Source of the DNA: Pseudodesulfovibrio profundus
Lineage (GTDB): Bacteria > Desulfobacterota > Desulfovibrionia > Desulfovibrionales > Desulfovibrionaceae
Direction of reading: 5' to 3'
Assembly: GCF_900217235.1 (NCBI RefSeq)
Contig: NZ_LT907975.1
Location: forward strand, 2,145,001-2,209,000
Length of the DNA: 64,000 nt
Shown here in pieces: positions 1 to 64,000 of this stretch (positions within the stretch are counted from its first letter, which is position 1; every line of letters starts with the position of its first letter). Below the pieces are notes generated by a model. That model saw nothing but the letters and a program-made list of their open reading frames with translations, ran no database searches and was not told where the DNA came from. Made by a program: the position numbers and the translations under genes.

Positions 1-324
1 GACATCATGGCTGAACTGGCAAAGCCCGGGCGTGATCCGCGTGAGGAATTTTCACCGTTCTCATTTGCCGAGGGTATCAACGATATCAAGGACCTGCGCG
101 AAGGGATGCGACTCCCCGGCATTGTCACCAATGTCACCAAATTTGGCGCATTCGTTGATATAGGCGTTCATCGGGACGGCTTGGTCCACATCAGCCAGTT
201 GGCGGACAGATACATACGCGACCCCGCTGAAGTCGTGGCTGCCGGACGAGAAGTCGAAGTGTCGGTTATCGGTCTCGACCTACAGCGAGGGCGTATCAAT
301 CTGAGTATGAAAAGCGATGCCTGA
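1..324 (+). CDS. tex: Tex-type transcription accessory protein, C-terminal end (partial)
   Basis: Only the last ~107 residues are in the window; the reading frame is open to base 1, so the gene starts upstream. The visible part is an S1 RNA-binding domain near residues 33-104 of the fragment, with the usual S1 pattern: G-x-V-T-N-V-T-K-F-G-A-F-V-D-I-G, then GLVHISQL, and RINLSMK at the end. An S1 domain right at the C terminus, after a linker ending in a REGM-like strand, is how Tex/YhgF proteins finish. Tex is a nucleic-acid-binding factor linked to transcription. The stop lies one base from the stop of the convergent MOSC gene. Another S1 protein is possible, but the linker and end favour Tex. 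Confidence 0.8.
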   Translation, partial: DIMAELAKPGRDPREEFSPFSFAEGINDIKDLREGMRLPGIVTNVTKFGAFVDIGVHRDGLVHISQLADRYIRDPAEVVAAGREVEVSVIGLDLQRGRINLSMKSDA

Positions 325-325
325 G

Positions 326-757
326 CTACGAATTGAGCACGGCGATTCGGTCGCCCTTGCGGACTTTGCCGCCCTGCAGGACTTTTCCGAAGACGCCTTC
401 CTTGGGCATGATGCAGTACCCGACTTCCTTGCGGATGGAGCAGCCGTGATGGCAGGTCTTGCCGATCTGCGTGATTTCCAGCAGGGAGTTGCCAATGGCC
501 ACTCGCATTCCGGGCTTGAGCTGGGATGCGGCTATGCCGGTGGTGGTGATGTTCTCGGCAAAATCGCCCACCTTGAGCGTTGCAAGGTCTTTTTTCATGT
601 CCTCGATACGCTCGAAGGCAAGCAGGCTGACCTGACGTTCACTGCCGCCATGGGCATCGTCCTGCACACCAAAATCTTCAACAAGAAGAATTTCTTCCAC
701 TTCGTGTTTCTTCTCGCCTTTTTTGTCGCTTATATTGACTGCTTGTACGGTTCCCAT
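326..757 (-). CDS. MOSC domain protein
   Basis: A 143-residue protein reading MGTVQAVNISDKKGEKKH at its start and containing GDFAENITTTGI, LKPGMRVAIGNSLLEITQIGKTCH and a conserved Cys-rich stretch, the signature of stand-alone MOSC domains (the C-terminal domain of MoCo sulfurases). Such proteins bind or transfer sulfur, or act around molybdopterin, in the cytoplasm; the exact reaction cannot be read here. The start is the ATG preceded by GGAGG at five bases; a TTG four codons upstream lies inside that Shine-Dalgarno and is rejected. The gene converges with tex, with one base between the stops. Confidence 0.85.
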   Translation of the reverse strand: MGTVQAVNISDKKGEKKHEVEEILLVEDFGVQDDAHGGSERQVSLLAFERIEDMKKDLATLKVGDFAENITTTGIAASQLKPGMRVAIGNSLLEITQIGKTCHHGCSIRKEVGYCIMPKEGVFGKVLQGGKVRKGDRIAVLNS

Positions 758-951
758 TGGTACCTCCAAACTCCACGGAGCTTGATTTGTTAAATCTGAC
801 TAAACTAGTAAGGATTTTTCCCGATCATGGCAAGTGGATGATATTTGAGGACGGTTTCGCACAAGAGTAGTGTGTCAGTTGCGAAACGGTTGAGGGTGGT
901 ATACTGTGCTTTCGCTTCATGAATAACAGCCCGTTAGGGATATATAACCAT

Positions 952-1419
952 ATGAAATTACGAATAATACTATATGTGACTTGTCTGCTTGTGCTTTCGG
1001 CTGTGTATGCGCCGACAACGGCGATCGCACAAGAGCAGGACTATCTGTCAATGATGGCTGAAGAGTCGGAGATCAAGGCGATTGCCGAGGTGACGAATGT
1101 GCGGCGGATGAGCGGCGGTAAAAACGGGTCGTTCATGCATGTGACATTCAAGAAAATCTACTCCATCACACCCTACACGCCGAAACAATTCGTTGGCGGC
1201 TGCACCGTGTATGAGCAGCGCTGGCAGACCCGGTCCGAGGACATGGTCTATTTCAAACCCAAACGCGGTCATAAGGTCTTTGTGACCATCACCTCAAACG
1301 GTGGCGCCATCACCAGCTACACGCACATGAATCGTTTGTTGGAAACGGTTATCCGAGAGGAGCCGTATCGATTGACCTACTCCAAGGGGCAGGCCAAGGT
1401 TCGCCCTGCGGATGATTAA
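952..1419 (+). CDS. Hypothetical secreted protein
   Basis: I do not recognise this family. The start chosen (MKLRIILYV) gives a clean signal peptide: a short basic start, a hydrophobic core, and a likely cleavage site after ...TTAIA. The mature part is about 130 residues, basic and without membrane segments, containing EVTNVRRMSGGKNG and a GGCTVYEQRW stretch with the single cysteine. It is a single-gene unit closed by a strong terminator. A start 11 codons upstream would bury the signal peptide. Function unknown; probably periplasmic. Confidence 0.65.
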   Translation: MKLRIILYVTCLLVLSAVYAPTTAIAQEQDYLSMMAEESEIKAIAEVTNVRRMSGGKNGSFMHVTFKKIYSITPYTPKQFVGGCTVYEQRWQTRSEDMVYFKPKRGHKVFVTITSNGGAITSYTHMNRLLETVIREEPYRLTYSKGQAKVRPADD

Positions 1420-1441
1420 TTCATTCTACTTATGGAAAAGC

Positions 1442-1474
1442 AACGCCTCCGGTTTCGATCGGAGGCGTTTTTTT
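1442..1474 (+). terminator. Rho-independent terminator of the secreted-protein gene
   Basis: Perfect nine-base stem (AACGCCTCC pairs with GGAGGCGTT) with a short loop, followed by a run of T residues, 20 bases after the stop at 1419. Confidence 0.9.
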
Positions 1475-1571
1475 GTGGGGTTTGGTAGCGGCGTGGAGAA
1501 GTCGTTTGTCGTAGGGGGGACGGCAAGTAACCCCGCGTAACCGTGGTCAGCTACCTATTAGTGATCGATAA

Positions 1572-1608
1572 TAAAAAAGCCCCGGTCAGGGGTAACCTGA
1601 CCGGGGCT
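1572..1608 (-). terminator. Terminator of the nhaC-like gene
   Basis: A 13-base stem (AGCCCCGGTCAGG and its complement) with a five-base loop. On the minus strand it is followed by a T run (A residues at 1572-1578 on the plus strand). It lies just beyond the stop of the antiporter gene. Confidence 0.9.
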
Positions 1609-1630
1609 GATGTTTCTGTTTGTGCTGAGT

Positions 1631-3331
1631 CTAGGCGTCAACAGGCTGGCCGACGAAGCGGACGATCAGTGCCGTGATGATGAACCCTGCGGGCAGCGTC
1701 AAGTAGATGGGCATGCCGAGTCCGGCCGGGATGTATCCGGCGAAAATGGCAACCAGTGCCACGGTGACGGCATAGAACAGCTGCGTCCGAACGTGATCGA
1801 TGTGGTCACAGGCCGACCCCATGGACGACAGGATGGTCGTATCCGAGATGGGCGAGCAGTGATCACCGAAGATGGCGCCGGTCAGGACGGAGCCCACGTT
1901 GAGGACCACGAAGTTGGGGTCCGGGTTGAGGGCGAAGGAGAGCGGGATAGCCAGCGGCATCAGGATACCCATGGTGCCGTAGGACGTACCCGTCGCAAAG
2001 GAGATGATGGAACCGAGTATGAAGATGATCGTGGGCAGCAGGAACGGCGGCAGTGCATCAGAGAGCACGCTGACCAGATAGATTGCTGTGCCGAGTTCTT
2101 TCATGACACCGGACAGGGACCATGCCAACAGCAGGATGACTGCGGTGATGTTCATGGATTTGACGCCGGTGACAAAGGTTTCGATGGCGTCCTTGACGGG
2201 CATCACCTTTTTGACCACGGCCATGATGATGGCGACAAGGGCCGCGATGAGTGCTGCCTGGAACAGGACCACGGATGCATCCGACGCACCGAAGCATTCA
2301 CGCATGGCAGTGAAGCTCAATGGGGAGGCATCAATGGTTGCCAGCAGTGCCGGATCGTCGATGGCATTGTAACCGTTGAAGTAGAAGCCGAGAAATGCGG
2401 TCACGATGAGCGTGCCGATGGGCAGAATGGCCGACCAGACAGAGGGTACAACGTGATCCGCGGGCTTGAGTGAAGAGCTTTCCTCTGCTGCCATGGGGGT
2501 TGCGTTGTCGGCCAGGACTTTGCCTTCCCTGCGGGCACGCAGTTCGGCTTTGCGCATGGGACCGAACTCGCGCATCATCCAGATGGTGAAGATGATGAAA
2601 GCGAGAATGAAGATATTGTAGAAGCGGTAGGGGATGGTCTCGACGAAAATGCCGTATGCGTTGGCTTCCACGCCGATGGCCTGATACCCGTCGCGGATGA
2701 GACCGACCTCGTACGCTACCCATGTGGAGATGAGCGCGATACCGGCGATGGGAGCTGCCGTTGCATCAATGATGAATGCGAGTTTCTCACGGGAGATGCG
2801 CATTTTGTCGGTGACAGGGCGCATGATGGGGCCAACTGTCAGGGAGTTGGCATAGTCGTCGAAGAAGATGAACAGGCCCATGACCCAGGTGGCAAACTGT
2901 GAAGAACGCGGGGTTCTGGCCCATTTTGACAGTGCTTCAGCAATGGCTTGCGCTCCACCCATTTTGGAGACAAGGGCGATCAGGCCACCGATGGCGAGAA
3001 CCTGCAGCACGATACCGGCGTTCCATGTATCGGCCAGGGAGTAGAGGATTTCGCTGGAAAGGCGCAGAAAGCCGTCGATAACGGCAGAGTAAACGTCGAA
3101 TCCTTTCAGGTCCAACATGAAGCAGCCGGAGAAAACACCGGCGAATAGTGAGAGAACAACGTTTTTGCTGATAAAAGCGAGGATGATGGCAAGTAGCGGC
3201 GGAATCAGGGTCAGGAGGCCGAATATTTCAGCGTTGCCAGCTCCCTTGGACGAGTCCGCTGCCAGCGCCGGTGCGACCGTGAAGGCCAGGGCCATGAGGC
3301 AGGTTAAAGTGAATACAATATGCTTTTTCAT
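1631..3331 (-). CDS. NhaC-family Na+/H+ antiporter
   Basis: A 566-residue polytopic membrane protein of the NhaC ion-antiporter superfamily. The N terminus (MKKHIVFTLTCLMALAFTV) is signal-like with an AxA site, followed by a hydrophilic gap and about eleven hydrophobic segments. Family-typical patterns are visible: FIFFDDYANSLTVGPIMRPVTD, SFATGTSYGTMGI and a late GDHCSPISDTT. It would exchange sodium for protons at the inner membrane, or move organic acids by a related mechanism; the substrate cannot be fixed from sequence. The start is set by AAGGA seven bases upstream; 64 further codons upstream are open but lack membrane-protein character. A 190-base leader separates it from the terminator of the upstream gene. 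Confidence 0.88.
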   Translation of the reverse strand: MKKHIVFTLTCLMALAFTVAPALAADSSKGAGNAEIFGLLTLIPPLLAIILAFISKNVVLSLFAGVFSGCFMLDLKGFDVYSAVIDGFLRLSSEILYSLADTWNAGIVLQVLAIGGLIALVSKMGGAQAIAEALSKWARTPRSSQFATWVMGLFIFFDDYANSLTVGPIMRPVTDKMRISREKLAFIIDATAAPIAGIALISTWVAYEVGLIRDGYQAIGVEANAYGIFVETIPYRFYNIFILAFIIFTIWMMREFGPMRKAELRARREGKVLADNATPMAAEESSSLKPADHVVPSVWSAILPIGTLIVTAFLGFYFNGYNAIDDPALLATIDASPLSFTAMRECFGASDASVVLFQAALIAALVAIIMAVVKKVMPVKDAIETFVTGVKSMNITAVILLLAWSLSGVMKELGTAIYLVSVLSDALPPFLLPTIIFILGSIISFATGTSYGTMGILMPLAIPLSFALNPDPNFVVLNVGSVLTGAIFGDHCSPISDTTILSSMGSACDHIDHVRTQLFYAVTVALVAIFAGYIPAGLGMPIYLTLPAGFIITALIVRFVGQPVDA

Positions 3332-3521
3332 GATAAATCCTTGTAAAAGATAATAAAGATAGCTCCAACCAAGCGGGGGATAGTCTGATCGCCGCATGAC
3401 CGACGGCCAGACAGGTGCAAAGGGATAATCAATATCCCACAAATTGTCGACCCAGGCGTATTTTGGCAGAACTTTTGTGTAAAAAAGGATGTTTTTGAGG
3501 AATAAATGTTGAATTGGGCAC

Positions 3522-3549
3522 AAAAAAACCGCGGAAATGCGGTTTTTTT
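3522..3549 (-). terminator. Terminator after the universal stress protein gene
   Basis: AAAAAAACCGC, a six-base loop, then GCGGTTTTTTT. The hairpin is symmetrical and could work both ways, but it lies 60 bases past the minus-strand stop at 3609 and upstream of the antiporter leader. Confidence 0.85.
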
Positions 3550-3608
3550 GTTCTGGTATGCTATGCTGTTACGTGGTTGACGTAACGTTCATTCTGTTTT
3601 GCGTGGCA

Positions 3609-4493
3609 TTAACGACTGACCCACAGTGCGGTGTGCTCCAGTTGGCGCATGAGGTTTATTGCGACGGAACTGGGGAAGAGACCACGCATGTTGCTCCCTT
3701 CGTTCTCGCCGTGCTTACCGACACCCACCGCACAGTAGTTTCCTTCTAGCGCTTCCTTGATGATGGTTTTGACCACATTCCTGGAGGTCGCCATCTTCAA
3801 CTCAATGCGCTCCTCGTCCACATTGTGCTCATCGAGGATGGCCAGTCCTTCATCGAATATGCGTCCGGACCTGCCGGAAGAATACCCCTTCTGCGCCACG
3901 TGAAAGAGGGTGAATGTATGGCTTGGTTCGTTGGCAAGCATGTAGGCGGCATGGTCGATCATCCGCAGTGATGCCTTGGAACCGTCCATGCAGAGCAGAA
4001 CGTCCTGGCGTGGGTTTTCCGGGGGCCGCTTGCAGATCCATACCGGAAAATTAATATCACTCCAGAGCAGTTCATGGCTGACGGAGTTTTCGAAGAAGTG
4101 CTCAAACCATGAAAAGCCTTTTCTGCCGAGCAGCAGGGCGTCGTACATTCCCTTGTGTGCCTCGTTCACCATCTCGAGTACGGTGCCGCGTTGGGACTGG
4201 ACGGCCTTGATGCGAACATTGTCGCCGGAGCATCCCATGACGTCCTTGATCCACTTGGCTGCATCGTCGAGCGCGCGTTTGCCCTGAGTGTTGCGATGCT
4301 TTTGGAATTCATCAAAACCCTGTCCACGCGGGACAAACTGATCTTTGTCGATATCCCAGCTGGCCTTTTTGGGGGTCACATAAAAAAGGGTCAATTTGAG
4401 ATCACAGAAATCATTGAACACTTCCTTGAGGAAGCGCAAGTTGTATGAGGCGGCGCGGTCATCACTGATGGCAAGCAATAGTTCTTTCTGCAT
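3609..4493 (-). CDS. Universal stress protein with two UspA domains
   Basis: A 294-residue cytoplasmic protein made of two UspA folds (about residues 1-145 and 150-294). The N-terminal half opens with MQKELLLAISDDRAAS; the second starts RQDVLLCMDGSKAS and ends with a VGVGKHGENEG...GSVA-like nucleotide-binding loop in degenerate form (FPSSVA). Family members bind ATP or AMP and act in stress tolerance. Start supported by AAGGAG six bases upstream. The divergent gene at 4599 begins about 100 bases away, so the two promoters share that gap. Confidence 0.85.
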   Translation of the reverse strand: MQKELLLAISDDRAASYNLRFLKEVFNDFCDLKLTLFYVTPKKASWDIDKDQFVPRGQGFDEFQKHRNTQGKRALDDAAKWIKDVMGCSGDNVRIKAVQSQRGTVLEMVNEAHKGMYDALLLGRKGFSWFEHFFENSVSHELLWSDINFPVWICKRPPENPRQDVLLCMDGSKASLRMIDHAAYMLANEPSHTFTLFHVAQKGYSSGRSGRIFDEGLAILDEHNVDEERIELKMATSRNVVKTIIKEALEGNYCAVGVGKHGENEGSNMRGLFPSSVAINLMRQLEHTALWVSR

Positions 4494-4598
4494 GGATACT
4501 CCTTGGAATAGGCGAATGGTACGCCAAATCGTGGTCTGATGACAACTGTGCGGCACTGCTTGTTCTTTGGAACCGCTGCTGATACATAATCTTTGTAT

Positions 4599-5177
4599 AT
4601 GACTGATAACGAGCGAAAAAGCCACTTCCTGCGTCTGGTGCTGGGCGCCATGATCGCTGTCCTGCTATTGGCAGGCGGCGCGCATGCACGCACCCTGAGC
4701 CTGAAAGCGCCGGCTATCTCCAACAGCAATGGCAATATCGTGGCCCAGTTCGGCGTGAAAGTCATGGAGCTTCCCATTCTTAAAGGGGAACTGGAGGACG
4801 GCGTCGAGCTGGTCCTCAAGTGTTCCGTTGAGCTGGTCAAGGTCCGTCACTACTGGCTCGATTCCAATATCGGCTCCGACAATTTCGAGTCTTCCATCAA
4901 ATACGATCCATTGACCAAGGAATTTCTGATGGTGGTTCCGGGACGGTCACAGCCCATACACAACGCTGATCTTAAAGCATTGCTTGAAGAAGGGTGGGGA
5001 CGTATTCAGGCCCGTCTGGGTGCTTGGGAATCCCTGGAAAGGGGAACGGAGTACAGTCTGCGTCTTATCACCACAATGAACGAGGCGGACGCCCCTGACG
5101 GCTTCTACCGATTCGTCTACTTCTGGTCGTGGGATGCCGGTTCGGACAACACCTTTCATCTCAACTTCACTTTCTAG
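4599..5177 (+). CDS. DUF4390 family exported protein
   Basis: About 192 residues. A single hydrophobic N-terminal segment (residues 14-30, ending GGAHA) acts as signal or anchor; the rest is a beta-rich domain with ELEDGVELVLKCSVELVK and ending SDNTFHLNFTF, which matches the DUF4390 family. The gene sits nine bases before an NtrY-like kinase gene, a pairing common in this group, so it probably acts in the same envelope-sensing pathway. No good Shine-Dalgarno precedes the ATG at 4599; a TTG at 4593 is the alternative start. Confidence 0.75.
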   Translation: MTDNERKSHFLRLVLGAMIAVLLLAGGAHARTLSLKAPAISNSNGNIVAQFGVKVMELPILKGELEDGVELVLKCSVELVKVRHYWLDSNIGSDNFESSIKYDPLTKEFLMVVPGRSQPIHNADLKALLEEGWGRIQARLGAWESLERGTEYSLRLITTMNEADAPDGFYRFVYFWSWDAGSDNTFHLNFTF

Positions 5178-5185
5178 AGGCTCCC

Positions 5186-7378
5186 ATGGCGCCTGATCCC
5201 ATCCGAATTTCTTCCTCCACCCACGGGGAAAAGCGCAGAAGGAAATGGGAATATATCCTGGCCTTTGTCATGTTCCTGCTGCTTGGCGGACTGACCTGGG
5301 CTGAGCTCAAGTATCTCAGCGGCGACTACTATCTCATTTTGAACCTGCTGATTCTCAATGTCGTGCTGTTGCTGGGCATGCTCTTTTATGTGGCTCGTAA
5401 CGCCGTTCGCCTCGTGCTTGAGCGTCGCCGTCGCGTGCTCGGATCAAAGCTGCGTACTCGACTGGTCCTCGCCTTTATTTCCCTTTCTCTTATCCCCACA
5501 GTCCTCATTTATCTTGTTTCCGTGAAATTCGTGCAGACCTCGGTGGACTACTGGTTCAAAGGACAGGTTGAGGAATCCATGGAGCAGGCGCTGGAGCTGG
5601 GACGGGCCTTTTACGGTTCGGCACAGGATCGTCTGGAGCGGCGTGGAACGGTCATGCTCAATGAGATCGTCAAGTCCGAATACGCCTGGGGCGGCAAGGG
5701 GATGGACAATTATCTGAACAAGAAATTCGGAGAATATGATCTCAGTCTCGTCGGTGTCATCAACACCGAAGGCAAGGAACAGAACACCCACGCCTCCCCC
5801 CAGTGGAGCAAGGCGTGGCCCGAGATCAAGGACAAAATCGACTGGCAGTCGCTCAAGGCGGACCCCCGTCCGTGGACAACGATCATTCCCAAGCCCGGAA
5901 GTGATCTGGTGCTCGGCGTAACCCCTGTTGACGAGGGGAAAACCGGGTATCTCGTACTGGGGGAGACCGTGGGGCAGGGGCTGCTCCATCGTCTGGATCA
6001 GATCGTTCGCGGGCTGGATGAGTACAAGAAGCTCAAAGATCGCAAATATCCCTGGAAGATGAACCTTTATCTGACCCTCGGAGTGATGGCTCTGCTGATC
6101 ATCCTCGGGGCCATCTGGTTCGGCTTCCGACTCGCCAAGGAACTTTCTGCGCCGGTACAGGCCCTTGCCATGGGTACGGAACGCATCGGTCGGGGTGATC
6201 TTTCCGTTCGACTGGAGGATCGGTCCGACGATGAGCTCGGTTTTCTGGTGCAGTCCTTCAACCGCATGGCCGAGGACCTTGAGCAGTCGCAGGAATCCGT
6301 TCAGCAGGCCAATGAGCGCCTTGCCCAGCAGAATCAGGAGCTGGAGCGTCGCGGTCAGTACATTGAGGCCGTGCTCAACAATATTACTTCCGGCGTCATC
6401 TCCATGGATGGTGAGGGTCGAATAGGTACGGTCAATACGGCCGCCGAAGATATCCTTGGCGTGCCGGGGGCAATGATCATAGGCAAGAAGCCCTTTGAGC
6501 TGCTTTCCGGTGAGTTTTCCGTCATGATGGAAGACGCATTGGCGCAGGTTTCGGCCAATCCCGGTACCTTGTGGCAGCGACAACTGGATCTTCCCGTACG
6601 AAACAAGATCATCAAGGTGCTGATCAACGTCGTGTCGCTCCGGACCGTGGGAGGGCGTCAGGCCGGGCATGTGGCTGTGTTCGAGGATATTACCGAGCTG
6701 GAGAAAATCCAGCGACTGGCTGCGTGGCGGGAGGTCGCTCGACGCATCGCCCATGAGATCAAGAACCCGTTGACCCCCATCAAGTTGTCGGCCCAACGTC
6801 TGCAGCGCAAATATGGCGAGCAGGTAGGTGAGCCGGTTTTTGATGATTGTACCGAACTCATCGTCAAGCAGGTCGAGCGGTTGCAGAATATGGTTACGGA
6901 GTTTTCTGCCTACGCCAAGCTGCCCGAGGTGCAGCCCCGGCCCGATCTTCTGGCTCCGGTGCTGGAAGAGGTCGTCGGCATGTTTGAGAATACGTATCGC
7001 GATATCAACTGGCGACTTGTTTTTCATTCAACCATCGAGACATTTCCCTTTGACAGGGAAGCCATCCGCAAGGTGCTTATTAACCTGCTGACCAACGCGG
7101 CAGAGGCACTCAAGGGTGTCTATGATGCTCAGGTCGATATCACAGCCGTTCATGACACGGGGGCTGGCACGGTGACCATTGCCGTGGCTGATAACGGTGC
7201 AGGGCTCCCCAAGGATTCATCACGACTTTTCGAACCCTACTACACCGAAAAGAAGGGGGGTACCGGATTGGGATTGACCATTGTCCGATCCATTGTATCC
7301 GACCACCGGGGGCAGGTCAGGGTCGAGGCCAATGATCCGCGAGGAACAGTGTTCATCCTTGATTTGCCGGATGCCTGA
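5186..7378 (+). CDS. NtrY-like membrane sensor histidine kinase
   Basis: A 730-residue kinase. Order: two N-terminal helices (about residues 21-75), a third near 100, a periplasmic region, a helix near residue 300, a HAMP domain (APVQALAMGTERIGRGDLSVRL), a coiled coil, a PAS domain (ITSGVISMDGEGRIGTVN), a HisKA domain with His523 in IAHEIKNPLTP, and a HATPase with VLINLLTNAAEAL, DNGAGLP and GGTGLGLTIV. The NtrY layout and H-box are clear. It shares a transcription unit with the DUF4390 gene (start preceded by AGAGG). The usual NtrX regulator gene does not follow; a terminator comes nine bases after the stop. Confidence 0.9.
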   Translation: MAPDPIRISSSTHGEKRRRKWEYILAFVMFLLLGGLTWAELKYLSGDYYLILNLLILNVVLLLGMLFYVARNAVRLVLERRRRVLGSKLRTRLVLAFISLSLIPTVLIYLVSVKFVQTSVDYWFKGQVEESMEQALELGRAFYGSAQDRLERRGTVMLNEIVKSEYAWGGKGMDNYLNKKFGEYDLSLVGVINTEGKEQNTHASPQWSKAWPEIKDKIDWQSLKADPRPWTTIIPKPGSDLVLGVTPVDEGKTGYLVLGETVGQGLLHRLDQIVRGLDEYKKLKDRKYPWKMNLYLTLGVMALLIILGAIWFGFRLAKELSAPVQALAMGTERIGRGDLSVRLEDRSDDELGFLVQSFNRMAEDLEQSQESVQQANERLAQQNQELERRGQYIEAVLNNITSGVISMDGEGRIGTVNTAAEDILGVPGAMIIGKKPFELLSGEFSVMMEDALAQVSANPGTLWQRQLDLPVRNKIIKVLINVVSLRTVGGRQAGHVAVFEDITELEKIQRLAAWREVARRIAHEIKNPLTPIKLSAQRLQRKYGEQVGEPVFDDCTELIVKQVERLQNMVTEFSAYAKLPEVQPRPDLLAPVLEEVVGMFENTYRDINWRLVFHSTIETFPFDREAIRKVLINLLTNAAEALKGVYDAQVDITAVHDTGAGTVTIAVADNGAGLPKDSSRLFEPYYTEKKGGTGLGLTIVRSIVSDHRGQVRVEANDPRGTVFILDLPDA

Positions 7379-7386
7379 GCATGAAT

Positions 7387-7424
7387 GAAAAAAGCGGGCC
7401 GTCACATGACGGCCCGCTTTTTTT
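7387..7424. terminator. Bidirectional terminator between kinase and binding-protein genes
   Basis: Twelve-base perfect stem (GCGGGCCGTCAC-type at 7394-7417) flanked by A and T runs on both sides, serving the plus-strand kinase gene and the convergent minus-strand gene. Confidence 0.92.
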
Positions 7425-7455
7425 GCGAATAAGATGTATGGTGTCCTGACCAGCG

Positions 7456-8220
7456 CTAGAAGCGAAGCAGGTACTTTCTTGCAATGGTGTTGTACGACCC
7501 GTCTTTCCACATGCGGCTGATGGAAGTCTCCAACTGACGGAAGATCTGCTCTTTGTTCTCAAGGGCCGAGGAACGGGACATGACCAGGTAGGCGGGCTTC
7601 TTGGCGATGATCTTCTTGGGAAGATACACGATGGAACTGGTCATACCCATGTCCTTGAGGCGGTAATATGTCACATCGATGTTGCCTGCAAAGGCATCAA
7701 TCTCGCCCAGAACAAGGCCTTTAATGGCTGCTGCCTGATCCGGGTATTCCTTCACCTGGACAACCCCGGATTCCATTGCTGACTTGAATTCAGTGCCGAG
7801 ATCGGTCTGCTTCACCCTGCCGATGATACGGTCGGCCAGGTCGTCATAGGAGCGGAATGAAAACTTGTCGCCGACTTTGGTGAAAAGGACATAGTCGCTG
7901 AAGTGGATGGGGGCCTTTTTCATGAAGGTGAACTTCTTCTCCCGAGCCGGTGTCTGAAAGAAAGAGATGGCGCCATCGCACTCACCGTTCACAACCATGG
8001 CTTCCATTTCATCCCAGGGGCGAAAAATCACGTCGATGTTTATACCTGAATGCGCTGCGGCTTTTTTTATCACATCCACATCTATTCCTGCAGGAATTCC
8101 GTTTTGTTCCATTGAATAGGGGGCAAAGTCGCTATTGGCCACGATGAGCACATTCCTAGCCAGGGCCGGGGAGGTGCAAAGAATGGCTGTGAGAAGTGTC
8201 AGGATAAATACGATTCGCAT
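7456..8220 (-). CDS. Periplasmic solute-binding protein, family 3 type
   Basis: 254 residues with a signal peptide (MRIVFILTLLTAILCTSPALA) and an SBP_bac_3 fold: NSDFAPYSMEQNGIPAGIDVDVIKKAA near the start, then CDGAISFFQTPAREKKFTF, and the hinge-proximal YDDLADRIIGRVKQT. Such proteins bind amino acids or similar small molecules in the periplasm. No permease or ATPase gene is adjacent, so it either serves a remote transporter or feeds a sensor such as the neighbouring kinases. Start fixed by AAGGAG six bases upstream. Confidence 0.85.
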   Translation of the reverse strand: MRIVFILTLLTAILCTSPALARNVLIVANSDFAPYSMEQNGIPAGIDVDVIKKAAAHSGINIDVIFRPWDEMEAMVVNGECDGAISFFQTPAREKKFTFMKKAPIHFSDYVLFTKVGDKFSFRSYDDLADRIIGRVKQTDLGTEFKSAMESGVVQVKEYPDQAAAIKGLVLGEIDAFAGNIDVTYYRLKDMGMTSSIVYLPKKIIAKKPAYLVMSRSSALENKEQIFRQLETSISRMWKDGSYNTIARKYLLRF

Positions 8221-8387
8221 GAGATTCTCCTTAAATGGAATGTAATCAACGGATTATATATTGTTATTGCTTGGGAAACAAGCAAAGACCCGTATTAGCG
8301 TATTGTAATGATATAATATTACTAACGTGTTTTTTGATATATGCGTAAATGAACTGAATTGTAATAGCGGGAAAAGAGGTTCGGTCA

Positions 8388-11300
8388 TTGCGGCGCGTAT
8401 TGATTATAGATGACAACAAAGACTTTCGCTCTTTGGTAGCCACCGGGTTGGTAAAAAAGGGGTACGAGGTTTTACAGGCGGCGAACGGCTCTGCAGGGGT
8501 TGCCGTTTTCTGGACTGAAAAGCCGGATGTCGTCCTGGTCGACTTATGGATGCCGGAAATGGATGGGCATTCCGTTATTGCTGCTTTGAGTGAATTGTCA
8601 TGCGAAATCCCCGTCATTGTTTTATCCGGCAAAGGGGATGTTGATGACGTGGTTCGTTCCATGCGTTCCGGCGCCTGGGATTATGTCGTCAAAGGAAGTG
8701 ATGTGGTGTCCGAGGTCGGACAGGCTATTGAGCGATGCCTCAAGCGGTATGATGGGCAGAAAGAGCATCGGTGTTTTCTTGAAAAGGAAATCCGTGAACG
8801 CCAGGAAACCGAATCCGAACTGCAAACACAAGTTCTTTTTTTACAGACCATTATCGATGCCGTCCCCGACAGTATATTCTACAAGGACGAAAACGGTGTG
8901 TACCTGGGATGCAACAAGGCGTTCGAGGAATACATCGGTATCCCAAAGGAGCAGATCATCAACAAGCGGGTTGATAGTCTGGTTTCGTCCGAGGAACAGG
9001 AATATTACGAAGATAAGGATGCAACCCTCATGGACGAGGGAGGCGTGCAGGAATACGAGCGGACAACCCACTTCAACAACAGGGAACGCACCATACGCGT
9101 GCGAAAGGCACAGTACCATCATCCCAACGGGAAACGAGGACTGGTAGGCGTTGTTACGGATATCAGTGATTCCAGCCGTTTGGAAAAGGAATTACGAGCA
9201 AGCGAGGCCCGATTTCGCTCTCTGCTGGATTTTTCCCCTTTGCCTATCCTTATAGTTCGCATGGATGACGGCCTTTGTGTGTATGCGAACAAAAGCAGTG
9301 GCGAGCAGTTTGGTGTCGATAGCGAAAATATGATCGGGATGTCTGTTTCCAATTTTCATACGGAACAGGCTGTTCATCGAAATATTCCCCACAGAATCAA
9401 GGAGAAAGGGTTTCTTTCCAAACTTGAGGTCGAGTTGCTGCGTCTGGACGGAACCAGTTTCTGGGCACAGGTTTCGGCGGTGCTCTTTGAGTGGGATGGC
9501 AGGGAGGTCTGCCTGCTGACCGTCACTGATATCGACGAGAACAAGCAGTTGCTAGAGGCGCTCAGAAAATTCGAATTCATTGCCAACGCATCACACGAGA
9601 TAATGAGTCTGTGTAACAGGGACTGTGTGTATGAAGCGGTGAACACGGCGTATCTGGAACATCACGCCGTGAGCAAGGAACATATCCTGGGCCGAAGCAT
9701 GGCCGAAATCTGGGGCAAAAAGATATTTGAAAGGGAAATACACAAGCGTGTGCAACGGTGTTTCAAAGGAGAATCCGTCAACTACAAGTCCTGGTTTGCA
9801 TTTACCGGCAAGGAAGAGAGACACTACGATGTTTCCATGTACCCGTATATGAACAAGGATGGACGGGTTACTCATGTTGCAACCATCACGCGCGACATAA
9901 CCGATCAGACCATGGCCCATGCCAGGTTGCTGGAAAGTCGTGAACATTTTCGGGCTATTTTTGAAAGTTCCATCGATCCGATTCTGCTCTTGGACAGTCA
10001 ACTCCGACTCACAGACATGAACACGGCTGCCATTGCCAAGTTCGGGTTCAGCAAAGGGGCGATAGTTGGAAAGGAACTCCGTGCATTCCATGAGTCGGAT
10101 GTGTTTTACGAGCGGTTCAAGGATGTGGTTCTTCCAACGCTTCAGGGAGCCGGAGCATGGGTTGGAGAGTGGCGTTTCGTGGATTACATGGGCAAACGGA
10201 TAATCACGGACATGTCCATATCCACCATGCCAGATACGGCAGAGGGTGATTCGGGCGGGTATGTGGCCATGGTTCGCGATATCGGGCCACGCCTCAAGGC
10301 GGAAGCAGAGCGCCTTGATTCAGAACGGCGCTACAGGATTCTTTTCGAGGCTTCAGGTGCTGCCAGCCTTCTGGTGTACGGAAATGGCACGATCTCCAAG
10401 GCGAACCAGCGGTTCCTGGATTTGGTCGAGGCCAAGCGGGAAGAGGTCGAAGGAGCGGCGCACTGGTTGAGCTTCGTATCGAAAAAGGATCAGGAATATG
10501 CCCGTCTAAAATTTGAATCTTGTCTGGAAGCGCGGCCGGGTGTCGTTGTTTCATATGAGTTCGTCCTTGTGACCGGAGGCGGCAAGATTCGCCATGTTTA
10601 TGTTCAGGTCACCCGCCTTCCCGGTACGGATCAGGCCATTGTCTCGCTTGTGGATATTACCAAACAGAAGCGCGTGGAACATCGGCTTCGGAAAACCCTG
10701 AATGAAGTCAATGCGCTACAGGAAAACACGATTTTCGGGATCGGGCTGACGCAGAAAGAAGTAATCTCGCGTGTCAACAAGCGGGGTGCGGAAATGCTCG
10801 GCTATACTTCTGAAGCCATGTCGGGCATCAAACCGTCTTCCCTTTTCCGCTCTCAGAAGGAATACCTGAAACTCCGCAAGGAGTGTGAGCGCGATTTGCG
10901 ACAACGTGGAGGGTATGAAGGGGAGTGGCAATTGCAACGTGTTGATGGTTCACTGATCTGGGTGAGCCTGTTTGCAAAGACAATGAACAGGGCATTGCCT
11001 TTCAGTGAGGTCATCTGGACCCTGTCTGACATAACCGACCGTAAGTACAATGAAACTGTTGCCACTATGTTGTATCAGATCTCAACGGCAGTCAGTGTTA
11101 CTTCGGATTTGGATGAACTGTATCAGCGCATTCATGCCGTCCTTGGTGAGAACATGAATGCCACCAATTTCTTTGTTGGCTTGCTGGATGAAACCCGCCG
11201 TTACATGACGTTCACGTATTTCGAGGATGAAAAAGATAATAACAAGGGCGTGACCTTCGACACCAAGGATCCGAATGTCGCCAGCCTTTCCGTGGAGGTT

Positions 11301-12791
11301 ATCCGATCGGGCAAACCCCTGATGATTCGTGCCGAACAGGTCTCAGGGAAAAACAATGAGCATCTGGCAGACGCGACATTCATGTTGCGCGAAGACTTCA
11401 TGCGCCTTCATGGGCTGACTGAGTCGGTTATGGCCGGTTCCCAGTCAAAAGTCTGGCTGGGTGTGCCGCTCAAGGTCGGCGGTTCCGTCATGGGCGTCAT
11501 GGCGGTGCAGTCGTACACCAACCCGGAGCAGTACTCCATGCGCGACGTGGACCTCCTGGTATCGGTATCGGAGCAGATTGCGCTCGCCATTGGTCGCAAA
11601 CAAGCCGATCAGAACCTGCTGAAAGCCAAGGAGCAGGCAGAGGCCGCCAACCATTCCAAAAATGAATTTCTTGCGAACATGAGCCATGAGGTGCGCACGC
11701 CCCTCAATGGTGTGCTTGGCATGTTGCAATTGGCACAGACAACAGACCTGACCGAAGAACAGCGTGACTATGTGGATACGGCTCTCATGTCGGGTCGCAG
11801 CCTGCTCTCGATCATTAATGACATTCTGGACTTCTCCAAGATCGAGGCTGGCAAGCTGGAAGTGGCTGTGGAACCGTTTTCGCCCAGACAGCTTGTCAAC
11901 GGGGTGCTTGCCACGTTTCGTGGCGATGCCAAAGGTAAGCATGTCAGTCTCTCCGGCGAGGTGGATTCGGATACTCCCGAAATTGTCGTTGGCGGAAAAG
12001 GACGGCTTCGGCAGATTCTGTTCAACTTGGTGGGTAACAGCGTCAAGTTTACGGAATCAGGAAGCGTCAGGGTTTCTCTATCCCCACTTCAAATTGATCC
12101 AGAGAAGAAGAAGGTCCGGTTGTTGTTGATTGTTGAAGATACTGGAATTGGTATTCCACAGGATAAAATAAATCTTATTTTTGAGCCATTTACTCAGGTT
12201 GATGGATCGTATGTTCGACAACACCAGGGAACAGGTCTCGGACTGGGGATTGTCAAACGATTGGTGTCGTTGATGAACGGTTCGCTGGAAGTGGATACCA
12301 TCGAAGGTGAGGGGACCAGTATCTACATAACCCTGTCCTTTGAATACGATCCGGCTCTGCATGCGGAAAATGTGCTTGCCGAAGATGCACTCACAGTGCC
12401 TAAGGGCTTGAAACTACTGGTGGTAGAAGATAATCGGGTCAATCGACTGATGGCTGCACGGATGTTGAACAAGCTTGGTCATGAAGTGGATGTGGCCGAG
12501 GATGGTCTGGAGGCGCTGGAGAAGCTTGAATCAACTCGGTATGATGCTGTTTTCATGGATATTCAGATGTCCGGGATGGACGGGATTGAGACCACGAGAA
12601 GGATCCGTGAAGCCAAGCCCGATTCTTTCATCGACCCGACAATCCCCATCATTGCCATGACTGCTCACGCCATGGCCGGAGATCGTGATTTGTTCCTTTC
12701 CAGCGGAATGAGCGACTACATCGCCAAGCCTGTGGAGATGGACGACATGACGGCTGTGCTGGCCCGATTGGATACTCCTCCCGTGCATTAG
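8388..12791 (+). CDS. Multi-PAS hybrid histidine kinase with N- and C-terminal receiver domains
   Basis: A 1467-residue soluble kinase with no membrane segments. Domains: REC1 (1-120, Asp52 in [10 protein letters not shown]), about six PAS domains (roughly 145-265, 272-385, 390-510, 518-640, 648-765, 772-885), GAF (about 895-1075), HisKA (His1100 in [13 protein letters not shown]), HATPase (1205-1320, with EDTGIGIP and [10 protein letters not shown]) and REC2 (1340-1460, Asp1391 in [10 protein letters not shown]). An N-terminal receiver suggests it is itself the target of another kinase. The start is a TTG preceded by AGAGGT; it falls right at the receiver's first strand. No partner regulator gene is adjacent; the c-di-GMP genes downstream are the nearest candidates for output. 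Confidence 0.92.
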
Positions 12792-13026
12792 AATTCCCGA
12801 CCTTCTGACGTCGTTTTATCTGATTTTCAGGGGCAAAATTTCCCTTTTGGGGGTATTTTGAGGCCGATTTCCGTTTAAACTTGTATCATTTATTCCCAAG
12901 TTTTACAGAGATTTCCACAGGCACTATTGTACGAAACCCCGAAAATCTAGAAAATCTCGCGATTATTGCTAGGGCGTGTCGACAATCATTCTGAGATTTG
13001 CTATACTTCTTGGCAGGAGGTTGGCA

Positions 13027-13386
13027 GTGCAAAAAAGACACGCTCTACGCGACGATCAGTGGGATAAAATCAAAGAATATCTTCCAGGAAAACAAAGTGA
13101 CTGCGGTGTAACTGCAAAAGATAACAGGCTATTCATTGATGCAGTCATGTGGATTGGCAAGACAGGGGCGCCTTGGCGAGATTTGCCAGAAAGCTATGGC
13201 AAGTGGTCTTCGGTCCATAAGAGATTTATCCGCTGGGCCAAGAAAGGTGTATGGCAAATGATCTTCAACACGCTTGCGGTAGACGCTGATACTGAATGGC
13301 TCATGATTGACAGCACAATAGTGCGAGCTCATCAGCATTCGGCTGGCGGAAAGGGGGCACCTCCAGCAGTCGGTGGGGAAATCTAG
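13027..13386 (+). CDS. IS5-family transposase, frame A
   Basis: About 119 residues from a GTG start preceded by AGGAGG. Contains the IS5 N-terminal domain (LRDDQWDKIKEYLPGK, TGAPWRDLPESYGKW) and the first catalytic Asp in LMIDSTIVRAHQHSAGGKG. It stops at 13386, overlapping frame B by 14 bases. In related transposases the chain continues GKSRGGFSTK, which here is encoded in the +1 frame. Confidence 0.88.
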   Translation: MQKRHALRDDQWDKIKEYLPGKQSDCGVTAKDNRLFIDAVMWIGKTGAPWRDLPESYGKWSSVHKRFIRWAKKGVWQMIFNTLAVDADTEWLMIDSTIVRAHQHSAGGKGAPPAVGGEI

Positions 13387-13780
13387 AGGAGGGTTTTCAA
13401 CGAAAGTCCATGCTGCCACAGATGCTCTCGGATGTCCAACTAAATTCATATTAACACCTGGAAATACAGCGGATTGCAGTATGGCGATTCCGCTTATTGA
13501 AGGACAGGCTGCCGAGCATGTCCTTGCTGATAAGGGCTATGATTCAGATGAAATTGTAATGGCAATTGAAGCCATGAATGCCAATCCGGTTGTCCCTCCT
13601 CGCTCTCACAGAAAGACAAGGCGAACATATGACAAACATCTCTATAAGGAGCGAAGTGCTATAGAGTGTATGTTTGGAAATTTAAAACAGTTTCGAAGGA
13701 TTGCAACACGATACGACAAGCTGGCGACGTCCTATCTTGCTTTCGTGTACGTAGGAGCAATGTGGCTGTGGCTGAAGTGA
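13373..13780 (+). CDS. IS5-family transposase, frame B (catalytic C-terminal part)
   Basis: 135 residues carrying GKSRGGFSTKVHAATDALG, the second catalytic Asp in VLADKGYDSD, and the final Glu in RSAIECMFGNLKQFRR. It lies in the +1 frame relative to frame A; continuity would be restored by skipping one base in the GGTGGGG run at 13372-13378. Some IS427-group elements split their transposase like this and make the full protein by frameshifting. Here it could be programmed or a disabling mutation. Confidence 0.85.
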   Translation: MGKSRGGFSTKVHAATDALGCPTKFILTPGNTADCSMAIPLIEGQAAEHVLADKGYDSDEIVMAIEAMNANPVVPPRSHRKTRRTYDKHLYKERSAIECMFGNLKQFRRIATRYDKLATSYLAFVYVGAMWLWLK

Positions 13781-13829
13781 TTGTCGACACACCCTAGCAA
13801 TCCTGATTCAGATATTATATTGCAAAGGG

Positions 13830-14810
13830 ATGGATACAAAGATCAGTGCCGCTCGGCCGGTATCCTACTTCCCCGTTTCGCCGGTCATGCTGTTTCCGGA
13901 AGCTTTGGGGGATTTTTCAGTCTACCTCTGGCGCGGGGGGGACTTCATTCTCTATACAAGCTCCGGGCAGAAATTTACCCCCAGTCATTGTCGCGTTCTT
14001 CATAAAAACGATATCGGTGAAGTCTATATCCAGAGCTCCGAAAAGGTGCAGTACGAGCAGTACATTGAAAAGCACCTCGGGCGGATCCTTCAGGATGAAA
14101 ACCTGCCCATCGAACTGCGATCCAAAATTTTCTACGAAGCATCCACGCTGGTCATGCAGGATGTGTTCGATAACAAGCTGCCGAGCACCCTTCGGGCGCG
14201 TCACTTCGCACGCGTTTCCGATATCGTGAAGAATTCCATCAAGTTCCTTGCTTCGGACAACTCGTTGTCTTCCGTGGCTCCCTTTATCTCACACGATTAC
14301 AAGACATATACTCATTGTATGCATGTCTTCATATGCTCCGTGGCCATGTGTCATACCTACGAGGTGGGTGAGAACGAGCTGTTCGAGTGCGGTCTGGGGG
14401 CGCTGCTTCATGATGTCGGCAAGGCAAAGATACCCCGGAGTATTCTCAACAAACGGGGAAGCCTGACGCAGTCGGAGCGCGAAATAATCAAGGAACACCC
14501 CGTACACGGTGTATCAATGTGCTCGCACCTGCCCATGACCCAGAACACGATCAACTGCATCCTCTTTCATCATGAAAAGCTGGATGGTACCGGCTATCCG
14601 GCTGGGCTCAAGAGTGAGAATATTCCACTGCCGGTTCGTATCATCTCTCTTGCCGACGTGTACGACGCGCTGACGAGTGAACGCCCTTATGCAGAGGCCA
14701 TGGACCCGTATGCAGCCCTGTCGCTCATGCGAAACAGCATGCGTGATGCCCTGGACATGAATGTCTTCAAACGATTTGTTGCAGTGCTCAGTGGCGCTGA
14801 CATGATTTAG
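13830..14810 (+). CDS. HD-GYP domain protein, probable cyclic-di-GMP phosphodiesterase
   Basis: 326 residues. The N-terminal ~130 residues are a small uncharacterised domain; the C-terminal half is an intact HD-GYP: LLHDVGKAKIPRSILNKRGSL, EHPVHG, then HHEKLDGTGYPAGL and ISLADVYDALTSERPY. These residues bind the metals and c-di-GMP, so hydrolysis is expected. No receiver domain is present. The only plausible start (ATG 13830) has AAAGGG too close for a normal Shine-Dalgarno, and the IS5 element ends 36 bases upstream, so the native promoter has probably been displaced. A GGDEF gene follows after a second IS. Confidence 0.88.
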   Translation: MDTKISAARPVSYFPVSPVMLFPEALGDFSVYLWRGGDFILYTSSGQKFTPSHCRVLHKNDIGEVYIQSSEKVQYEQYIEKHLGRILQDENLPIELRSKIFYEASTLVMQDVFDNKLPSTLRARHFARVSDIVKNSIKFLASDNSLSSVAPFISHDYKTYTHCMHVFICSVAMCHTYEVGENELFECGLGALLHDVGKAKIPRSILNKRGSLTQSEREIIKEHPVHGVSMCSHLPMTQNTINCILFHHEKLDGTGYPAGLKSENIPLPVRIISLADVYDALTSERPYAEAMDPYAALSLMRNSMRDALDMNVFKRFVAVLSGADMI

Positions 14811-14893
14811 CGATCCATCCTCCCCCCTTTCTCTGGACAATCCGTGTTCGCCTCTCCTTCATGGTTTGGCGTATTAGTCTTGTTATTAAGTAA

Positions 14894-15602
14894 GGGGCTG
14901 TACCAGATAACTCCTTTGGGTTATCGGTATGGCAATGCGAAAAAGTCGTTTGAGCAAGGACAAGCAGCTTCGTTTAATCGAACATTTTGTGGCTGGCACG
15001 ACAGCTCGTTGCGCTGCCGATCTGGTTGGTGTGAACGTCAAAACAGCCGCCTATTACTTTCACCGGCTCCGGGAAATCATAGCGGTAGAAGAGTCCTGTG
15101 AAGGGATGGATTTTGGCGAATTTGAGGTCGATGAGAGCTACTTCGGTGGCAAGCGAAAGGGCAAAAGAGGACGTGGGGCGGCTGGTAAGGTTCCTGTTTT
15201 TGGAATCCTTAAAAGGGGCGGGAAGGTCTATACACAGGTGATTCCTGATGCGAAAGGTAAAACCTTGCTTCCCATTATTCAGGAAAGAATCCAGCCAGAC
15301 AGTGTGGTTTACTCGGACTGCTGGTATGGCTACAATGTCCTTGATGTGTCAGCGTTCAAACACTTCCGAATCAACCACTCGAAGCTGTTTGCAGATAGCC
15401 ACAACCACATCAATGGAATCGAGAATTTTTGGAACCAGGCCAAACGCCATATGAGGAAATTCAACGGCATTCCAACCAAGCATTTTTCTCTGTTTTTAAA
15501 GGAATGCGAGTGGCGTTTTAATAACAGCAATCCGCGAAGCCAGTTTAAACAACTGAAACAGTGGGTTAGAAGACATATGGGCTAGTTATCTGGTACAGCC
15601 CC
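14894..15602 (+). mobile_element. Complete IS1595-family element, 709 bp
   Basis: Inverted repeats GGGGCTGTACCAGATAACT at both ends, perfect over 19 bases. It is flanked by an exact 8-bp duplication, TTAAGTAA (14886-14893 and 15603-15610), the usual length for IS1595. It carries one transposase gene. The insertion separates the HD-GYP gene from the GGDEF gene. Confidence 0.95.
14929..15585 (+). CDS. IS1595-family transposase
   Basis: 218 residues: an N-terminal helix-turn-helix (LIEHFVAGTTARCAADLVGV) and a DDE-type core with EFEVDESYFGGKRKGKRGRG, VVYSDCWYGYN and ESFWNQ-like IENFWNQAKRHMRKFNG. The final part (LKECEWRFNN) is standard for the family. The frame is intact, so the element is probably active. 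ATG 14935 is an alternative start. Confidence 0.93.
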   Translation: MAMRKSRLSKDKQLRLIEHFVAGTTARCAADLVGVNVKTAAYYFHRLREIIAVEESCEGMDFGEFEVDESYFGGKRKGKRGRGAAGKVPVFGILKRGGKVYTQVIPDAKGKTLLPIIQERIQPDSVVYSDCWYGYNVLDVSAFKHFRINHSKLFADSHNHINGIENFWNQAKRHMRKFNGIPTKHFSLFLKECEWRFNNSNPRSQFKQLKQWVRRHMG

Positions 15603-15701
15603 TTAAGTAAAAAATACCTTTACCATCTCCTTCCTCCTGCCATATATGTCGAATAGTAAGTGGAATTTTTATCGTAAAACACCAGAGAGAAATGAGGTTG
15701 T

Positions 15702-16748
15702 ATGGGCGGGAATGGTTTTGGCATGGATGGTTTCACCACCCTGATGAGGACGTCTGGTGTCAAGGATGATTCCGACTGGCTGGCTGTCGTGTTGTTTGTC
15801 CGGAATTTGCTTTCCAAGTTGTCTGTCTATTCCGATGACAAGAAGGTGGAAATCCAGCGTGAATTGTTCAAGGAGCTGGCAAAGAAGGACTTTTCTACAG
15901 AGCACTTCGAGGAAGTGGTCGCCATGCTCGACATGTACATCATGCAGACAATCGGCGCCCTTGAGCTTGAAGAGGCTCTGACCAGAGAAAAACGGTCAGC
16001 AGCACAACTGCTTAATGAGATGGGTGAAATCATCGATACCATGCATGGCTCCAACCAGCGGCAGCGACGTAAGCTGGCCGCCTTCAAGGAGCATACGGTC
16101 GGTGTGATCTCTTCCGGTGATTCCAAGTCGGTCATTGTTGGTAAGGTTCGTGAATTGTTCACCGAACTGATCGCCGAATTCAAGGAGGAAGCCCGAACGC
16201 TGAATGCCCGTGCTCAGATGTTGGAGAGAACGGCCAATTTTGATCCGATGCTGACGGAGTTGCACAATAGGCGGGCTTTTGACGCGTACCTCAGTGAAGC
16301 TGTGTCCGGTCTCAAGGGCGATTCTCCGCCCTTGTGTCTCATGATGATTGATGTGGATCATTTCAAGCGTGTAAACGATACATACGGACACCAGACAGGG
16401 GATGACGTGTTGCGTGCTCTTGCGCGAATTCTCACTACGCATGCCATTTTATACCAGGGGTTTACCGCTCGCTACGGTGGAGAGGAACTCGTGGTCGTCA
16501 CCAGGAATTTGAATCTGGAGTCGGCCTACATCAAGGCGGAAGCCCTTCGTTCCAGCGTCGAATCCTATGACTTCCGCAATCGCCATGACGGACAGCTGGA
16601 TGAGCAGATCAAGTTTACCGTATCCATTGGAGTGGCGCAGTGGCGGGAAGGCTGGGATGTCGGGCAACTGATCAGTGCTGCGGACAGCGCCTTGTACATG
16701 GCGAAAAACAGTGGAAGAAACAGGGTTTGTCAGTCCGAAGAATCCTAG
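15702..16748 (+). CDS. GGDEF domain protein, probable diguanylate cyclase
   Basis: 348 residues. The N-terminal 170 residues are helical and soluble, with no recognised sensor. A GGDEF domain follows from about residue 175: DPMLTELHNRRAF, DVDHFKRVNDTYGHQTGDDVL, and the active-site loop RYGGEEL at 257-263. GGEEL is a functional variant of GGDEF. The inhibitory RxxD site upstream of the loop is absent (LYQG in its place), so product inhibition is not expected. Start preceded by GAGG. It is probably the partner of the HD-GYP protein upstream, the two now separated by the IS1595 element. Confidence 0.9.
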   Translation: MGGNGFGMDGFTTLMRTSGVKDDSDWLAVVLFVRNLLSKLSVYSDDKKVEIQRELFKELAKKDFSTEHFEEVVAMLDMYIMQTIGALELEEALTREKRSAAQLLNEMGEIIDTMHGSNQRQRRKLAAFKEHTVGVISSGDSKSVIVGKVRELFTELIAEFKEEARTLNARAQMLERTANFDPMLTELHNRRAFDAYLSEAVSGLKGDSPPLCLMMIDVDHFKRVNDTYGHQTGDDVLRALARILTTHAILYQGFTARYGGEELVVVTRNLNLESAYIKAEALRSSVESYDFRNRHDGQLDEQIKFTVSIGVAQWREGWDVGQLISAADSALYMAKNSGRNRVCQSEES

Positions 16749-16760
16749 TTAAAAACGCTC

Positions 16761-17882
16761 ATGTTCTTATTCTCACGCAATATGTATTGCATTGTTGCAG
16801 TGTGTTGTTTTCTGCTGTGTGGCACCAGTGCGTCAGCAGGGGCCGTTCTGCTGCTTCACTCTACAGACACCAGCTCAGATTGGATTGCAGGAGTTACTGA
16901 GGGGCTCGTTGATACACTGCCCTCCAGCATGAATGTCGACGCTTTGCCCGTGGGTAATGCTCAGGATGGTGTCGAACACTTTGAAACGGTTTTTCAAAGC
17001 ATTTCTGACAAGTACGGAGATCAGTCACTCGACGGCCTCATCGCCGACGGACCGGTCGCATACGCCTTTTTACGCAAATATCGCGAGGATTTGGCTCCAC
17101 TGGTTCCGGTGGTCTATTGTTCAATGCCTGCCCCTGACCCCCAGCGACTCATGTCGTGTGCATCGTGCAGCGGTGTACCCATGGACCTGGGTGTAGCGGA
17201 AACAGTGGATTTTATCTTCGCTCTTCGGCCGGAGACATCGATTGTTGTCGGAATCATTGATGGGTCCGATGAATCGCAGCGGCTTCGCAGGCAGGCTGAG
17301 GCTGCCATAGCGCCATATATGGACCGAGCTTCATTGATATTCCCCGGGTATGAGCCGGGCGATGACAATGGCCTGGATATGGATACGCTTCGCGATGTAG
17401 CGGCGAGCGTTCCGATGTCGGGCGCTATTTTGTTGTTACAGTATGATCCCGTTGCGACATCTTCTGCTCCTCTTCAGAGTGGAGTGTCCCGGATGCTGGC
17501 CGATCGCTCCGATGCACCGGTTTTCGCCGTTCGCCAACAGGCAATAGGCTCGGGTGCGCTGGGTGGAGTCGTACCTGTGGCCGAGGACCAGGGGCGGCAG
17601 GCCGGACTCGTTATGCAGCGGATCATGGAAGGAGAAGACGCGACCACCATGCTGGTGGAGGCTGTCCCTCCGGTTCCGGTTGTCGATCAGACTGTTGCGG
17701 CACGATTTGCGATTCCAGCAGCCCTCTATCTCGATAAGGCACAGATCGTTAATCCCATTCCACAGCCTGCGACGGGTGAAAATCTGGAGCCGATGACAGG
17801 CTGGCTTTCGGGTGGCTTGCTCGCAGTGGTTCTAATGGTATTCCTTGCGATCAGGCGTACAGGAACTCCCAAAGATAGGTGA
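16761..17882 (+). CDS. Membrane-anchored ABC-type substrate-binding domain protein
   Basis: 373 residues: signal peptide (cleavage after ...GTSASA), a periplasmic domain of the PF04392-like ABC_sub_bind fold (GAVLLLHSTDTSSDWIAGVTEGL at the start, DGLIADGPVAYAFL, then SGAILLLQYDPV and QGRQAGLVMQRIMEG), and one C-terminal transmembrane helix (GWLSGGLLAVVLMVFLAI) with a short basic tail. Binding domains of this type are often the sensor part of kinases and cyclases; here the domain is free but tethered. It begins 12 bases after the GGDEF gene, so the two probably act together. Ligand unknown. Confidence 0.75.
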   Translation: MFLFSRNMYCIVAVCCFLLCGTSASAGAVLLLHSTDTSSDWIAGVTEGLVDTLPSSMNVDALPVGNAQDGVEHFETVFQSISDKYGDQSLDGLIADGPVAYAFLRKYREDLAPLVPVVYCSMPAPDPQRLMSCASCSGVPMDLGVAETVDFIFALRPETSIVVGIIDGSDESQRLRRQAEAAIAPYMDRASLIFPGYEPGDDNGLDMDTLRDVAASVPMSGAILLLQYDPVATSSAPLQSGVSRMLADRSDAPVFAVRQQAIGSGALGGVVPVAEDQGRQAGLVMQRIMEGEDATTMLVEAVPPVPVVDQTVAARFAIPAALYLDKAQIVNPIPQPATGENLEPMTGWLSGGLLAVVLMVFLAIRRTGTPKDR

Positions 17883-18024
17883 CCTGCAATACTGCCATCA
17901 GTACGACAGCGACTGAGGCTATGATGACCATGCGTCGCGTGTCCCGTCGCATCCTTGAACATATGGTGTTCAACTGCCCTGAAATATAATCGTGCGTGTA
18001 CCGTTTGTGTGTGAGCCAGATCAT
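17851..18024 (-). CDS. Possible small membrane protein
   Basis: 57 residues starting MIWLTHKRYTHDY, with one strong hydrophobic segment near the C terminus (MVIIASVAVVLMAVLQVTYLW). A weak GGGGAA precedes the ATG. It overlaps the end of the convergent binding-protein gene by 32 bases. The membrane segment and position behind two minus-strand genes are the only support; it may not be real. Confidence 0.35.
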   Translation of the reverse strand: MIWLTHKRYTHDYISGQLNTICSRMRRDTRRMVIIASVAVVLMAVLQVTYLWEFLYA

Positions 18025-18156
18025 GGTTTCCCCGCATTGCGTTAATACGTTGTTGATAAGCGGAATATGGCGCATTGCGGGAAGGACTGCGTTTCTTTTT
18101 GTTACATTGAAACGACAATCAGATGAACAGGTCTCAACGGTTTGAAGGGATAGGGG

Positions 18157-18403
18157 TCACGAAAGCAGGACATAGAGAGCGGCCAGTGCCCACAGTCCTG
18201 CTGTGGTTGCGCCCATGGTCGGGTATCATCCACCACTTGAGGTGAATTGGTTTGCCGCGAAATTTGAATGTGCCGCAACAGGAAAACAGGCTCAGTGCCA
18301 TCTGAATCAATATGCCGGATGCTGCCAGTGCAGGAAGGGCAATGATCCAGAATATCGGGTCGGCTATCCAGTTTGTCACGGGTGTGGTCAGGACATGATC
18401 CAT
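18157..18403 (-). pseudogene. Two-helix membrane protein gene with a +1 base in a C run
   Basis: Starts with MDHVLTTPVTNWIADP, overlapping the last 16 bases of the DisA_N gene with GGCGGA just upstream, so translation looks coupled. The first helix is IFWIIALPALAASGILIQMAL. After HLKWWMIP the reading frame turns into low-complexity, charged sequence, but dropping one C from the CCC at 18221-18223 gives TMGATTAGLWALAALYVLLS and a stop: a natural second helix. So the gene was an ~80-residue two-helix protein and carries a one-base insertion, or a sequencing error, or a frameshift site. Family not recognised. Confidence 0.6.
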
Positions 18404-19812
18404 TCCGCCAGCATGGGCGGACGTCCAAGCCCTTTGATTTGCTGGTAGTGACAAAGCGCTGTCATCTCGACACCATTTTTGATGATGGAGACCGGTCGGT
18501 CGGCCGAGACAACCACAACCACGATATCCTCATGTTCTGCCGTGAAACGAAGCGCGGAGTTGAAGCGGGCGCCGCGAGCGCGGTTTTCGCCAGGCACGCT
18601 GCGGCCATCCATAAGACAGGCAAAACCGTGCAGCTTGAGATCGCGGCCCACATGAAGTGCGCCGTCCAGCTTGGCAAGGGAACAGGCGAGCTTGAGCTGG
18701 CTGGATTCCTGAAGGTCCAGTTCCTTTACAAAGTGCTGGCCAGCCATGGTCATTGGCTCGACAGCCGTATCGATGACAAGGGTGCAGCCGTGCTTTCGGT
18801 CACGAACCCTGTTCACCATGAGCGAAACAATCTGGAGCAGGGTGTGCTGGTCTTCCATGGACATGTCGGTTTCAAGGAGTTGCTCTTCCAGTTGGACCAG
18901 ATTGGCCCGAAGGTTGGAGGAGTGGAATCTCCCCTCGTAAAAGCTGCAGATCAGTGAGTTCTTGAGCCACAGAAAACCATGTCTGCCGCTGAACTGTGCC
19001 GCCATGTATGATCCCGGCATGGGGCCGATGGCGACTCCCAGTATGCGCTGTCCGTCTGAAACCAGCACGCGGCCTGATTCCTCGACGGCCTGTAACAGCT
19101 TGCGAACATGCTTGTGGTCCTCAAGGCGGGGTTGTTCCATTTCCGGGAAACGACAGACAAAGCGAACCCGCTCCATCTGGCTCGGTTCGACTACTACAAC
19201 GCGCCCACGGGGCCATTCGCCTTCCTCCTGCGTGCTGGATACGCCGAGAATGGAATCGAGGAAGGGGTAGATGCGGATATTGGTATCAAGCCAGCCCTGC
19301 CTGCTGCGTTCATCGACGATGTAGTCGCGCACGGCGTGCGTTGAGCAGTGCTGGAGGACAAAACCTGCTGTGTCGAGGTTTTGCACATCCCTTGTGGCGA
19401 AATTTTGGGAAAGGAGTCCTGCCGCGTATTCCAGCCAGCGCTTGGTGGGGCCGGTGGAACACATGTCAGGGTGCTCATCGGTGAACCATGCCTGATAGTG
19501 CATGTGCTTTGATTTGGCGGCCAGGGTGATGATGCCGGACATGCCGAGCCGATCGCCCTCGTCTTCCATTACATGCACGGCGCGACTCGGCGTCGGATAT
19601 TGACGCCATTTGTTGCTGTAGAGGTAGTAATCACGAAGCTTTGGCTCGTGTCCTTCAAGCAATCCTTGAGGGTCGCAGATGCGAGGGGGAGAAGTGGGGC
19701 CTTCAGAGTAGATAAGTGCGACACGGCAGGGCTGCGAAAAATGAGACAAGCCATCTCGAAGGCCATCCAGAATATGAAAAATACATATGTTTTCAAACGA
19801 TGCATCGCTCAT
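18388..19812 (-). CDS. DisA_N (diadenylate-cyclase-like) protein with large N-terminal sensor region
   Basis: 474 residues from the ATG with GGAGA five bases upstream; an ATG ten codons earlier also has AAGGA. The first ~330 residues are an unrecognised soluble sensor region. The last ~140 are a DisA_N fold: CTLVIDTAV, then DGALHVGRDLKLHGFA (DGA motif, residues 383-385), GARFNSALRF and VVVVSADRPVSIIKNG. In active diadenylate cyclases the second motif reads RHR; here it is RFN (416-418), keeping only the first arginine. The protein may be a weak cyclase, use another nucleotide, or only bind one. It lies divergent from the DUF429 gene. Confidence 0.8.
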   Translation of the reverse strand: MSDASFENICIFHILDGLRDGLSHFSQPCRVALIYSEGPTSPPRICDPQGLLEGHEPKLRDYYLYSNKWRQYPTPSRAVHVMEDEGDRLGMSGIITLAAKSKHMHYQAWFTDEHPDMCSTGPTKRWLEYAAGLLSQNFATRDVQNLDTAGFVLQHCSTHAVRDYIVDERSRQGWLDTNIRIYPFLDSILGVSSTQEEGEWPRGRVVVVEPSQMERVRFVCRFPEMEQPRLEDHKHVRKLLQAVEESGRVLVSDGQRILGVAIGPMPGSYMAAQFSGRHGFLWLKNSLICSFYEGRFHSSNLRANLVQLEEQLLETDMSMEDQHTLLQIVSLMVNRVRDRKHGCTLVIDTAVEPMTMAGQHFVKELDLQESSQLKLACSLAKLDGALHVGRDLKLHGFACLMDGRSVPGENRARGARFNSALRFTAEHEDIVVVVVSADRPVSIIKNGVEMTALCHYQQIKGLGRPPMLAEWIMS

Positions 19813-19982
19813 CAGTTCTCCTATGATCGCCTTTGCATCCATGCGATCCTTGAAAAGCTGTATCCTCAAAATATAAAGAAAGTCCAGAAAACAGCGTGAT
19901 ATTGCCATTTTAAAGAGATGTTTCATGGAAAAAGTGCAAAAAAGCGAAGATTATTGCGCAGACGTACGACCACAGGTATGGA

Positions 19983-20702
19983 ATGACGATGAAATATGTT
20001 GGAGTTGACGGCTGTCGGGCTGGCTGGTTTGCTGTTATCATTGAAGAAAATAGCGTGTCATGCTCGCTGTATGCGAAATTCTCTTCCCTGTGGGCTGCAC
20101 ACGACGCGGCAGCATGCATCATGGTGGATATCCCCATCGGCCTGCCGGACTGCGCTCCGTATTTGCGCAATGCCGATTCATTGGCCCGTAAACGGCTTGG
20201 AGGGAGAGGTGCTTCAATCTTCACGCCAGGGGTGCGTGGGGTGCTTGATGCCCTGGATTACCCGTTGGCATGCGAGGTAAATCGGCAACTTACCGGAAAG
20301 AAGATAAGCAAGCAATTCTGGAATATTGTGCCGAAGATTAAGGATGTCGATTGTGTGGTGCAAGCAAATCCGTCGTGTCGTGAAGTCGTGCGGGAAAGTC
20401 ATCCTGAATTGTGCTTTTCCTTGGCGGCGGGACGGGAATTGATACATGGTAAGAAGTCGCCGGAGGGCATTGAGGAGCGGCTTGCCGTTATCCGAAGCCG
20501 CCATCCCGATGTGCACACCTTGTATGAAAAGGCGTTGAACAGTTACTATCGAAAAGACGTGGCCCGGGATGACATTCCTGATGCCATGATACTGGCTGTG
20601 ACGGCATGGTCGTCGGCGGGGAGTCTGCGATCCTACCCCTCACCGCCGCAATACGATAGCCGGAATGTGCCAATGGCAATTTGGTATCACGAGTTTTCCT
20701 GA
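19983..20702 (+). CDS. DUF429 family protein (predicted RNase H-like fold)
   Basis: 239 residues beginning MTMKYVGVDGCRAGWFAVII, the diagnostic start of DUF429, followed by MVDIPIGLPD, RPxD-like RNADSLARKRLGGRGASIF and DIPDAMILAVTAW. The fold is predicted to be a nuclease-like actin/RNase H fold; its substrate is unknown. The frame has two starts six bases apart, both with weak Shine-Dalgarno sequences. It precedes the ChaN-like lipoprotein gene by 16 bases, so the two are probably co-transcribed. Confidence 0.85.
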   Translation: MTMKYVGVDGCRAGWFAVIIEENSVSCSLYAKFSSLWAAHDAAACIMVDIPIGLPDCAPYLRNADSLARKRLGGRGASIFTPGVRGVLDALDYPLACEVNRQLTGKKISKQFWNIVPKIKDVDCVVQANPSCREVVRESHPELCFSLAAGRELIHGKKSPEGIEERLAVIRSRHPDVHTLYEKALNSYYRKDVARDDIPDAMILAVTAWSSAGSLRSYPSPPQYDSRNVPMAIWYHEFS

Positions 20703-20718
20703 ACGAAGCGGAGTAGTG

Positions 20719-21921
20719 ATGAATTGGAACAAGCGAGTGCTGAGCAGAAAAAAAACGGCCATATGCCTGCTGTTGTGTCTGACCTTTGCTTTGGGGGCCT
20801 GTATGAAACGTGTTGAGCATCCTCCATTGGATGTGACGTTTGTGCCGTCCAGTGGTGATTTCATTTCCCCCGAAGGGGAACGGCTTTCTCTGGATGCGGT
20901 TTTGGATATGGCTAAAGGCAAGGATTACATATTGTTGGGTGAAGGTCATAAAAATATTTGTGATCACTCCATACAGCAACAGATTGTTTCGCGGTTGTCC
21001 CAGAGTGACACGCCACCTGCTGTGGGCCTGGAGATGGTTGCCGTGGATAAGCAGCCCGTGCTGGATGACTTTGCCGCGGGTATGATCGAAGTGGCTGATC
21101 TGGAGGAAGAGCTTGAATGGAGTGAGCGGTGGGGGTACCCCTATTCACTTTTTGAAGGGTTGTTCGAGATTGTCCGTGAACACAGTCTGCCCATATCCGG
21201 CCTGAATGCGCCAAGGTCCGTGACCAAGAAGATAACTGAAAACGGCCTCGAATCGTTGACCGACGAAGAGCGTGCGTTGTTACCTGCTGAAATTGTGCCT
21301 CCTGCCAAGGAGCAAAAAGCGTTCTTGGACGAGGTCTTTGCCCAGCACAGTACGCGGGATACAGACGACCCGGATCAGCGTGAACGGTTTTTCCTTGTCC
21401 AGTCCATCTGGGATTCCAAGATGGCCGAAGAGGCTGTTGCGCTACGCAAGCGATACGACTGGCCGGTAGTGATCATAGCAGGGAGCGCCCATGTGGAAAA
21501 TGGCTGGGGGATAGCCCGTCGGTTGAAGAAGTTTGATCCCGATGCCGAGACTTTGATTGTCATGCCGTGGCGTGGTGGATCGTTTGATAAGGATTCAGGC
21601 GATGTGTTTTTCTACTGTCCGGATAAGTACCGCTCCAAAATGGGGGCCACCCTTGTGGCTACAGGGCAAGGTGGCTTGCTGGTCGAACAGGTTGAACGAG
21701 GCTCCCGCGCAGACGAGGCCGGATTGCGCCCCGGGGATGTGCTGCTCGAAGCTGCCGATATCCCGCTCGACTATCTTTTCAGTCTGCATATGGCAGGAAC
21801 CAAAGTTTATAAAGCGGATGAGGATCTGGTCTTTGTCGTGCGTCGCGGCGAAGCGGTTTTCTCCGTCAATGTTGGTAAGCTAGGCAAAAAGGGGAAGGCA
21901 GAGTCGGAAAGTGTCCGGTAA
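20719..21921 (+). CDS. ChaN-like lipoprotein with C-terminal PDZ domain
   Basis: 400 residues. The N terminus is a lipoprotein signal with lipobox LGAC (LCLTFALGAC), so it should be anchored in the envelope. The central domain matches the ChaN/Tiki superfamily: ILLGEGHKNICDHSIQQQIV, GLEMVAVDKQPVLDDF, SGLNAPRSV, and IIAGSAHVENGWGIARRL. Relatives bind haem or act as metal-dependent proteases. A PDZ domain closes the protein (LLVEQVERGSRADEAGLRPGDVLLEA), which suggests protein substrates. Start preceded by GGAG. The role in this organism is inferred only from family. Confidence 0.85.
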   Translation: MNWNKRVLSRKKTAICLLLCLTFALGACMKRVEHPPLDVTFVPSSGDFISPEGERLSLDAVLDMAKGKDYILLGEGHKNICDHSIQQQIVSRLSQSDTPPAVGLEMVAVDKQPVLDDFAAGMIEVADLEEELEWSERWGYPYSLFEGLFEIVREHSLPISGLNAPRSVTKKITENGLESLTDEERALLPAEIVPPAKEQKAFLDEVFAQHSTRDTDDPDQRERFFLVQSIWDSKMAEEAVALRKRYDWPVVIIAGSAHVENGWGIARRLKKFDPDAETLIVMPWRGGSFDKDSGDVFFYCPDKYRSKMGATLVATGQGGLLVEQVERGSRADEAGLRPGDVLLEAADIPLDYLFSLHMAGTKVYKADEDLVFVVRRGEAVFSVNVGKLGKKGKAESESVR

Positions 21922-21972
21922 GCTGCTTTGTCTTTTTTAGTGGGCATTTAACAAGTTACGATAAGGAAAAAA

Positions 21973-22461
21973 ATGATGAAGAAATGTTTGTTGCTGCTTC
22001 TGTTCATCGCGCTTTCGGCAGGAAGCGCTCTGGCCGCTTCTCTTGGCGACCTCATGCCTGAGCGAGTTGGCGACATGCATCGCATTCAGTTGGTGACAGG
22101 TGATGCTGCCCAGGAGGAAGTGGATAAGCTGCACGGTAAATCGCTGCCAGCCGAAGAAAGCGTTGTGGCAAGATATGCGGTCCCGGGCGAGAAGATTCGG
22201 CCAGCCGAAGTGTGGGTTTCCCGGGTCTCATCCGAAAAGGAAGCACGCCGACAGACCGGGCAGATGGTGCATATGATGTACGAGAATCCGCGCTCCCCAT
22301 TCAAGAATCCCAGCCGGATGGACCATGGAACTACCGCCGTCTATCGCTTTGAAGGCATGGGTCAGGGGCATCTGATCTGGTTCAGCGGTGATCTGGTCTA
22401 CTGGATCAGTGTTGCACCGGAAGGCGAACAGCTTATGCTGGATACGTTTTGCAAGAAATAA
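21973..22461 (+). CDS. Hypothetical secreted protein
   Basis: 162 residues with a signal peptide (MMKKCLLLLLFIALSAGSALA) and a mature domain of ~140 residues beginning ASLGDLMPERVGDMHR. The mature part has WVSRVSSEKEARRQTGQMV and ends DLVYWISVAPEGEQLMLDTFCKK. No family recognised. Good AAGGA upstream; it follows the ChaN-like gene by 51 bases and ends the unit, with a terminator 77 bases on. Likely periplasmic. Confidence 0.75.
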   Translation: MMKKCLLLLLFIALSAGSALAASLGDLMPERVGDMHRIQLVTGDAAQEEVDKLHGKSLPAEESVVARYAVPGEKIRPAEVWVSRVSSEKEARRQTGQMVHMMYENPRSPFKNPSRMDHGTTAVYRFEGMGQGHLIWFSGDLVYWISVAPEGEQLMLDTFCKK

Positions 22462-22537
22462 CCTGCTGCTGGCTGAAAGCGTCAAACAACGATTAATTAC
22501 GGCTGTTTGACTTGTTTTCAAATCGTTACTCATCACT

Positions 22538-22580
22538 CCCCTGTCCTTCCCGTTGTTTGTCGGAAGGGCAGGGGCTTTTT
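22538..22580 (+). terminator. Terminator after the secreted-protein gene
   Basis: Thirteen-base stem with one G-T pair (CCCCTGTCCTTCC with GGAAGGGCAGGGG), an 11-base loop and a CTTTTT tail. Confidence 0.85.
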
Positions 22581-22670
22581 CGGCTGTGTTGACCATTTGC
22601 CACCAGAGTATTCGCCATTAAACCGCAAACAGTGTACATGCAGGGGGAAATCCAAGCATGGAGGGGTTAT

Positions 22671-23207
22671 ATGTTGCGTACTCAATTGTTGGTTGTCCTG
22701 CTGCTCTGTTTAGTCGTGACATCGGCCAGTGCTGGTGAGCCAGCGTTCATATCCGAGGTACGGGGCGGTGTGTACTCTCATGATATCGATTTCTGGAGCT
22801 TCAAAAGGGAACAGGGAGTGGATGTGAATGGTGAGATTCTGTTCGTTTCGCCAGAGGTCCTGTCCGTCCTTTTTGCTCCGCGCCCGCACGTAGGGGCGAC
22901 GTTGAATACCGCGGGTGACACCTCACATGTGTATGCTGGGCTAACCTGGGAATACGATATGACCCCTGACTTTTTCGTGGACTTGAACCTCGGTGGTTCT
23001 GCTCATAACGGGAAACTGGATACGGATGACAATGACCGGAAATCGTTCGGCTCTTCACTGCTCTTCCGTGTAGGGGGTGCCGTAGGGTATCGCCTGACAT
23101 CAAACTGGAATATTTCTCTTCAATACGAACACATGTCCAATGCGTATATCGCTGATCCCAATGAAGGGATGGATAACCTAGGTGTCCGTTTAGGTTACTG
23201 TTTTTGA
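22671..23207 (+). CDS. PagL-like lipid A deacylase (acyloxyacyl hydrolase family)
   Basis: 178 residues: a signal peptide ending TSASAG and an outer-membrane beta-barrel of eight predicted strands, ending in an aromatic residue (VRLGYCF). Near the C terminus is EHMSNAYIADPNEGMDNLGV, matching the PagL catalytic pattern H-x-S...E. PagL removes the 3-O acyl chain of lipid A in the outer membrane. The start with GGAGG upstream is preferred over an ATG 13 codons earlier. After the stop lies a long inverted repeat (TGTTTAC...GTAAACA, 23209-23238) that is not followed by T residues. Confidence 0.82.
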   Translation: MLRTQLLVVLLLCLVVTSASAGEPAFISEVRGGVYSHDIDFWSFKREQGVDVNGEILFVSPEVLSVLFAPRPHVGATLNTAGDTSHVYAGLTWEYDMTPDFFVDLNLGGSAHNGKLDTDDNDRKSFGSSLLFRVGGAVGYRLTSNWNISLQYEHMSNAYIADPNEGMDNLGVRLGYCF

Positions 23208-23342
23208 TTGTTTACGATATGATTACAATATGTAAACAGCCCGAAATCCTTTATCTCAATTCGACTCTGCCAGCTATGCGGAACCGTCTGCCGGTTGTTA
23301 CTGAATCCTTTTCAGACCCCGCCTTTTCGGGTACCACATGAC

Positions 23343-24158
23343 ATGCCTGAATTGCCTGAAGTCGAAGTAATTGCCCGTGGACTGCACTCTACACTGTCCG
23401 GTCGGATGGTGGATATGATCGTCCATGCTGATTTGACCCGCCTGAGCGATCCAGCGGATACCCTTCTTCCCGCCTTGCCAGGCAAAACCATTCAGCGTGT
23501 GTATCGACGTGCCAAGATACTCCTTATGGAGATGGCTGATGGGCATACATTGGCCTTCCATCTGAAAATGACCGGTCGGGTGGTGCATGGCGCCATGCGT
23601 TCTCCAGAGAAGCACGATCGGTTGATGATGTCGCTGGATGACGGGTCGCTCCTGTCGTTTTCCGACATGCGTCGATTTGGCTATGTGCGTCTTTTCGGGC
23701 CTGGCCAACTGAAGGAATGGGATTTTCTGAAAAAGGCTGGACCTGAACCGTTGGAGACCAGCCCGGAGATCCTTGCGAAACGAGTCGCAGACCGTAAAGG
23801 GCGGATCAAGGCGTTACTGCTCGATCAGCAGATTGTTAGCGGTGTGGGCAATATTTACGCGGATGAGTCACTCTTCCGGGCTGGTATTCATCCGGCCACC
23901 CGTGCCTGCGATGTGGATTATGACTTGCTGGTGGAGTTGTTCAGCCAATTGCAGAAGGTGCTTCAACAGGCTATTGCAGAAAACGGCAGTTCCATACGGA
24001 ATTATGTCAACGCAGATGGTGATGCCGGTGCATTTCAAAACAGTTTTTTTGTGTATGGCAGAAAAGGTGAGTTGTGCCGCCGGTGCGACTCGTGCCTGAA
24101 TGTTGCCAAGGTGGCTGGGCGAACTTCGACATTCTGCCCAAAATGCCAACCTATATGA
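23343..24158 (+). CDS. mutM: Formamidopyrimidine-DNA glycosylase
   Basis: 271 residues starting MPELPEVEVIARGL, where Pro2 and Glu3 form the catalytic N terminus after removal of Met. Other hallmarks: AFHLKMTGRVV, LSFSDMRRFGYV, a helix-two-turn-helix region (DQQIVSGVGNIYADESLF), NYVNADGDAGAFQ, and a C-terminal zinc finger with Cys pairs CRRCDSC and CPKC. It excises 8-oxoguanine and cleaves the strand in base-excision repair. The 16 codons upstream in frame lack coding character and the conserved N terminus fixes the start. Full length for the family. Confidence 0.97.
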   Translation: MPELPEVEVIARGLHSTLSGRMVDMIVHADLTRLSDPADTLLPALPGKTIQRVYRRAKILLMEMADGHTLAFHLKMTGRVVHGAMRSPEKHDRLMMSLDDGSLLSFSDMRRFGYVRLFGPGQLKEWDFLKKAGPEPLETSPEILAKRVADRKGRIKALLLDQQIVSGVGNIYADESLFRAGIHPATRACDVDYDLLVELFSQLQKVLQQAIAENGSSIRNYVNADGDAGAFQNSFFVYGRKGELCRRCDSCLNVAKVAGRTSTFCPKCQPI

Positions 24159-24254
24159 GCTGTTGTATTTCTCTAGATAAAATCTAGACTACCATTTGAG
24201 TTGATAGAATCGATAGGTTTTCGATAACTTTATATTTATAAAAAAGACCAAACA

Positions 24255-25796
24255 TTGAACAAACATGGAAAGATCATAGCAAAGAGGGCGGCCGTGGTTG
24301 CGGGAGCAACGCTGCTTTCCCGGCTGCTTGGGTTTGTGCGGGATGTTATCGTTGCCTTCACCCTCGGGGCCGGGTTGTTCGCCGATGCATTTTTCGTGGC
24401 TTTCCGTATCCCCAACCTGCTGCGTCGGCTATTTGGCGAAGGCTCTTTAACCATGGCGTTCATACCGGTCTTCTCCCGAATCCGCGAGGAAGAGGGGGAT
24501 GAGGCCGCTCAGGAGATGGCCCGTTCGGCCATGGTCTGGCTTGGTGTCATCCTTGGGGGGATCACCTTGTTGGTGATGTGGTTGGCTCGCCCGCTGACCA
24601 TGGTCATCGCGCCCGGGTTCATCGACAATCCCGAGCTGTTCGATGCCACTGTCGAGATCGTACGCATCTGCTTCCCGTATGCCATCCTTATTTGCAGTGT
24701 TGCCTTGTGCATGGGGATTCTCAATGCTCGAGATCATTTTCTTGCCCCAGCGCTGGCGCCTATCATTTTGAACGTCGCCCTGATTGGGGCTGCGCTGTTC
24801 GGCTATTACTTCGGCTACAATGTCGCCTACTCCATGGCCTACGGTGTGCTGATCGGTGGTCTTGGCCAGTGGATGTTGCAGCAGCCGTTCCTCAAGGCTA
24901 CCGGGTTCTCATGGCGCGGTGTCTGGTCGTGGAAGAACAAGGGTGTCATTCGCATGGGGTTGCTCATGCTGCCCACGGTTTTCGGGGCCGCCGTCTATCA
25001 GGTGAACATCCTGCTGAGTACGTTGCTTGCCTCATTCCTTCCGGTCGGATCGGTTTCCTATCTATTTTACGCTGACAGATTAATGCAATTCCCGCTTGGG
25101 GTGTTCGGCATTGCTGTTTCCACTGCGGCCTTGCCCAGTCTTTCCAAGCTGGCGGCCAAAGGGGAAATGGGCGCGTTTGACGGAGCGCTTCGGTCAACCC
25201 TCGGACTGACCATGTTCATTGCCGTACCGTCTGCGGCCGGGTTGATTGCGCTGGCCGACCCTATTGTCGCCCTGCTGTTCGAGCGAGGAGCGTTTTCGCC
25301 CGAGGCTGTCGTGGCAACGGGGAGCGCGCTGGTCGCCTACTCCATCGGGTTGCCCTTCATAGCGCTTTCCCGTCCTTTGGTGGCTGGGTTCTATGCGCTG
25401 GAAGACACCAAGACGCCGGTTCGTATTGCCGTGGTTTGTCTGGTGGTCAATGTGGGGGCCGGTGCGCTCCTGATGCAATCGATCGGGCATGTCGGTTTGG
25501 CGTTGGCGGTCAGTCTCTCTTCCATGCTCAACTGGCTCCTGCTCTATGTCTTGCTGATGCGCAGGCGAAAAAGTCAGCTTATTGCTTTGGGCAGCGCGGT
25601 CAAAGTGGTCGCGGTCAGCGGATGTGTTGGTGTGGGAGCGTGGTATTCCGTGGCGTGGCATCCGTGGTGGGTTGCCTGCATCCCGGCGTGGGTAGCGTTT
25701 TATCTGCTCGCCGCGCATAAGTTGCGGATGCCGGAAGCGACCATGGTTGTTGATTTGATACGGGCGCGTATGCGCAGAAAGCGGAGCGAGGGATAA
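24255..25796 (+). CDS. murJ: Lipid II flippase MurJ (MviN)
   Basis: 513 residues with about 14 hydrophobic segments. Family features: ATLLSRLLGFVRDVIVAFTLG, DAFFVAFRIPNLLRRLFGEGSL, FLAPALAPIILNVALI, and LFYADRLMQFPLGVFGIAVSTAALPSLS. It flips lipid-linked peptidoglycan precursor across the inner membrane. The start is TTG with no clear Shine-Dalgarno, but the conserved N terminus begins here and no other start is near. The downstream methyltransferase gene begins seven bases after the stop. The upstream gap (24159-24254) is AT-rich and holds a TCTAGAT/ATCTAGA repeat. Confidence 0.95.
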   Translation: MNKHGKIIAKRAAVVAGATLLSRLLGFVRDVIVAFTLGAGLFADAFFVAFRIPNLLRRLFGEGSLTMAFIPVFSRIREEEGDEAAQEMARSAMVWLGVILGGITLLVMWLARPLTMVIAPGFIDNPELFDATVEIVRICFPYAILICSVALCMGILNARDHFLAPALAPIILNVALIGAALFGYYFGYNVAYSMAYGVLIGGLGQWMLQQPFLKATGFSWRGVWSWKNKGVIRMGLLMLPTVFGAAVYQVNILLSTLLASFLPVGSVSYLFYADRLMQFPLGVFGIAVSTAALPSLSKLAAKGEMGAFDGALRSTLGLTMFIAVPSAAGLIALADPIVALLFERGAFSPEAVVATGSALVAYSIGLPFIALSRPLVAGFYALEDTKTPVRIAVVCLVVNVGAGALLMQSIGHVGLALAVSLSSMLNWLLLYVLLMRRRKSQLIALGSAVKVVAVSGCVGVGAWYSVAWHPWWVACIPAWVAFYLLAAHKLRMPEATMVVDLIRARMRRKRSEG

Positions 25797-25802
25797 TTGG
25801 AG

Positions 25803-26546
25803 ATGGTCGATGCTGAAACCGTGCTGGCTCGACGAGAGTATTTTCCACGGGGCATGAACCAGCCGGAGGGGGGATATCGTTTTTCTCTCGATTCATTGCT
25901 TCTGTCCTGCTTTGCCTCTCCTGGGCGTAGAAAAGTCGGGATTGATCTCGGGTGCGGGTGTGGCGTCGTTGGTATAGGGATGCTTCTTCGTCAGCCGGGA
26001 TTGACGATCACCGGTGTCGAAATCGACACCACGTCATGTGATTCTGCAAAGAGCAATGTCGAGCACTTAATGCTTACCGATAGCTTGACGATTCAGCAGG
26101 GAGATGTGGCAACCTGGCGCCCTGATGCGGTGGTGGATTTCGTGGTTTCCAACCCGCCCTATCGTGAGTTGGATCGGGGGAGGGCAAGCCGTGGCGAGGG
26201 ACGAAAGACTGCCCGATTCGAACACCGTGGGAGCCTTCAATCGTTTGTCCGGTGTGCGGCAGTGGCCCTCAAAACCCGCGGCAAATTTGCCTTTGTTCAT
26301 CTGCCAGAACGACTTTCGGAGATCATGACGACGCTCCATGACAACAAGTTGGAGCCCAAGCGGATGCGGTTGGTGTATGGTCGATTGGATGCGCCACCCA
26401 AGATCGTACTGATGGAAGCGATTAAGGCAGGGTCGCCCGGACTTCGGGTTGAGCCACCATTGGTATTACACGAGCGAAGGGGCGGAGAGACTCGCTTTAC
26501 CGAGGACGCACTGAATTATTGTGAATATTTGAGGTGTAACGCGTGA
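25803..26546 (+). CDS. TrmN6/YfiC-like adenine N6 methyltransferase
   Basis: 247 residues with a class I SAM-binding fold: GIDLGCGCGVVGIGMLL, then VEIDTTSCDSAKSNV, and the catalytic SNPPY motif of N6-adenine methyltransferases. YGYRFSLDS-like GGYRFSLDSLLL at the N terminus is typical for TrmN6, which modifies A37 of tRNA-Val. The C-terminal half (GKFAFVHLPERLSEI) matches. The tRNA target is inferred. A TTG at 25797 is an alternative start. The stop overlaps the start of the next gene (TGATG). Confidence 0.85.
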   Translation: MVDAETVLARREYFPRGMNQPEGGYRFSLDSLLLSCFASPGRRKVGIDLGCGCGVVGIGMLLRQPGLTITGVEIDTTSCDSAKSNVEHLMLTDSLTIQQGDVATWRPDAVVDFVVSNPPYRELDRGRASRGEGRKTARFEHRGSLQSFVRCAAVALKTRGKFAFVHLPERLSEIMTTLHDNKLEPKRMRLVYGRLDAPPKIVLMEAIKAGSPGLRVEPPLVLHERRGGETRFTEDALNYCEYLRCNA

Positions 26547-27055
26547 TGGATAATACACAGACAGAAAAAATGACACTGACGGACCGTGTGGCGGAAATTT
26601 TCGGTGGCGGGCAGCTGTATTGTGCCGAGACCTCTCTGAAGCTCCTTGCGGATGCTGGTGATATTGATGCAACACCTTACATTCCTCTGGCCACAGGCTT
26701 TTGCAGTGGTGCATCGCGTACGTGCGGTCAATGCGGCGTGGTTTCCGGTGTCATCATGGGGCTTGGGTTGTATGCAGGGCGGTCGGCTCCCGGCGAAGAC
26801 TACGAGCCTGCCTATGTTTTGGTTCAGGAGTTCGTCGAACGCTTTGAAAAACGCTGTGGGTCGCTTAATTGCCAGGCGTTGATAGGGTGTGATTTTTCGT
26901 CGCCTGAAGGGCAGGAGCGATTCAGGGAAAAGCGGTTGATCCGAAAATGTATTCAGTACGTGGTGTTCGGAGTGGGGACGGCCCTGGATATTCTGCAGGA
27001 GCATGGATATGCAGTTGACCCTGCAAGGGTGGGCCACGCCTCGCCACAATCGTAA
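26546..27055 (+). CDS. C_GCAxxG_C_C family putative redox protein
   Basis: 169 residues with the spaced cysteines of this family: YCAETSL near the start, then FCSGASRTCGQCGVVSG, LNCQALIGCD and RKCIQYV. Relatives are small cytoplasmic proteins of anaerobes, thought to hold a metal or Fe-S site; no reaction is established. Translation is probably coupled to the upstream methyltransferase gene, with GAGG nine bases before the ATG. No partner redox gene is adjacent. Confidence 0.8.
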   Translation: MDNTQTEKMTLTDRVAEIFGGGQLYCAETSLKLLADAGDIDATPYIPLATGFCSGASRTCGQCGVVSGVIMGLGLYAGRSAPGEDYEPAYVLVQEFVERFEKRCGSLNCQALIGCDFSSPEGQERFREKRLIRKCIQYVVFGVGTALDILQEHGYAVDPARVGHASPQS

Positions 27056-27076
27056 AGTGGTCGATAATTATATATT

Positions 27077-27104
27077 TTGACTGTATTATAAATAGTTATG
27101 TTAT
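27077..27104 (+). promoter_or_regulatory. Possible promoter of the split SbcCD-like operon
   Basis: TTGACT, a 16-base AT-rich spacer, then TGTTAT (four of six matches to a sigma-70 -10 box). Only 12 bases separate the -10 box from the ATG, so the transcript would have almost no leader; this fits the lack of a Shine-Dalgarno before that ATG. Confidence 0.4.
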
Positions 27105-27116
27105 AACGGTAATCCA

Positions 27117-28463
27117 ATGATAACGAAGATCATCCTGCAGGATTTCATGGCGCACGAGTACACCGAGCTGGAGCTTGGTCCCGGGGTCAACGCCCTCACC
27201 GGACCAAACAACACCGGCAAATCCGCCATTGTGGAAGCCCTTCGCTGTATAGCCACCAATCCGGTGCCAAAGCATTTCATTCGGCATGGAGCCAAAGAAG
27301 CGCGTGTGACATTGGAGATGGATGATGGCGTTCGCGTTGTCTGGATTCGTAATAAACGCTCACCCGGATATGAAATTTGGCAACCCGGAGCCGATGAGCC
27401 GCAGGAGTACTGGAAGTTCGGCCGCAAACCTCCCGAAGACGTGCTTGCTGCCCTGCGACTGAATCTGGTTGAACTGGAAGGAAACAAGGATCCCATTGAT
27501 GTCCATGTGGGCAATCAGCGTGATCCGGTTTTTCTGCTCAATAGCCCCGGTTCTGACGCAGCCGCTTTTTTTGCGGCATCCACTGAATCAGCGCACCTGT
27601 TAGCCATGCAAAATCTCTTGAAGCGCAGGACGCAGGATGCCAAGCGTGAAGAGCGGGATCATTCCAATCGGCTACATGAAGTGGAAACGGCTTTGGATGC
27701 GTTTGAATTGTTACCGGATATCTCCATGGCCGTGGAGCAGGCGCGGGAAACAGAGGCGGCCTTGCATACTCTCCAGCAGCAAATCCCAACGCTTGAGCGA
27801 ACGGTTAATGAACAGGAAGCGGTTCGTCGCACTCTCGATGTCCAGTCTCAACGGGTCGAGGTCCTAAATGCGGTGCAGTCAGCGCCTGAATTGCAGGATG
27901 TGAAAAGCCTTCATGTACTCCTCGCACAATTGAAGCAGGTGACAGACGATCACAGGCGAACTGCATCAGCCAATCAGGTTTTACAGGGTCTGGCTCAACC
28001 TTCGGATATTCATGATACCAAACGTCTTGCGTCGTTTTGTGAGCAACTCCTTGGAGTAGAACGACAACTGGTACGAATGGGAGAACAGGCGTCAACGATA
28101 TCAGGCCTTTCCGCTCCTCCCGCGCTTCACGATACGCGTCATCTATCCAGTCTCATAGACGACATGATCGCATCCCGAACCAGATGGAACAGAGGGGATC
28201 GGCGGATGCAAGTCATGGATACGCTGCTACAGCCTCCGGTCGTTCAACCGCCCCGTGAATTGGAGGTGCTACTTGCTGAGATGCAGACCCTGGCGGTGAA
28301 CAAAAACAAGTATGATGCAGCGTTGCAGGACTTGGAGAAGCAGTTGGAGTCGTTGCAGTCCACCATTACGGAACGGGTTGAGGCCATAGGCCAGTGTCCC
28401 ACATGCGGTGGTGACATGAACGCCGGAGATTTCCTTGATCGGGGGTGTGGTCATGGGTGTTGA
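27117..28463 (+). CDS. N-terminal half of an SbcC/Rad50-like ATPase
   Basis: 448 residues beginning MITKIILQDFMAHEYTEL, the N-terminal fold of SbcC/Rad50, with Walker A GPNNTGKS at 29-36. A coiled coil runs from about 165 to 425 and includes four repeats of ~38-39 residues, each starting with a proline-rich turn (near 256, 294, 333, 372) and continuing LHD-x2-x-L-x2-L. The chain ends just after a zinc-hook-like CPTC (427-430), with a second pair at 444 and 448. The other ATPase half (signature, Walker B) is missing and lies in the fourth gene of this operon. It would need that partner to hydrolyse ATP. The start lacks a Shine-Dalgarno. Confidence 0.85.
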   Translation: MITKIILQDFMAHEYTELELGPGVNALTGPNNTGKSAIVEALRCIATNPVPKHFIRHGAKEARVTLEMDDGVRVVWIRNKRSPGYEIWQPGADEPQEYWKFGRKPPEDVLAALRLNLVELEGNKDPIDVHVGNQRDPVFLLNSPGSDAAAFFAASTESAHLLAMQNLLKRRTQDAKREERDHSNRLHEVETALDAFELLPDISMAVEQARETEAALHTLQQQIPTLERTVNEQEAVRRTLDVQSQRVEVLNAVQSAPELQDVKSLHVLLAQLKQVTDDHRRTASANQVLQGLAQPSDIHDTKRLASFCEQLLGVERQLVRMGEQASTISGLSAPPALHDTRHLSSLIDDMIASRTRWNRGDRRMQVMDTLLQPPVVQPPRELEVLLAEMQTLAVNKNKYDAALQDLEKQLESLQSTITERVEAIGQCPTCGGDMNAGDFLDRGCGHGC

Positions 28464-29412
28464 TATCGTAAAAGGTAAAGGGTTGTTTTTCATCGGCGAC
28501 CCCCATCTGGCAGACACTCCGCCGGGACAGCGGCTCGATGGTTATCTTGATCAGATCATGAGCAAGCTGGAGGCGTGCCTTGAGCATGCCCATGCGTTGG
28601 ATATGCCTGTGGTTTTCCTTGGAGATGTCTTTCACTGGCCCAGAGACAACTCCAACAAGATGCTTGTGGAGTTGATCCGCATTTTTGGTGAGCATCCGGG
28701 TAAAAACAACATCTGGATTCTGGTGGGCAACCACGACAAGTACCAGTCCCGTTTCACCAGTGATGTCAGTCTGGCTGTTTTGGAGGCGGCTGGCGTTGTT
28801 CGGTTGATGAAAGAATATGGTCCCCAGTTCGTTCTGGATACCGGGGATACACAAACGCTCGTCTGCGGCAGCCCGGATGGAACACCATTACCCAAATCGT
28901 ATGAACAGGAAGAAGATACGCCGGATACCGTGATCTGGGTGGCGCATCACAATATCCGCTTCCCCGAATTTATCGACCGTGCCTACTCCATCAAGGAGCT
29001 GCCCGGTATCGACTGGCTCGTTAACGGACATATTCATCGGCCACAGCCGACCATACGCAAGGGCCAGACCACTTGGGCCAACCCGGGCAATATTACCCGT
29101 CTGACATTCACGGAACTGTCCAAGGTGCGAAAGCCTGCAGCGGCTATTTGGACCCCGGGGGCAGAAGAATTGGAAAAGTGGGTCATTCCTCATGAGCCGT
29201 TTGATGTGGTGTTTCCCGATCAGGCGTTCCCGGTGCAGGAAGAAAGCAGTGTCAGTGAGTCGGATTATGTGAAAGGGCTTGAGCGGTTGGCCTGGCAACG
29301 TACCCAGGAAGGCATGGGTCTGAAACAGTTTTTGGTAGACAATGTGCAGCGCGAGACTCGCGAAGGTGCACTTATATGGGAACTCTACGAGGAGGTCATA
29401 GATAATGAATAA
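28453..29412 (+). CDS. SbcD/Mre11-like metallophosphoesterase
   Basis: 319 residues with all calcineurin-type nuclease motifs in order: IGDPHLAD (Asp16, His18), FLGDVFHW, VGNHDKY, WVAHHN, and NGHIHRPQ. The C-terminal ~70 residues are helical (YVKGLERLAWQRTQEG) where Mre11 and SbcD carry the Rad50-binding region. It should be a Mn-dependent DNA nuclease working with the split ATPase. The gene overlaps the N-half gene by 11 bases and the next gene by 8, so the four proteins are made from one transcript. A TTG 18 bases upstream, with GGAG before it, is an alternative start. Confidence 0.85.
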   Translation: MGVDIVKGKGLFFIGDPHLADTPPGQRLDGYLDQIMSKLEACLEHAHALDMPVVFLGDVFHWPRDNSNKMLVELIRIFGEHPGKNNIWILVGNHDKYQSRFTSDVSLAVLEAAGVVRLMKEYGPQFVLDTGDTQTLVCGSPDGTPLPKSYEQEEDTPDTVIWVAHHNIRFPEFIDRAYSIKELPGIDWLVNGHIHRPQPTIRKGQTTWANPGNITRLTFTELSKVRKPAAAIWTPGAEELEKWVIPHEPFDVVFPDQAFPVQEESSVSESDYVKGLERLAWQRTQEGMGLKQFLVDNVQRETREGALIWELYEEVIDNE

Positions 29413-29728
29413 TACTCAGAATGGTTTTGGTAATAATCAGGATGTGCAGTTGGAACAGGAGCTTGCCAATCTTCGAAACCAATATGAACAGTTGCGCGAC
29501 CAGAAAGTCCGGACCGAGCAGCAGGTCGCTGACCTCTCCAGCCGACTGGATGCTCTCAAAGAGCAGGCACAGGCCGAGTACGGAACCAGTGATCCGGCGG
29601 AGTTGCAGGCATTGTTGCAGAAAAAGCGTCAGGAAAACGAGCAGGTCGTGGCCGAGTATTCCCAGCACGTTCGGAAAATTCAGGCGGATCTGGCTGCGGT
29701 TGAAAACCGTGTGGATGGAGATCAGTAG
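29405..29728 (+). CDS. Small coiled-coil protein of the split SbcCD-like operon
   Basis: 107 residues, almost entirely heptad-patterned (LEQELANLRNQYEQLRDQKV, then DLSSRLDALKEQ and LLQKKRQENEQVVAEYSQ). A short non-helical tip lies near EYGTSDPAEL. No catalytic motif or cysteine. Preceded by GGAGG; overlaps both neighbours. It lies where the returning coiled-coil arm of SbcC would be encoded, so it may pair with the N-half coil. That role is inferred from position only. Confidence 0.8.
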   Translation: MNNTQNGFGNNQDVQLEQELANLRNQYEQLRDQKVRTEQQVADLSSRLDALKEQAQAEYGTSDPAELQALLQKKRQENEQVVAEYSQHVRKIQADLAAVENRVDGDQ

Positions 29729-30378
29729 TGGAATCCCCGACTCTCCCAGATCTTCGGGCGGTCGAACGGCGCCTTGATCGGTTGTCCGCATTGGCAGAAG
29801 GGCTGCACAATGAGCATGAGCGTGTCCGGGGTCACTTGGATTCGGCGAGGGATTTCCTTGTTTTAGCCCCCAGTGCGCGTGACCGCCTGGAAGAACTCTC
29901 AAAGGCGTTGTTCGGGAAGATACTGGATGAAGTCGAGTTGAATCTGACCCATGCCATTCGAGAAATCCTTGGACAGGACCGCGTGGTCGTCACTGAGCGG
30001 GAGATCAAAAACAACCGGCTACAGATCGAGTTCAGGATTCAGAACCGCGGCAATGAGGATGAGATCGAAGATATCATGACGGGGCAGGGTGGTTCCGTAT
30101 GTAATATCCTCTCTGTCGGACTTCGGCTCATTGCTTTGTCCCAGTTGCCCGAGCATCAACATCGCCCATTTCTGGTGCTTGATGAGCAGGATTGCTGGCT
30201 CAAACCGGCGCTAATTCCCAAATTCATGCAGTTGATCAACGAGATAGCGAACAAGCTGTCGTTGCAATTGCTAGTCATCAGCCACCACCCCCTCGATCTC
30301 TTTGCCGAAGCTGCGGATCGGATTTTCGAACTGCGTCCGGATAAGGTGCACGGGGCTTCGGTGACACGCGTCAAATGA
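29728..30378 (+). CDS. C-terminal half of an SbcC/Rad50-like ATPase
   Basis: 216 residues from a GTG with GGAG upstream; the start overlaps the previous stop (TAGTG). A short coiled coil (10-75) leads into the C-terminal ATPase lobe: signature-like GQGGSVCNILSVGLR (119-133), Walker B FLVLDEQD (148-155) and the H-switch ISHHP (184-188). There is no Walker A, which is supplied by the N-half 1.3 kb upstream. Together the two would form one complete SMC-type nucleotide site. Full-length SbcC has both lobes in one ~1000-residue chain, so the split and the short arm are unusual. Confidence 0.85.
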   Translation: MESPTLPDLRAVERRLDRLSALAEGLHNEHERVRGHLDSARDFLVLAPSARDRLEELSKALFGKILDEVELNLTHAIREILGQDRVVVTEREIKNNRLQIEFRIQNRGNEDEIEDIMTGQGGSVCNILSVGLRLIALSQLPEHQHRPFLVLDEQDCWLKPALIPKFMQLINEIANKLSLQLLVISHHPLDLFAEAADRIFELRPDKVHGASVTRVK

Positions 30379-30591
30379 CGTATTTACCCACGTTGTAACA
30401 ATAAGTGTGAAAGCATCGTAATGATGCATGTGGTTGTAGGGTGCCGTCTTTTTCCCCATACTGAAGAGTCTGATGGGGATGGTCTTTCAGCCCTTTTTTT
30501 AGAGGAGCAACTGGCTAGCGACAGCCTGTTGTGGTATTCCTCATTATGATAGAGCCGCTACTCAATACTGTGGCTCGTAAAGGAGTATGCC

Positions 30592-31113
30592 ATGAAACGT
30601 CTGTTTTTATTTCTTATATTGACCTGCCTGCTGACAAGCACTGCAATGGCCGGTGAAATCTTCCCTCAAGCAACACTTGCGGGGAAGCTGTCTGAAACTC
30701 AAAAGTCCTACTTGGGTGTGACTTCGGACACCATCCAGCCCAAAGACATCCAGGCAGAGTATCTCTTTGTTGAAGGCTACAGCATGTATTGCCCGATTTG
30801 TCAGCGTGATGCACCCCACCTCAATGCCCTCTATGATGCACTTGAGAAGGAAGGCCTGTCTAAAAAAATCAAGATGATAGGCATCGCCCTTGGCAATACG
30901 CCTTATGAAACGGCGTTTTACCAGAAGAAGTACGAAGTGCAGTTCCCTTTGTTCCACGATGAGGATTACACCGTGCACAAGGCGTTGGGTGAAGTGCCGA
31001 CTCCTACATTTTACATCGTGAAGATGGATACGATGGAAGTGCTGTTCAAGAAAGTGGGTGCAGCGGAAACCAAGGACGCACTGTTGAAGGCCATTAAGGA
31101 AGTGGTCAAATAA
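30592..31113 (+). CDS. Secreted thioredoxin-fold protein (TlpA/ResA-like)
   Basis: 173 residues: signal peptide ending STAMA, then a thioredoxin fold with active site MYCPICQRDAPHL and cis-proline VPTPTFYIV. The CPIC motif is not the usual CGPC. It should act on disulfides or related thiols in the periplasm. AAGGAG precedes the start. A second thioredoxin-fold gene follows 14 bases later, so the two form an operon. The preceding 213 bases contain a CCCCAT/ATGGGG hairpin and no gene. Confidence 0.8.
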   Translation: MKRLFLFLILTCLLTSTAMAGEIFPQATLAGKLSETQKSYLGVTSDTIQPKDIQAEYLFVEGYSMYCPICQRDAPHLNALYDALEKEGLSKKIKMIGIALGNTPYETAFYQKKYEVQFPLFHDEDYTVHKALGEVPTPTFYIVKMDTMEVLFKKVGAAETKDALLKAIKEVVK

Positions 31114-31127
31114 CGGAAGTGATTGTC

Positions 31128-31712
31128 ATGAAGCGATTGTTGTTTGCATTATTGATTGTTTTCATCTCGTTTGGTCCTGCCGCAGGGCATGAGGAGCAGG
31201 AGAAACCTGTTGCCTATCCTGTTGGCAAACTCAAACCTCGAGACAGTCAGTTAAAAGTGAAGACAGGAGAAGTCGCTCCTGATTTTTCATTGCCATCCAT
31301 AACAGGAAAGACCGTCAGGCTTTCGGATTATCGTGGCAGGAAAAATGTCGTGATTTCATTTGTCCCAGCAGCATGGACCCCGGTCTGTTCGGACCAGTGG
31401 CCCGGCTACAACATCGCACGCGAAATGTTCCAGGAACTGGATGCAGTGCTCGTTGGTATCACCGTTGACAACATCCCGACGTTGTATACGTGGTCCAAGG
31501 CTATGAATACGTTGAAATTCCCGGTGCTTTCGGATTTCTGGCCGCATGGGCAGGTCGCGGAAAGTTATGGCGTTCTTCGAAGTGACGGCATGGCGGAGCG
31601 TGCCATCTTCATCATCGATAAGAGCGGTATTCTGCGGTACATTGATGTCCATGACATCAATTTACGACCGGACCTGGGTAAGATCGTACAGGAATTGGAA
31701 AAATTACAATAG
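31128..31712 (+). CDS. Secreted peroxiredoxin-like protein
   Basis: 194 residues with an N-terminal signal (MKRLLFALLIVFISFGPAAG) and an AhpC/TSA fold: VAPDFSLPSITGKTVRLSDY, then FVPAAWTPVCSDQWPGY, where the single Cys matches a peroxidatic cysteine. No resolving cysteine is seen, so it would need an external reductant, possibly its thioredoxin-like neighbour. The start with GGAA-type ribosome site is chosen over a GTG nine bases upstream. A terminator follows. Confidence 0.8.
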   Translation: MKRLLFALLIVFISFGPAAGHEEQEKPVAYPVGKLKPRDSQLKVKTGEVAPDFSLPSITGKTVRLSDYRGRKNVVISFVPAAWTPVCSDQWPGYNIAREMFQELDAVLVGITVDNIPTLYTWSKAMNTLKFPVLSDFWPHGQVAESYGVLRSDGMAERAIFIIDKSGILRYIDVHDINLRPDLGKIVQELEKLQ

Positions 31713-31755
31713 ATTGAGTTCCCTATTCTGGGCGGTCGTTCTTCATGTAAGTTCA

Positions 31756-31788
31756 CCCCTGGCTTCCTGAACCGGAGTCAGGGGTTTT
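31756..31788 (+). terminator. Terminator of the thioredoxin-fold pair
   Basis: CCCCTGGCT pairs with AGTCAGGGG (one mismatch), followed by TTTT. It lies about 45 bases after the stop. Confidence 0.75.
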
Positions 31789-31800
31789 GTGTGGTATGGC

Positions 31801-32229
31801 CTATGCCTCACTCGGACAGTGCGTCACAATGAACGAAGCTGTTGCTGTGGCAATGGACTTCTCGTCAGCCTGTATCTCGGCTTCGACAAAAATGACCCGC
31901 TGGCCCTGCTTCGTGGTTCGCGCTGTACAGAAGAGTTCGTCACCGACCCTGGTCTGTCGGTGGTAGCTGACGTTCATGTTGACCGTGGCGGTGGCGCAAT
32001 CCGCAGAAAGACATCCGAGCACTGCGTGCGCCATTGTTTCATCCAGAAGGGTGGCGAGAATGCCTCCGGAGACCACGCCTGCTCCCTGCGCAAAAGCTGG
32101 GCTGGTCGTTAGTTTGAGCGTTGCCATTCCTGGGTTTGTCTCGATCACGGTTGCACCAAGGAGGTTGAGCACGGGGTTTACTGTTTGCTCCGAGTTTTTG
32201 ACGGCTTTGAGGTAATCGGCTGGGGTCAT
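31801..32229 (-). CDS. PaaI-type hotdog thioesterase
   Basis: 142 residues of the hotdog fold: NLLGATVIETNPGMATLKL, then the family motif GAGVVSGGILATLLDETMAHA with the catalytic Asp, and VNMNVSYHRQTRVGDELFC. It would hydrolyse an aryl- or acyl-CoA thioester in the cytoplasm. The start is the ATG seven bases after the stop of the isomerase-like gene, giving a two-gene unit. No Shine-Dalgarno is visible, so it may be coupled to the upstream gene. Confidence 0.85.
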   Translation of the reverse strand: MTPADYLKAVKNSEQTVNPVLNLLGATVIETNPGMATLKLTTSPAFAQGAGVVSGGILATLLDETMAHAVLGCLSADCATATVNMNVSYHRQTRVGDELFCTARTTKQGQRVIFVEAEIQADEKSIATATASFIVTHCPSEA

Positions 32230-32236
32230 GTTGATT

Positions 32237-33046
32237 CTATTCTGTTCGGTTGAGTTGTTGTTCCATTTCCTCTCGCATAGTGATGAGCACTTCAACCGTG
32301 GCGTCCAGGTCATCCGGAAATGCTGACGGCTCAAGTTCCAGTGTAAGGTAGCGGGAGTAGCCGATCTTGCCAAGGTGCTGGAGGAAGGACTTTAGCGGGA
32401 GTGCTCCCTTCCCCGGGGCAAGGTGCTCGGTGTACCCCACAGCATCCGAATAGTGCACATTGTACAACAGGTCGAGATCCACCTTGCGGATAGCCTCCAT
32501 GACATCCCGGCCGGAGACTCCCATGTGGCATACGTCAAAGGTCAACCCCACGTTTTTATCCCGGCATTGGGCCATGAGCTTTTCCAGCGGGTCCTGCGAA
32601 AAGGGTGATCCTTCAGCCCAGGGCATGTTCTCCAGTGAAAACTGAATGCGTCCCTTGGCATCAAGGAGCAGAGGAAGGTCGTACGCCTTCTCAAACCACC
32701 GGTTTTTGACCAGATTCGCCAGCTTTGAGCCCGGAGGATGCATGGTTATGTGGTCGGCATCGGGAAGGAAATTGGCCAGCGCAGTGGTTGCACGCCAGGA
32801 GGGCAGATGCCCGCCCCAGTCAGACCACCGGCGAAAGGGAGCGTGCAGGCTTCGTATGGGGAGGATGGCGTTGACCGCTTCAAGCTCTGGTCCAGGCGCA
32901 AGCTTTGGGGAGTTCATGATCAACTCCATGCCATGAAAACCTGCGTCATGGCCGATACGGGCAATGACTGACAGGGGCAGGTGAAACAGGCAGCCTGCTG
33001 ACAGGAGTATTTGTGGCTTCTTGCGAGCCGGACCGGTTGCTTCCAT
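32237..33046 (-). CDS. Sugar phosphate isomerase/epimerase-like TIM-barrel protein
   Basis: 269 residues of the xylose-isomerase-like TIM barrel: DAGFHGMELIMN, then RSLHAPF, DHITMHPPG, FSLENMPWAE, LTFDVCHMGVSG and NVHYSD. The Glu, Asp and His residues in these strands form the usual divalent-metal site. The true substrate is not predictable. AAAGGG precedes the ATG. It is co-transcribed with the thioesterase gene. Confidence 0.82.
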   Translation of the reverse strand: MEATGPARKKPQILLSAGCLFHLPLSVIARIGHDAGFHGMELIMNSPKLAPGPELEAVNAILPIRSLHAPFRRWSDWGGHLPSWRATTALANFLPDADHITMHPPGSKLANLVKNRWFEKAYDLPLLLDAKGRIQFSLENMPWAEGSPFSQDPLEKLMAQCRDKNVGLTFDVCHMGVSGRDVMEAIRKVDLDLLYNVHYSDAVGYTEHLAPGKGALPLKSFLQHLGKIGYSRYLTLELEPSAFPDDLDATVEVLITMREEMEQQLNRTE

Positions 33047-33168
33047 TGTCCCTTTTTACGACAGATGAATGCAACTGTGGTGGTTATTTCGGGGAAGGGT
33101 TGTATCCTCTCGGTAAACGGCGATGCATGGCGGAATCACGGCCGAAGACTGGCGTCGATGAGGAAGGA

Positions 33169-33193
33169 GAAAAGCCTCTCTGTGTGGAGAGGC
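33169..33193 (-). terminator. Terminator of the 128-residue hypothetical gene
   Basis: GCCTCTC, six-base loop, GAGAGGC; read on the minus strand it is followed by TTTTCT. The rest of the gap 33047-33306 has only an AACCAAT/ATTGGTT repeat (33275-33300) and no supported gene. Confidence 0.65.
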
Positions 33194-33306
33194 AATGAGT
33201 TGGAACAAGCAATGCCAGCGGCAGTGAAAAGTGATGTGCGAGAGGAGATGGAAATTTGATTTAACATTTAAACCAATATTTTAAGATGTGATTGGTTATC
33301 GATAAG

Positions 33307-33693
33307 TTACTTGTTTGGAGACTTCTCGATAAGGTCCAATATCACGAGAGTCCAGGAAAGATCGCGCTTGTTGTCTTCGGTCATTTCGTCAAGAATCCAT
33401 TCCTTGAGGGGCTTGATCTTCTGCTTGAGTTGTGCCGGTCCATACTCCTCAATGGCGTAGGCAGCTTCCAGTGTATCCATGCACAGTGCGTCGAATACGT
33501 GGTCGAAACTACCCATATGGTGAGCGATCATGGCGCGGACCTTGAGCAACCCGAAGACCACTGCTTCGAGACTGTTGTAATCCCGCCCCCATATTTCACC
33601 GCCCGAAATCTCAGGTCTCGGTGGCTTCTTGGGCCCGTGGCTCTTGTTTGACATGGACTGCCGAAAGGCATCCATTGCGACAACGCTCCCCAT
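33307..33693 (-). CDS. Hypothetical protein
   Basis: 128 residues starting MGSVVAMDAFRQSMSNK, with GAGGAG upstream. It is soluble and mostly helical after residue 38: YNSLEAVVFGLLKVRAMIAHHM and then a charged C terminus with KPLKEWILDEMTEDNKRDL. No motif or family recognised. It stands alone, with its own terminator, between the glycosyltransferase gene and the isomerase-like gene. Confidence 0.7.
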   Translation of the reverse strand: MGSVVAMDAFRQSMSNKSHGPKKPPRPEISGGEIWGRDYNSLEAVVFGLLKVRAMIAHHMGSFDHVFDALCMDTLEAAYAIEEYGPAQLKQKIKPLKEWILDEMTEDNKRDLSWTLVILDLIEKSPNK

Positions 33694-33789
33694 ACTGACT
33701 CCTCATTGATTGTGCGTGTTCTCCTGTCTTTTCGGCACAACACGGAAATCCCTTAAGGGAATATTCCGATCATTTGGAGCGAAGGCATA

Positions 33790-34848
33790 TTAAACGAATC
33801 GTTTCAGCCAGTTGAGGAGCTTTTCCGCCTGGATGTCCAGCGAAAACGTTTGGCTGGCGTGGGTGTGTACGTACTGTTTCATGGCAATCAGTTTATCCTC
33901 CGGGGTGTCGAGGAGTGTAGCCAAGGCAGTTTCAAAACCCTGTTCGTGGCTGTGAGGGAGGATAAGCAAGTGATCCAGGTCTGGTGGCCAGATTTCCCTT
34001 GGGCCGCCTGCCCTGCGGGCAATCGGAACCAGTCCGTTGGCCATGGCTTCTTCCAGGGAGATACCAAGGGGTTCGCAAAAGGTCGGAAGAACGAAAATGT
34101 CCGCTCGAAGCAACTGGGCTTGAACGTCCGTCACAAAGCCTGTCCATTCAATGAGGTCGTCAATGCCGAGATCTCTGCCCATTTGCTGGAGTTGCGCTTC
34201 AATCTTGCCCGTGCCGACAATGATGCAGCGGAAGTCATAGCCACGCTTTTTGAGTGAAGCCATTGCCTGCAGCAAGTGGGCGTGTCCCTTGTCCGGGTTG
34301 AGCTGGCTGGTGGCAATGATGGTTCTCGGATTGTGGCACGTGCTTGGCGGGACCGGATTCGGCTTGGCTCCGGGGAAAATGGCTTTAAAGTCATACTCTT
34401 TGTATAACGGAACGTTGTCTAATAGCCTTTGGCGTACGTACTCACTACAGGTTACAAGGTGAGCGCCAGTGATTCGTTGTGTTATTCTGGTTTTGAAGCG
34501 ATTGGTCACATCTTGAGGCGCGCCAAGGTGTTGCACGATAGGGATTCCAAGAATCTTGGCGGCAACGCCTGCGGTTCTCAGGTCCTTGGAAATGTTGCAG
34601 ATCAGAACATCAATCCGATTCTTCGATAGATAGCGCAGGAAGTAGGCTATGGAGAGCGGATTGAAATCAAAACCGAAAGCATGGGCCTGGGCCGGGATGC
34701 CGAGTTTGGCGGCCTTTTCTACGAATGCCCCGGGACGGCCGACAATGAACGCCTGATGTCCGTAGCGGATCAGGCTTTCCGACATGTCGATGCTCCAGGT
34801 TTTGACCCCGCCCCATTTGCGGGTGGAATTGACAAATGCGATATTCAT
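33790..34848 (-). CDS. Family 4 glycosyltransferase
   Basis: 352 residues with the two Rossmann domains of GT-B enzymes. N-terminal: MNIAFVNSTRKWGGVKTWS; C-terminal: TSQLNPDKGHAHLLQAM, IVGTGKIEAQLQQM, WTGFVTDVQAQLL and the E-x7-E motif EPLGISLEEAMA. It would transfer a sugar from a nucleotide donor, probably to a lipid or polysaccharide at the cytoplasmic face. It is not in a polysaccharide cluster here, so the acceptor is unknown. No Shine-Dalgarno is seen before the ATG. Confidence 0.88.
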   Translation of the reverse strand: MNIAFVNSTRKWGGVKTWSIDMSESLIRYGHQAFIVGRPGAFVEKAAKLGIPAQAHAFGFDFNPLSIAYFLRYLSKNRIDVLICNISKDLRTAGVAAKILGIPIVQHLGAPQDVTNRFKTRITQRITGAHLVTCSEYVRQRLLDNVPLYKEYDFKAIFPGAKPNPVPPSTCHNPRTIIATSQLNPDKGHAHLLQAMASLKKRGYDFRCIIVGTGKIEAQLQQMGRDLGIDDLIEWTGFVTDVQAQLLRADIFVLPTFCEPLGISLEEAMANGLVPIARRAGGPREIWPPDLDHLLILPHSHEQGFETALATLLDTPEDKLIAMKQYVHTHASQTFSLDIQAEKLLNWLKRFV

Positions 34849-34957
34849 GAAATGTATTGGGTGTAGGGTAATGTGTTGTTGTGAACCGCACGTACAGTAT
34901 CAGCACGATGGCAGGTTGTCCAAAATTACATCGCGGCCCAGGCGCAGGTGATCAACG

Positions 34958-34983
34958 GAAAGAGCCTCCGCTAACGGAGGCTC
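34958..34983 (-). terminator. Terminator after the amphi-Trp gene
   Basis: Nine-base perfect stem GAGCCTCCG/CGGAGGCTC with a four-base loop; on the minus strand the tail is TTTCC, which is weak. The remainder of 34849-35071 shows no gene. Confidence 0.6.
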
Positions 34984-35071
34984 AATCAGGAAGATGAAGG
35001 TAAAGACTGTCGGTCTTATCAGCTTATATTACATGGAAATAAGCCTAACGGCAAGCTATCGGTAATGATAG

Positions 35072-35347
35072 TTACGAGATAGTTGCTCCGCCGTTTTCCT
35101 CTTCTTCGCCAAGGGTCCATTCCAGCTCGAATTCGAGAGAACGCTTTGTCTTGGTGCGCCCTTCCTCTTCCTCGGCTTTGATCTCAAAACTCATGGTGGA
35201 GGGTAGATGCAGCACAAGCGACTCGCCGCCCTGACTCAGGGTGATGGAGCCTTCTTCTATTTTGTCGGCCACAAGGCGTAATGCCTGCGCCACCTCGGTG
35301 GCGCTTTTCTTTTCTTCGCTTTTGAACAAGATGGTTTCACGTCCCAT
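35072..35347 (-). CDS. Amphi-Trp domain protein
   Basis: 91 residues. It has a KKSATEVAQALRLVADKIEEG helix, GSITLSQGGESLVLHLP strands, and ends with an amphipathic strand (RSLEFELEWTLGEEEE) carrying the single Trp, the pattern that names the family. Cytoplasmic, function unknown; common in Desulfovibrio relatives and haloarchaea. A GGAGG-type site precedes the ATG (CAGGAGGCAGACATG in the minus sense). A separate CBS-domain gene lies 59 bases upstream on the same strand. Confidence 0.82.
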   Translation of the reverse strand: MGRETILFKSEEKKSATEVAQALRLVADKIEEGSITLSQGGESLVLHLPSTMSFEIKAEEEEGRTKTKRSLEFELEWTLGEEEENGGATIS

Positions 35348-35406
35348 GTCTGCCTCCTGTTGTGCGAAAATGCGCGAAGACCAGCAGGCGGTCTCCTGAA
35401 TACTTG

Positions 35407-36084
35407 TTAGGTTACGACTCGATGGACGGGGTCGACTGCCCAGAACTGGACCGGGAACCGTTCTTCGAAGCCAGCCTTGAGGCGCTTGAACTCGGGCTTC
35501 TCCATGTCACGCAGGCGGATATATACATCCTTCATGTCCTCCGTGTCAGGGGTGCTGCGGGTCATGATGGACATGATCCGGGCACCGTTGTCCTTGAGGT
35601 AGTCAAGCACAGGGGAGAGGGATCCCGGCTCATTGGAAACCTGAAGGCATACCTGGGTACCGCCTTCATAAATGCCGGATATCTCTACCAATACCTTGAA
35701 CACGTCAGTGTCGGTGATGATGCCTACGACCTTACGGTCATCATCCACGACGGGCAGGGAGCCAAAATGCCCTTCCAGCATGAGAACGGCGGCCTTTTCA
35801 ACGGTTTCATCCGGGCGGATCGTGACGACCTTCTTGGTCATGATGTCCTTGATCTTGATGTCCGAGAGAAGGTAGTACAGCTCGTGCATGTCCAGGGTGG
35901 TCGCCTTGGATGGGGAAGCGTCCTTGATGTCTCGGTCCGAAAGGATGCCGACAAGTCTGTCATCGTCATCAACGATGGGCATGCAACTGACAGCCTTGTC
36001 CTTCATCAGCTTGGAAGCCTTCATCATGGAGCGGTCCTGGGAGAGCGTCAAAACATCCTTTGTCATCCAATTCTTAATCAGCAT
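35407..36084 (-). CDS. CBS-pair and ACT domain protein
   Basis: 225 residues: two CBS motifs (MLIKNWMTKDVLTLSQDR at the start, second DIMTKKVVTIRPDETVEKAA near 80-135) followed by an ACT domain (TQVCLQVSNEPGSLSPVLDYLKD). CBS pairs bind adenosine nucleotides and ACT domains bind amino acids, so this is a soluble metabolite sensor. AcuB-like proteins have the same order. Start supported by AGGAGG. The partner it regulates is not evident from neighbours. Confidence 0.85.
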   Translation of the reverse strand: MLIKNWMTKDVLTLSQDRSMMKASKLMKDKAVSCMPIVDDDDRLVGILSDRDIKDASPSKATTLDMHELYYLLSDIKIKDIMTKKVVTIRPDETVEKAAVLMLEGHFGSLPVVDDDRKVVGIITDTDVFKVLVEISGIYEGGTQVCLQVSNEPGSLSPVLDYLKDNGARIMSIMTRSTPDTEDMKDVYIRLRDMEKPEFKRLKAGFEERFPVQFWAVDPVHRVVT

Positions 36085-36296
36085 TGTTAGGTCCTCCTGG
36101 TGAAATCCCGCAAGGTAGCCGGATAAAATTCATGGTATTTACCATATTCCATACCTGTAACCGTCCGTTTTGGCTAGTCTTGATGCGTCTTTTGGGCGCA
36201 TCCGAGGTTTGACGCAGACTTTGGTAAGGGTTGGAACCTTGAGCAAATGGTCTGTTCTTGTATTTTCCCTTTACAGAAAGTACGACAAACACTGGA

Positions 36297-36312
36297 CTCC
36301 GCCAAGGCGGAG
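36297..36312. promoter_or_regulatory. Perfect inverted repeat upstream of the sensory operon
   Basis: CTCCGCC-AA-GGCGGAG, 27 bases before the GTG of the binding-lipoprotein gene. The two-base loop is too tight for a good hairpin and no T run follows, so an operator is more likely than a terminator. The rest of 36085-36339 has no gene; a GATGCG/CGCATC repeat is present near 36181-36201. Confidence 0.4.
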
Positions 36313-36339
36313 AATCACCGGAAATGATGGAGTACGCCT

Positions 36340-37554
36340 GTGAGACAGTTCGCGCGAGCCATGCTTGTTCTTCTCCTGACCCAGCTTGCATGGGCGTGTG
36401 GAGGCGTTGATAATTCAGATGATTCCAACAAGGGTATACCCGGCGTTACCGAATCAGAAATTGTTGTCGGATCATCCCTGGCCCTGACAGGGCATGCCGG
36501 ATACCTGGGCACCCAGACGCTGCAAGGTGCCAGGGCATATGTTAAATACATCAACGATAATGGTGGGATAAACGGGCGCACATTGCGCATCAAGGCCGTG
36601 GATGATTCGTATGATCCACCCCGTTGTCTAGCCAATACCCAGGAATTTATCATCAGTGGCGATGTACTCGCCCTGTTCAGCTATGTGGGGACCCCCACCA
36701 CGGTCAAGGTGCTGCCTCTGGTCGAGGAGGCCAGAATACCCCTCATCGGCATGTTTACGGGTGCCAATGCTCTCCGCGAGCCCTTCAACAGATATGTGGT
36801 GAATATCCGGGCTTCCTATTACCAGGAAACCAAAGCGGCCGTGCAACACATGATCAATGATCTTGGCATTCGTAAGATCGCCGTCTTCTATCAATACGAC
36901 GCATATGGTTTCGATGGTCTCATCGGGACGGAACTGGCCCTCAAGCAATACGGACTTGAGCCTGTAGCCCGTGGCTCCTACATTCGCGGCACGCAGGATG
37001 TGACGGAAGGATTGAAGAAAATCGTCGAATCCGGTGCTGAGGCAGTGGTTATGGTGGGCACCTACGGCGCATGTGCTCGTTTCATCGAGTTGGCGCTCGA
37101 CGATGGATTCAACCCAGTTTTTTACAACGTATCCTTTGTCGGTGCGGAAGAGCTTGCTCGTCGAATCCCGGAGGGTAATCCGACGGTGCTCATGTCTCAG
37201 GTGGTCCCGCCGCCCATGAGTGTGGGAAGCGAAGACGATGCCGCAGTCCAGTATGTTCAACTGTTGGAGCGCTATTTCCCTGGCGAACCGCCCAGTTTTG
37301 TCGGTCTCGAAGGATTTCTTAATGCGCGTATCCTCGTTGAAGGGCTGAATAAAGCCGGCAGGGATTTGACCCGGGAGGGGTTGATCCGCGCCATCGAGTC
37401 CATACGAAATTTCGAAATGGGTCCCGGGCTCTCCATCACCTATGGTCCCAAGGACAGGCAGGGGCTGGATCAAGTGTATTTTACGCGGCTGATGGATCGC
37501 CATTTTGTTCCATTTACTGATTGGAATACGCTGCACAGGAAGGTCGCACCATGA
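36340..37554 (+). CDS. Branched-chain amino acid-type binding lipoprotein (Peripla_BP_6)
   Basis: 404 residues from a GTG with GGAG upstream. The lipobox LAWAC at 16-20 anchors it in the envelope. The domain reads ESEIVVGSSLALTGHAGYLGTQTLQGARAY, NDNGGINGRTLRI, then DDSYDPPRCLANTQEFI and EGFLNARILVEGLNKAGRDLT: the LivJ/urea-binding type. No transporter genes are near; the next gene is a histidine kinase that overlaps it by four bases (ATGA), so this protein most likely presents a ligand to that kinase. Ligand unknown. Confidence 0.88.
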   Translation: MRQFARAMLVLLLTQLAWACGGVDNSDDSNKGIPGVTESEIVVGSSLALTGHAGYLGTQTLQGARAYVKYINDNGGINGRTLRIKAVDDSYDPPRCLANTQEFIISGDVLALFSYVGTPTTVKVLPLVEEARIPLIGMFTGANALREPFNRYVVNIRASYYQETKAAVQHMINDLGIRKIAVFYQYDAYGFDGLIGTELALKQYGLEPVARGSYIRGTQDVTEGLKKIVESGAEAVVMVGTYGACARFIELALDDGFNPVFYNVSFVGAEELARRIPEGNPTVLMSQVVPPPMSVGSEDDAAVQYVQLLERYFPGEPPSFVGLEGFLNARILVEGLNKAGRDLTREGLIRAIESIRNFEMGPGLSITYGPKDRQGLDQVYFTRLMDRHFVPFTDWNTLHRKVAP

Positions 37555-39563
37555 CCTTCAAAGAGAAGATAGCCTATCGCTTCGCCCATGCGGGATTGCG
37601 TGAGAAGCTGCTGGTGTCCATGCTTGCAGCGGTTCTCTTTATCAGTGTGGCAGTCGCTTTGATCTCTCGTTACATTCTGGTCAGTTCACTGACTCAGGAG
37701 TTGGAGCTGCGAGGGCGAGCCATTGCCCAGTCCGTAGCCGAGCGCGGCGGCTCCTTCATCCTTGATAACGACATCCCCAAGCTGCTGACCCTGATTTTTG
37801 ATGAGGCCAATCTGCACCAGCGCAGATACCTGGTCTCATACATCTTCGTCGAAGACATCGAAGGCCGCCTACTGGCGCATACAATGACCCGGAAGCTGCC
37901 CAAGGTTCTGCTGAACAACACCATCCCCTCCGGGGAGCAGGATTCCATCCAGCTTATGGTGGTCGACGGAGAGCGGGTGTACGACATCGCCGTGGCTATC
38001 AATGAAGGGTTGTACCGTATCGGAACGGTCCATGTGGGGTTGAGCAAGGAACACATCGACTCTCTGGTCGGCAAGCTGCGTGTCGCCTTTTTAGGCTTCA
38101 TTTCGCTGGTGGTACTGATCACCATATTCTTCTCGTCCTGGCTGACTCGTTATATCACCAAGCCCATCAGTGATTTGACCCGGCTGTCGGATGAAATCAG
38201 CCGAGGCAATTTTGATATCCCACTCAAACTCGGACCCGATGAGGACTGGGACACTGCCAATTGTCCGGCCTTCACCAATACCGATCTTCCTTGCTGGCAT
38301 TTTGATGAGTCGCGAAAGATCAATCTGCCGGGTGAAGTGCACCGCAAGTGCGCGAGATGTGCTTTCTACCGGAAGCACCGGGGTGACGAGGTGGTCCAGT
38401 TGGGCGACTCCTTCCGCAATATGGTTTGGTCCATCAAGCTGTACCGCCACCGGTTGCGCGAATCAGAGGAGAAGTATCGTTCGCTCTTCGATTCAGGGCC
38501 GGACCCAATTTTTGTCGTGGACTGTGAAAATGGGGAGATACGGGACGCCAACCCCAGAACCGTGGAGCTGTACGGGTACGACAAGCAGGAATTGATAGGG
38601 ATGCCCTTTGTCCAATTGGGGCAGGAACATAACGAAAAATGCCTGTCCTACTTTGTCGAAGGTGGTGGGGGGTGCGTCTACTTTCCCAAACAACTGCATT
38701 ACAAGAAGGGAAGCGAACCCTTCTTCGTCAATATGCATGCCTGTCCTATCTCCTATCGTGGACACCACGCGATCATCATTGCCGTAACCGACATTACGGA
38801 AATGATCGAAAAGGACGCACAGTTGATTCAGGCCGGAAAAATGAAGTCCCTTGGTGAAATGTCAGCGGGTGTTGCCCATGAGATCAACCAGCCCCTCAAT
38901 GCGATTAAAATGGGCAGTGAGTTCCTTTCGATGATGGAAGGACAAGGGGTTGAGGTCCCCAAGGAACACTTCAGCCAGGTGGTTTCCGACATATCGAAGC
39001 AAGTGGACCGTGCTGCTGAAATCATCGATACGCTCCGTTCTTTCGGGCGTAAATCCGACCTTATCGAGGAGCGCGTCGATTTGAATCAACCGATCAGGGC
39101 AGTGCTGTCCATGATTCGTCGGCAATTCGAGTTGGACAACATTCGATTCGAGTTGGACCTGGCTCCGGATCTGCCCGTTGTTTTGGCACACTCCAACAGA
39201 CTGCAACAGGTTATTTTCAATCTGGTCACCAATGCCAGGGACGCCATAAATGATTGCTCCTCGCCGCATGATGCAGTATGCGACCGACGAATTGTCATAC
39301 GGAGTGCCGCAGAAAACGAATCAGTCTACATGGAAGTGCAAGACTCCGGGGCCGGCATTGCGCAAGAGGATCAGCACAAGGTTTTTGAGCCGTTTTATAC
39401 AACGAAAGAGGCTGGCCATGGAATGGGATTGGGGCTGGCCATCACATACGGCATCGTCAGGGATTACGGCGGAGAAATCCGCATTGAGAGTGATACGGGA
39501 AAGGGAACGGTGTTTCGTATGCAGTTTCCGGCAGCGAGGACGCAAGGAGGTTCCGCAGCATGA
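37551..39563 (+). CDS. Membrane histidine kinase with cysteine-containing HAMP insert
   Basis: 670 residues. Helix 1 at 20-45, a periplasmic region to 175, helix 2 at 178-197, HAMP from about 198, then an insert with Cys238, Cys248, Cys267 and Cys270 (NCPAFTNTDLPCWHF ... KCARCAFY). A PAS domain (about 305-420), HisKA with His443 in VAHEINQPLNA and a HATPase (FNLVTNARDAI, DSGAGI, GHGMGLGLAI) follow. The four cysteines could bind zinc or an Fe-S cluster, making the kinase redox-responsive; this is inference. The CxxC is not followed by His, so haem c is unlikely. Overlaps both neighbours. Confidence 0.9.
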   Translation: MTFKEKIAYRFAHAGLREKLLVSMLAAVLFISVAVALISRYILVSSLTQELELRGRAIAQSVAERGGSFILDNDIPKLLTLIFDEANLHQRRYLVSYIFVEDIEGRLLAHTMTRKLPKVLLNNTIPSGEQDSIQLMVVDGERVYDIAVAINEGLYRIGTVHVGLSKEHIDSLVGKLRVAFLGFISLVVLITIFFSSWLTRYITKPISDLTRLSDEISRGNFDIPLKLGPDEDWDTANCPAFTNTDLPCWHFDESRKINLPGEVHRKCARCAFYRKHRGDEVVQLGDSFRNMVWSIKLYRHRLRESEEKYRSLFDSGPDPIFVVDCENGEIRDANPRTVELYGYDKQELIGMPFVQLGQEHNEKCLSYFVEGGGGCVYFPKQLHYKKGSEPFFVNMHACPISYRGHHAIIIAVTDITEMIEKDAQLIQAGKMKSLGEMSAGVAHEINQPLNAIKMGSEFLSMMEGQGVEVPKEHFSQVVSDISKQVDRAAEIIDTLRSFGRKSDLIEERVDLNQPIRAVLSMIRRQFELDNIRFELDLAPDLPVVLAHSNRLQQVIFNLVTNARDAINDCSSPHDAVCDRRIVIRSAAENESVYMEVQDSGAGIAQEDQHKVFEPFYTTKEAGHGMGLGLAITYGIVRDYGGEIRIESDTGKGTVFRMQFPAARTQGGSAA

Positions 39564-40282
39564 CGGATAAAGAAAAAATACTGGTCATAGACGATGAGCA
39601 ACCCACACTGAGGATGTTCACATTGATGCTCTCTGCCTACGGGTACGAGATTCTCACTGCTGAAAACGGACAAGAGGGAGTGGAAATTTTCAGGAATGAG
39701 CGACCTGGGCTGGTGCTTACCGACATCAAGATGCCCATCATGGACGGCATTGAAGCGCTCAAGGAAATCAAGAAGATAGATCCCCATGCCGAAGTAATTG
39801 TCATCACTGGACATGGTGATATGGATTTGGCCATACAGGCATTGAATCTCGATGCAACGGATTTCATAAACAAACCCCTGCAAAGAGAGGCGCTCGAACA
39901 GGCTCTTTCAAGAGCCGCGGAACGACTCGCCATCGCAAGGAATGAAGAAGGACAGGTAACTGTGCAGGAACAGGCTGACAGTGCCATTGTCAGCGTTCGT
40001 GGCAGTGTCACCGGCAACACTATTCCGCATATTGTGGAGGCCTTTGCTTCAGCAAAAGAGTTGTCCAAGGAAACGATCATTCTCGACTTTGATGAGAATG
40101 CATCCATCAATGGAGCCGGTATCACCGGCCTGACAGCGCTTTTTCAGGATGAGTGCAATGCAGGGCTGCATATCCGGCTGACAGGGTTGTCGAACAACTT
40201 CAAAACCGTATTTGATATGGTCGGCATCACCAAGATCGTCGATCTGTTCGACAAGGCTGAGGAATCTGCGCAGCTACAGTAG
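39560..40282 (+). CDS. Response regulator with REC and STAS domains
   Basis: 240 residues: receiver domain 1-125 with Asp55 in VLTDIKMPIMDG, Asp11-Asp12 and the KPL lysine; then STAS-like domain 130-235 (DSAIVSVRGSVTGNTIPHI, IILDFDENASINGAGITGLTALF). STAS domains act through protein contacts in anti-sigma-antagonist switches; here the phosphorylatable serine position is occupied by SINGAG, so phosphorylation is not certain. There is no DNA-binding domain. It overlaps the kinase gene by four bases and completes a binding protein-kinase-regulator set. Confidence 0.87.
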   Translation: MTDKEKILVIDDEQPTLRMFTLMLSAYGYEILTAENGQEGVEIFRNERPGLVLTDIKMPIMDGIEALKEIKKIDPHAEVIVITGHGDMDLAIQALNLDATDFINKPLQREALEQALSRAAERLAIARNEEGQVTVQEQADSAIVSVRGSVTGNTIPHIVEAFASAKELSKETIILDFDENASINGAGITGLTALFQDECNAGLHIRLTGLSNNFKTVFDMVGITKIVDLFDKAEESAQLQ

Positions 40283-40362
40283 CCGGACAGTCTGGTGAAT
40301 TCCCTTGCATCATGGATGGATATGGTCTTTTGTAGTGGGAAATCGAAGATCGGAGGAAATGC

Positions 40363-40797
40363 ATGACCGTTGATACTGCTCTCATTGTCTGTCCTGCCTG
40401 TCGCGCCATAAACAGAATTCAGCAGGGCCGGGAAGCACAGGCCACATGTGGTAAATGCCAGCGTCCCGTTTTTGAAAATCATCCCTTGGAGTTGGTGGGA
40501 AGCACATTTGATCGTCACATTGCAAAGACCGGCATTCCCGTTCTTGTGGACTTCTATTCACCCTCCTGTGGTCCCTGCCTGATGATGACGCCGCAATTTG
40601 AAGAGGCTGCTCGGCAGCTTTATCCGCTCGTACGGCTTGCCAAAATAGACACTTCGGCAGAGCTGGCGATCGCTTCACGGTTTGCAATCCAGTCCGTGCC
40701 TACCCTGGCTCTGTTTAAAGGGGGCAAAGAGGTGGCCCGGCAACCGGGTGCCATGAATTCAAGGGATATCGTGAGTTGGGTCAGGTCTCGGATATGA
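40363..40797 (+). CDS. trxC: Thioredoxin 2-like protein with zinc ribbon
   Basis: 144 residues. N-terminal zinc ribbon with CPAC and CGKC, then a thioredoxin domain with active site YSPSCGPCLMM and cis-Pro in SVPTLALF. This is the TrxC layout: a cytoplasmic disulfide reductase used under oxidative stress. The ribosome site GGAGG is good. It stands alone, upstream of a binding-protein gene by about 90 bases. Confidence 0.92.
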   Translation: MTVDTALIVCPACRAINRIQQGREAQATCGKCQRPVFENHPLELVGSTFDRHIAKTGIPVLVDFYSPSCGPCLMMTPQFEEAARQLYPLVRLAKIDTSAELAIASRFAIQSVPTLALFKGGKEVARQPGAMNSRDIVSWVRSRI

Positions 40798-40888
40798 GCT
40801 GTTTTTTCATGGCTATTACGGACTAGCCAATCGATGGAGTACAGTATATTCTAACTCCCTGGCACATAAGAGATACGAGGAAGGGATA

Positions 40889-41596
40889 ATGTTTCGCAGT
40901 GTTGTGGTTGTATTGTTTGTCGTGTTGGTACTTCCTGTATCGGGAAATGCCGGGGCCTTGCAGGTTAACACGTCGATCAAGCCGCCATTTTCCACTGTCG
41001 ACGAAACCGGGTGTATAGATCAACTGCTCAAGGAACTTGGCAAGCGGTTGGATCAGCAGATTAATCTGGTTCGACTGCCTCCAGAGCGTGCCCTCATCGT
41101 TATCAACGAGGGCAAAAGCGACATGGAGTTGCCCAGAATCGCGGGTCTGGAAAAAAAGTATCCCAATCTGGTGATGGTTCCGGAAAAAGTCCTCGATTAC
41201 CATTTTGTCGCGTTTTCACGAACCAAAACGAAGTATGACTCCTGGGATGATCTCAAGGGAATGCGTGTCGGCTACATCATTGGCTGGAAGATATTTGAAA
41301 AGAATGTCCCGCCGGAAGCAGATGTGACCAAGTTGCGCCAGCCTCTTCAATTGATGGAAATGCTCGAACAGGGGCGTATTGATGTGGCGCTCTACGAGCG
41401 GGCGGCAGGGCAGCATATCATTCATGAAAAGGGATTCACTACTATCGAAACCTTTTGTACTCCTCTGGCCGATAGACCCATGTATCTATATATGCACAAT
41501 AAACATGCGGATATAGTCCCTGTGGTCGCTTCCCACCTGCGCGCCATGAAAGAGGACGGGACCTACTCCAAGATTTTTACCAGCCAGCAGCATTAA
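40889..41596 (+). CDS. Periplasmic solute-binding protein, family 3 type
   Basis: 235 residues with signal peptide (MFRSVVVVLFVVLVLPVSGNA) and a short SBP_bac_3 fold: NTSIKPPFSTVDETGCIDQLLKEL, then LPPERALIVINEGKSDMELPRI, and DSWDDLKGMRVGYIIGWK. AGGAAGG precedes the start. No permease genes are adjacent, so it is another orphan binding protein in this window. Ligand unknown. Confidence 0.82.
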   Translation: MFRSVVVVLFVVLVLPVSGNAGALQVNTSIKPPFSTVDETGCIDQLLKELGKRLDQQINLVRLPPERALIVINEGKSDMELPRIAGLEKKYPNLVMVPEKVLDYHFVAFSRTKTKYDSWDDLKGMRVGYIIGWKIFEKNVPPEADVTKLRQPLQLMEMLEQGRIDVALYERAAGQHIIHEKGFTTIETFCTPLADRPMYLYMHNKHADIVPVVASHLRAMKEDGTYSKIFTSQQH

Positions 41597-41678
41597 TAAT
41601 CCCTTCCCCCTCCAATGCTTTTTCATTCTCTTCCGGGTCGCGGCATGCGGCACTTGAACGCTGCCGTAGCCAAAGAAA

Positions 41679-41702
41679 AAGCCCGCCTGGTGTGGCGGGC
41701 TT
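41679..41702 (-). terminator. Terminator of trmI
   Basis: AAGCCCGCC/GGCGGGCTT with a six-base loop; minus-strand T run follows (A residues at 41676-41680). It overlaps the end of the convergent binding-protein unit. Confidence 0.88.
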
Positions 41703-41706
41703 GGTA

Positions 41707-42573
41707 TTATGCTTCGTCTTCGCTGCCGTCGGTCTCTTCGGGCAGTTCCTGACTTGATTCCTGCAGCGGTGCTGCTGAAGGTTCGATCAGCGACTTGGGT
41801 GTTTCCTGGGGTGGCTCCATGTACCGGGCAAACACGAGGAAGCCGGTGTGTGCAACCATGCGATCGTCCGGGCGGAGCCTGTCTGCAACGGGCTTCCAGC
41901 GGCGAACGAGGATTTCGAGCACTTCCATTTCAGCGAAAGGACCGTCTTCGAGGCCGCGCAGCAGCTCGGAGACCTGATTGACTGTGGGCAGGAGGAATCC
42001 GCACATTGCCCCCGGAATAACGGCCTGGGGGATAGAATGGAGGTACTCCCACGGGGTGCGGACATCGAGGAACAGGGCGTCTGCTCCTGAGTGGAGGAAG
42101 CCATCTTCGATGTTCTGGTTGATCTGCTCCACGCGATGGGAAAGCCCGACGCGCTCGAGGTTCTTGCCGGCCAGCTTGAAAAAGTCTGCCCTGCGCTCGT
42201 AGGTGATGACCTTGCCGGTATCGCCGACGAACCACGCCAGTGCGGTTGTCAGACCACCGGAGCCGGTGCCGGATTCGATGACGGTGGAGCCGGGGCCGAT
42301 GCCCAGCTTCATCATCAGGTAGCCGATTTCCTTGGGGTACATGATCTGTGTCTGGCGCTTTACGCCCTTGATCAGGTCATGCAGCGTCGGCTTAAGGATC
42401 AGGTACGGGCGACCAAGATGGGTCTTCACATGCTGGCCGAAGCCTGCTTCAGCCGCATCATCCATGAGCAGCTTGCCGTCATGGGTATGCACTTCTCCGC
42501 CTTGCTCAAGCTTGCGGAGGTATCGTTTGCCTTTTTGGCTTATGAGCAGAATAAGTTGTCCGGGTTCGATCAT
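41707..42573 (-). CDS. trmI: tRNA (adenine-N1)-methyltransferase, TrmI family
   Basis: 288 residues starting MIEPGQLILLISQKGKRYL after AGGAGA, with an OB-like N-terminal part, a SAM site VIESGTGSGGLTTALAW, GKVITYERRADFFKLAGKNLERVG and DALFLDVRTPWEYL. The IYPKE-like IMYPKEIGYLMMKLGIGPG is typical for TrmI, which makes m1A58 in tRNA. The C-terminal ~30 residues are a low-complexity acidic extension (EESQELPEETDGSEDEA). IS copy 1 lies 88 bases upstream of the start. Confidence 0.9.
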   Translation of the reverse strand: MIEPGQLILLISQKGKRYLRKLEQGGEVHTHDGKLLMDDAAEAGFGQHVKTHLGRPYLILKPTLHDLIKGVKRQTQIMYPKEIGYLMMKLGIGPGSTVIESGTGSGGLTTALAWFVGDTGKVITYERRADFFKLAGKNLERVGLSHRVEQINQNIEDGFLHSGADALFLDVRTPWEYLHSIPQAVIPGAMCGFLLPTVNQVSELLRGLEDGPFAEMEVLEILVRRWKPVADRLRPDDRMVAHTGFLVFARYMEPPQETPKSLIEPSAAPLQESSQELPEETDGSEDEA

Positions 42574-42660
42574 TTCCGGTCTCCTCTCAGGCTGGTTTCG
42601 GGACTCTCGGTGTATACGCGGAGAGCGTACACTAAACTGCCTGTTCTTGATATGTGATAT

Positions 42661-43928
42661 GAGACCTCTGCACGGCAAATCCCACACTTTTACTCTTTAA
42701 CTATTTGATTTATTATGCTATTATTTCTCCATCCAAAGGAGGAAGGCATGGCTATTCGGCAGAAAGGACCTCGGTTGGGTGATTACTTCCTGGGGCACCG
42801 CAGAACCAAGACCACATTTCTGGATGAGATCAACGAACTCATCGACTGGCAGCCCATCAACGCCTTTCTGTGCAAGAAGATCAGGCGCAAGGCCAACGCC
42901 GTGGGCAATCCCGCCTATCCGCCTCTGGCGATGTTCAAGATTCTGCTCTTGCAGCGTTGGTACAACCTGAGTGATCCGGGCGTGGAGCAGGCGCTGCTCG
43001 ACCGGCTCTCCTTTGTCAGATTTACCGGTTTTTCCATCGAGGACGACGTGCCGGACGAGACCACCATATGCCGTTTCCGTAACGGTTTGATCCGCCTGAA
43101 GGTGCTGGACTCCTTGCTCGACATGCTTAACCGCCAGCTTGAAGGACAAGGGCTTCTTGTCCGTGAGGGAGCCGTGGTGGACGCCTCGGTAGTCGAGTCG
43201 CAGCGGCGGCCGCGCAAGGTTATCGACGTGATGCCTGAGGACCGTTCCGAGGACGCCGAAGAACAGGATGGGCCGGTGGACTGCCGGGTCAGCTATTCGG
43301 ATGACGAGGAGGCGGCCTGGCTCCGCAAGAGAAATCGGGCCTATTACGGCTACAAGCTCCATGCCGCGACGGACAGTCGAGACGGGTTTCTGCTCTGTGG
43401 TCACATCACTCCCGCGAACCATTCGGACACGGGCGAATTCGAGCGGCTCGTGAATGGCGTCGGCCTTGATCCCGGCGCACGGGTTTATGCGGACAAGGGC
43501 TATTGCAGCGGGAAGAACCGGGACATTCTGTTTGATCGCGATTTGGAGGACGGAACCATGGACAAGACGCCTCGTGGCGGCAGGCTGACAGACTTCGAAA
43601 AGACCCGCAACCGTGACATCAGCAGCATTCGGCAAATAGTCGAGCGGGCCTTCGGCACACTCAAACGTGGCTACGCATTCTTTCGGTCCCGATACGTGGG
43701 TCGTGAGAAGGTGGAGGGAGAGTTCCACATCCTCGCCATGGCGTTCAATTTGAAAAAAGCTGTTCGACTGGCGCGAGCCTGAAGGGAGAGGTGCGTCCAA
43801 AATCCGGCATTTCGGCCAGAAATGGCAGGAAAAGGCCGGGAATGAGCCCAAGCTGGGGTGCGGTCAGAACATCAAATTGGGTGCGGAGCGCAAGGCACGG
43901 ACGCGAAAAGGGGATGCGCAGAGGTCTC
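42661..43928 (+). mobile_element. IS5-family element, copy 1, 1268 bp
   Basis: Ends GAGACCTCTGC / GCAGAGGTCTC. It is flanked by a GATAT direct repeat (42656-42660 and 43929-43933). It has the same length, ends and transposase translation as the element at 54457-55724, which lies in the opposite orientation 10.5 kb away. After the transposase gene there are 146 bases with no gene before the right end. Confidence 0.92.
42748..43782 (+). CDS. IS5-family transposase (copy 1)
   Basis: 344 residues from the ATG preceded by GGAGGAAGG; the frame is open 11 codons further. DDE catalytic residues are visible: Asp in AVVDASVVES, Asp in VYADKGYCSG and Glu in IVERAFGTLKRGYAFFRSRY, with YYGYKLHAATDSRDGF between them. 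Frame intact and identical to the copy at 54603-55637. Probably active. Confidence 0.94.
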   Translation: MAIRQKGPRLGDYFLGHRRTKTTFLDEINELIDWQPINAFLCKKIRRKANAVGNPAYPPLAMFKILLLQRWYNLSDPGVEQALLDRLSFVRFTGFSIEDDVPDETTICRFRNGLIRLKVLDSLLDMLNRQLEGQGLLVREGAVVDASVVESQRRPRKVIDVMPEDRSEDAEEQDGPVDCRVSYSDDEEAAWLRKRNRAYYGYKLHAATDSRDGFLLCGHITPANHSDTGEFERLVNGVGLDPGARVYADKGYCSGKNRDILFDRDLEDGTMDKTPRGGRLTDFEKTRNRDISSIRQIVERAFGTLKRGYAFFRSRYVGREKVEGEFHILAMAFNLKKAVRLARA

Positions 43929-44088
43929 GATATACAAAATTATGGGATTGCCTACGGTGGGCGGCGTGTGAAGTCAAGCAAAACGGGGTGTCTCGGAAGG
44001 CAAAACCAGCATGAACAGTCGTTATTCTTCGCATCGAGAAAGGGTGGTCAACAAGTCGATTTGGTTTTGCCTGAATCACACTCTCCTT

Positions 44089-44106
44089 GACATGAGCGCT
44101 CATGTC
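44089..44106. promoter_or_regulatory. 18-bp perfect palindrome over a -35-like box
   Basis: GACATGAGCGCTCATGTC. TTGACA at 44087-44092 overlaps its left end; TAATAA lies 16 bases downstream. A repressor bound here would block the promoter of the radical SAM gene at 44167. The interval 43929-44166 has no other supported feature. Confidence 0.5.
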
Positions 44107-44166
44107 CTTAATAACCTGAGAAGATTTCATGATCCGCGACAATGCGGGCAACTGGAAAGACACGAT

Positions 44167-45120
44167 ATGGCATATAAATACATTTTCGGCCCGGTAATGA
44201 GCAGCCGTTTGGGGCGCTCTCTTGGTCTCGACCTGCTCGGTGGCCGTGTCTGTTCCATGGATTGTCTGTATTGCGAGGTAGGGGCGACCAGGACCCTGAC
44301 ACTTGAGCGGAAACCCTATGTCCCGGCGGAGGACATCCTGGAAGAATTGGCCGCGTGGAAAAATGAAGACCTGGGAGCACCGGATATGGTGACCCTGGGC
44401 GGACTGGGCGAGCCGTGCCTCAACTCGGAGATGGCAAAAGTCATTGAAGGCGCCAGGCAGTTGTTTCCGGAAACGGACATAGCGGTTCTCACCAATTCCA
44501 CACTTATGACCGATCCCGAGGTTCGGGCTGAACTGGCACAGGCAGATGTCGTGCTCCCCAGTCTCGATTCACTTGTTGACTCGGAATTCGCTTCGGTAAA
44601 CCGCCCCTGCAGTAGCATCACTCCCGAGCAGGTGGCCGAAGGATTATTGCAGTTCCGTAAGGAATTCAGCGGAAAGATATTTTTGGAAATTTTGCTTGTC
44701 GATGGAGTCAATGACTCGGAGGAAAATCTCGACAGGCTGACGGTTTTTTGCAAACGGCTCGGACCGGATCGGGTGGACGTGGTGACCACGAATCGCCCGG
44801 GTACGGTCAGGGGAACCAGTCCCGTGAACGGGGCACTCCTGAGTCGTTGGCGCGCACGCCTTGAAGTCGGCAAGTATCAGACTTGCGCTTCCAAGGCAGA
44901 GGTTTTGGCGGAGATGTCTCCCGAGCGATTGACTGCTCTGGTGGAAGCATCCCTGTCTCGTCGACCTCAGACTGTTTCTCAACTGGCCGGAGCCCTGAAC
45001 GTGGACTCGGAAGCGGTTCGCGAAACTGTGGAAGCCCTGCAGGAACAGGGCGACGTCATCTCCCGGGAAGACCGGGGTGAGACCTTCTACCACGGTACGG
45101 GCCATGTCATGGAGGAATAG
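44167..45120 (+). CDS. Radical SAM protein with C-terminal winged helix
   Basis: 317 residues starting MAYKYIFGPVMSSRLGRSLG. The cluster-binding motif is CSMDCLYC (CxxxCxxC). TLGGLGEPCLNSEM is the SAM-binding GGE-like strand. The last ~80 residues form a winged-helix domain (RRPQTVSQLAGALNVDSEAV). Members of this COG0731-like group have no established reaction. The gene lies 40 bases upstream of rng, so both may share the promoter that covers the palindrome at 44089. The start has GGAAAG 8-10 bases upstream. Confidence 0.85.
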   Translation: MAYKYIFGPVMSSRLGRSLGLDLLGGRVCSMDCLYCEVGATRTLTLERKPYVPAEDILEELAAWKNEDLGAPDMVTLGGLGEPCLNSEMAKVIEGARQLFPETDIAVLTNSTLMTDPEVRAELAQADVVLPSLDSLVDSEFASVNRPCSSITPEQVAEGLLQFRKEFSGKIFLEILLVDGVNDSEENLDRLTVFCKRLGPDRVDVVTTNRPGTVRGTSPVNGALLSRWRARLEVGKYQTCASKAEVLAEMSPERLTALVEASLSRRPQTVSQLAGALNVDSEAVRETVEALQEQGDVISREDRGETFYHGTGHVMEE

Positions 45121-45160
45121 CGCGCCATGATACGACACATTTTTTTATTGAGAGGTTATT

Positions 45161-46639
45161 ATGACCGCAGTTGCCAACAAGAAACGTCGGCAGAAGATGT
45201 TCATCTCCGTATTGCCGGGGGAACAGGTTGAAGTTGTCATCGCCGAAGAAGGCATCGTCAACGAGTATTATGTAGAGATGGTGCACCAGGCCAAAACCAA
45301 GGGCAACATCTACAAAGGGTATATCCACAACATCGATAACGGGCTTCAGGCCGCGTTCATCAACTACGGAGCCGAACGAAACGGGTTCCTGCAGATTGAC
45401 GAGGTCCATCCCGAATATTACATGGGCAGTCCGGCCACCAAAAAGGGCCAGCGCTTCCCGCTCATGCAGAAGGTGCTCAAGCCCGGCCAGGAAATCCTGG
45501 TGCAGGTGGTCAAGGAACCCACAGGCAAGAAAGGCGCCTTCCTCACCACGTATCTTTCTCTTCCGGGCCGCAGCTTCGTGTATACTGTCGGACGCTCCCA
45601 GATGGGTGTCTCCCGCAAAATCGAAAATGAAAAAGAGCGCGCACGACTGAAAAAAGCGTTGGAATCCTTTGATACTTCCGAGGGTGTAGGGCTGATAGCC
45701 CGTACCGCCGCAGTCGGACAGTCCAAGGCCGCTCTCGGACGCGATTTCAAGTATCTGAACAGGCTCTGGACGGACATTCGCGCCAATGCGCAGCAGAAAA
45801 AAGCGCCGACCGTCGTCTATGAAGAGCTTGGGCTGGCAGCCCGGGCTGTCCGCGATTACCTGACCACCGATGTGACCGAGGTATGGGTAGACGACAAGGA
45901 AACATACAATCAGGTTAAGCAGTTCGTGAAGCTGGCCTTCCCGCGCAAGAACAATCTGGCCAAGCTGCACGAAGACCATGATCTTTCCCTTCTTGAGCGG
46001 TTCAATCTGGTCAAGCAGGTACAGGAGATCTACTCCCGTGAGGCATCCATGCCCTCGGGCGGTCGTCTTGTATTCGATGCTACCGAAGCACTGACAGCCA
46101 TTGATATCAACTCCGGTAAAATCGGTGGTGAGCGGAACTTCCAGAAGATGGCACTCAAGACCAACGTGGAGGCTGCACGTGAGATCGCCCGCCAGTTGCG
46201 CCTGCGCGATATCGGCGGACAGGTCGTTATCGACTTCATCGAGATGAAGAATCCGAAAGACTGCCGCGAAGTCGAGAAGGTCATGCGCGCTGAAATGAAG
46301 AATGATCGCGCACGAACCGATGTCAGCCGTATTTCATCCTTTGGGCTCATGGAGTTGGTGCGCCAGCGCCTTGGTTCTTCGGCCATCGCCATTTCCACGG
46401 AACCCTGTCCCTGCTGCAAGGGTACCGGCATTCGTCGCAACATGGAGTGGCAGGCTTTGCAGGCGCTTAAGGATATCCACCGCGATATTCGCAAACCGAG
46501 CATGGAATCTGTGGAATACGACTGTGAAGAGGAACTTGCCATCTATCTCCTCAACAACAAGCGACAGGTCCTTGCCGAAATGGAAGAAGAGTACAACAAG
46601 GAAATTCACATCGACATCGACTACGATTACGACGACTAG
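45161..46639 (+). CDS. rng: Ribonuclease E/G family endoribonuclease
   Basis: 492 residues: S1-like domain early (GNIYKGYIHNIDNGLQAAFINYG), a 5'-sensor/RNase H region, the DNase I-like catalytic core with FDATEALTAIDINSGK and DFIEM (metal-binding Asp residues), and the Zn-link CPCCKGTG. The size and lack of a long C-terminal scaffold fit RNase G rather than full RNase E. It processes rRNA and mRNA 5' ends in the cytoplasm. GAGAGG precedes the start and a terminator follows. The C terminus is acidic (DIDYDYDD). Confidence 0.93.
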   Translation: MTAVANKKRRQKMFISVLPGEQVEVVIAEEGIVNEYYVEMVHQAKTKGNIYKGYIHNIDNGLQAAFINYGAERNGFLQIDEVHPEYYMGSPATKKGQRFPLMQKVLKPGQEILVQVVKEPTGKKGAFLTTYLSLPGRSFVYTVGRSQMGVSRKIENEKERARLKKALESFDTSEGVGLIARTAAVGQSKAALGRDFKYLNRLWTDIRANAQQKKAPTVVYEELGLAARAVRDYLTTDVTEVWVDDKETYNQVKQFVKLAFPRKNNLAKLHEDHDLSLLERFNLVKQVQEIYSREASMPSGGRLVFDATEALTAIDINSGKIGGERNFQKMALKTNVEAAREIARQLRLRDIGGQVVIDFIEMKNPKDCREVEKVMRAEMKNDRARTDVSRISSFGLMELVRQRLGSSAIAISTEPCPCCKGTGIRRNMEWQALQALKDIHRDIRKPSMESVEYDCEEELAIYLLNNKRQVLAEMEEEYNKEIHIDIDYDYDD

Positions 46640-46664
46640 ATCGTAGCTATAGTGAGTATAATGG

Positions 46665-46695
46665 AAGAGGCCCCCTGTTTCAGGAGGCCTCTTTT
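46665..46695 (+). terminator. Terminator of rng
   Basis: AGAGGCC pairs with GGCCTCT with further CCTG/CAGG pairing inside, followed by TTTTCTTTT. Confidence 0.85.
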
Positions 46696-46733
46696 CTTTT
46701 GAATATGGAGTCAGCTTGTGGGCTGTTTGATTC

Positions 46734-48008
46734 TTAATTGATCGTCAACAGGGCGCTGTAGAAGAATTCTCCCAGCGGTGAATCCGGTGGGGTCGTCCAT
46801 TCCTTGTTCAGTTCGGCTCTTTCGTGGTGGCCCAGAAACGCTTTAATCAAGTGATCGTTTTCATCCGGATTGAGCGTGCAGGTGATAATGGCAATTTTGC
46901 CTCCGCGTTTGACGCGATGAGCAGCATTATCCAGTATCTCGCTTTGCAGTTTCATCAGGTCATCAAGGTCCTTGGTGGTCCGTTTCCACTTGGTGTCCGG
47001 GCGGCGGGAAAGTACGCCGAGGCCGGAGCAGGGGAGATCGAGCAGGATGGTTGATGGCTGGTGCGGAGGAATGGCCGTCGCTGCATTGGCTTCGAATGTT
47101 TCCACACCGGGCAGTTCCCGACGCAGTGCGGACAGGCGTCCCTTGTGCGGGTCAGAGGCAAAAACCTTCAAGCCATTTTCCAACAGAATCCGGGTCTTGC
47201 CGCCTCGTCCGGCGCACGCATCCCATACCGGGCTTTCCCACAATGAGGGATTGAGCGCCTCTATGGCTTCTCTCGCAGCAAACGACTGGCGTGCCAGCGG
47301 CGGTTCCGGCTCATCCTCAAAGGACGTACCGGCAGGCAGTGCGAAGGACATGCCCTCGATGTCTATGATCTCGGGTGCGCCAGCCAGTTCCGTAAATATT
47401 TCTTCCGCTTCCGGGTGACCATACAGATTGATGCCCACGGCGGGCGGCGACAGTTGCGCTTCAAGATAGGCAAGGGCCCTTTCTTCGCCGTAGGCTCTCC
47501 ACCACATGTCCACAAGCCACTGAGGGCAGGCGTACCAACGGCTCAGGAATTCCGGCAGGGAGGCGTCCTTGCGATAGAAATCCTTGTCAAAGGCTTCGTC
47601 GCCCATGTCCGCGATACGGCGGAGCACAGCGTTGAAAAGACCGGAAAGACGGGAGCCGGGTTTGCTCTTGGAAAATTCGACGGCCCAGTCAACAGAGGCG
47701 TAGGCCGGAACCTTGTCGAGAAAAATGATCTCGTAAGCCGCAACGCCCATAGCCAGTCGCATTTTGGGCGGCAGCTTGCCGGGGTCCTGTAGAAACCGTG
47801 TCAGGATATACTCGATGCGGCCCTTGAGCCGGAGGTATCCGTAACAGAGTTCAGTGGCAAGCCCGACATCGCGGGGATCGATTTTGCCGGAGGAAAGGGC
47901 CACGTCAAGGGCGGCCTGAATGTCCTGCTTGGAAAACAGGCAACGGTAAAGTGCTTCGAGTGCGACCCTTCTCGCTGGAGGCAGGGGCTTGGTGGAATGT
48001 GCTTTCAT
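46734..48008 (-). CDS. RsmB/NOP-type 16S rRNA cytosine-C5 methyltransferase
   Basis: 424 residues. N-terminal NusB-like helical domain (ARRVALEALYRCLF) and a C-terminal methyltransferase with DACAGRGGKTRILL (SAM), DLPCSGLGVLSRRPDTKW (motif IV, PC) and IITCTLNPDEND (motif VI catalytic Cys). This is the RsmB (m5C967) layout. The start is chosen because GGAG lies seven bases upstream; an ATG 12 codons earlier is possible. It is followed downstream by rng's terminator, converging with it. Confidence 0.9.
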   Translation of the reverse strand: MKAHSTKPLPPARRVALEALYRCLFSKQDIQAALDVALSSGKIDPRDVGLATELCYGYLRLKGRIEYILTRFLQDPGKLPPKMRLAMGVAAYEIIFLDKVPAYASVDWAVEFSKSKPGSRLSGLFNAVLRRIADMGDEAFDKDFYRKDASLPEFLSRWYACPQWLVDMWWRAYGEERALAYLEAQLSPPAVGINLYGHPEAEEIFTELAGAPEIIDIEGMSFALPAGTSFEDEPEPPLARQSFAAREAIEALNPSLWESPVWDACAGRGGKTRILLENGLKVFASDPHKGRLSALRRELPGVETFEANAATAIPPHQPSTILLDLPCSGLGVLSRRPDTKWKRTTKDLDDLMKLQSEILDNAAHRVKRGGKIAIITCTLNPDENDHLIKAFLGHHERAELNKEWTTPPDSPLGEFFYSALLTIN

Positions 48009-48070
48009 ACGATTCTCCATACGCTTTGCGCACGACTGGCGCAAGCAGCATGTATGGGGAAAAAGTGAAG

Positions 48071-50293
48071 TTAGCTGTTGGCGCTGGAGCGGATGACACG
48101 CAGCACTTCGTATGGATACTTGCCCTCAAAGGCATCATGTACGGGTGTCAGGGCGAGAATTCCCCGTTTCTTGAAGTCGCGCAATGTGGATTTGATCAAG
48201 TCGATTTCAACATCTGGCAGCTTGACCAGCTCCCGGTAATTCAGCTTGCCGCATTTGACTGCCTGGGAAAGATGATTCCAAATGGATGCGGGCTTGAGGC
48301 AGCGGCGGCTGGCTACTTCCTCCACATCACCGAATTCTCTGAACAGGGTCAGCGACTCCTGGGCTGTGGCGGATAATTCCTGCTTCTTCTGTTTCTGCTT
48401 ATCTCTCTTGTCCGCTCTGTCCGAAGGAATTTCAGCCAGGTTGGCGGGTCTGCCGTGCTTTTCTTCGTGGGCATGCAGACCGGCAAGGAACGTGGAGCCG
48501 AATCGCTCCAGCTTGACCTCGCCGACACCGGAAATGCAGCCAAATGACTCCAGCGAGGTGGGACGGTATTTGACCAGTTCCAACAGCGTCTTGTCCGGAA
48601 AGATAGCGTAAGGAGGAACAGACTGCTCTTCTGCAATGGAGAGCCTGAGTTCGCGTAGGGAATCGAACAGTTCTTCTGTTTCCCAGTTGGTCAGGATATC
48701 GGCAGCGGCAGCTCTCGCCGGTTTGGACTTTTTCGAGCGCTTGGGCACGATGGGGTCGGTGCGGAAGCGGATGGGGCGCTCGCCTTTGAGTATGGGCCAC
48801 GAGCGTTCATTGAGCGTCAGAGCGTTGAATCGTTCAGGGTCCACCGAGCAATACCCACCGGCCAGTAGCTGCCGATACACGGATTTCCACTGGTCCAGGC
48901 TCAACTCTTCGCCACACCCGAAGGTGGACAGCTCGGTGTGGTTGAAGCGCCGAATCTGATCGGTTTCCTTGCCCACAAGAACATGAGCCAGATAGTTGAC
49001 GCCGAATCGCTGTTCGGTACGAAAGATGTTGGACAGGGCCTTTTGCGCTTCCACAGTCCCATCCCAGGTGTCCACCGGGGTGATACAGTTGTCGCAATTA
49101 CCGCACGGCTCAATGGTTTCGCCAAAATAGCCGAGCAATGCCTGTCGACGGCAACTGGCAGCTTCCAGGAAAGCGAACATGGAGCCGAGTTTGGAATGCT
49201 CCACCCGTTTGCGCGTCCCTGCTGCCTCACCGGATTCAATCATGGATCGGAGCACGGCAATGTCCTGCATGCCAAAGCACATCCACGCCGAGGCTGGCAG
49301 ACCGTCACGTCCGGCGCGACCTGTCTCCTGATGGTATGCTTCCAGCGATTTGGGCGGCTCCAGATGGCACACGAAACGGACGTTGGGCTTGTCCACACCC
49401 ATGCCGAATGCCACGGTCGCCACCATGACCACCCCTTCCTCCCGCATGAACCGCTCCTGATTGCGGTACCGTTCGGCCTGTGACAATCCGGCATGATAGG
49501 GGAGGGCGGTCACTCCGTGCTTGTTCAGAAATTCAGCGGTCTTTTCAACCTTTTTGCGGCTGAGTCGGTAGACGATCCCTGCATCGCCGGGATGGTTGTC
49601 CCGGATAAATTGCAGGAGCATCTTGCGCCCGTTGTTCTTGGGCAGGACCGTGTAGGAAATATTGGGTCGGTTGAATCCGGTGGCATAGACCTGCGCTTGA
49701 CCAAGGTGCAGATTGTTGACGATATCCCGTTGTGTCGGTTTGTCGGCTGTGGCTGTGAGGGCCAGACGCGGAACATCAGGGAATCGCTCATGAAGGATGG
49801 ACAACTGCATGTATTCCGGCCGGAAATCGTGCCCCCATTGGGAAACACAGTGGGCTTCGTCGATGGCGAACAGACATGGATTGCACCGCGCCAGAAAATC
49901 CAGAAAGCCGGGACGGAACAGACGTTCCGGGGCGACATAGAGCAGGTCCAGTTGCCCGGTTTCCAGTTGTTGTTCCACTTCCCAGGCCGATTGTGGGTCA
50001 AGGGAAGAATTGAGACAGGCAGCGCGAACGCCCATCTGCGTCAGTCCCTGCACCTGATCCTGCATCAAGGCAATGAGCGGGGAAACGCATATGCCGACAC
50101 CCTGACGGAGCATGGCAGGGATTTGATAGCAGAGGGATTTGCCTCCGCCCGTGGGCATGAGTACCAGCGAGTCACCGCCCGCAAGGGTGTTGTTGATGAT
50201 GGATTCCTGTAGACCGATGAAGGCGTCAAAGCCGAATACGGAACTCAGTACCTCATTGGGAGTGGATGGTGGACGGGTGTGGGGCTGATGCAT
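48071..50293 (-). CDS. recQ: ATP-dependent DNA helicase RecQ
   Basis: 740 residues. Helicase core with [13 protein letters not shown] (Walker A), [19 protein letters not shown] (DEAH and aromatic loop), and [10 protein letters not shown]. The zinc-binding RQC region follows ([12 protein letters not shown] and CGNCDNC), a winged helix near 420-510, an HRDC domain near 560-640 ([29 protein letters not shown]) and a C-terminal helix-turn-helix part ([13 protein letters not shown]). It unwinds DNA 3'-5' in recombination repair. Longer than E. coli RecQ because of the C-terminal extension. No Shine-Dalgarno is seen at the start. Confidence 0.95.
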
Positions 50294-50342
50294 GGGGGGC
50301 GAGAGTATGGCAAACCGTTTTGGATGGCAATGCGTATCGTGT

Positions 50343-51548
50343 TCATGCGGGAATGATCCGCTGCCCGTCTTTGATGATCAGTTCCGGGGAGGTGAGTTGA
50401 GCGAGGTCGCTGAGTGGTGAGCCGGAGAAGAGCAGCAGGTCGGCGGAGTTGCCAGCGCGTATGGTTCCTCTGTCCTTGAATCCACAGGCTCGGGCCGCGA
50501 CGCGGGTGGCTCCCTGCAGGATACGGTGGTTGGATAAACCTCCAGACTGCAAGAGGGTGCATTCCTTGCTGGGCATGCCTGCTTCAGTGCGTCGATACGG
50601 GAAGTCGTTGCCAACAGCGATATCACCGTTAAGCTGATTGAAGTACTGGACCGGAGCCGATAATTCAGGCCCACTCCACATGGAGCGCGAAAGGACATCC
50701 TGTGTTGGTGTCAGTATGATTCCATTTTTGACCATCCGGTCCAACAGTTTTCGATAGGGTGAGATCGGTAGCCCCTGCCGGTCGAGGATTGGATGGGGGA
50801 CGCCGTTACGCAACCATCGGTGCGGTACATGTTCTATCGTATCAACTCCCGCATTGAGCGCCTTTCCCAAACCTCCGATATCCTCCACATGACAACGGAT
50901 GACCAGCCCCAAGCTTCTTGCCTGATTGCATAAGGCCTTGGCTGTGGCGGCATCGAGCATGGGCCATGGTTTCCTGTTGGGACCCGGCTCAAAAGCGAGC
51001 TTGATCATGGTAGCCCCGAGGTCGGCCAGTCGCCGGACCTGCTCCCGACCATGTTGAGGAGAAGTCACGACCAGCCCGTACCTGTTGTCATGCACTGGCA
51101 GGGGATAGCCTCCGGGCGGACAGAGTATTGGTCCAGAGCAGGCTGCCGTGGCGGTTTGCCCTGTGGGTGTTTGCGTCAGGGCGCTGATGGCTTTCAGTGG
51201 AGAGCCGACATCGCCGATGGCTGTGACGCCATGCTGCAGCCAGCGCTCACGTCGCTCCTTTGGCGAGTGCAGGCCGTGGACGTGGCAGTTGATGACCCCT
51301 GGCATGATGAAGGCATTCGGGACAGTGATTGTCCGTGGTATATTCGCGGAGTGGATCGGGACAACGTCGACGATACGGGTACCGTGAACGACAACGGCAT
51401 GGTCATGAAGAGGTGGTTTGTCTTCTCCCGTGAAAACAGTGCCGGCCAGCGCAAAGGGAGCGTCAGAATGTGTCGCTGAACGGGCTGATGCGGGCAGTAT
51501 GGCAAGCCCGGCCATGGCAGCGAGAAAGTGTCTTCGGGAAACAGTCAT
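50343..51548 (-). CDS. Tat-exported amidohydrolase
   Basis: 401 residues beginning [18 protein letters not shown], a twin-arginine signal (SRRHFLA). The amidohydrolase fold shows NCHVHG (first metal histidines), TMIKLAF (bridging Lys), IRCHVED and DTIEHVPH (His ligands) and GNDFPY (Asp). It would hydrolyse an amide or related bond in the periplasm after folding with its metals; the substrate is unknown. The upstream 23 in-frame codons are discarded because the Tat motif sits right after this ATG. The Shine-Dalgarno is weak. Confidence 0.85.
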
Positions 51549-51599
51549 GATCTCTGACGGTAGGAGATATCGGCAGACGGGGCAAGAGGGGCGGGTTGT

Positions 51600-51630
51600 A
51601 AAAAAGGCCCTGCTCAACGAGCAGGGCCTT
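51600..51630 (-). terminator. Terminator of the HDOD-domain gene
   Basis: AAGGCCCTGCTC / GAGCAGGGCCTT with a three-base loop and, on the minus strand, a TTTTTT tail. Confidence 0.9.
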
Positions 51631-51651
51631 CATATCGGAATGAATTGTTAC

Positions 51652-52908
51652 CTATTGGATAGGTTCTTTGGGATCAGGGGAGAAGAATGCGTCTGCCCAG
51701 GTGAAAGCGTGCTGGTAGCTGACAGCTACGGTTCCTGGCAACAGGTTCAGCTCTTTGGCTTTTTTGCCGACCTCATCCCAGTCGGAATGCTCGATAGCGC
51801 GGGTCAGGTCGAGCCAAATGGCAAACTGGTTCTGTTTACCGCACAGAGCGTCTTTGACCTTGTCGTCTACCGGTAGGTGTTCGACGATGGAACTCATGTC
51901 GGAATCGAGCATGGCGTCGAGGAGTGAGAAGAGACCGAGCATGAACAACCTGTCCGACTCTTCCTCATATCCACCACCAAGGGCTGCGGTTTCAAACAGC
52001 TTGGCCCTGTGAGCCGATATATACGCCAGCTCCTGACTTTTTTCAGAAGGCGTGATGTCCGTGAGAATGATGAGTCGCAACCAGTTGCGAATGGGCTTCC
52101 AACCGGCCAGCACAACGGCCTGACGAATGGAAGTGATGGTGGTTGCGAAACTGAAATTTGCCGAATTCAGGAAATTGAGAAGCCGGTAGCTGATGGCGAC
52201 ATCTGCCTCGATGGCTGAGGTCAGCGCGTCAAAATCCGGTTCGTCTTTCTCGATGATTTCAAACAGTTTGAGACGGGTCGCTTTGGAAGACGGGATCTTG
52301 CGGCCGGATTCCGTGGCCGGGTGCTTGAAGAAAAAGCCGTGGAACAGATGAAATCCGGTGTCCTGCGCTTTTTTCAGCTCTTCGGCGTTCTCCACCCGTT
52401 TGGCGATGAGCTGTGGAGAGCCGAATTTCTGTGCTTTGGCCGTAATGAGCTGGAGATCGGCCTCTTCCTTGCCGCTGATATCTACGATGAGGATGTCGGC
52501 GATTTCCGCAAGGGGCTCACAGCCGGGCTTCCCTTCGAAGTTGTTGACGGCGATCTCATACCCGTCCGACTGGATGTTACGGAGCATATCCAGCAAATTG
52601 TGGTCCACCTTGGCGGTCTCCTCGAGGATGAGCACCGTGTTGGACCAGGGTACGGCATTATGCGTCCCACGCCGAATATCATCGGGTGTGAAGTGGATCA
52701 TCTGCCGCGCTTTTTGCCCCGCAATACCGCCACAAAGCGGAAGATTGGCCACGAGGTTCATGGTCGCTTCGGAGTTGTCGGTGAAAATGGCACGATCGGC
52801 ATCATCGCTATCCCGAAACAGAAGCAGGTAACCCCATGTCTTGTTCCGTTCGTCGAAAACCGGCTGCCGGGCAATAAAAATGGATTCGTAGGCTCTTTCT
52901 TCGCTCAT
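51652..52908 (-). CDS. Degenerate EAL plus HDOD domain protein
   Basis: 418 residues starting MSEERAYESIFIARQPVFDERN, the beginning of YuxH-type proteins. The first ~205 residues are an EAL-like fold with the key residues changed (DILIVDISGKEEADL, LIAKRVENAEELK), so c-di-GMP hydrolysis is not expected. HDOD from 205 to 400 (AIEADVAISYRLLNFLNSANF, TSIRQAVVLAGWKPIRNWL). Such proteins act as signalling scaffolds. AGGAG upstream; single-gene unit. Confidence 0.88.
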   Translation of the reverse strand: MSEERAYESIFIARQPVFDERNKTWGYLLLFRDSDDADRAIFTDNSEATMNLVANLPLCGGIAGQKARQMIHFTPDDIRRGTHNAVPWSNTVLILEETAKVDHNLLDMLRNIQSDGYEIAVNNFEGKPGCEPLAEIADILIVDISGKEEADLQLITAKAQKFGSPQLIAKRVENAEELKKAQDTGFHLFHGFFFKHPATESGRKIPSSKATRLKLFEIIEKDEPDFDALTSAIEADVAISYRLLNFLNSANFSFATTITSIRQAVVLAGWKPIRNWLRLIILTDITPSEKSQELAYISAHRAKLFETAALGGGYEEESDRLFMLGLFSLLDAMLDSDMSSIVEHLPVDDKVKDALCGKQNQFAIWLDLTRAIEHSDWDEVGKKAKELNLLPGTVAVSYQHAFTWADAFFSPDPKEPIQ

Positions 52909-53122
52909 GGGCTCCTCAGATAAGACGAAATCTGATAACCTGAGTAGCATCCCATAATTATTATTAGAGAGTCAACAATATCAAGCTGTATTCGCGGATT
53001 CTATCGCGTTTGACGGGTCTATTCCCTTCCATCTTTGCCCCGAGTGTATTATGTGACTATGCAACGATTCATTGAACGCCCTTCCCTGGGCCAGAGCTAC
53101 TACACGATTAAAGAGGTGGAGA

Positions 53123-53926
53123 ATGCACACTGGCAAAGCCATTCGTTTGGAAAGAATATTCAACCGAAACACGCAAAAGACCATCATCGTCCCCATGGAT
53201 CATGGTGTGACAGTCGGTCCCATCGCCGGACTGGAGAAGATGCGTGATACGGTCACCAATCTTGTGGCCGGTGGTGCCAACGCAGGGTTGGTCCACAAAG
53301 GTCAGGTCCAGTTGGGACACCGCATGCAGGGCCGTGATTTCGGGTGTATTGTCCACCTGTCTGCCGGTACTACGCTGTCGCCGTTTCCCAACGTCAAACG
53401 TCTGGTTACTACCGTGGAAGAGGCCATTCGCCTCGGGGCTGACGGCGTCAGTGTCCATGTGAACCTCGGTGACGAGACCGAAGGGCAGATGCTCAGCGAT
53501 CTGGGCAGCGTGGCCGCTTCCGCTTCGGAGTGGGGCATGCCGCTGCTGGCAATGGTCTATGCACGAGGCCCGAAGGTCAGTGATGAGTATGACCCTGAGG
53601 TGGTAAAGCATTGCGCTCGTGTCGGCGCTGAATTGGGGGCTGATGTCGTCAAGGTCAATTATACTGGTGACTTTGAGTCCTTCTCGAAAGTGGTTGAGTG
53701 TGCCGGAATCCCGGTGGTTATCGCCGGAGGTGCCAAGCTGGACTCGACCCGCGATTTTCTCGATATGGTTCGCATCGCCATTGATGCCGGGGCCGCCGGA
53801 CTTTCTGTCGGCCGCAATGTGTTCCAGCATAATGATCCGACCCGTCTTGTCGAAGTCCTCAACCGCATCGTTCACATGGACATGCCGGTTGATGAAGCCC
53901 TGGCTGGCTACGACGACGTTTTATAG
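53123..53926 (+). CDS. 2-amino-3,7-dideoxy-D-threo-hept-6-ulosonate synthase
   Basis: 267 residues of the DeoC/LacD class I aldolase fold: [48 protein letters not shown] (Schiff-base Lys) and [12 protein letters not shown]. It belongs to the group that includes archaeal ADTH synthase and its homologues in Desulfovibrio, which feed a second type of 3-dehydroquinate synthase for aromatic amino acids. A plain class I fructose-bisphosphate aldolase is the alternative. GGAG precedes the start. The expected DHQ synthase II gene is not next to it; a terminator follows. Confidence 0.8.
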
Positions 53927-53943
53927 TCGACTTTGATTAATAG

Positions 53944-53977
53944 AGCCCCGACAGATTTGTCTGTCGGGGCTTTTTTT
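53944..53977 (+). terminator. Terminator after the ADTH synthase gene
   Basis: AGCCCCGACAGA / TCTGTCGGGGCT with a four-base loop, followed by seven T residues. Confidence 0.92.
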
Positions 53978-54233
53978 CTTTCTCGAGCGAACAAACCCTG
54001 CCTGGCCGAGGAGGGGTCTTTGGGGAGTCAGCCTGTCCATTGGTATGTGTTGGCGAGGGGCGTAAAAAAAGTTGTAGTTGATCAATCGAGCTGTACCGAT
54101 ATTGTTGGAATAGGGCTTTCCCCTCGTATCCAGACGAGGTGGAGCAGAGAGTACCCCTGGCCCGTTATTATTTCAGTTCGCCCATGTCCTGCTTTGTATT
54201 CAGGTAGTTATCGTCCGTTATCCTTTCTTTCTG

Positions 54234-54422
54234 TTACCTGCTTCGATGCGAGTCGTTGAGCAGAAATGGGCGCATACTGAATCCTTCAAATGTCCCCCAC
54301 TGCTTCTTGCGGCATTTTTTGATGGGCGCCACCGCAGATGATATTCGAAACCCGGCAGACCGCAGTGTTTCGACAGAAGGCAGCTTACCTTTGTGCGTTT
54401 GTACAATGATGAAGTTTTGCAA
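54234..54422 (-). CDS. Possible small protein beside IS copy 2
   Basis: 62 residues from a TTG with GGGAG about nine bases upstream: MQNFIIVQTHKGKLPSVETL, then PIKKCRKKQWGTFEGFSMRPF. Basic, no membrane segment, no family recognised. It lies in the 480-base gap between the ADTH synthase terminator and the IS and is the only reading frame there with a plausible ribosome site. The gap otherwise shows nothing I can support. Confidence 0.3.
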   Translation of the reverse strand: MQNFIIVQTHKGKLPSVETLRSAGFRISSAVAPIKKCRKKQWGTFEGFSMRPFLLNDSHRSR

Positions 54423-54456
54423 TGATATTATCTCCCGTGTGGTGTTGTGTTAGTGT

Positions 54457-55724
54457 GAGACCTCTGCGCATCCCCTTTTCGCGTCCGTGCCTTGCGCTCC
54501 GCACCCAATTTGATGTTCTGACCGCACCCCAGCTTGGGCTCATTCCCGGCCTTTTCCTGCCATTTCTGGCCGAAATGCCGGATTTTGGACGCACCTCTCC
54601 CTTCAGGCTCGCGCCAGTCGAACAGCTTTTTTCAAATTGAACGCCATGGCGAGGATGTGGAACTCTCCCTCCACCTTCTCACGACCCACGTATCGGGACC
54701 GAAAGAATGCGTAGCCACGTTTGAGTGTGCCGAAGGCCCGCTCGACTATTTGCCGAATGCTGCTGATGTCACGGTTGCGGGTCTTTTCGAAGTCTGTCAG
54801 CCTGCCGCCACGAGGCGTCTTGTCCATGGTTCCGTCCTCCAAATCGCGATCAAACAGAATGTCCCGGTTCTTCCCGCTGCAATAGCCCTTGTCCGCATAA
54901 ACCCGTGCGCCGGGATCAAGGCCGACGCCATTCACGAGCCGCTCGAATTCGCCCGTGTCCGAATGGTTCGCGGGAGTGATGTGACCACAGAGCAGAAACC
55001 CGTCTCGACTGTCCGTCGCGGCATGGAGCTTGTAGCCGTAATAGGCCCGATTTCTCTTGCGGAGCCAGGCCGCCTCCTCGTCATCCGAATAGCTGACCCG
55101 GCAGTCCACCGGCCCATCCTGTTCTTCGGCGTCCTCGGAACGGTCCTCAGGCATCACGTCGATAACCTTGCGCGGCCGCCGCTGCGACTCGACTACCGAG
55201 GCGTCCACCACGGCTCCCTCACGGACAAGAAGCCCTTGTCCTTCAAGCTGGCGGTTAAGCATGTCGAGCAAGGAGTCCAGCACCTTCAGGCGGATCAAAC
55301 CGTTACGGAAACGGCATATGGTGGTCTCGTCCGGCACGTCGTCCTCGATGGAAAAACCGGTAAATCTGACAAAGGAGAGCCGGTCGAGCAGCGCCTGCTC
55401 CACGCCCGGATCACTCAGGTTGTACCAACGCTGCAAGAGCAGAATCTTGAACATCGCCAGAGGCGGATAGGCGGGATTGCCCACGGCGTTGGCCTTGCGC
55501 CTGATCTTCTTGCACAGAAAGGCGTTGATGGGCTGCCAGTCGATGAGTTCGTTGATCTCATCCAGAAATGTGGTCTTGGTTCTGCGGTGCCCCAGGAAGT
55601 AATCACCCAACCGAGGTCCTTTCTGCCGAATAGCCATGCCTTCCTCCTTTGGATGGAGAAATAATAGCATAATAAATCAAATAGTTAAAGAGTAAAAGTG
55701 TGGGATTTGCCGTGCAGAGGTCTC
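54457..55724 (-). mobile_element. IS5-family element, copy 2, 1268 bp
   Basis: Same length and ends (GAGACCTCTGC / GCAGAGGTCTC) as the copy at 42661-43928 but inverted. It is flanked by an exact TAGTGT repeat (54451-54456 and 55725-55730), one base longer than the GATAT repeat around copy 1. As each copy keeps its own matching repeats, there has been no inversion between them since they inserted. Confidence 0.92.
54603..55637 (-). CDS. IS5-family transposase (copy 2)
   Basis: 344 residues from the ATG after GGAGGAAGG on the minus strand. The translation is identical to copy 1, including the DDE residues in VVDASVV, ADKGY and VERAFG. An intact frame and perfect identity suggest recent transposition. 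Confidence 0.94.
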   Translation of the reverse strand: MAIRQKGPRLGDYFLGHRRTKTTFLDEINELIDWQPINAFLCKKIRRKANAVGNPAYPPLAMFKILLLQRWYNLSDPGVEQALLDRLSFVRFTGFSIEDDVPDETTICRFRNGLIRLKVLDSLLDMLNRQLEGQGLLVREGAVVDASVVESQRRPRKVIDVMPEDRSEDAEEQDGPVDCRVSYSDDEEAAWLRKRNRAYYGYKLHAATDSRDGFLLCGHITPANHSDTGEFERLVNGVGLDPGARVYADKGYCSGKNRDILFDRDLEDGTMDKTPRGGRLTDFEKTRNRDISSIRQIVERAFGTLKRGYAFFRSRYVGREKVEGEFHILAMAFNLKKAVRLARA

Positions 55725-56091
55725 TAGTGTTGGTTGATGCAGTGTAAATAGGCTAGTCTATAATTATGTTGAAAACGATTTATAAGTAAGAGGAGTGTGG
55801 TGGAAAGTCCAGTTAAAACTCATAATTTTAGTACCTAATACCCTATTTTACTTTGAAAATTTAATTACATATTTTTAAAAGTTATACTTTTTTTCAGCGT
55901 TGCATCGTTTTATGTTGCAGAGTGCCATGCAGTGATGTTGCAGTGCAGTTTTATTATGTGCAATATAGATAATTCAACAGAAAAGCCCCATACAAAAGTG
56001 CATGGGGCTTTTCATTACAGCGTTTTTACTAATTGAATTATGGAGTAAATGGGGCGCTCAACAGCTACGAAGAACTCACGCGCCTTCAGCC
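55725..56091. other. AT-rich intergenic region
   Basis: No gene. The stretch 55800-55900 is clearly more AT-rich than its surroundings, and 55898-55950 repeats the word GTTGCA three times. A strong terminator closes the region (next entry). Confidence 0.6.
55981..56012. terminator. Bidirectional terminator downstream of the FadR-type regulator
   Basis: AAAAGCCCCAT / ATGGGGCTTTT with a ten-base loop; A and T runs on both sides. It ends the minus-strand regulator gene. Confidence 0.85.
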
Positions 56092-56826
56092 TTACTTTTG
56101 GGGTTCGGTTTCAGATAAGGCGGCGACTAGTTTGTCTCCAGCCAATTGTATATGGGACTGCATTGCCTGCCGTGCGGCCATCGGGTCATGGGCTTCAATC
56201 GAGTCCACTATGCGCTGATGGTCCTCGACAACACGGTCGAATCCCCAATCATATTTGGCTTTTTGCTCCATCCAGCGAAGGACGGGCTGGTGGAGTTCGG
56301 AAAAGAATCGCATCAAAATAGTGTTATGGCAGGAGGATGCGATGGAAGCATGGAACTCCAGGTCGGCTGTTATGAGCGATTGTCCCTGTTCTTTGGCCTG
56401 AATTAATCGGTGATGATGCGTTTTGATATTTTCGATATCATTCGCGGTCGCCCGTTCTGCAGCATACATGGCAATTGTCTGCTCAAGCTCACTGCGGGCT
56501 TCGACCAGTTCGCTCACCTTTTCCTTGCCTATGGTGATCAAGGCCAGTCCGGCAGCCCTGTGTCGAATCGATTCGGTGGAATCAGCGACGCGTGTCCCGT
56601 CCCCCGGACGCACGGTGAGCACCCCAATGAGTTCCAGTGCGCCGACAGCTTCCCGTATCGAGCTTCTGCCGACACCGAACTGTTCCATGAGTTGCGGTTC
56701 TGGAGGCAGTTTGTCTCCTGGCTGTAACTGGCCGTCAGTAATCATCGTGATCAGGCTTTCAATTATCTGGTCACTCAAACGATTTCGCTGGATCTTGATA
56801 GGATTTCGCTTCATGGCTGTTTTCAT
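56092..56826 (-). CDS. GntR-family regulator with FCD domain (FadR/PdhR type)
   Basis: 244 residues: winged helix (LSDQIIESLITMITDGQLQPGDKLPPEPQLMEQF with GVGRSSIREAVGALELIGVL recognition part) and an all-helical FCD ligand domain (HHRLIQAKEQGQSLITADLEFHASIASSCHN, containing the Asp/His residues that bind metal in this class). These repressors bind organic acids. Two ATGs 12 bases apart are possible starts; neither has a strong Shine-Dalgarno. The divergent PPC gene is about 210 bases away and a palindrome lies between them. Confidence 0.88.
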   Translation of the reverse strand: MKTAMKRNPIKIQRNRLSDQIIESLITMITDGQLQPGDKLPPEPQLMEQFGVGRSSIREAVGALELIGVLTVRPGDGTRVADSTESIRHRAAGLALITIGKEKVSELVEARSELEQTIAMYAAERATANDIENIKTHHHRLIQAKEQGQSLITADLEFHASIASSCHNTILMRFFSELHQPVLRWMEQKAKYDWGFDRVVEDHQRIVDSIEAHDPMAARQAMQSHIQLAGDKLVAALSETEPQK

Positions 56827-56926
56827 AGGTGAATAATGTGATACATTCAAGAATGACTTGTCTTGGGAACACTGTCCCAAAGGGGGCTGCACTTGACAAT
56901 TGACCGCAAAAGGCATTGATTGATTT

Positions 56927-56949
56927 AAACATCAGAACATCTGATGTTT
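56927..56949. promoter_or_regulatory. Perfect 10-bp inverted repeat, probable operator of the FadR-type regulator
   Basis: AAACATCAGA-ACA-TCTGATGTTT. It lies about 100 bases from the regulator start and just upstream of a promoter with TATAAT at 56981-56986 facing the PPC gene. A second, shorter repeat with GTGAC/GTCAC (56956-56971) lies between it and the -10 box. Confidence 0.55.
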
Positions 56950-57034
56950 GTATCCGTGACGGTTTGGTCACCACATTTTTTATAATGAAAGTGTTGTGTG
57001 ACCCGATAATGTAATAGCAACTCAGGAGGTTGAT

Positions 57035-57454
57035 ATGGAGTATACACGTTTTGATTCAAAACTGCTGATGCGCCTTGACCCCGGTGAAGAGATCGTTGAG
57101 TCCATGACGGCTGTCTGTAGCAAGGAAAATATTCAGCTTGGCGTTGTGTCAGGAATCGGTGCAGTGAACAAAGCCACTGTGGGCCTGTTCAATCCGGTGA
57201 CCAAGGAGTATTTTTCCACGACCATGGAAAAAGATTTCGAAGTCACCAACCTCACCGGCAATGTCTCTCAGATGAATGGGGAAGTATACCTTCATCTCCA
57301 CGCAACCCTCGCTGATCTGGACCACAATGCCTTTGGCGGCCACCTGAATGCGGCCACTGTCAGTGCCACTGCGGAAATCTGGATTGATATCGTGGACGGT
57401 GCTGTTGATCGCGAATTCAGTGAGACAATCGGATTGAACTTGCTGAAGTTCTAA
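57035..57454 (+). CDS. PPC domain (DUF296) protein
   Basis: 139 residues matching the plant and prokaryote conserved (PPC) domain: LLMRLDPGEEIVESM, GVVSGIGAVNKATVGLF, then EVYLHLHATLADLDHNAFGGHLN, where the histidines form the usual metal site. Relatives are trimeric; DNA binding is proposed for some. AGGAGG precedes the start and a terminator follows. It is likely controlled by the divergent FadR-type regulator through the operator between them. Confidence 0.87.
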   Translation: MEYTRFDSKLLMRLDPGEEIVESMTAVCSKENIQLGVVSGIGAVNKATVGLFNPVTKEYFSTTMEKDFEVTNLTGNVSQMNGEVYLHLHATLADLDHNAFGGHLNAATVSATAEIWIDIVDGAVDREFSETIGLNLLKF

Positions 57455-57484
57455 TCTGGAGATGGTGAGGAACTGAAACCAATC

Positions 57485-57516
57485 AAGGCCTGGAAGTTTT
57501 CTTCCAGGCCTTTTTT
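57485..57516 (+). terminator. Terminator of the PPC gene
   Basis: AAGGCCTGGAAG / CTTCCAGGCCTT with a TTTT loop and TTTT tail; also able to act for the convergent gene. Confidence 0.9.
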
Positions 57517-57559
57517 GCGCAAATATATGGTGGGATTTTAGTCCCTGTCTGTGTCCGGA

Positions 57560-57964
57560 CTAGGCAGTGCCTTCGGACTTGAAGACGAAAATAGGCAGTT
57601 CAGCCATGGTTTCCCAGTTGTCACCATTCTTGATGGCCACACTGACGAGGTGCTTTCCTTCTGCTTCAACTTTCAAGCCCGGCAGTTGGAAGTTCATCTT
57701 GTGCAGCACCGTGGTGGCAGGAGCTACTTCCTGAATGCCCAGCAACGTGGTTTGGCCGCTTGGGTCAGTCAGGTTGAGGGAAACAGTGAAAGGCGCTTCC
57801 TCATTGCCTTCCAGGTCCCAGAGGCTGGCGAAATACACCGGCGGAAGCACGGATGGCAGTTCCGGTACCACTGCGTGTTCAATGGTGCGGATGAAGGAAG
57901 TGGAGCTGGATTCCTTGTCGATTATGAGATCGGCACACATGAGAGCGTAAATAAGTTTAGGCAT
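57560..57964 (-). CDS. DUF6941-like family protein
   Basis: 134 residues beginning MPKLIYALMCADLIIDKESS, which resembles the DUF6941 family (soluble beta-rich proteins, function unknown). Ends DNWETMAELPIFVFKSEGTA. AAGGA precedes the start. It is transcribed with the HEAT-repeat gene, 22 bases downstream of that gene's stop. The family name is my recollection of the start motif and should be checked. Confidence 0.55.
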   Translation of the reverse strand: MPKLIYALMCADLIIDKESSSTSFIRTIEHAVVPELPSVLPPVYFASLWDLEGNEEAPFTVSLNLTDPSGQTTLLGIQEVAPATTVLHKMNFQLPGLKVEAEGKHLVSVAIKNGDNWETMAELPIFVFKSEGTA

Positions 57965-57986
57965 TGTTATGTCCTTGTTGTTTGGT

Positions 57987-58949
57987 TTAGCGGCCACTGT
58001 TTGCAAGAGCGGCGCGTACCTCTTCGGGTAACGTGAGTGCCGCGTCCGGGTCAATCTCCAAAAGAAGAAGAGCACAGGCAACCTGTTGCCCGAGGTTGTT
58101 CTCATGGATGCCCTGGCGAAGGGCGTTCTCTGCTGGTGCGCCTATGTCTGCCAATGCACGAAAAGCCAATTGCCCAAGCGGTGTGCCGGGGCGACTCAGA
58201 AGTCGGACCAGTGTCGGCGCGGCTTGTGCGCCAATACGGGCAAAGGGGGCAGGCTCGGAGGTGTTCAGCAGCTTGAGGTGGTGTAGCGCCGTGGCCGGGT
58301 CCGGACCAATCTGGTCGATCGCTTCAGCTATGATGTGCATGGCACGATCATCACTCACATCCAGTGCGCGAATGAGCGCCGGAACAGCTGGAGCGGCGTC
58401 CTTTTCCATCCGTCCGAGTATCCAGGCGATCTTGGAGCGTACAGTCGCCTGTTCCGATTGTAACCCGTCAATGAGCGCTGGAATCGCGCGCGGTCCCAAC
58501 AGGCTTAAACCGAATGCAGCGGCATTTTGCGTATCCTGGGAGTCGGCCGAAAGTGCCTCGACCATGTAAGGTGCGGCTTGTGGGCCGATGATGGCGAGAC
58601 TCTGTGCTGCCATGCCGCGCACCGTTGGATCGGAATCGTCCATTGCCCTGACGAAGAGTGTCGAGCCAAGGGCCGGATGTGGGAGCAGGGCCATTGCCAT
58701 AATCGCTCCCCGGCGGGTCATGGTATCGCCAGATTCATAGATGGCTTGCAGGTCGGAGTACAACCTGTCGGGCTGGTGGATGAGTTCACGTGCCGCCTCC
58801 ATGCGCGTGTCATTGTCCTTGGCGACCAGTTTGTGGAGCAGGTTCTTCAGCGACTGATCGTTAGTGGCTTTCGCAAAAGCTTGGGTTGGCATGGCAAGAA
58901 GGAGTGTAGCCAGTATCAGTGCGGTCATATGTCGAGGCAGGAATCTCAT
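57987..58949 (-). CDS. Exported HEAT-repeat protein
   Basis: 320 residues: signal peptide (ending TQAFA) and about seven HEAT/PBS-lyase-type repeats, for example DPTVRGMAAQSLAIIGPQAAPY, then QNAAAFGLSLLGPRAIPALIDGL and TVRSKIAWILGRMEKDAAPAV. Such solenoids bind other proteins; here in the periplasm. GAAGGAG-type site upstream. Probably co-transcribed with the DUF6941-like gene. Confidence 0.85.
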   Translation of the reverse strand: MRFLPRHMTALILATLLLAMPTQAFAKATNDQSLKNLLHKLVAKDNDTRMEAARELIHQPDRLYSDLQAIYESGDTMTRRGAIMAMALLPHPALGSTLFVRAMDDSDPTVRGMAAQSLAIIGPQAAPYMVEALSADSQDTQNAAAFGLSLLGPRAIPALIDGLQSEQATVRSKIAWILGRMEKDAAPAVPALIRALDVSDDRAMHIIAEAIDQIGPDPATALHHLKLLNTSEPAPFARIGAQAAPTLVRLLSRPGTPLGQLAFRALADIGAPAENALRQGIHENNLGQQVACALLLLEIDPDAALTLPEEVRAALANSGR

Positions 58950-58980
58950 GGCTTGTCTCCTTCTTCGTCCCTGTAGGCGA

Positions 58981-59727
58981 TCACTTCCTACTCATGTCAT
59001 TCCATGCCCATACCACGGTTCCGCCGATGGCGCGACTGATGTCGCCTTCATAATCACGTTGAACGGTGTAGGTGGCTGGCGGGTAGGTCCGACTGTTGTC
59101 CGAGTAATAGATAAGCTCGGTATCACCCTGAACTTGCTGTGAATGCACTCGTTTGATCTCCGTAATGCCGGACTCTCCCGGATGACGGATTAACATTATT
59201 CGTCCGCCGGGATCAGGTGAGCGATCGCTACGATCCACCAGAACTATATCACCTGGATGAAGGGCGGGTTCCATGGCGTGATGGCCTTCGGGTATTTCCA
59301 TTGCAATGAGATTGGTACGGAAACGAAGCGACTCCTGATGCCGCCAGACCAGAATCCAGCCGTTGATACGGTCCTCGGGGATTAGGCCTGCACTTACGCC
59401 CAGTTCAGGATTTATCAGCGGAACAGCCAGGTAATCCTCTGGCTGCAATTGTGGCATGGGCTTTTGGTGCTGCTCACCGGGGGCGGAATGAAAGCAGACT
59501 TCACGGGTCGCATCCACAGGTTCATCCTCAAAAGAGATATGCGCTCCAATATGATCCAGAATATGTCCGAGTGAGTCGGCGTTCAGCCCTCGTTCCTTTT
59601 TGAGAAACCGGTTGAGTTGCGATGGGTCGACCCCGAGATCATCCGCCATCCGTTTATTGTTCGGATAGCGTTTACCTCGACCGATACGACTGTTTAGCGC
59701 ATCGCGCACATCATCTGTAAACCCCAT
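58981..59727 (-). CDS. Phage-repressor-like protein with degenerate S24 domain
   Basis: 248 residues. N-terminal XRE-type helix-turn-helix (NKRMADDLGVDPSQLNRFLKK), linker, and an S24/LexA-like C-terminal domain (about 130-245). Where S24 proteins have Ser in a GDSMEP motif this one reads HHAMEPALHPGD, with Ala151 in the serine position; Lys192 (IKRVH) is kept. RecA-induced self-cleavage should therefore not occur. GGAGC precedes the start. The divergent DUF5675/HTH genes are separated from it by possible operators. Confidence 0.85.
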   Translation of the reverse strand: MGFTDDVRDALNSRIGRGKRYPNNKRMADDLGVDPSQLNRFLKKERGLNADSLGHILDHIGAHISFEDEPVDATREVCFHSAPGEQHQKPMPQLQPEDYLAVPLINPELGVSAGLIPEDRINGWILVWRHQESLRFRTNLIAMEIPEGHHAMEPALHPGDIVLVDRSDRSPDPGGRIMLIRHPGESGITEIKRVHSQQVQGDTELIYYSDNSRTYPPATYTVQRDYEGDISRAIGGTVVWAWNDMSRK

Positions 59728-59809
59728 GTTTGCTCCCTTGAATGGTACGAGTTTCCACTAGGTTATACATGATAATCGACAAATGTCTAAAGTCGAATGT
59801 CAAAATTGG

Positions 59810-59828
59810 TTGACTAGCAAATAGTCAA
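59810..59828. promoter_or_regulatory. Perfect 7-bp inverted repeat between repressor and DUF5675 gene
   Basis: TTGACTA-GCAAA-TAGTCAA. Two looser related sites lie upstream (GACAAATGTC at 59778-59787, and a TCGAATGTCA site near 59793). Three spaced sites in a divergent promoter region fit an XRE-type repressor operator. Confidence 0.5.
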
Positions 59829-59883
59829 TCGTCTATTAATGCGTATCCGAATTGAGGGAAGTTATTACTAACAGGAGGGATCA

Positions 59884-60315
59884 GTGAAGAATTTGGTGGA
59901 AGTTATACGTGTTGAACAAGGGGAGGAGGGCACGTTTGGCGTTCTCAAACTCAATGGGCAGGCTTACTGCGTGACCTTGGAGCCTCCTCAGCGTGGAAAC
60001 GTCCAGAATATTTCCTGTATTCCGGCTGGTGAATATCACTGTAAACGCGTCTCCTCACCTCGGTTCGGGGAGACATATGAAATTACGGATGTGCCCGGGC
60101 GGAGCCATATCCTGTTTCATGCGGGGAACGTTGTGGGCGATACGAGCGGCTGTGTTTTGCTGGGACGACACTTCGGTCGATTGGGAACCTCGCGAGCTGT
60201 TCTCGACTCTGGTCGGACCTTTTCGGATTTTATTACTCAGTGTGAGGGTAACAATGAATTCCCGCTGGTGATTCGGGAAGGGGGAGCGGTCTCGTGGACA
60301 ACTACTTCTGCTTAA
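59884..60315 (+). CDS. DUF5675 family protein
   Basis: 143 residues from GTG after GGAGGG. Contains GTFGVLKLNGQAYCVTLEPPQRGN, CIPAGEYHCKRVSSPRFGETYEI, and the core ILFHAGNVVGDTSGCVLLGRHFG, the hallmark of DUF5675, a domain found next to phage lysis and tail genes. The His and Cys in LFHAGN and SGCVLLG suggest a peptidase or peptidoglycan-active site; this is unproven. Overlaps the small HTH gene by 22 bases. Confidence 0.8.
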   Translation: MKNLVEVIRVEQGEEGTFGVLKLNGQAYCVTLEPPQRGNVQNISCIPAGEYHCKRVSSPRFGETYEITDVPGRSHILFHAGNVVGDTSGCVLLGRHFGRLGTSRAVLDSGRTFSDFITQCEGNNEFPLVIREGGAVSWTTTSA

Positions 60316-60530
60316 AAGGGGCGCGGGATATCTGCGATGCAGTGGGGGAGAATCCAAAGAATATCCATGAACTGGTGAAGGATCACGGCTTGCCTGCCTG
60401 GAAACGTGGCGCCAAGGGCACGTGGCGGGCGTTGCCGGATGATCTTCGGCAATGGATACGGGAACAGCGTGATCGAAATATAGGTCACTTCCTGTATGGG
60501 GAATATGGAGTGAAAAAGACCGACAGTTGA
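60294..60530 (+). CDS. Small helix-turn-helix DNA-binding protein
   Basis: 78 residues from GTG with GGGGAG upstream. The fold looks like an excisionase or MerR-like winged helix: ARDICDAVGENPKNIHELVKDHGLPAWKRGAKGTWRALPDDLRQWIRE. Paired in one operon with the DUF5675 gene and opposite the S24-type repressor, it looks like part of a phage-derived cassette. Exact role unknown. Confidence 0.7.
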   Translation: MDNYFCLKGARDICDAVGENPKNIHELVKDHGLPAWKRGAKGTWRALPDDLRQWIREQRDRNIGHFLYGEYGVKKTDS

Positions 60531-60556
60531 ATGGCGATAGCTGTAAGCATAAAGAA

Positions 60557-60593
60557 AAGGCCGGACATGGAGTATGTCCGGCCTTGTTTTTTT
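60557..60593 (+). terminator. Terminator of the DUF5675/HTH operon
   Basis: AAGGCCGGACAT / ATGTCCGGCCTT with a five-base loop and a GTTTTTTT tail. The IS3 element begins four bases after the T run. Confidence 0.9.
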
Positions 60594-60637
60594 GGATGTC
60601 CCGTCCTGAAATAGGTTGACACCCAGAGGACCTATTT

Positions 60638-61036
60638 ATGGAAGACAAATCCAAACAGCGAGTTAGACGCACCCAACGCGATTACACGATGGCCTTTAAA
60701 TTGTCGGTTGTGGCACAGGTGGAAAAGGGCGAGATGACGTACAAGCAGGCTCAGGCTCTTTATGGTATTCAAGGGCGAAGCACTGTGCTGAAGTGGCTCA
60801 GGAAGCACGGCACCCTTGATTGGAGCAAGTCCATGGTACATTCCCGAAAAGACCCAAAAGCCAGAGAAACACCGGTCCAGAAGATCAAACGGCTGGAGAA
60901 AGAGCTTGAGGAAGAAAAGATCAAGACCGCGCTTCTCAATAAAATGATTGAGATTTCCGACCGCGAGTTTGGGACTTCTATAAGAAAAAAGCTTACCCCC
61001 GAGCTGCACGAAGTCTTCAGAGAGAAAGACAAATAA
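60638..61036 (+). CDS. IS3-family transposase OrfA
   Basis: 132 residues: helix-turn-helix (YTMAFKLSVVAQVEKGEMTYKQAQ with WLRKHG) followed by a leucine-zipper-like coiled coil (VQKIKRLEKELEEEKIKTALL). The heptamer A-AAA-AAG at 60985-60991 is in the correct frame for -1 slippage into OrfB, the normal way to make the OrfAB transposase. Confidence 0.92.
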   Translation: MEDKSKQRVRRTQRDYTMAFKLSVVAQVEKGEMTYKQAQALYGIQGRSTVLKWLRKHGTLDWSKSMVHSRKDPKARETPVQKIKRLEKELEEEKIKTALLNKMIEISDREFGTSIRKKLTPELHEVFREKDK

Positions 61037-61038
61037 GC

Positions 61039-61869
61039 TTGTCTGCTTGTTGCAGGCAGCTCGGGGTCAGTCGGCAGTCCGTGTATCAGGCTGAAAAGCG
61101 CCATGATGCACGGGAAGCCATGTATCAGGAGGCAAAGGCCATGGTCCTGAACGTGCGGACCAGGATGCCCCGCCTTGGGACTCGAAAGCTGTACCACCTG
61201 TTGAAGGACGCATTTTCCGCAAAGGGAATCAGGCTCGGACGTGATGGGTTGTTTTCCCTGCTGCGGCGAGAGCATATGCTCATCAAGCGACGGAAAAACT
61301 ATACAAAGACAACCAACTCGAAGCATTGGCTAAAAAAGCATCCCAACTTGTTGAAAGATGTTCAACCGAGATGTCCTGAGCAGGTGTTCGTAAGCGACAT
61401 TACCTACGTGAATACACGTGAGCAAACATGCTATCTGTCGCTGGTGACAGATGCATTCAGCCGGAAGATAATGGGATACAACGTGAGCCGGGATCTCAGT
61501 GCGGAAAGCACAACCAAAGCGCTGGACGCGGCAGTTGAAAACAAGCGAAGGAGGGTGAATACAATTCACCATTCAGATCGAGGACTCCAATACGCTTCTT
61601 CGGTCTACCAGAGAAAACTCCAGGAATCCGGCATGGTTCCTTCCATGACAGATGGCTATGACTGCTATCAAAATGCCTTGGCGGAACGGATGAATGGAAT
61701 TCTGAAGCAAGAGTTCATGGTCACCAAATGCAACGACTTTGCAGAGCTCAATACCCTGGTGAGGGAATCCGTTGAGATATACAATTCACAACGGCCACAT
61801 CTCAGCCTAGGAATGAGAACGCCAAACGATGTACACGAATCAGGCTGTGGGGCTAGCCCCACAGCCTGA
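61039..61869 (+). CDS. IS3-family transposase OrfB (integrase core)
   Basis: 276 residues from the first possible initiation codon, but the frame is open back to the slippage site near 60991, so it is probably made as a fusion with OrfA. Integrase core residues: Asp in FVSDITYVNT, Asp in IHHSDRGLQYAS, Glu in NALAERMNGILKQE. Intact, so the element is probably active. Confidence 0.92.
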   Translation: MSACCRQLGVSRQSVYQAEKRHDAREAMYQEAKAMVLNVRTRMPRLGTRKLYHLLKDAFSAKGIRLGRDGLFSLLRREHMLIKRRKNYTKTTNSKHWLKKHPNLLKDVQPRCPEQVFVSDITYVNTREQTCYLSLVTDAFSRKIMGYNVSRDLSAESTTKALDAAVENKRRRVNTIHHSDRGLQYASSVYQRKLQESGMVPSMTDGYDCYQNALAERMNGILKQEFMVTKCNDFAELNTLVRESVEIYNSQRPHLSLGMRTPNDVHESGCGASPTA

Positions 61870-61917
61870 TTGAAACCTTCAAAAACCGTCAACCTATTTC
61901 AGGACGGCTCAGGAGAC

Positions 61918-62496
61918 TTAAGAGTCCTTCATGAACTTTTTGCCCATGCTGAAAGCTTTGCCGACCCGGTCGCCCACGGTGAAGTATTCACGTGTCCCCG
62001 GAGTAAATATGAGCGGCATGATCTTTTCAACATCCGGATGCTTTTCATCGATGAGTTTGTCCTCATCGCACTTCACATCCATGATTTCACCAACGAACAT
62101 GGTATGGACGCCCACCTCATATGAATGGATGAGTCGGCACTCCACCACCAGAGGGAACTCATCGATATAGGGAGCATTAACGACATCGCTTTTGACAGCT
62201 GTCAAACCGGCGCGCTCGAATTTGTCTTCCTTTCTGCCGGAGACCATGCCGAGGTAATCCGCTTCAGCAGCCATATCCTTATGACAGATGGAGACGGTGA
62301 ACGCCTTGTGTTTCAAGACACCGGTGAAGGTGTGTCGATTGGACCGCACTGAAACAGTGAGGCACGGCGGCTGGGAACTGGCTATGCCGCCCCATGCTGC
62401 AATCATGGAATTGGCCTTGCCGTCTTCATCATATGAACTGACAGCCCAAACCGGAGCCGGTTGGGCCAGGGTCTTTGCTCCGAGTGAACGTTTCAT
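61918..62496 (-). CDS. Flavin reductase-like domain protein
   Basis: 192 residues of the FMN-binding split barrel: AQPAPVWAVSSYDEDGKANSM, WGGIASSQPPCLTVSVRSNRHT and HKAFTVSICHKDMAAEADYLG. Such proteins in Desulfovibrio bind FMN and can reduce flavins or act as oxygen-sensitive electron carriers. AAGGAG precedes the ATG. The IS3 element ends seven bases past the stop, next to where the gene's own terminator would be. Confidence 0.87.
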   Translation of the reverse strand: MKRSLGAKTLAQPAPVWAVSSYDEDGKANSMIAAWGGIASSQPPCLTVSVRSNRHTFTGVLKHKAFTVSICHKDMAAEADYLGMVSGRKEDKFERAGLTAVKSDVVNAPYIDEFPLVVECRLIHSYEVGVHTMFVGEIMDVKCDEDKLIDEKHPDVEKIMPLIFTPGTREYFTVGDRVGKAFSMGKKFMKDS

Positions 62497-62559
62497 TTTT
62501 ACTGCTCCTTGTTTGTCTCTGTCGATACTAATGCAATCAGGGGTAAAAGCCAACGATTG

Positions 62560-63615
62560 CTACATCTCCGGTATTTGCACACCCAATAACTCCACTGCCG
62601 ATTCCGCTATGTCATTGCAGTACTGGCACTGAGAACAGTTGGACTGGCACCGGCCAACGCGGTGAACAAAGTCGGCGGGGATGCGTTCATTATGAATGTG
62701 AACATGCCCGGACAGATCGCCCATGGCGTCCATGATATCCAGCAGGTTTCCGTCATATTGTCCGTTGGCGTATGCGGAGAAGGCAGTCATGAGAAATTTC
62801 GTCCCCTTGTTTCGGCCGCAGAGTTTGATGCCATCAACGTATGGGGCGTAGTGATCCATGTCCTCGGGCCGGATGAACGGGGATACGAGAAACGACTCGG
62901 GGTGCTGGAGAAATCGGCGGATACATCCGTACTCCCGGTTGATGTCAAAGGTTCGGTCGTCACACAGCTTCTGATTGACCATGGCGATATGCGCATTGTG
63001 TGTGGGCTTGTACGGGCAGTGGTGTAGGCACCCTTCGTTGGCTATCAGGTGGATCTTGATGTCCGGAAGGCTGCGCCGAAGGGCATCCACCGTGGGTTCA
63101 AGTCTTTCGAAATCCCGGTTCAGGTTGCGGTCTAGCACCAGCTTTGACGGCGGACAAAAAGGTGTATCTCGAATCATTTCAAGCATGGCATACACGCGCC
63201 CGGGCGAATCGAGCTGTGCATTGACGGTCGGAATAGCCTCAAGACGGGCAGCCAGTTGCGGTGCATGGTCTCCCAGTGCTTGAAGGTAATAGGGGTCACC
63301 GAAAATGAGACCCTGGATGCCGGCTTCATCAGCCAGCATGGTCAGTCGGTCTGCGGCCTGAGTGAGGTGCTTTGCATCAAAGTAGCGCTGGGGATCATGG
63401 AGTCGACTGTTGAGCAGAACAAATCGCTGCGTGCTGCCCAACTTGTTCAATCCGGCGATAATAGACTGCGGTTTGTGGGTCTCCATGCGCTGTCGCGCAT
63501 CACACAGAGCCGGATCATAGAGGCTGAAGTGGACGGACGTGAGCCTCTCTACATTGCGGGCGAGGAAGTCGACATACTCCTCGTCAGGAACGAAAGGAAC
63601 ATCCAGCTTGAGCAT
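62560..63615 (-). CDS. Peptidase U32-like protein
   Basis: 351 residues. Contains the U32-family signature-like NEGCLHHCPYKPTHNAH (around residue 195) and a Cys-rich tail (CQSNCSQCQYC) that could hold an Fe-S cluster. DKTAIN-type TIM-barrel strands (GLIFGDPYYLQAL, SKLVLDRNLNRDFE) fit. U32 relatives include UbiU/UbiV and RlhA, which hydroxylate ring or RNA bases, so proteolysis is not certain. The start overlaps the stop of the upstream hydrolase gene (TAATG). Confidence 0.65.
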   Translation of the reverse strand: MLKLDVPFVPDEEYVDFLARNVERLTSVHFSLYDPALCDARQRMETHKPQSIIAGLNKLGSTQRFVLLNSRLHDPQRYFDAKHLTQAADRLTMLADEAGIQGLIFGDPYYLQALGDHAPQLAARLEAIPTVNAQLDSPGRVYAMLEMIRDTPFCPPSKLVLDRNLNRDFERLEPTVDALRRSLPDIKIHLIANEGCLHHCPYKPTHNAHIAMVNQKLCDDRTFDINREYGCIRRFLQHPESFLVSPFIRPEDMDHYAPYVDGIKLCGRNKGTKFLMTAFSAYANGQYDGNLLDIMDAMGDLSGHVHIHNERIPADFVHRVGRCQSNCSQCQYCNDIAESAVELLGVQIPEM

Positions 63616-64000
63616 TACCTGCCGCCTTTTGCGAAGATGGCCGTGGGTTCAATCCAATCCGGGCGAGGCTGGTAGAAAAGCCCATGCCCTTTGCCGGTCT
63701 TGATGCGCTGCTCCCGAAATTGCAGTCCCTTGCCCGAGGCCTGTTCGATGGCCGGACGACAAGAACCAGCCTCAATGTCACTGCTGGCGTACAAGGAGAG
63801 TATGCGACCGGTCAGTCTGCTTCCTCTTTTCCGCTTGAGAAATTGGTCAAAGGCAAATCCTTTGGCATTGGAACCGCATCCTGCCATCACCACATAGCCG
63901 ACACCGGGATCATTGAGCGATGAGGCCACCAGGAGAGCGATGAAGCCGCCTTTGGAAAAACCGGCCACCGTAATATTTGAAGAAGGAACGCCGGCCGCCT
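63615..64000 (-). CDS. Alpha/beta hydrolase (partial; N terminus outside the window)
   Basis: The last ~128 residues of an alpha/beta hydrolase. The frame is open to the window edge and shows the nucleophile elbow TVAGFSKGGFIALL (GFSKG, Ser nucleophile) at its left end, then GYVVMAGCG and, near the end, GKGHGLFYQP with the catalytic His. Acid residue likely in YASSDIEAGSC. The last codon overlaps the next gene's start by one base, so the two are co-transcribed. Substrate unknown. Confidence 0.75.
   Translation of the reverse strand, partial: AAGVPSSNITVAGFSKGGFIALLVASSLNDPGVGYVVMAGCGSNAKGFAFDQFLKRKRGSRLTGRILSLYASSDIEAGSCRPAIEQASGKGLQFREQRIKTGKGHGLFYQPRPDWIEPTAIFAKGGR

Follow-up and report, generated by a model that had tools for sequence, protein, structure and literature searches.

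SbcC and Rad50 carry both lobes of their ATPase in one chain, N lobe first, whereas in the system described here the lobes are encoded by separate genes or as a fusion of the C lobe to the N lobe. Among the closest described systems is SbcCD, with which the present locus shares ABC head lobes, a helical arm with a CxxC motif, an Mre11-type nuclease, and the encoding of these parts in one operon. The Rad50 entry 1f2u, whose chains of 142-149 residues are presumably the N and C halves of Rad50, indicates that a Rad50 head can be built from fragments.

One-chain Mre11/Rad50 fusions are present on plasmids and viruses (Yoshida et al. 2011, PMC3175470), and the available portion of that paper describes two cases, from Anaerostipes and Bacillus phage 0305phi8-36, in which one P-loop segment is missing; these may be edge members of the family described here. 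The portion available of a further source (PMC6969161) presents it as disputed whether a working Rad50 hook remains closed or opens. A literature search found no paper on a naturally split Rad50.

A stretch of 64,000 nt from Pseudodesulfovibrio profundus (GCF_900217235.1, NZ_LT907975.1, positions 2,145,001-2,209,000 of the forward strand), hereafter the window, contains such an arrangement; locus coordinates are window positions. The operon probably encodes a divergent Mre11-Rad50 (SbcCD-type) complex that builds its ATPase from separate chains, processes DNA ends, and replaces SbcCD in part of the Desulfovibrionaceae, a reading to which a probability of about 0.78 is assigned.

Gene organization of the locus

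The preliminary description of this DNA reported four overlapping genes in one operon, and the open reading frames bear this out: genes 1-4 occupy positions 27117-30378, all on the + strand, in the order Walker A half, Mre11/SbcD-type nuclease, short coil, and signature/Walker B/His half (Table 1). The ORF list starts gene 2 at a TTG at 28435, and the ATG at 28453 agrees with most of the listed homologues; from the latter start, successive genes overlap by 11, 8 and 1 bases, within the range of 1-11 bases given earlier. The fixed stoichiometry that had been read from these overlaps is weakened, because gene 4 stands apart in some genomes.

Table 1. Features of the split ATPase-nuclease operon, in window positions.
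Feature	Position	Strand	Size or location	Description
Gene 1	27117..28463	+	448 aa	Rad50-like N-terminal lobe, helical-repeat arm, terminal CxxC
Walker A GPNNTGKS	27201..27224	+	gene 1 residues 29-36	
Distal arm	27906..28394	+	gene 1	~39-residue repeats; approximate boundaries
CPTC and Cys/His-rich C-terminal tail	28395..28460	+	gene 1	Hook-like putative zinc site at chain end
Gene 2	28453..29412	+	319 aa from ATG	Mre11/SbcD-type metallophosphoesterase
Gene 3	29405..29728	+	107 aa	Short coil protein, A..yGTsD..eL core
Gene 4	29728..30378	+	216 aa, GTG start	C-terminal ATPase lobe of SMC/Rad50 type, preceded by a coil
GQGGS	30082..30096	+	gene 4 residues 119-123	Signature-motif equivalent
Walker B FLVLDE	30169..30186	+	gene 4 residues 148-153	
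SHH	30280..30288	+	gene 4 residues 185-187	His-switch

The predicted divided ATPase and the small coil protein

Gene 1 possesses a Walker A motif and no hhhhDE motif, in agreement with the earlier statement that Walker B is absent from it. The protein passes the Pfam AAA_23 cut-off (48 bits against 27) and aligns with Rad50/SbcC in hhalign at 99.3%. Its top NCBIfam match is an archaea-specific SMC-related model, at 58.8 bits against a cut-off of 300, and the NCBIfam Rad50 models reach at most 51.5 bits with the proteins of the locus, against cut-offs of at least 700, so that none passed. The top PHROG is a phage 'exonuclease' of 491 positions. A CPTC motif lies at residues 427-430 and the chain ends 18 residues later in a tail rich in Cys and His, a terminus that the preliminary description had overlooked.

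In gene 1 the distal arm consists of repeats, whose period is 39 in the Desulfovibrionaceae (z 54 over 60 arms), 47 in phages (z 33 over 27 arms) and 40 in the group with fused lobes (z 18 over 50 arms); in a direct comparison, seven arms of the split family gave z 14.5 and seven SbcC arms at most 6.4. Arm lengths fall into clusters, being 208-211 in six, 240 in one and 246-252 in 112 of the 119 measured among 120 listed homologues, and lengths of 286-291 are seen at three loci. Gene 3 is coil-like, as had been described. Its proposed role as the returning coiled-coil arm is plausible from its position, whereas hhalign found no significant match to the SbcC arm (best 17.8%). The length of the gene 1 arm and that of gene 3 have a correlation of -0.19 across 113 loci, with ORF lengths taken from mechanical starts; the arm changes by whole repeats and gene 3 does not follow, which argues against gene 3 pairing with the entire arm.

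Gene 4 had been credited with a signature motif, Walker B and a His-switch in the absence of Walker A. The Walker B motif FLVLDE (followed by QD), the SHH motif and the lack of Walker A all stand, but the signature is GQGGS and not LSGG(E/Q). GQGGS is invariant in an 18-row set of gene 4 homologues, and a signature of the form xxGG[AGS] is present in 115 of the 118 homologues with a script-picked Walker B, a few of these sites possibly being mis-picked. GSGGS is found in 1 of the 115, and the serine of LSGG is absent from nearly all members. By script, Walker B is present in 118 and the His in 115 of 119 homologues. Gene 4 passed no Pfam or NCBIfam cut-off, with no match to SbcC_Walker_B, and its top PHROG is a phage 'ATPase' of 211 positions. 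By sequence, it matches ATPases of SMC proteins and transporters in the PDB (best E 1.1e-5), Rad50 being absent from the 20 hits, and hhalign against SbcC gives 29.8% at the correct place with a 12-row set and 1.1% with a set of Desulfovibrionaceae only. Judged by sequence, gene 4 is an SMC/ABC-type C lobe and not clearly one of Rad50. Foldseek places Rad50 first by fold for a model of the fused ATPase, of which the pTM is modest and the matches are not assigned to a lobe; in the VIA rows for the same model, Rad50 falls on the N lobe and unrelated coils are mixed in.

The predicted nuclease

The five calcineurin motifs noted previously in gene 2 are all present, as DPH, GDVF, GNHD, HH and GHIH, and in an alignment of 34 rows the columns of the metal motifs show little or no variation. 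Gene 2 passes the Pfam Metallophos cut-off (38 bits against 21.5) and falls under that of the SbcD model TIGR00619 (12.6 bits against 77.65). Its fold is of the Mre11/SbcD type, with Mre11 aligned across residues 13-268. Confidence is mixed in the region where helices are predicted, at residues 277-287, 294-303 and 309-322; the trait compared here was the C-terminal Rad50-binding helix-loop-helix of SbcD/Mre11. A nuclease tree sets the nucleases of split systems apart from SbcD with support 82; in it, the rows from Desulfovibrionaceae and two lone copies make up one starred set (99).

Distribution and gene order

Among the candidates scored, gene 1 had 274 homologues, gene 4 had 706 and gene 2 had 752; 120 were listed for each gene, and many of the named homologues among the matches listed are from Pseudodesulfovibrio or other Desulfovibrionaceae. 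In a sample of 149 Desulfovibrionaceae genomes, gene 4 is present in 55, representing 18 of 44 genera, and gene 2 in 57, so the lack of conservation that the preliminary description named as evidence against a genuine split is not seen. The question of a shared gene order, also raised there, is answered by 20 family stretches, of which 18 have the order 1-2-3-4, gene 4 being set off by a gap in some of them. The other two genomes have gene 4 on a different contig from genes 1, 2 and 3, gene 1 being a contig-end fragment in one of them, and in the genome of locus L237 gene 4 lies ~5.5 kb from gene 3 on the opposite strand. A sample of the phylum gave gene 4 matches in 14 of 297 genomes, three of them within Desulfovibrionaceae.

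All four parts are present at 111 of the 123 loci gathered, a set that includes the near-duplicates L016/L170, L009/L130 and probably L136/L138. Several of the 12 incomplete loci are contig ends or have parts on other contigs, and others have weak or undetected parts. The holders are Desulfovibrionaceae, a few MAGs, alphaproteobacterial chromosomes, megaplasmids and phages. Microcystis phage Mvi-JY20 has the order 1-2-3-4. Plasmids of Aneurinibacillus, Paenibacillus and Geobacillus encode the nuclease fused to the N lobe, followed by genes 3 and 4; in Jeotgalibacillus, which has this fusion layout, gene 4 was not found. Megaplasmids of Variovorax, Bosea, Vibrio, Alteromonas, Aeromonas and Pseudomonas carry gene 3, a C lobe-N lobe fusion and the nuclease. 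The nuclease match on the Aeromonas megaplasmid is very weak. A scan of a genome collection yielded at least 61 loci, most with C-N fusions (Microvirga, Methylobacterium), while three MAG contigs carry the split form. A scan of IMG/VR yielded 27 loci, all with genes 1, 4 and 2 and 26 with gene 3; four further viral scans gave no loci.

Where the lobes are fused in one chain, in Alphaproteobacteria and elsewhere, the C lobe precedes the N lobe, and the alphaproteobacterial fusions are good evidence that the two halves form one head. Together with the fold of gene 2, the Rad50/SbcC match of gene 1 and the conservation of the set, they support the earlier proposal of two complementary halves of a Rad50-like ATPase acting with an Mre11-like nuclease.

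Relation to canonical SbcCD

SbcD is above its cut-off in 30 of the 149 Desulfovibrionaceae genomes and occurs with the split set in one genome only, that of the window; 65 genomes have neither. This near-exclusive distribution gives a Fisher p of 4e-6, a value that ignores ancestry, and a p of 0.031 when counted by genus (18 and 10 of 44, one shared). In another genome with the split set, G133, a partial match to SbcD contains a stop and scores under the cut-off. In the window genome, the canonical sbcC is interrupted, with a 901-aa N part and a C part containing SbcC_Walker_B separated by a transposase-like ORF with an integrase core on the opposite strand. Therefore, no sampled genome has both sets intact. 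SbcD from the window genome sits very close on the tree to that of G040, which belongs to another genus, suggesting that it arrived recently. The split set appears to stand in for SbcCD in part of the Desulfovibrionaceae.

Alternative readings

The pieces of ATPase and the truly interrupted sbcC of the same genome could point to a decayed or recently broken sbcCD operon retained by chance. This is extremely improbable, as the split recurs across the 18 genera with its motifs kept, the same parts are found in other groups and in phages, and the canonical sbcC, which the preliminary description considered as a broken parent, is a different gene elsewhere; E. coli SbcC reaches just 26 bits with the gene 1 profile. 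The preliminary description also entertained a defence complex, and an SMC-like anti-phage or anti-plasmid system of the kind of Lamassu, Wadjet, OLD or MADS would fit with the presence of the set on plasmids, matches of gene 1 to PADLOC LmuB of up to 49.6 bits, a partial match of gene 4 to mad3 (33.4 bits), and a match to part of mad2 (55.7 bits) by a methyltransferase two genes upstream. However, the PADLOC matches are partial, the other seven of the eight flanking ORFs have none, and the eight include no Lmu match that would place an LmuA effector beside gene 1; the methyltransferase homologue recurs in 11 of the 20 family stretches, and the set is carried by viral contigs too, as the IMG/VR loci attest. 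A role in defence is thus not supported and is judged improbable. The upstream methyltransferase carries Pfam MTS.

Megaplasmids bear on a different possibility, that genes 1, 3 and 4 are a structural SMC-like clamp for tethering or loop formation to which the nuclease is accessory. The ATPase halves are kept on Vibrio and Alteromonas megaplasmids where the gene 2 homologue is without catalytic motifs, suggesting that a nuclease-free use of the system may exist there; the homologue on a Pseudomonas megaplasmid is without some of these motifs, and gene 4 is SMC-like by sequence. A clamp is nevertheless unlikely for the window locus, in which the nuclease motifs and metal columns are retained, and two genomes of genus g10 hold a gene 2 homologue without any ATPase part in the stretch examined. 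A variant of the main reading concerns the terminus of gene 1, where the CxxC and the Cys/His tail may form a zinc knuckle within a single chain, capping the arm with no hook dimerisation. A [HC]x(1-3)[HC] pair follows the CxxC in 96/119, 11/18, 49/54, 20/27 and 7/15 members of five sets, the first two of which share taxa, and hence in most members of four of the five; tails hold 1.6-2.9 Cys/His, where composition predicts 0.3-0.8. Some members lack the pair, however, a His after the hook is also present in most of the seven canonical SbcC examined, and the match of the terminal part of gene 1 to the Rad50 chain 6zff fits a normal hook, so the knuckle is put forward tentatively, at somewhat less than even odds.

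Proposed mechanism and significance

In the Mre11-Rad50 reading, the Walker A lobe would come from gene 1, together with a long arm of helical repeats that terminates in a putative zinc site; gene 4 would add the lobe with signature, Walker B and His, carried by a short coil. The two would make one ABC head, as their complementary motifs and the natural fusions suggest. Judging by position and conservation, gene 3 probably acts as padding or as a clasp where the coil runs from the gene 4 stub to the arm of gene 1. Closure of two such heads on ATP would control a gene 2 nuclease dimer that, by analogy with the Mre11/SbcD family, would cut DNA ends or hairpins. Opening of the arm would require no bond to be broken, because the chain is already open at its distal end. 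On phages and megaplasmids, the complex may serve recombination-dependent replication or repair.

A Rad50-like chain that ends at the hook position, with an arm that varies by whole repeats, makes the hook question directly testable. The system may account for part of the Desulfovibrionaceae managing without SbcCD, and it would assign a function to phage and megaplasmid genes now listed as hypothetical. The evidence tilts slightly towards a separate and widespread Mre11-Rad50-type class. In this class the ATPase would be cut beside a self-contained zinc terminus, the length of the repeat arm would be adjustable, a third subunit would be dedicated to the complex and the signature would be altered; phages and megaplasmids would carry it, and SbcCD would have given way to it in much of the Desulfovibrionaceae.

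Comparison with known systems

Archaeal and eukaryotic Mre11-Rad50 provide the best structural matches for gene 2 and the fused ATPase model, but identity in these matches is 12-22% and the ATPase here is naturally split or permuted. The fusions of Yoshida et al. likewise combine a nuclease with Rad50-like parts on viruses and plasmids, but are single chains, with no separate C-lobe or small coil gene reported in the available portion of the paper (PMC3175470). Phage T4 also encodes a Rad50/Mre11 pair, gp46/gp47, in which, according to the part of the source available, gp46 has both ATPase segments in one chain (PMC5105663). The archaea-specific SMC-related proteins, to which the best NCBIfam match of gene 1 belongs, share a zinc-hook motif, but have both lobes in one chain and no nuclease partner named in the portion of their description available (PMC9389158). 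Unlike SbcCD, the proteins of this locus fall below the SbcC/Rad50 and SbcD family cut-offs and lack the LSGG signature, the ATPase is divided into three chains and ends at the CxxC, and the arm is composed of ~39-residue repeats and accompanied by an extra small subunit.

Canonical sbcCD region of the host genome

In the genome to which the window belongs, an ORF carrying an integrase core domain breaks up the canonical sbcC gene, and sbcD in the same region (L169) is flanked on its other side by a DDE transposase ORF. An ORF antisense to this transposase is identical over the compared first 70 residues to two ORFs of the window, and the three are probably copies of a single insertion sequence.

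Coordinates of the features described, by fetched locus or window
Feature	Source	Coordinates
Canonical sbcCD region	L169 (G000:C1:1169500-1180500)	2816-9802
ORF antisense to DDE transposase	L169	8666-9796
ORF sharing the first 70 residues	Window	42721-43851
ORF sharing the first 70 residues	Window	54534-55664
mad2-like methyltransferase	Window	25797-26546
Gene 2 homologue, genus g10	L235	2843-3748
Gene 2 homologue, genus g10	L236	3687-4484
Gene 2 homologue, Vibrio megaplasmid	L012	7266-8138
Gene 2 homologue, Alteromonas megaplasmid	L013	7056-7832
Gene 2 homologue, Pseudomonas megaplasmid	L219	7187-8095
Gene 2 homologue, Aeromonas megaplasmid	L218	7329-8102
Gene 1 part, Cetobacterium somerae plasmid p3	L220	5947-8009
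Mre11-like gene, Bacillus phage vB_BboS-125	L016 (record about 22426-23400)	9250-10230
Gene 2 of record, Microbacterium phage Magritte	L222	284-934

Variation among homologues of the split operon

Two genomes of g10, one genus of the Desulfovibrionaceae sample, possess a homologue of the Mre11/SbcD-type nuclease gene 2, and genes 1, 3 and 4 are absent beside it within the fetched stretches L235 and L236. In L235, an ORF identified by eye as methyltransferase-like overlaps the gene 2 homologue. The four megaplasmid loci all retain both ATPase halves; the catalytic motifs of the gene 2 homologue are gone in Vibrio and Alteromonas and some are gone in Pseudomonas, and the Aeromonas homologue is a weak match.

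On plasmid p3 of Cetobacterium somerae, the gene 1 part appears split into two overlapping ORFs, the second of which ends in CPTCNKEF. An IscB gene precedes the nuclease on this plasmid, which also carries, farther downstream, a gene predicted to confer lincosamide resistance. The set on a contig labelled as a Methanoregulaceae archaeon MAG (L138) gives nearly the same scores as that of a Fimbriimonadaceae MAG (L136), and, judged from these scores, mis-binning is likely.

Phage holders and matches to MADS models

Bacillus phage vB_BboS-125 carries an Mre11-like gene that is unannotated in the public record, where it sits in a gap between listed genes. The record of Microbacterium phage Magritte lists its gene 2 as an exonuclease, and in tblastn this gene shows a 27-29% likeness to gene 4 of the window; gene 228 of the phage is annotated as MRE11.

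Two partial matches to the PADLOC mad models of the MADS defence system were seen, in non-contiguous genes: mad2 with the methyltransferase encoded two genes upstream (55.7 bits), and mad3 with gene 4, the C-terminal ATPase lobe (33.4 bits). The scan of eight flanking ORFs gave no further mad match.
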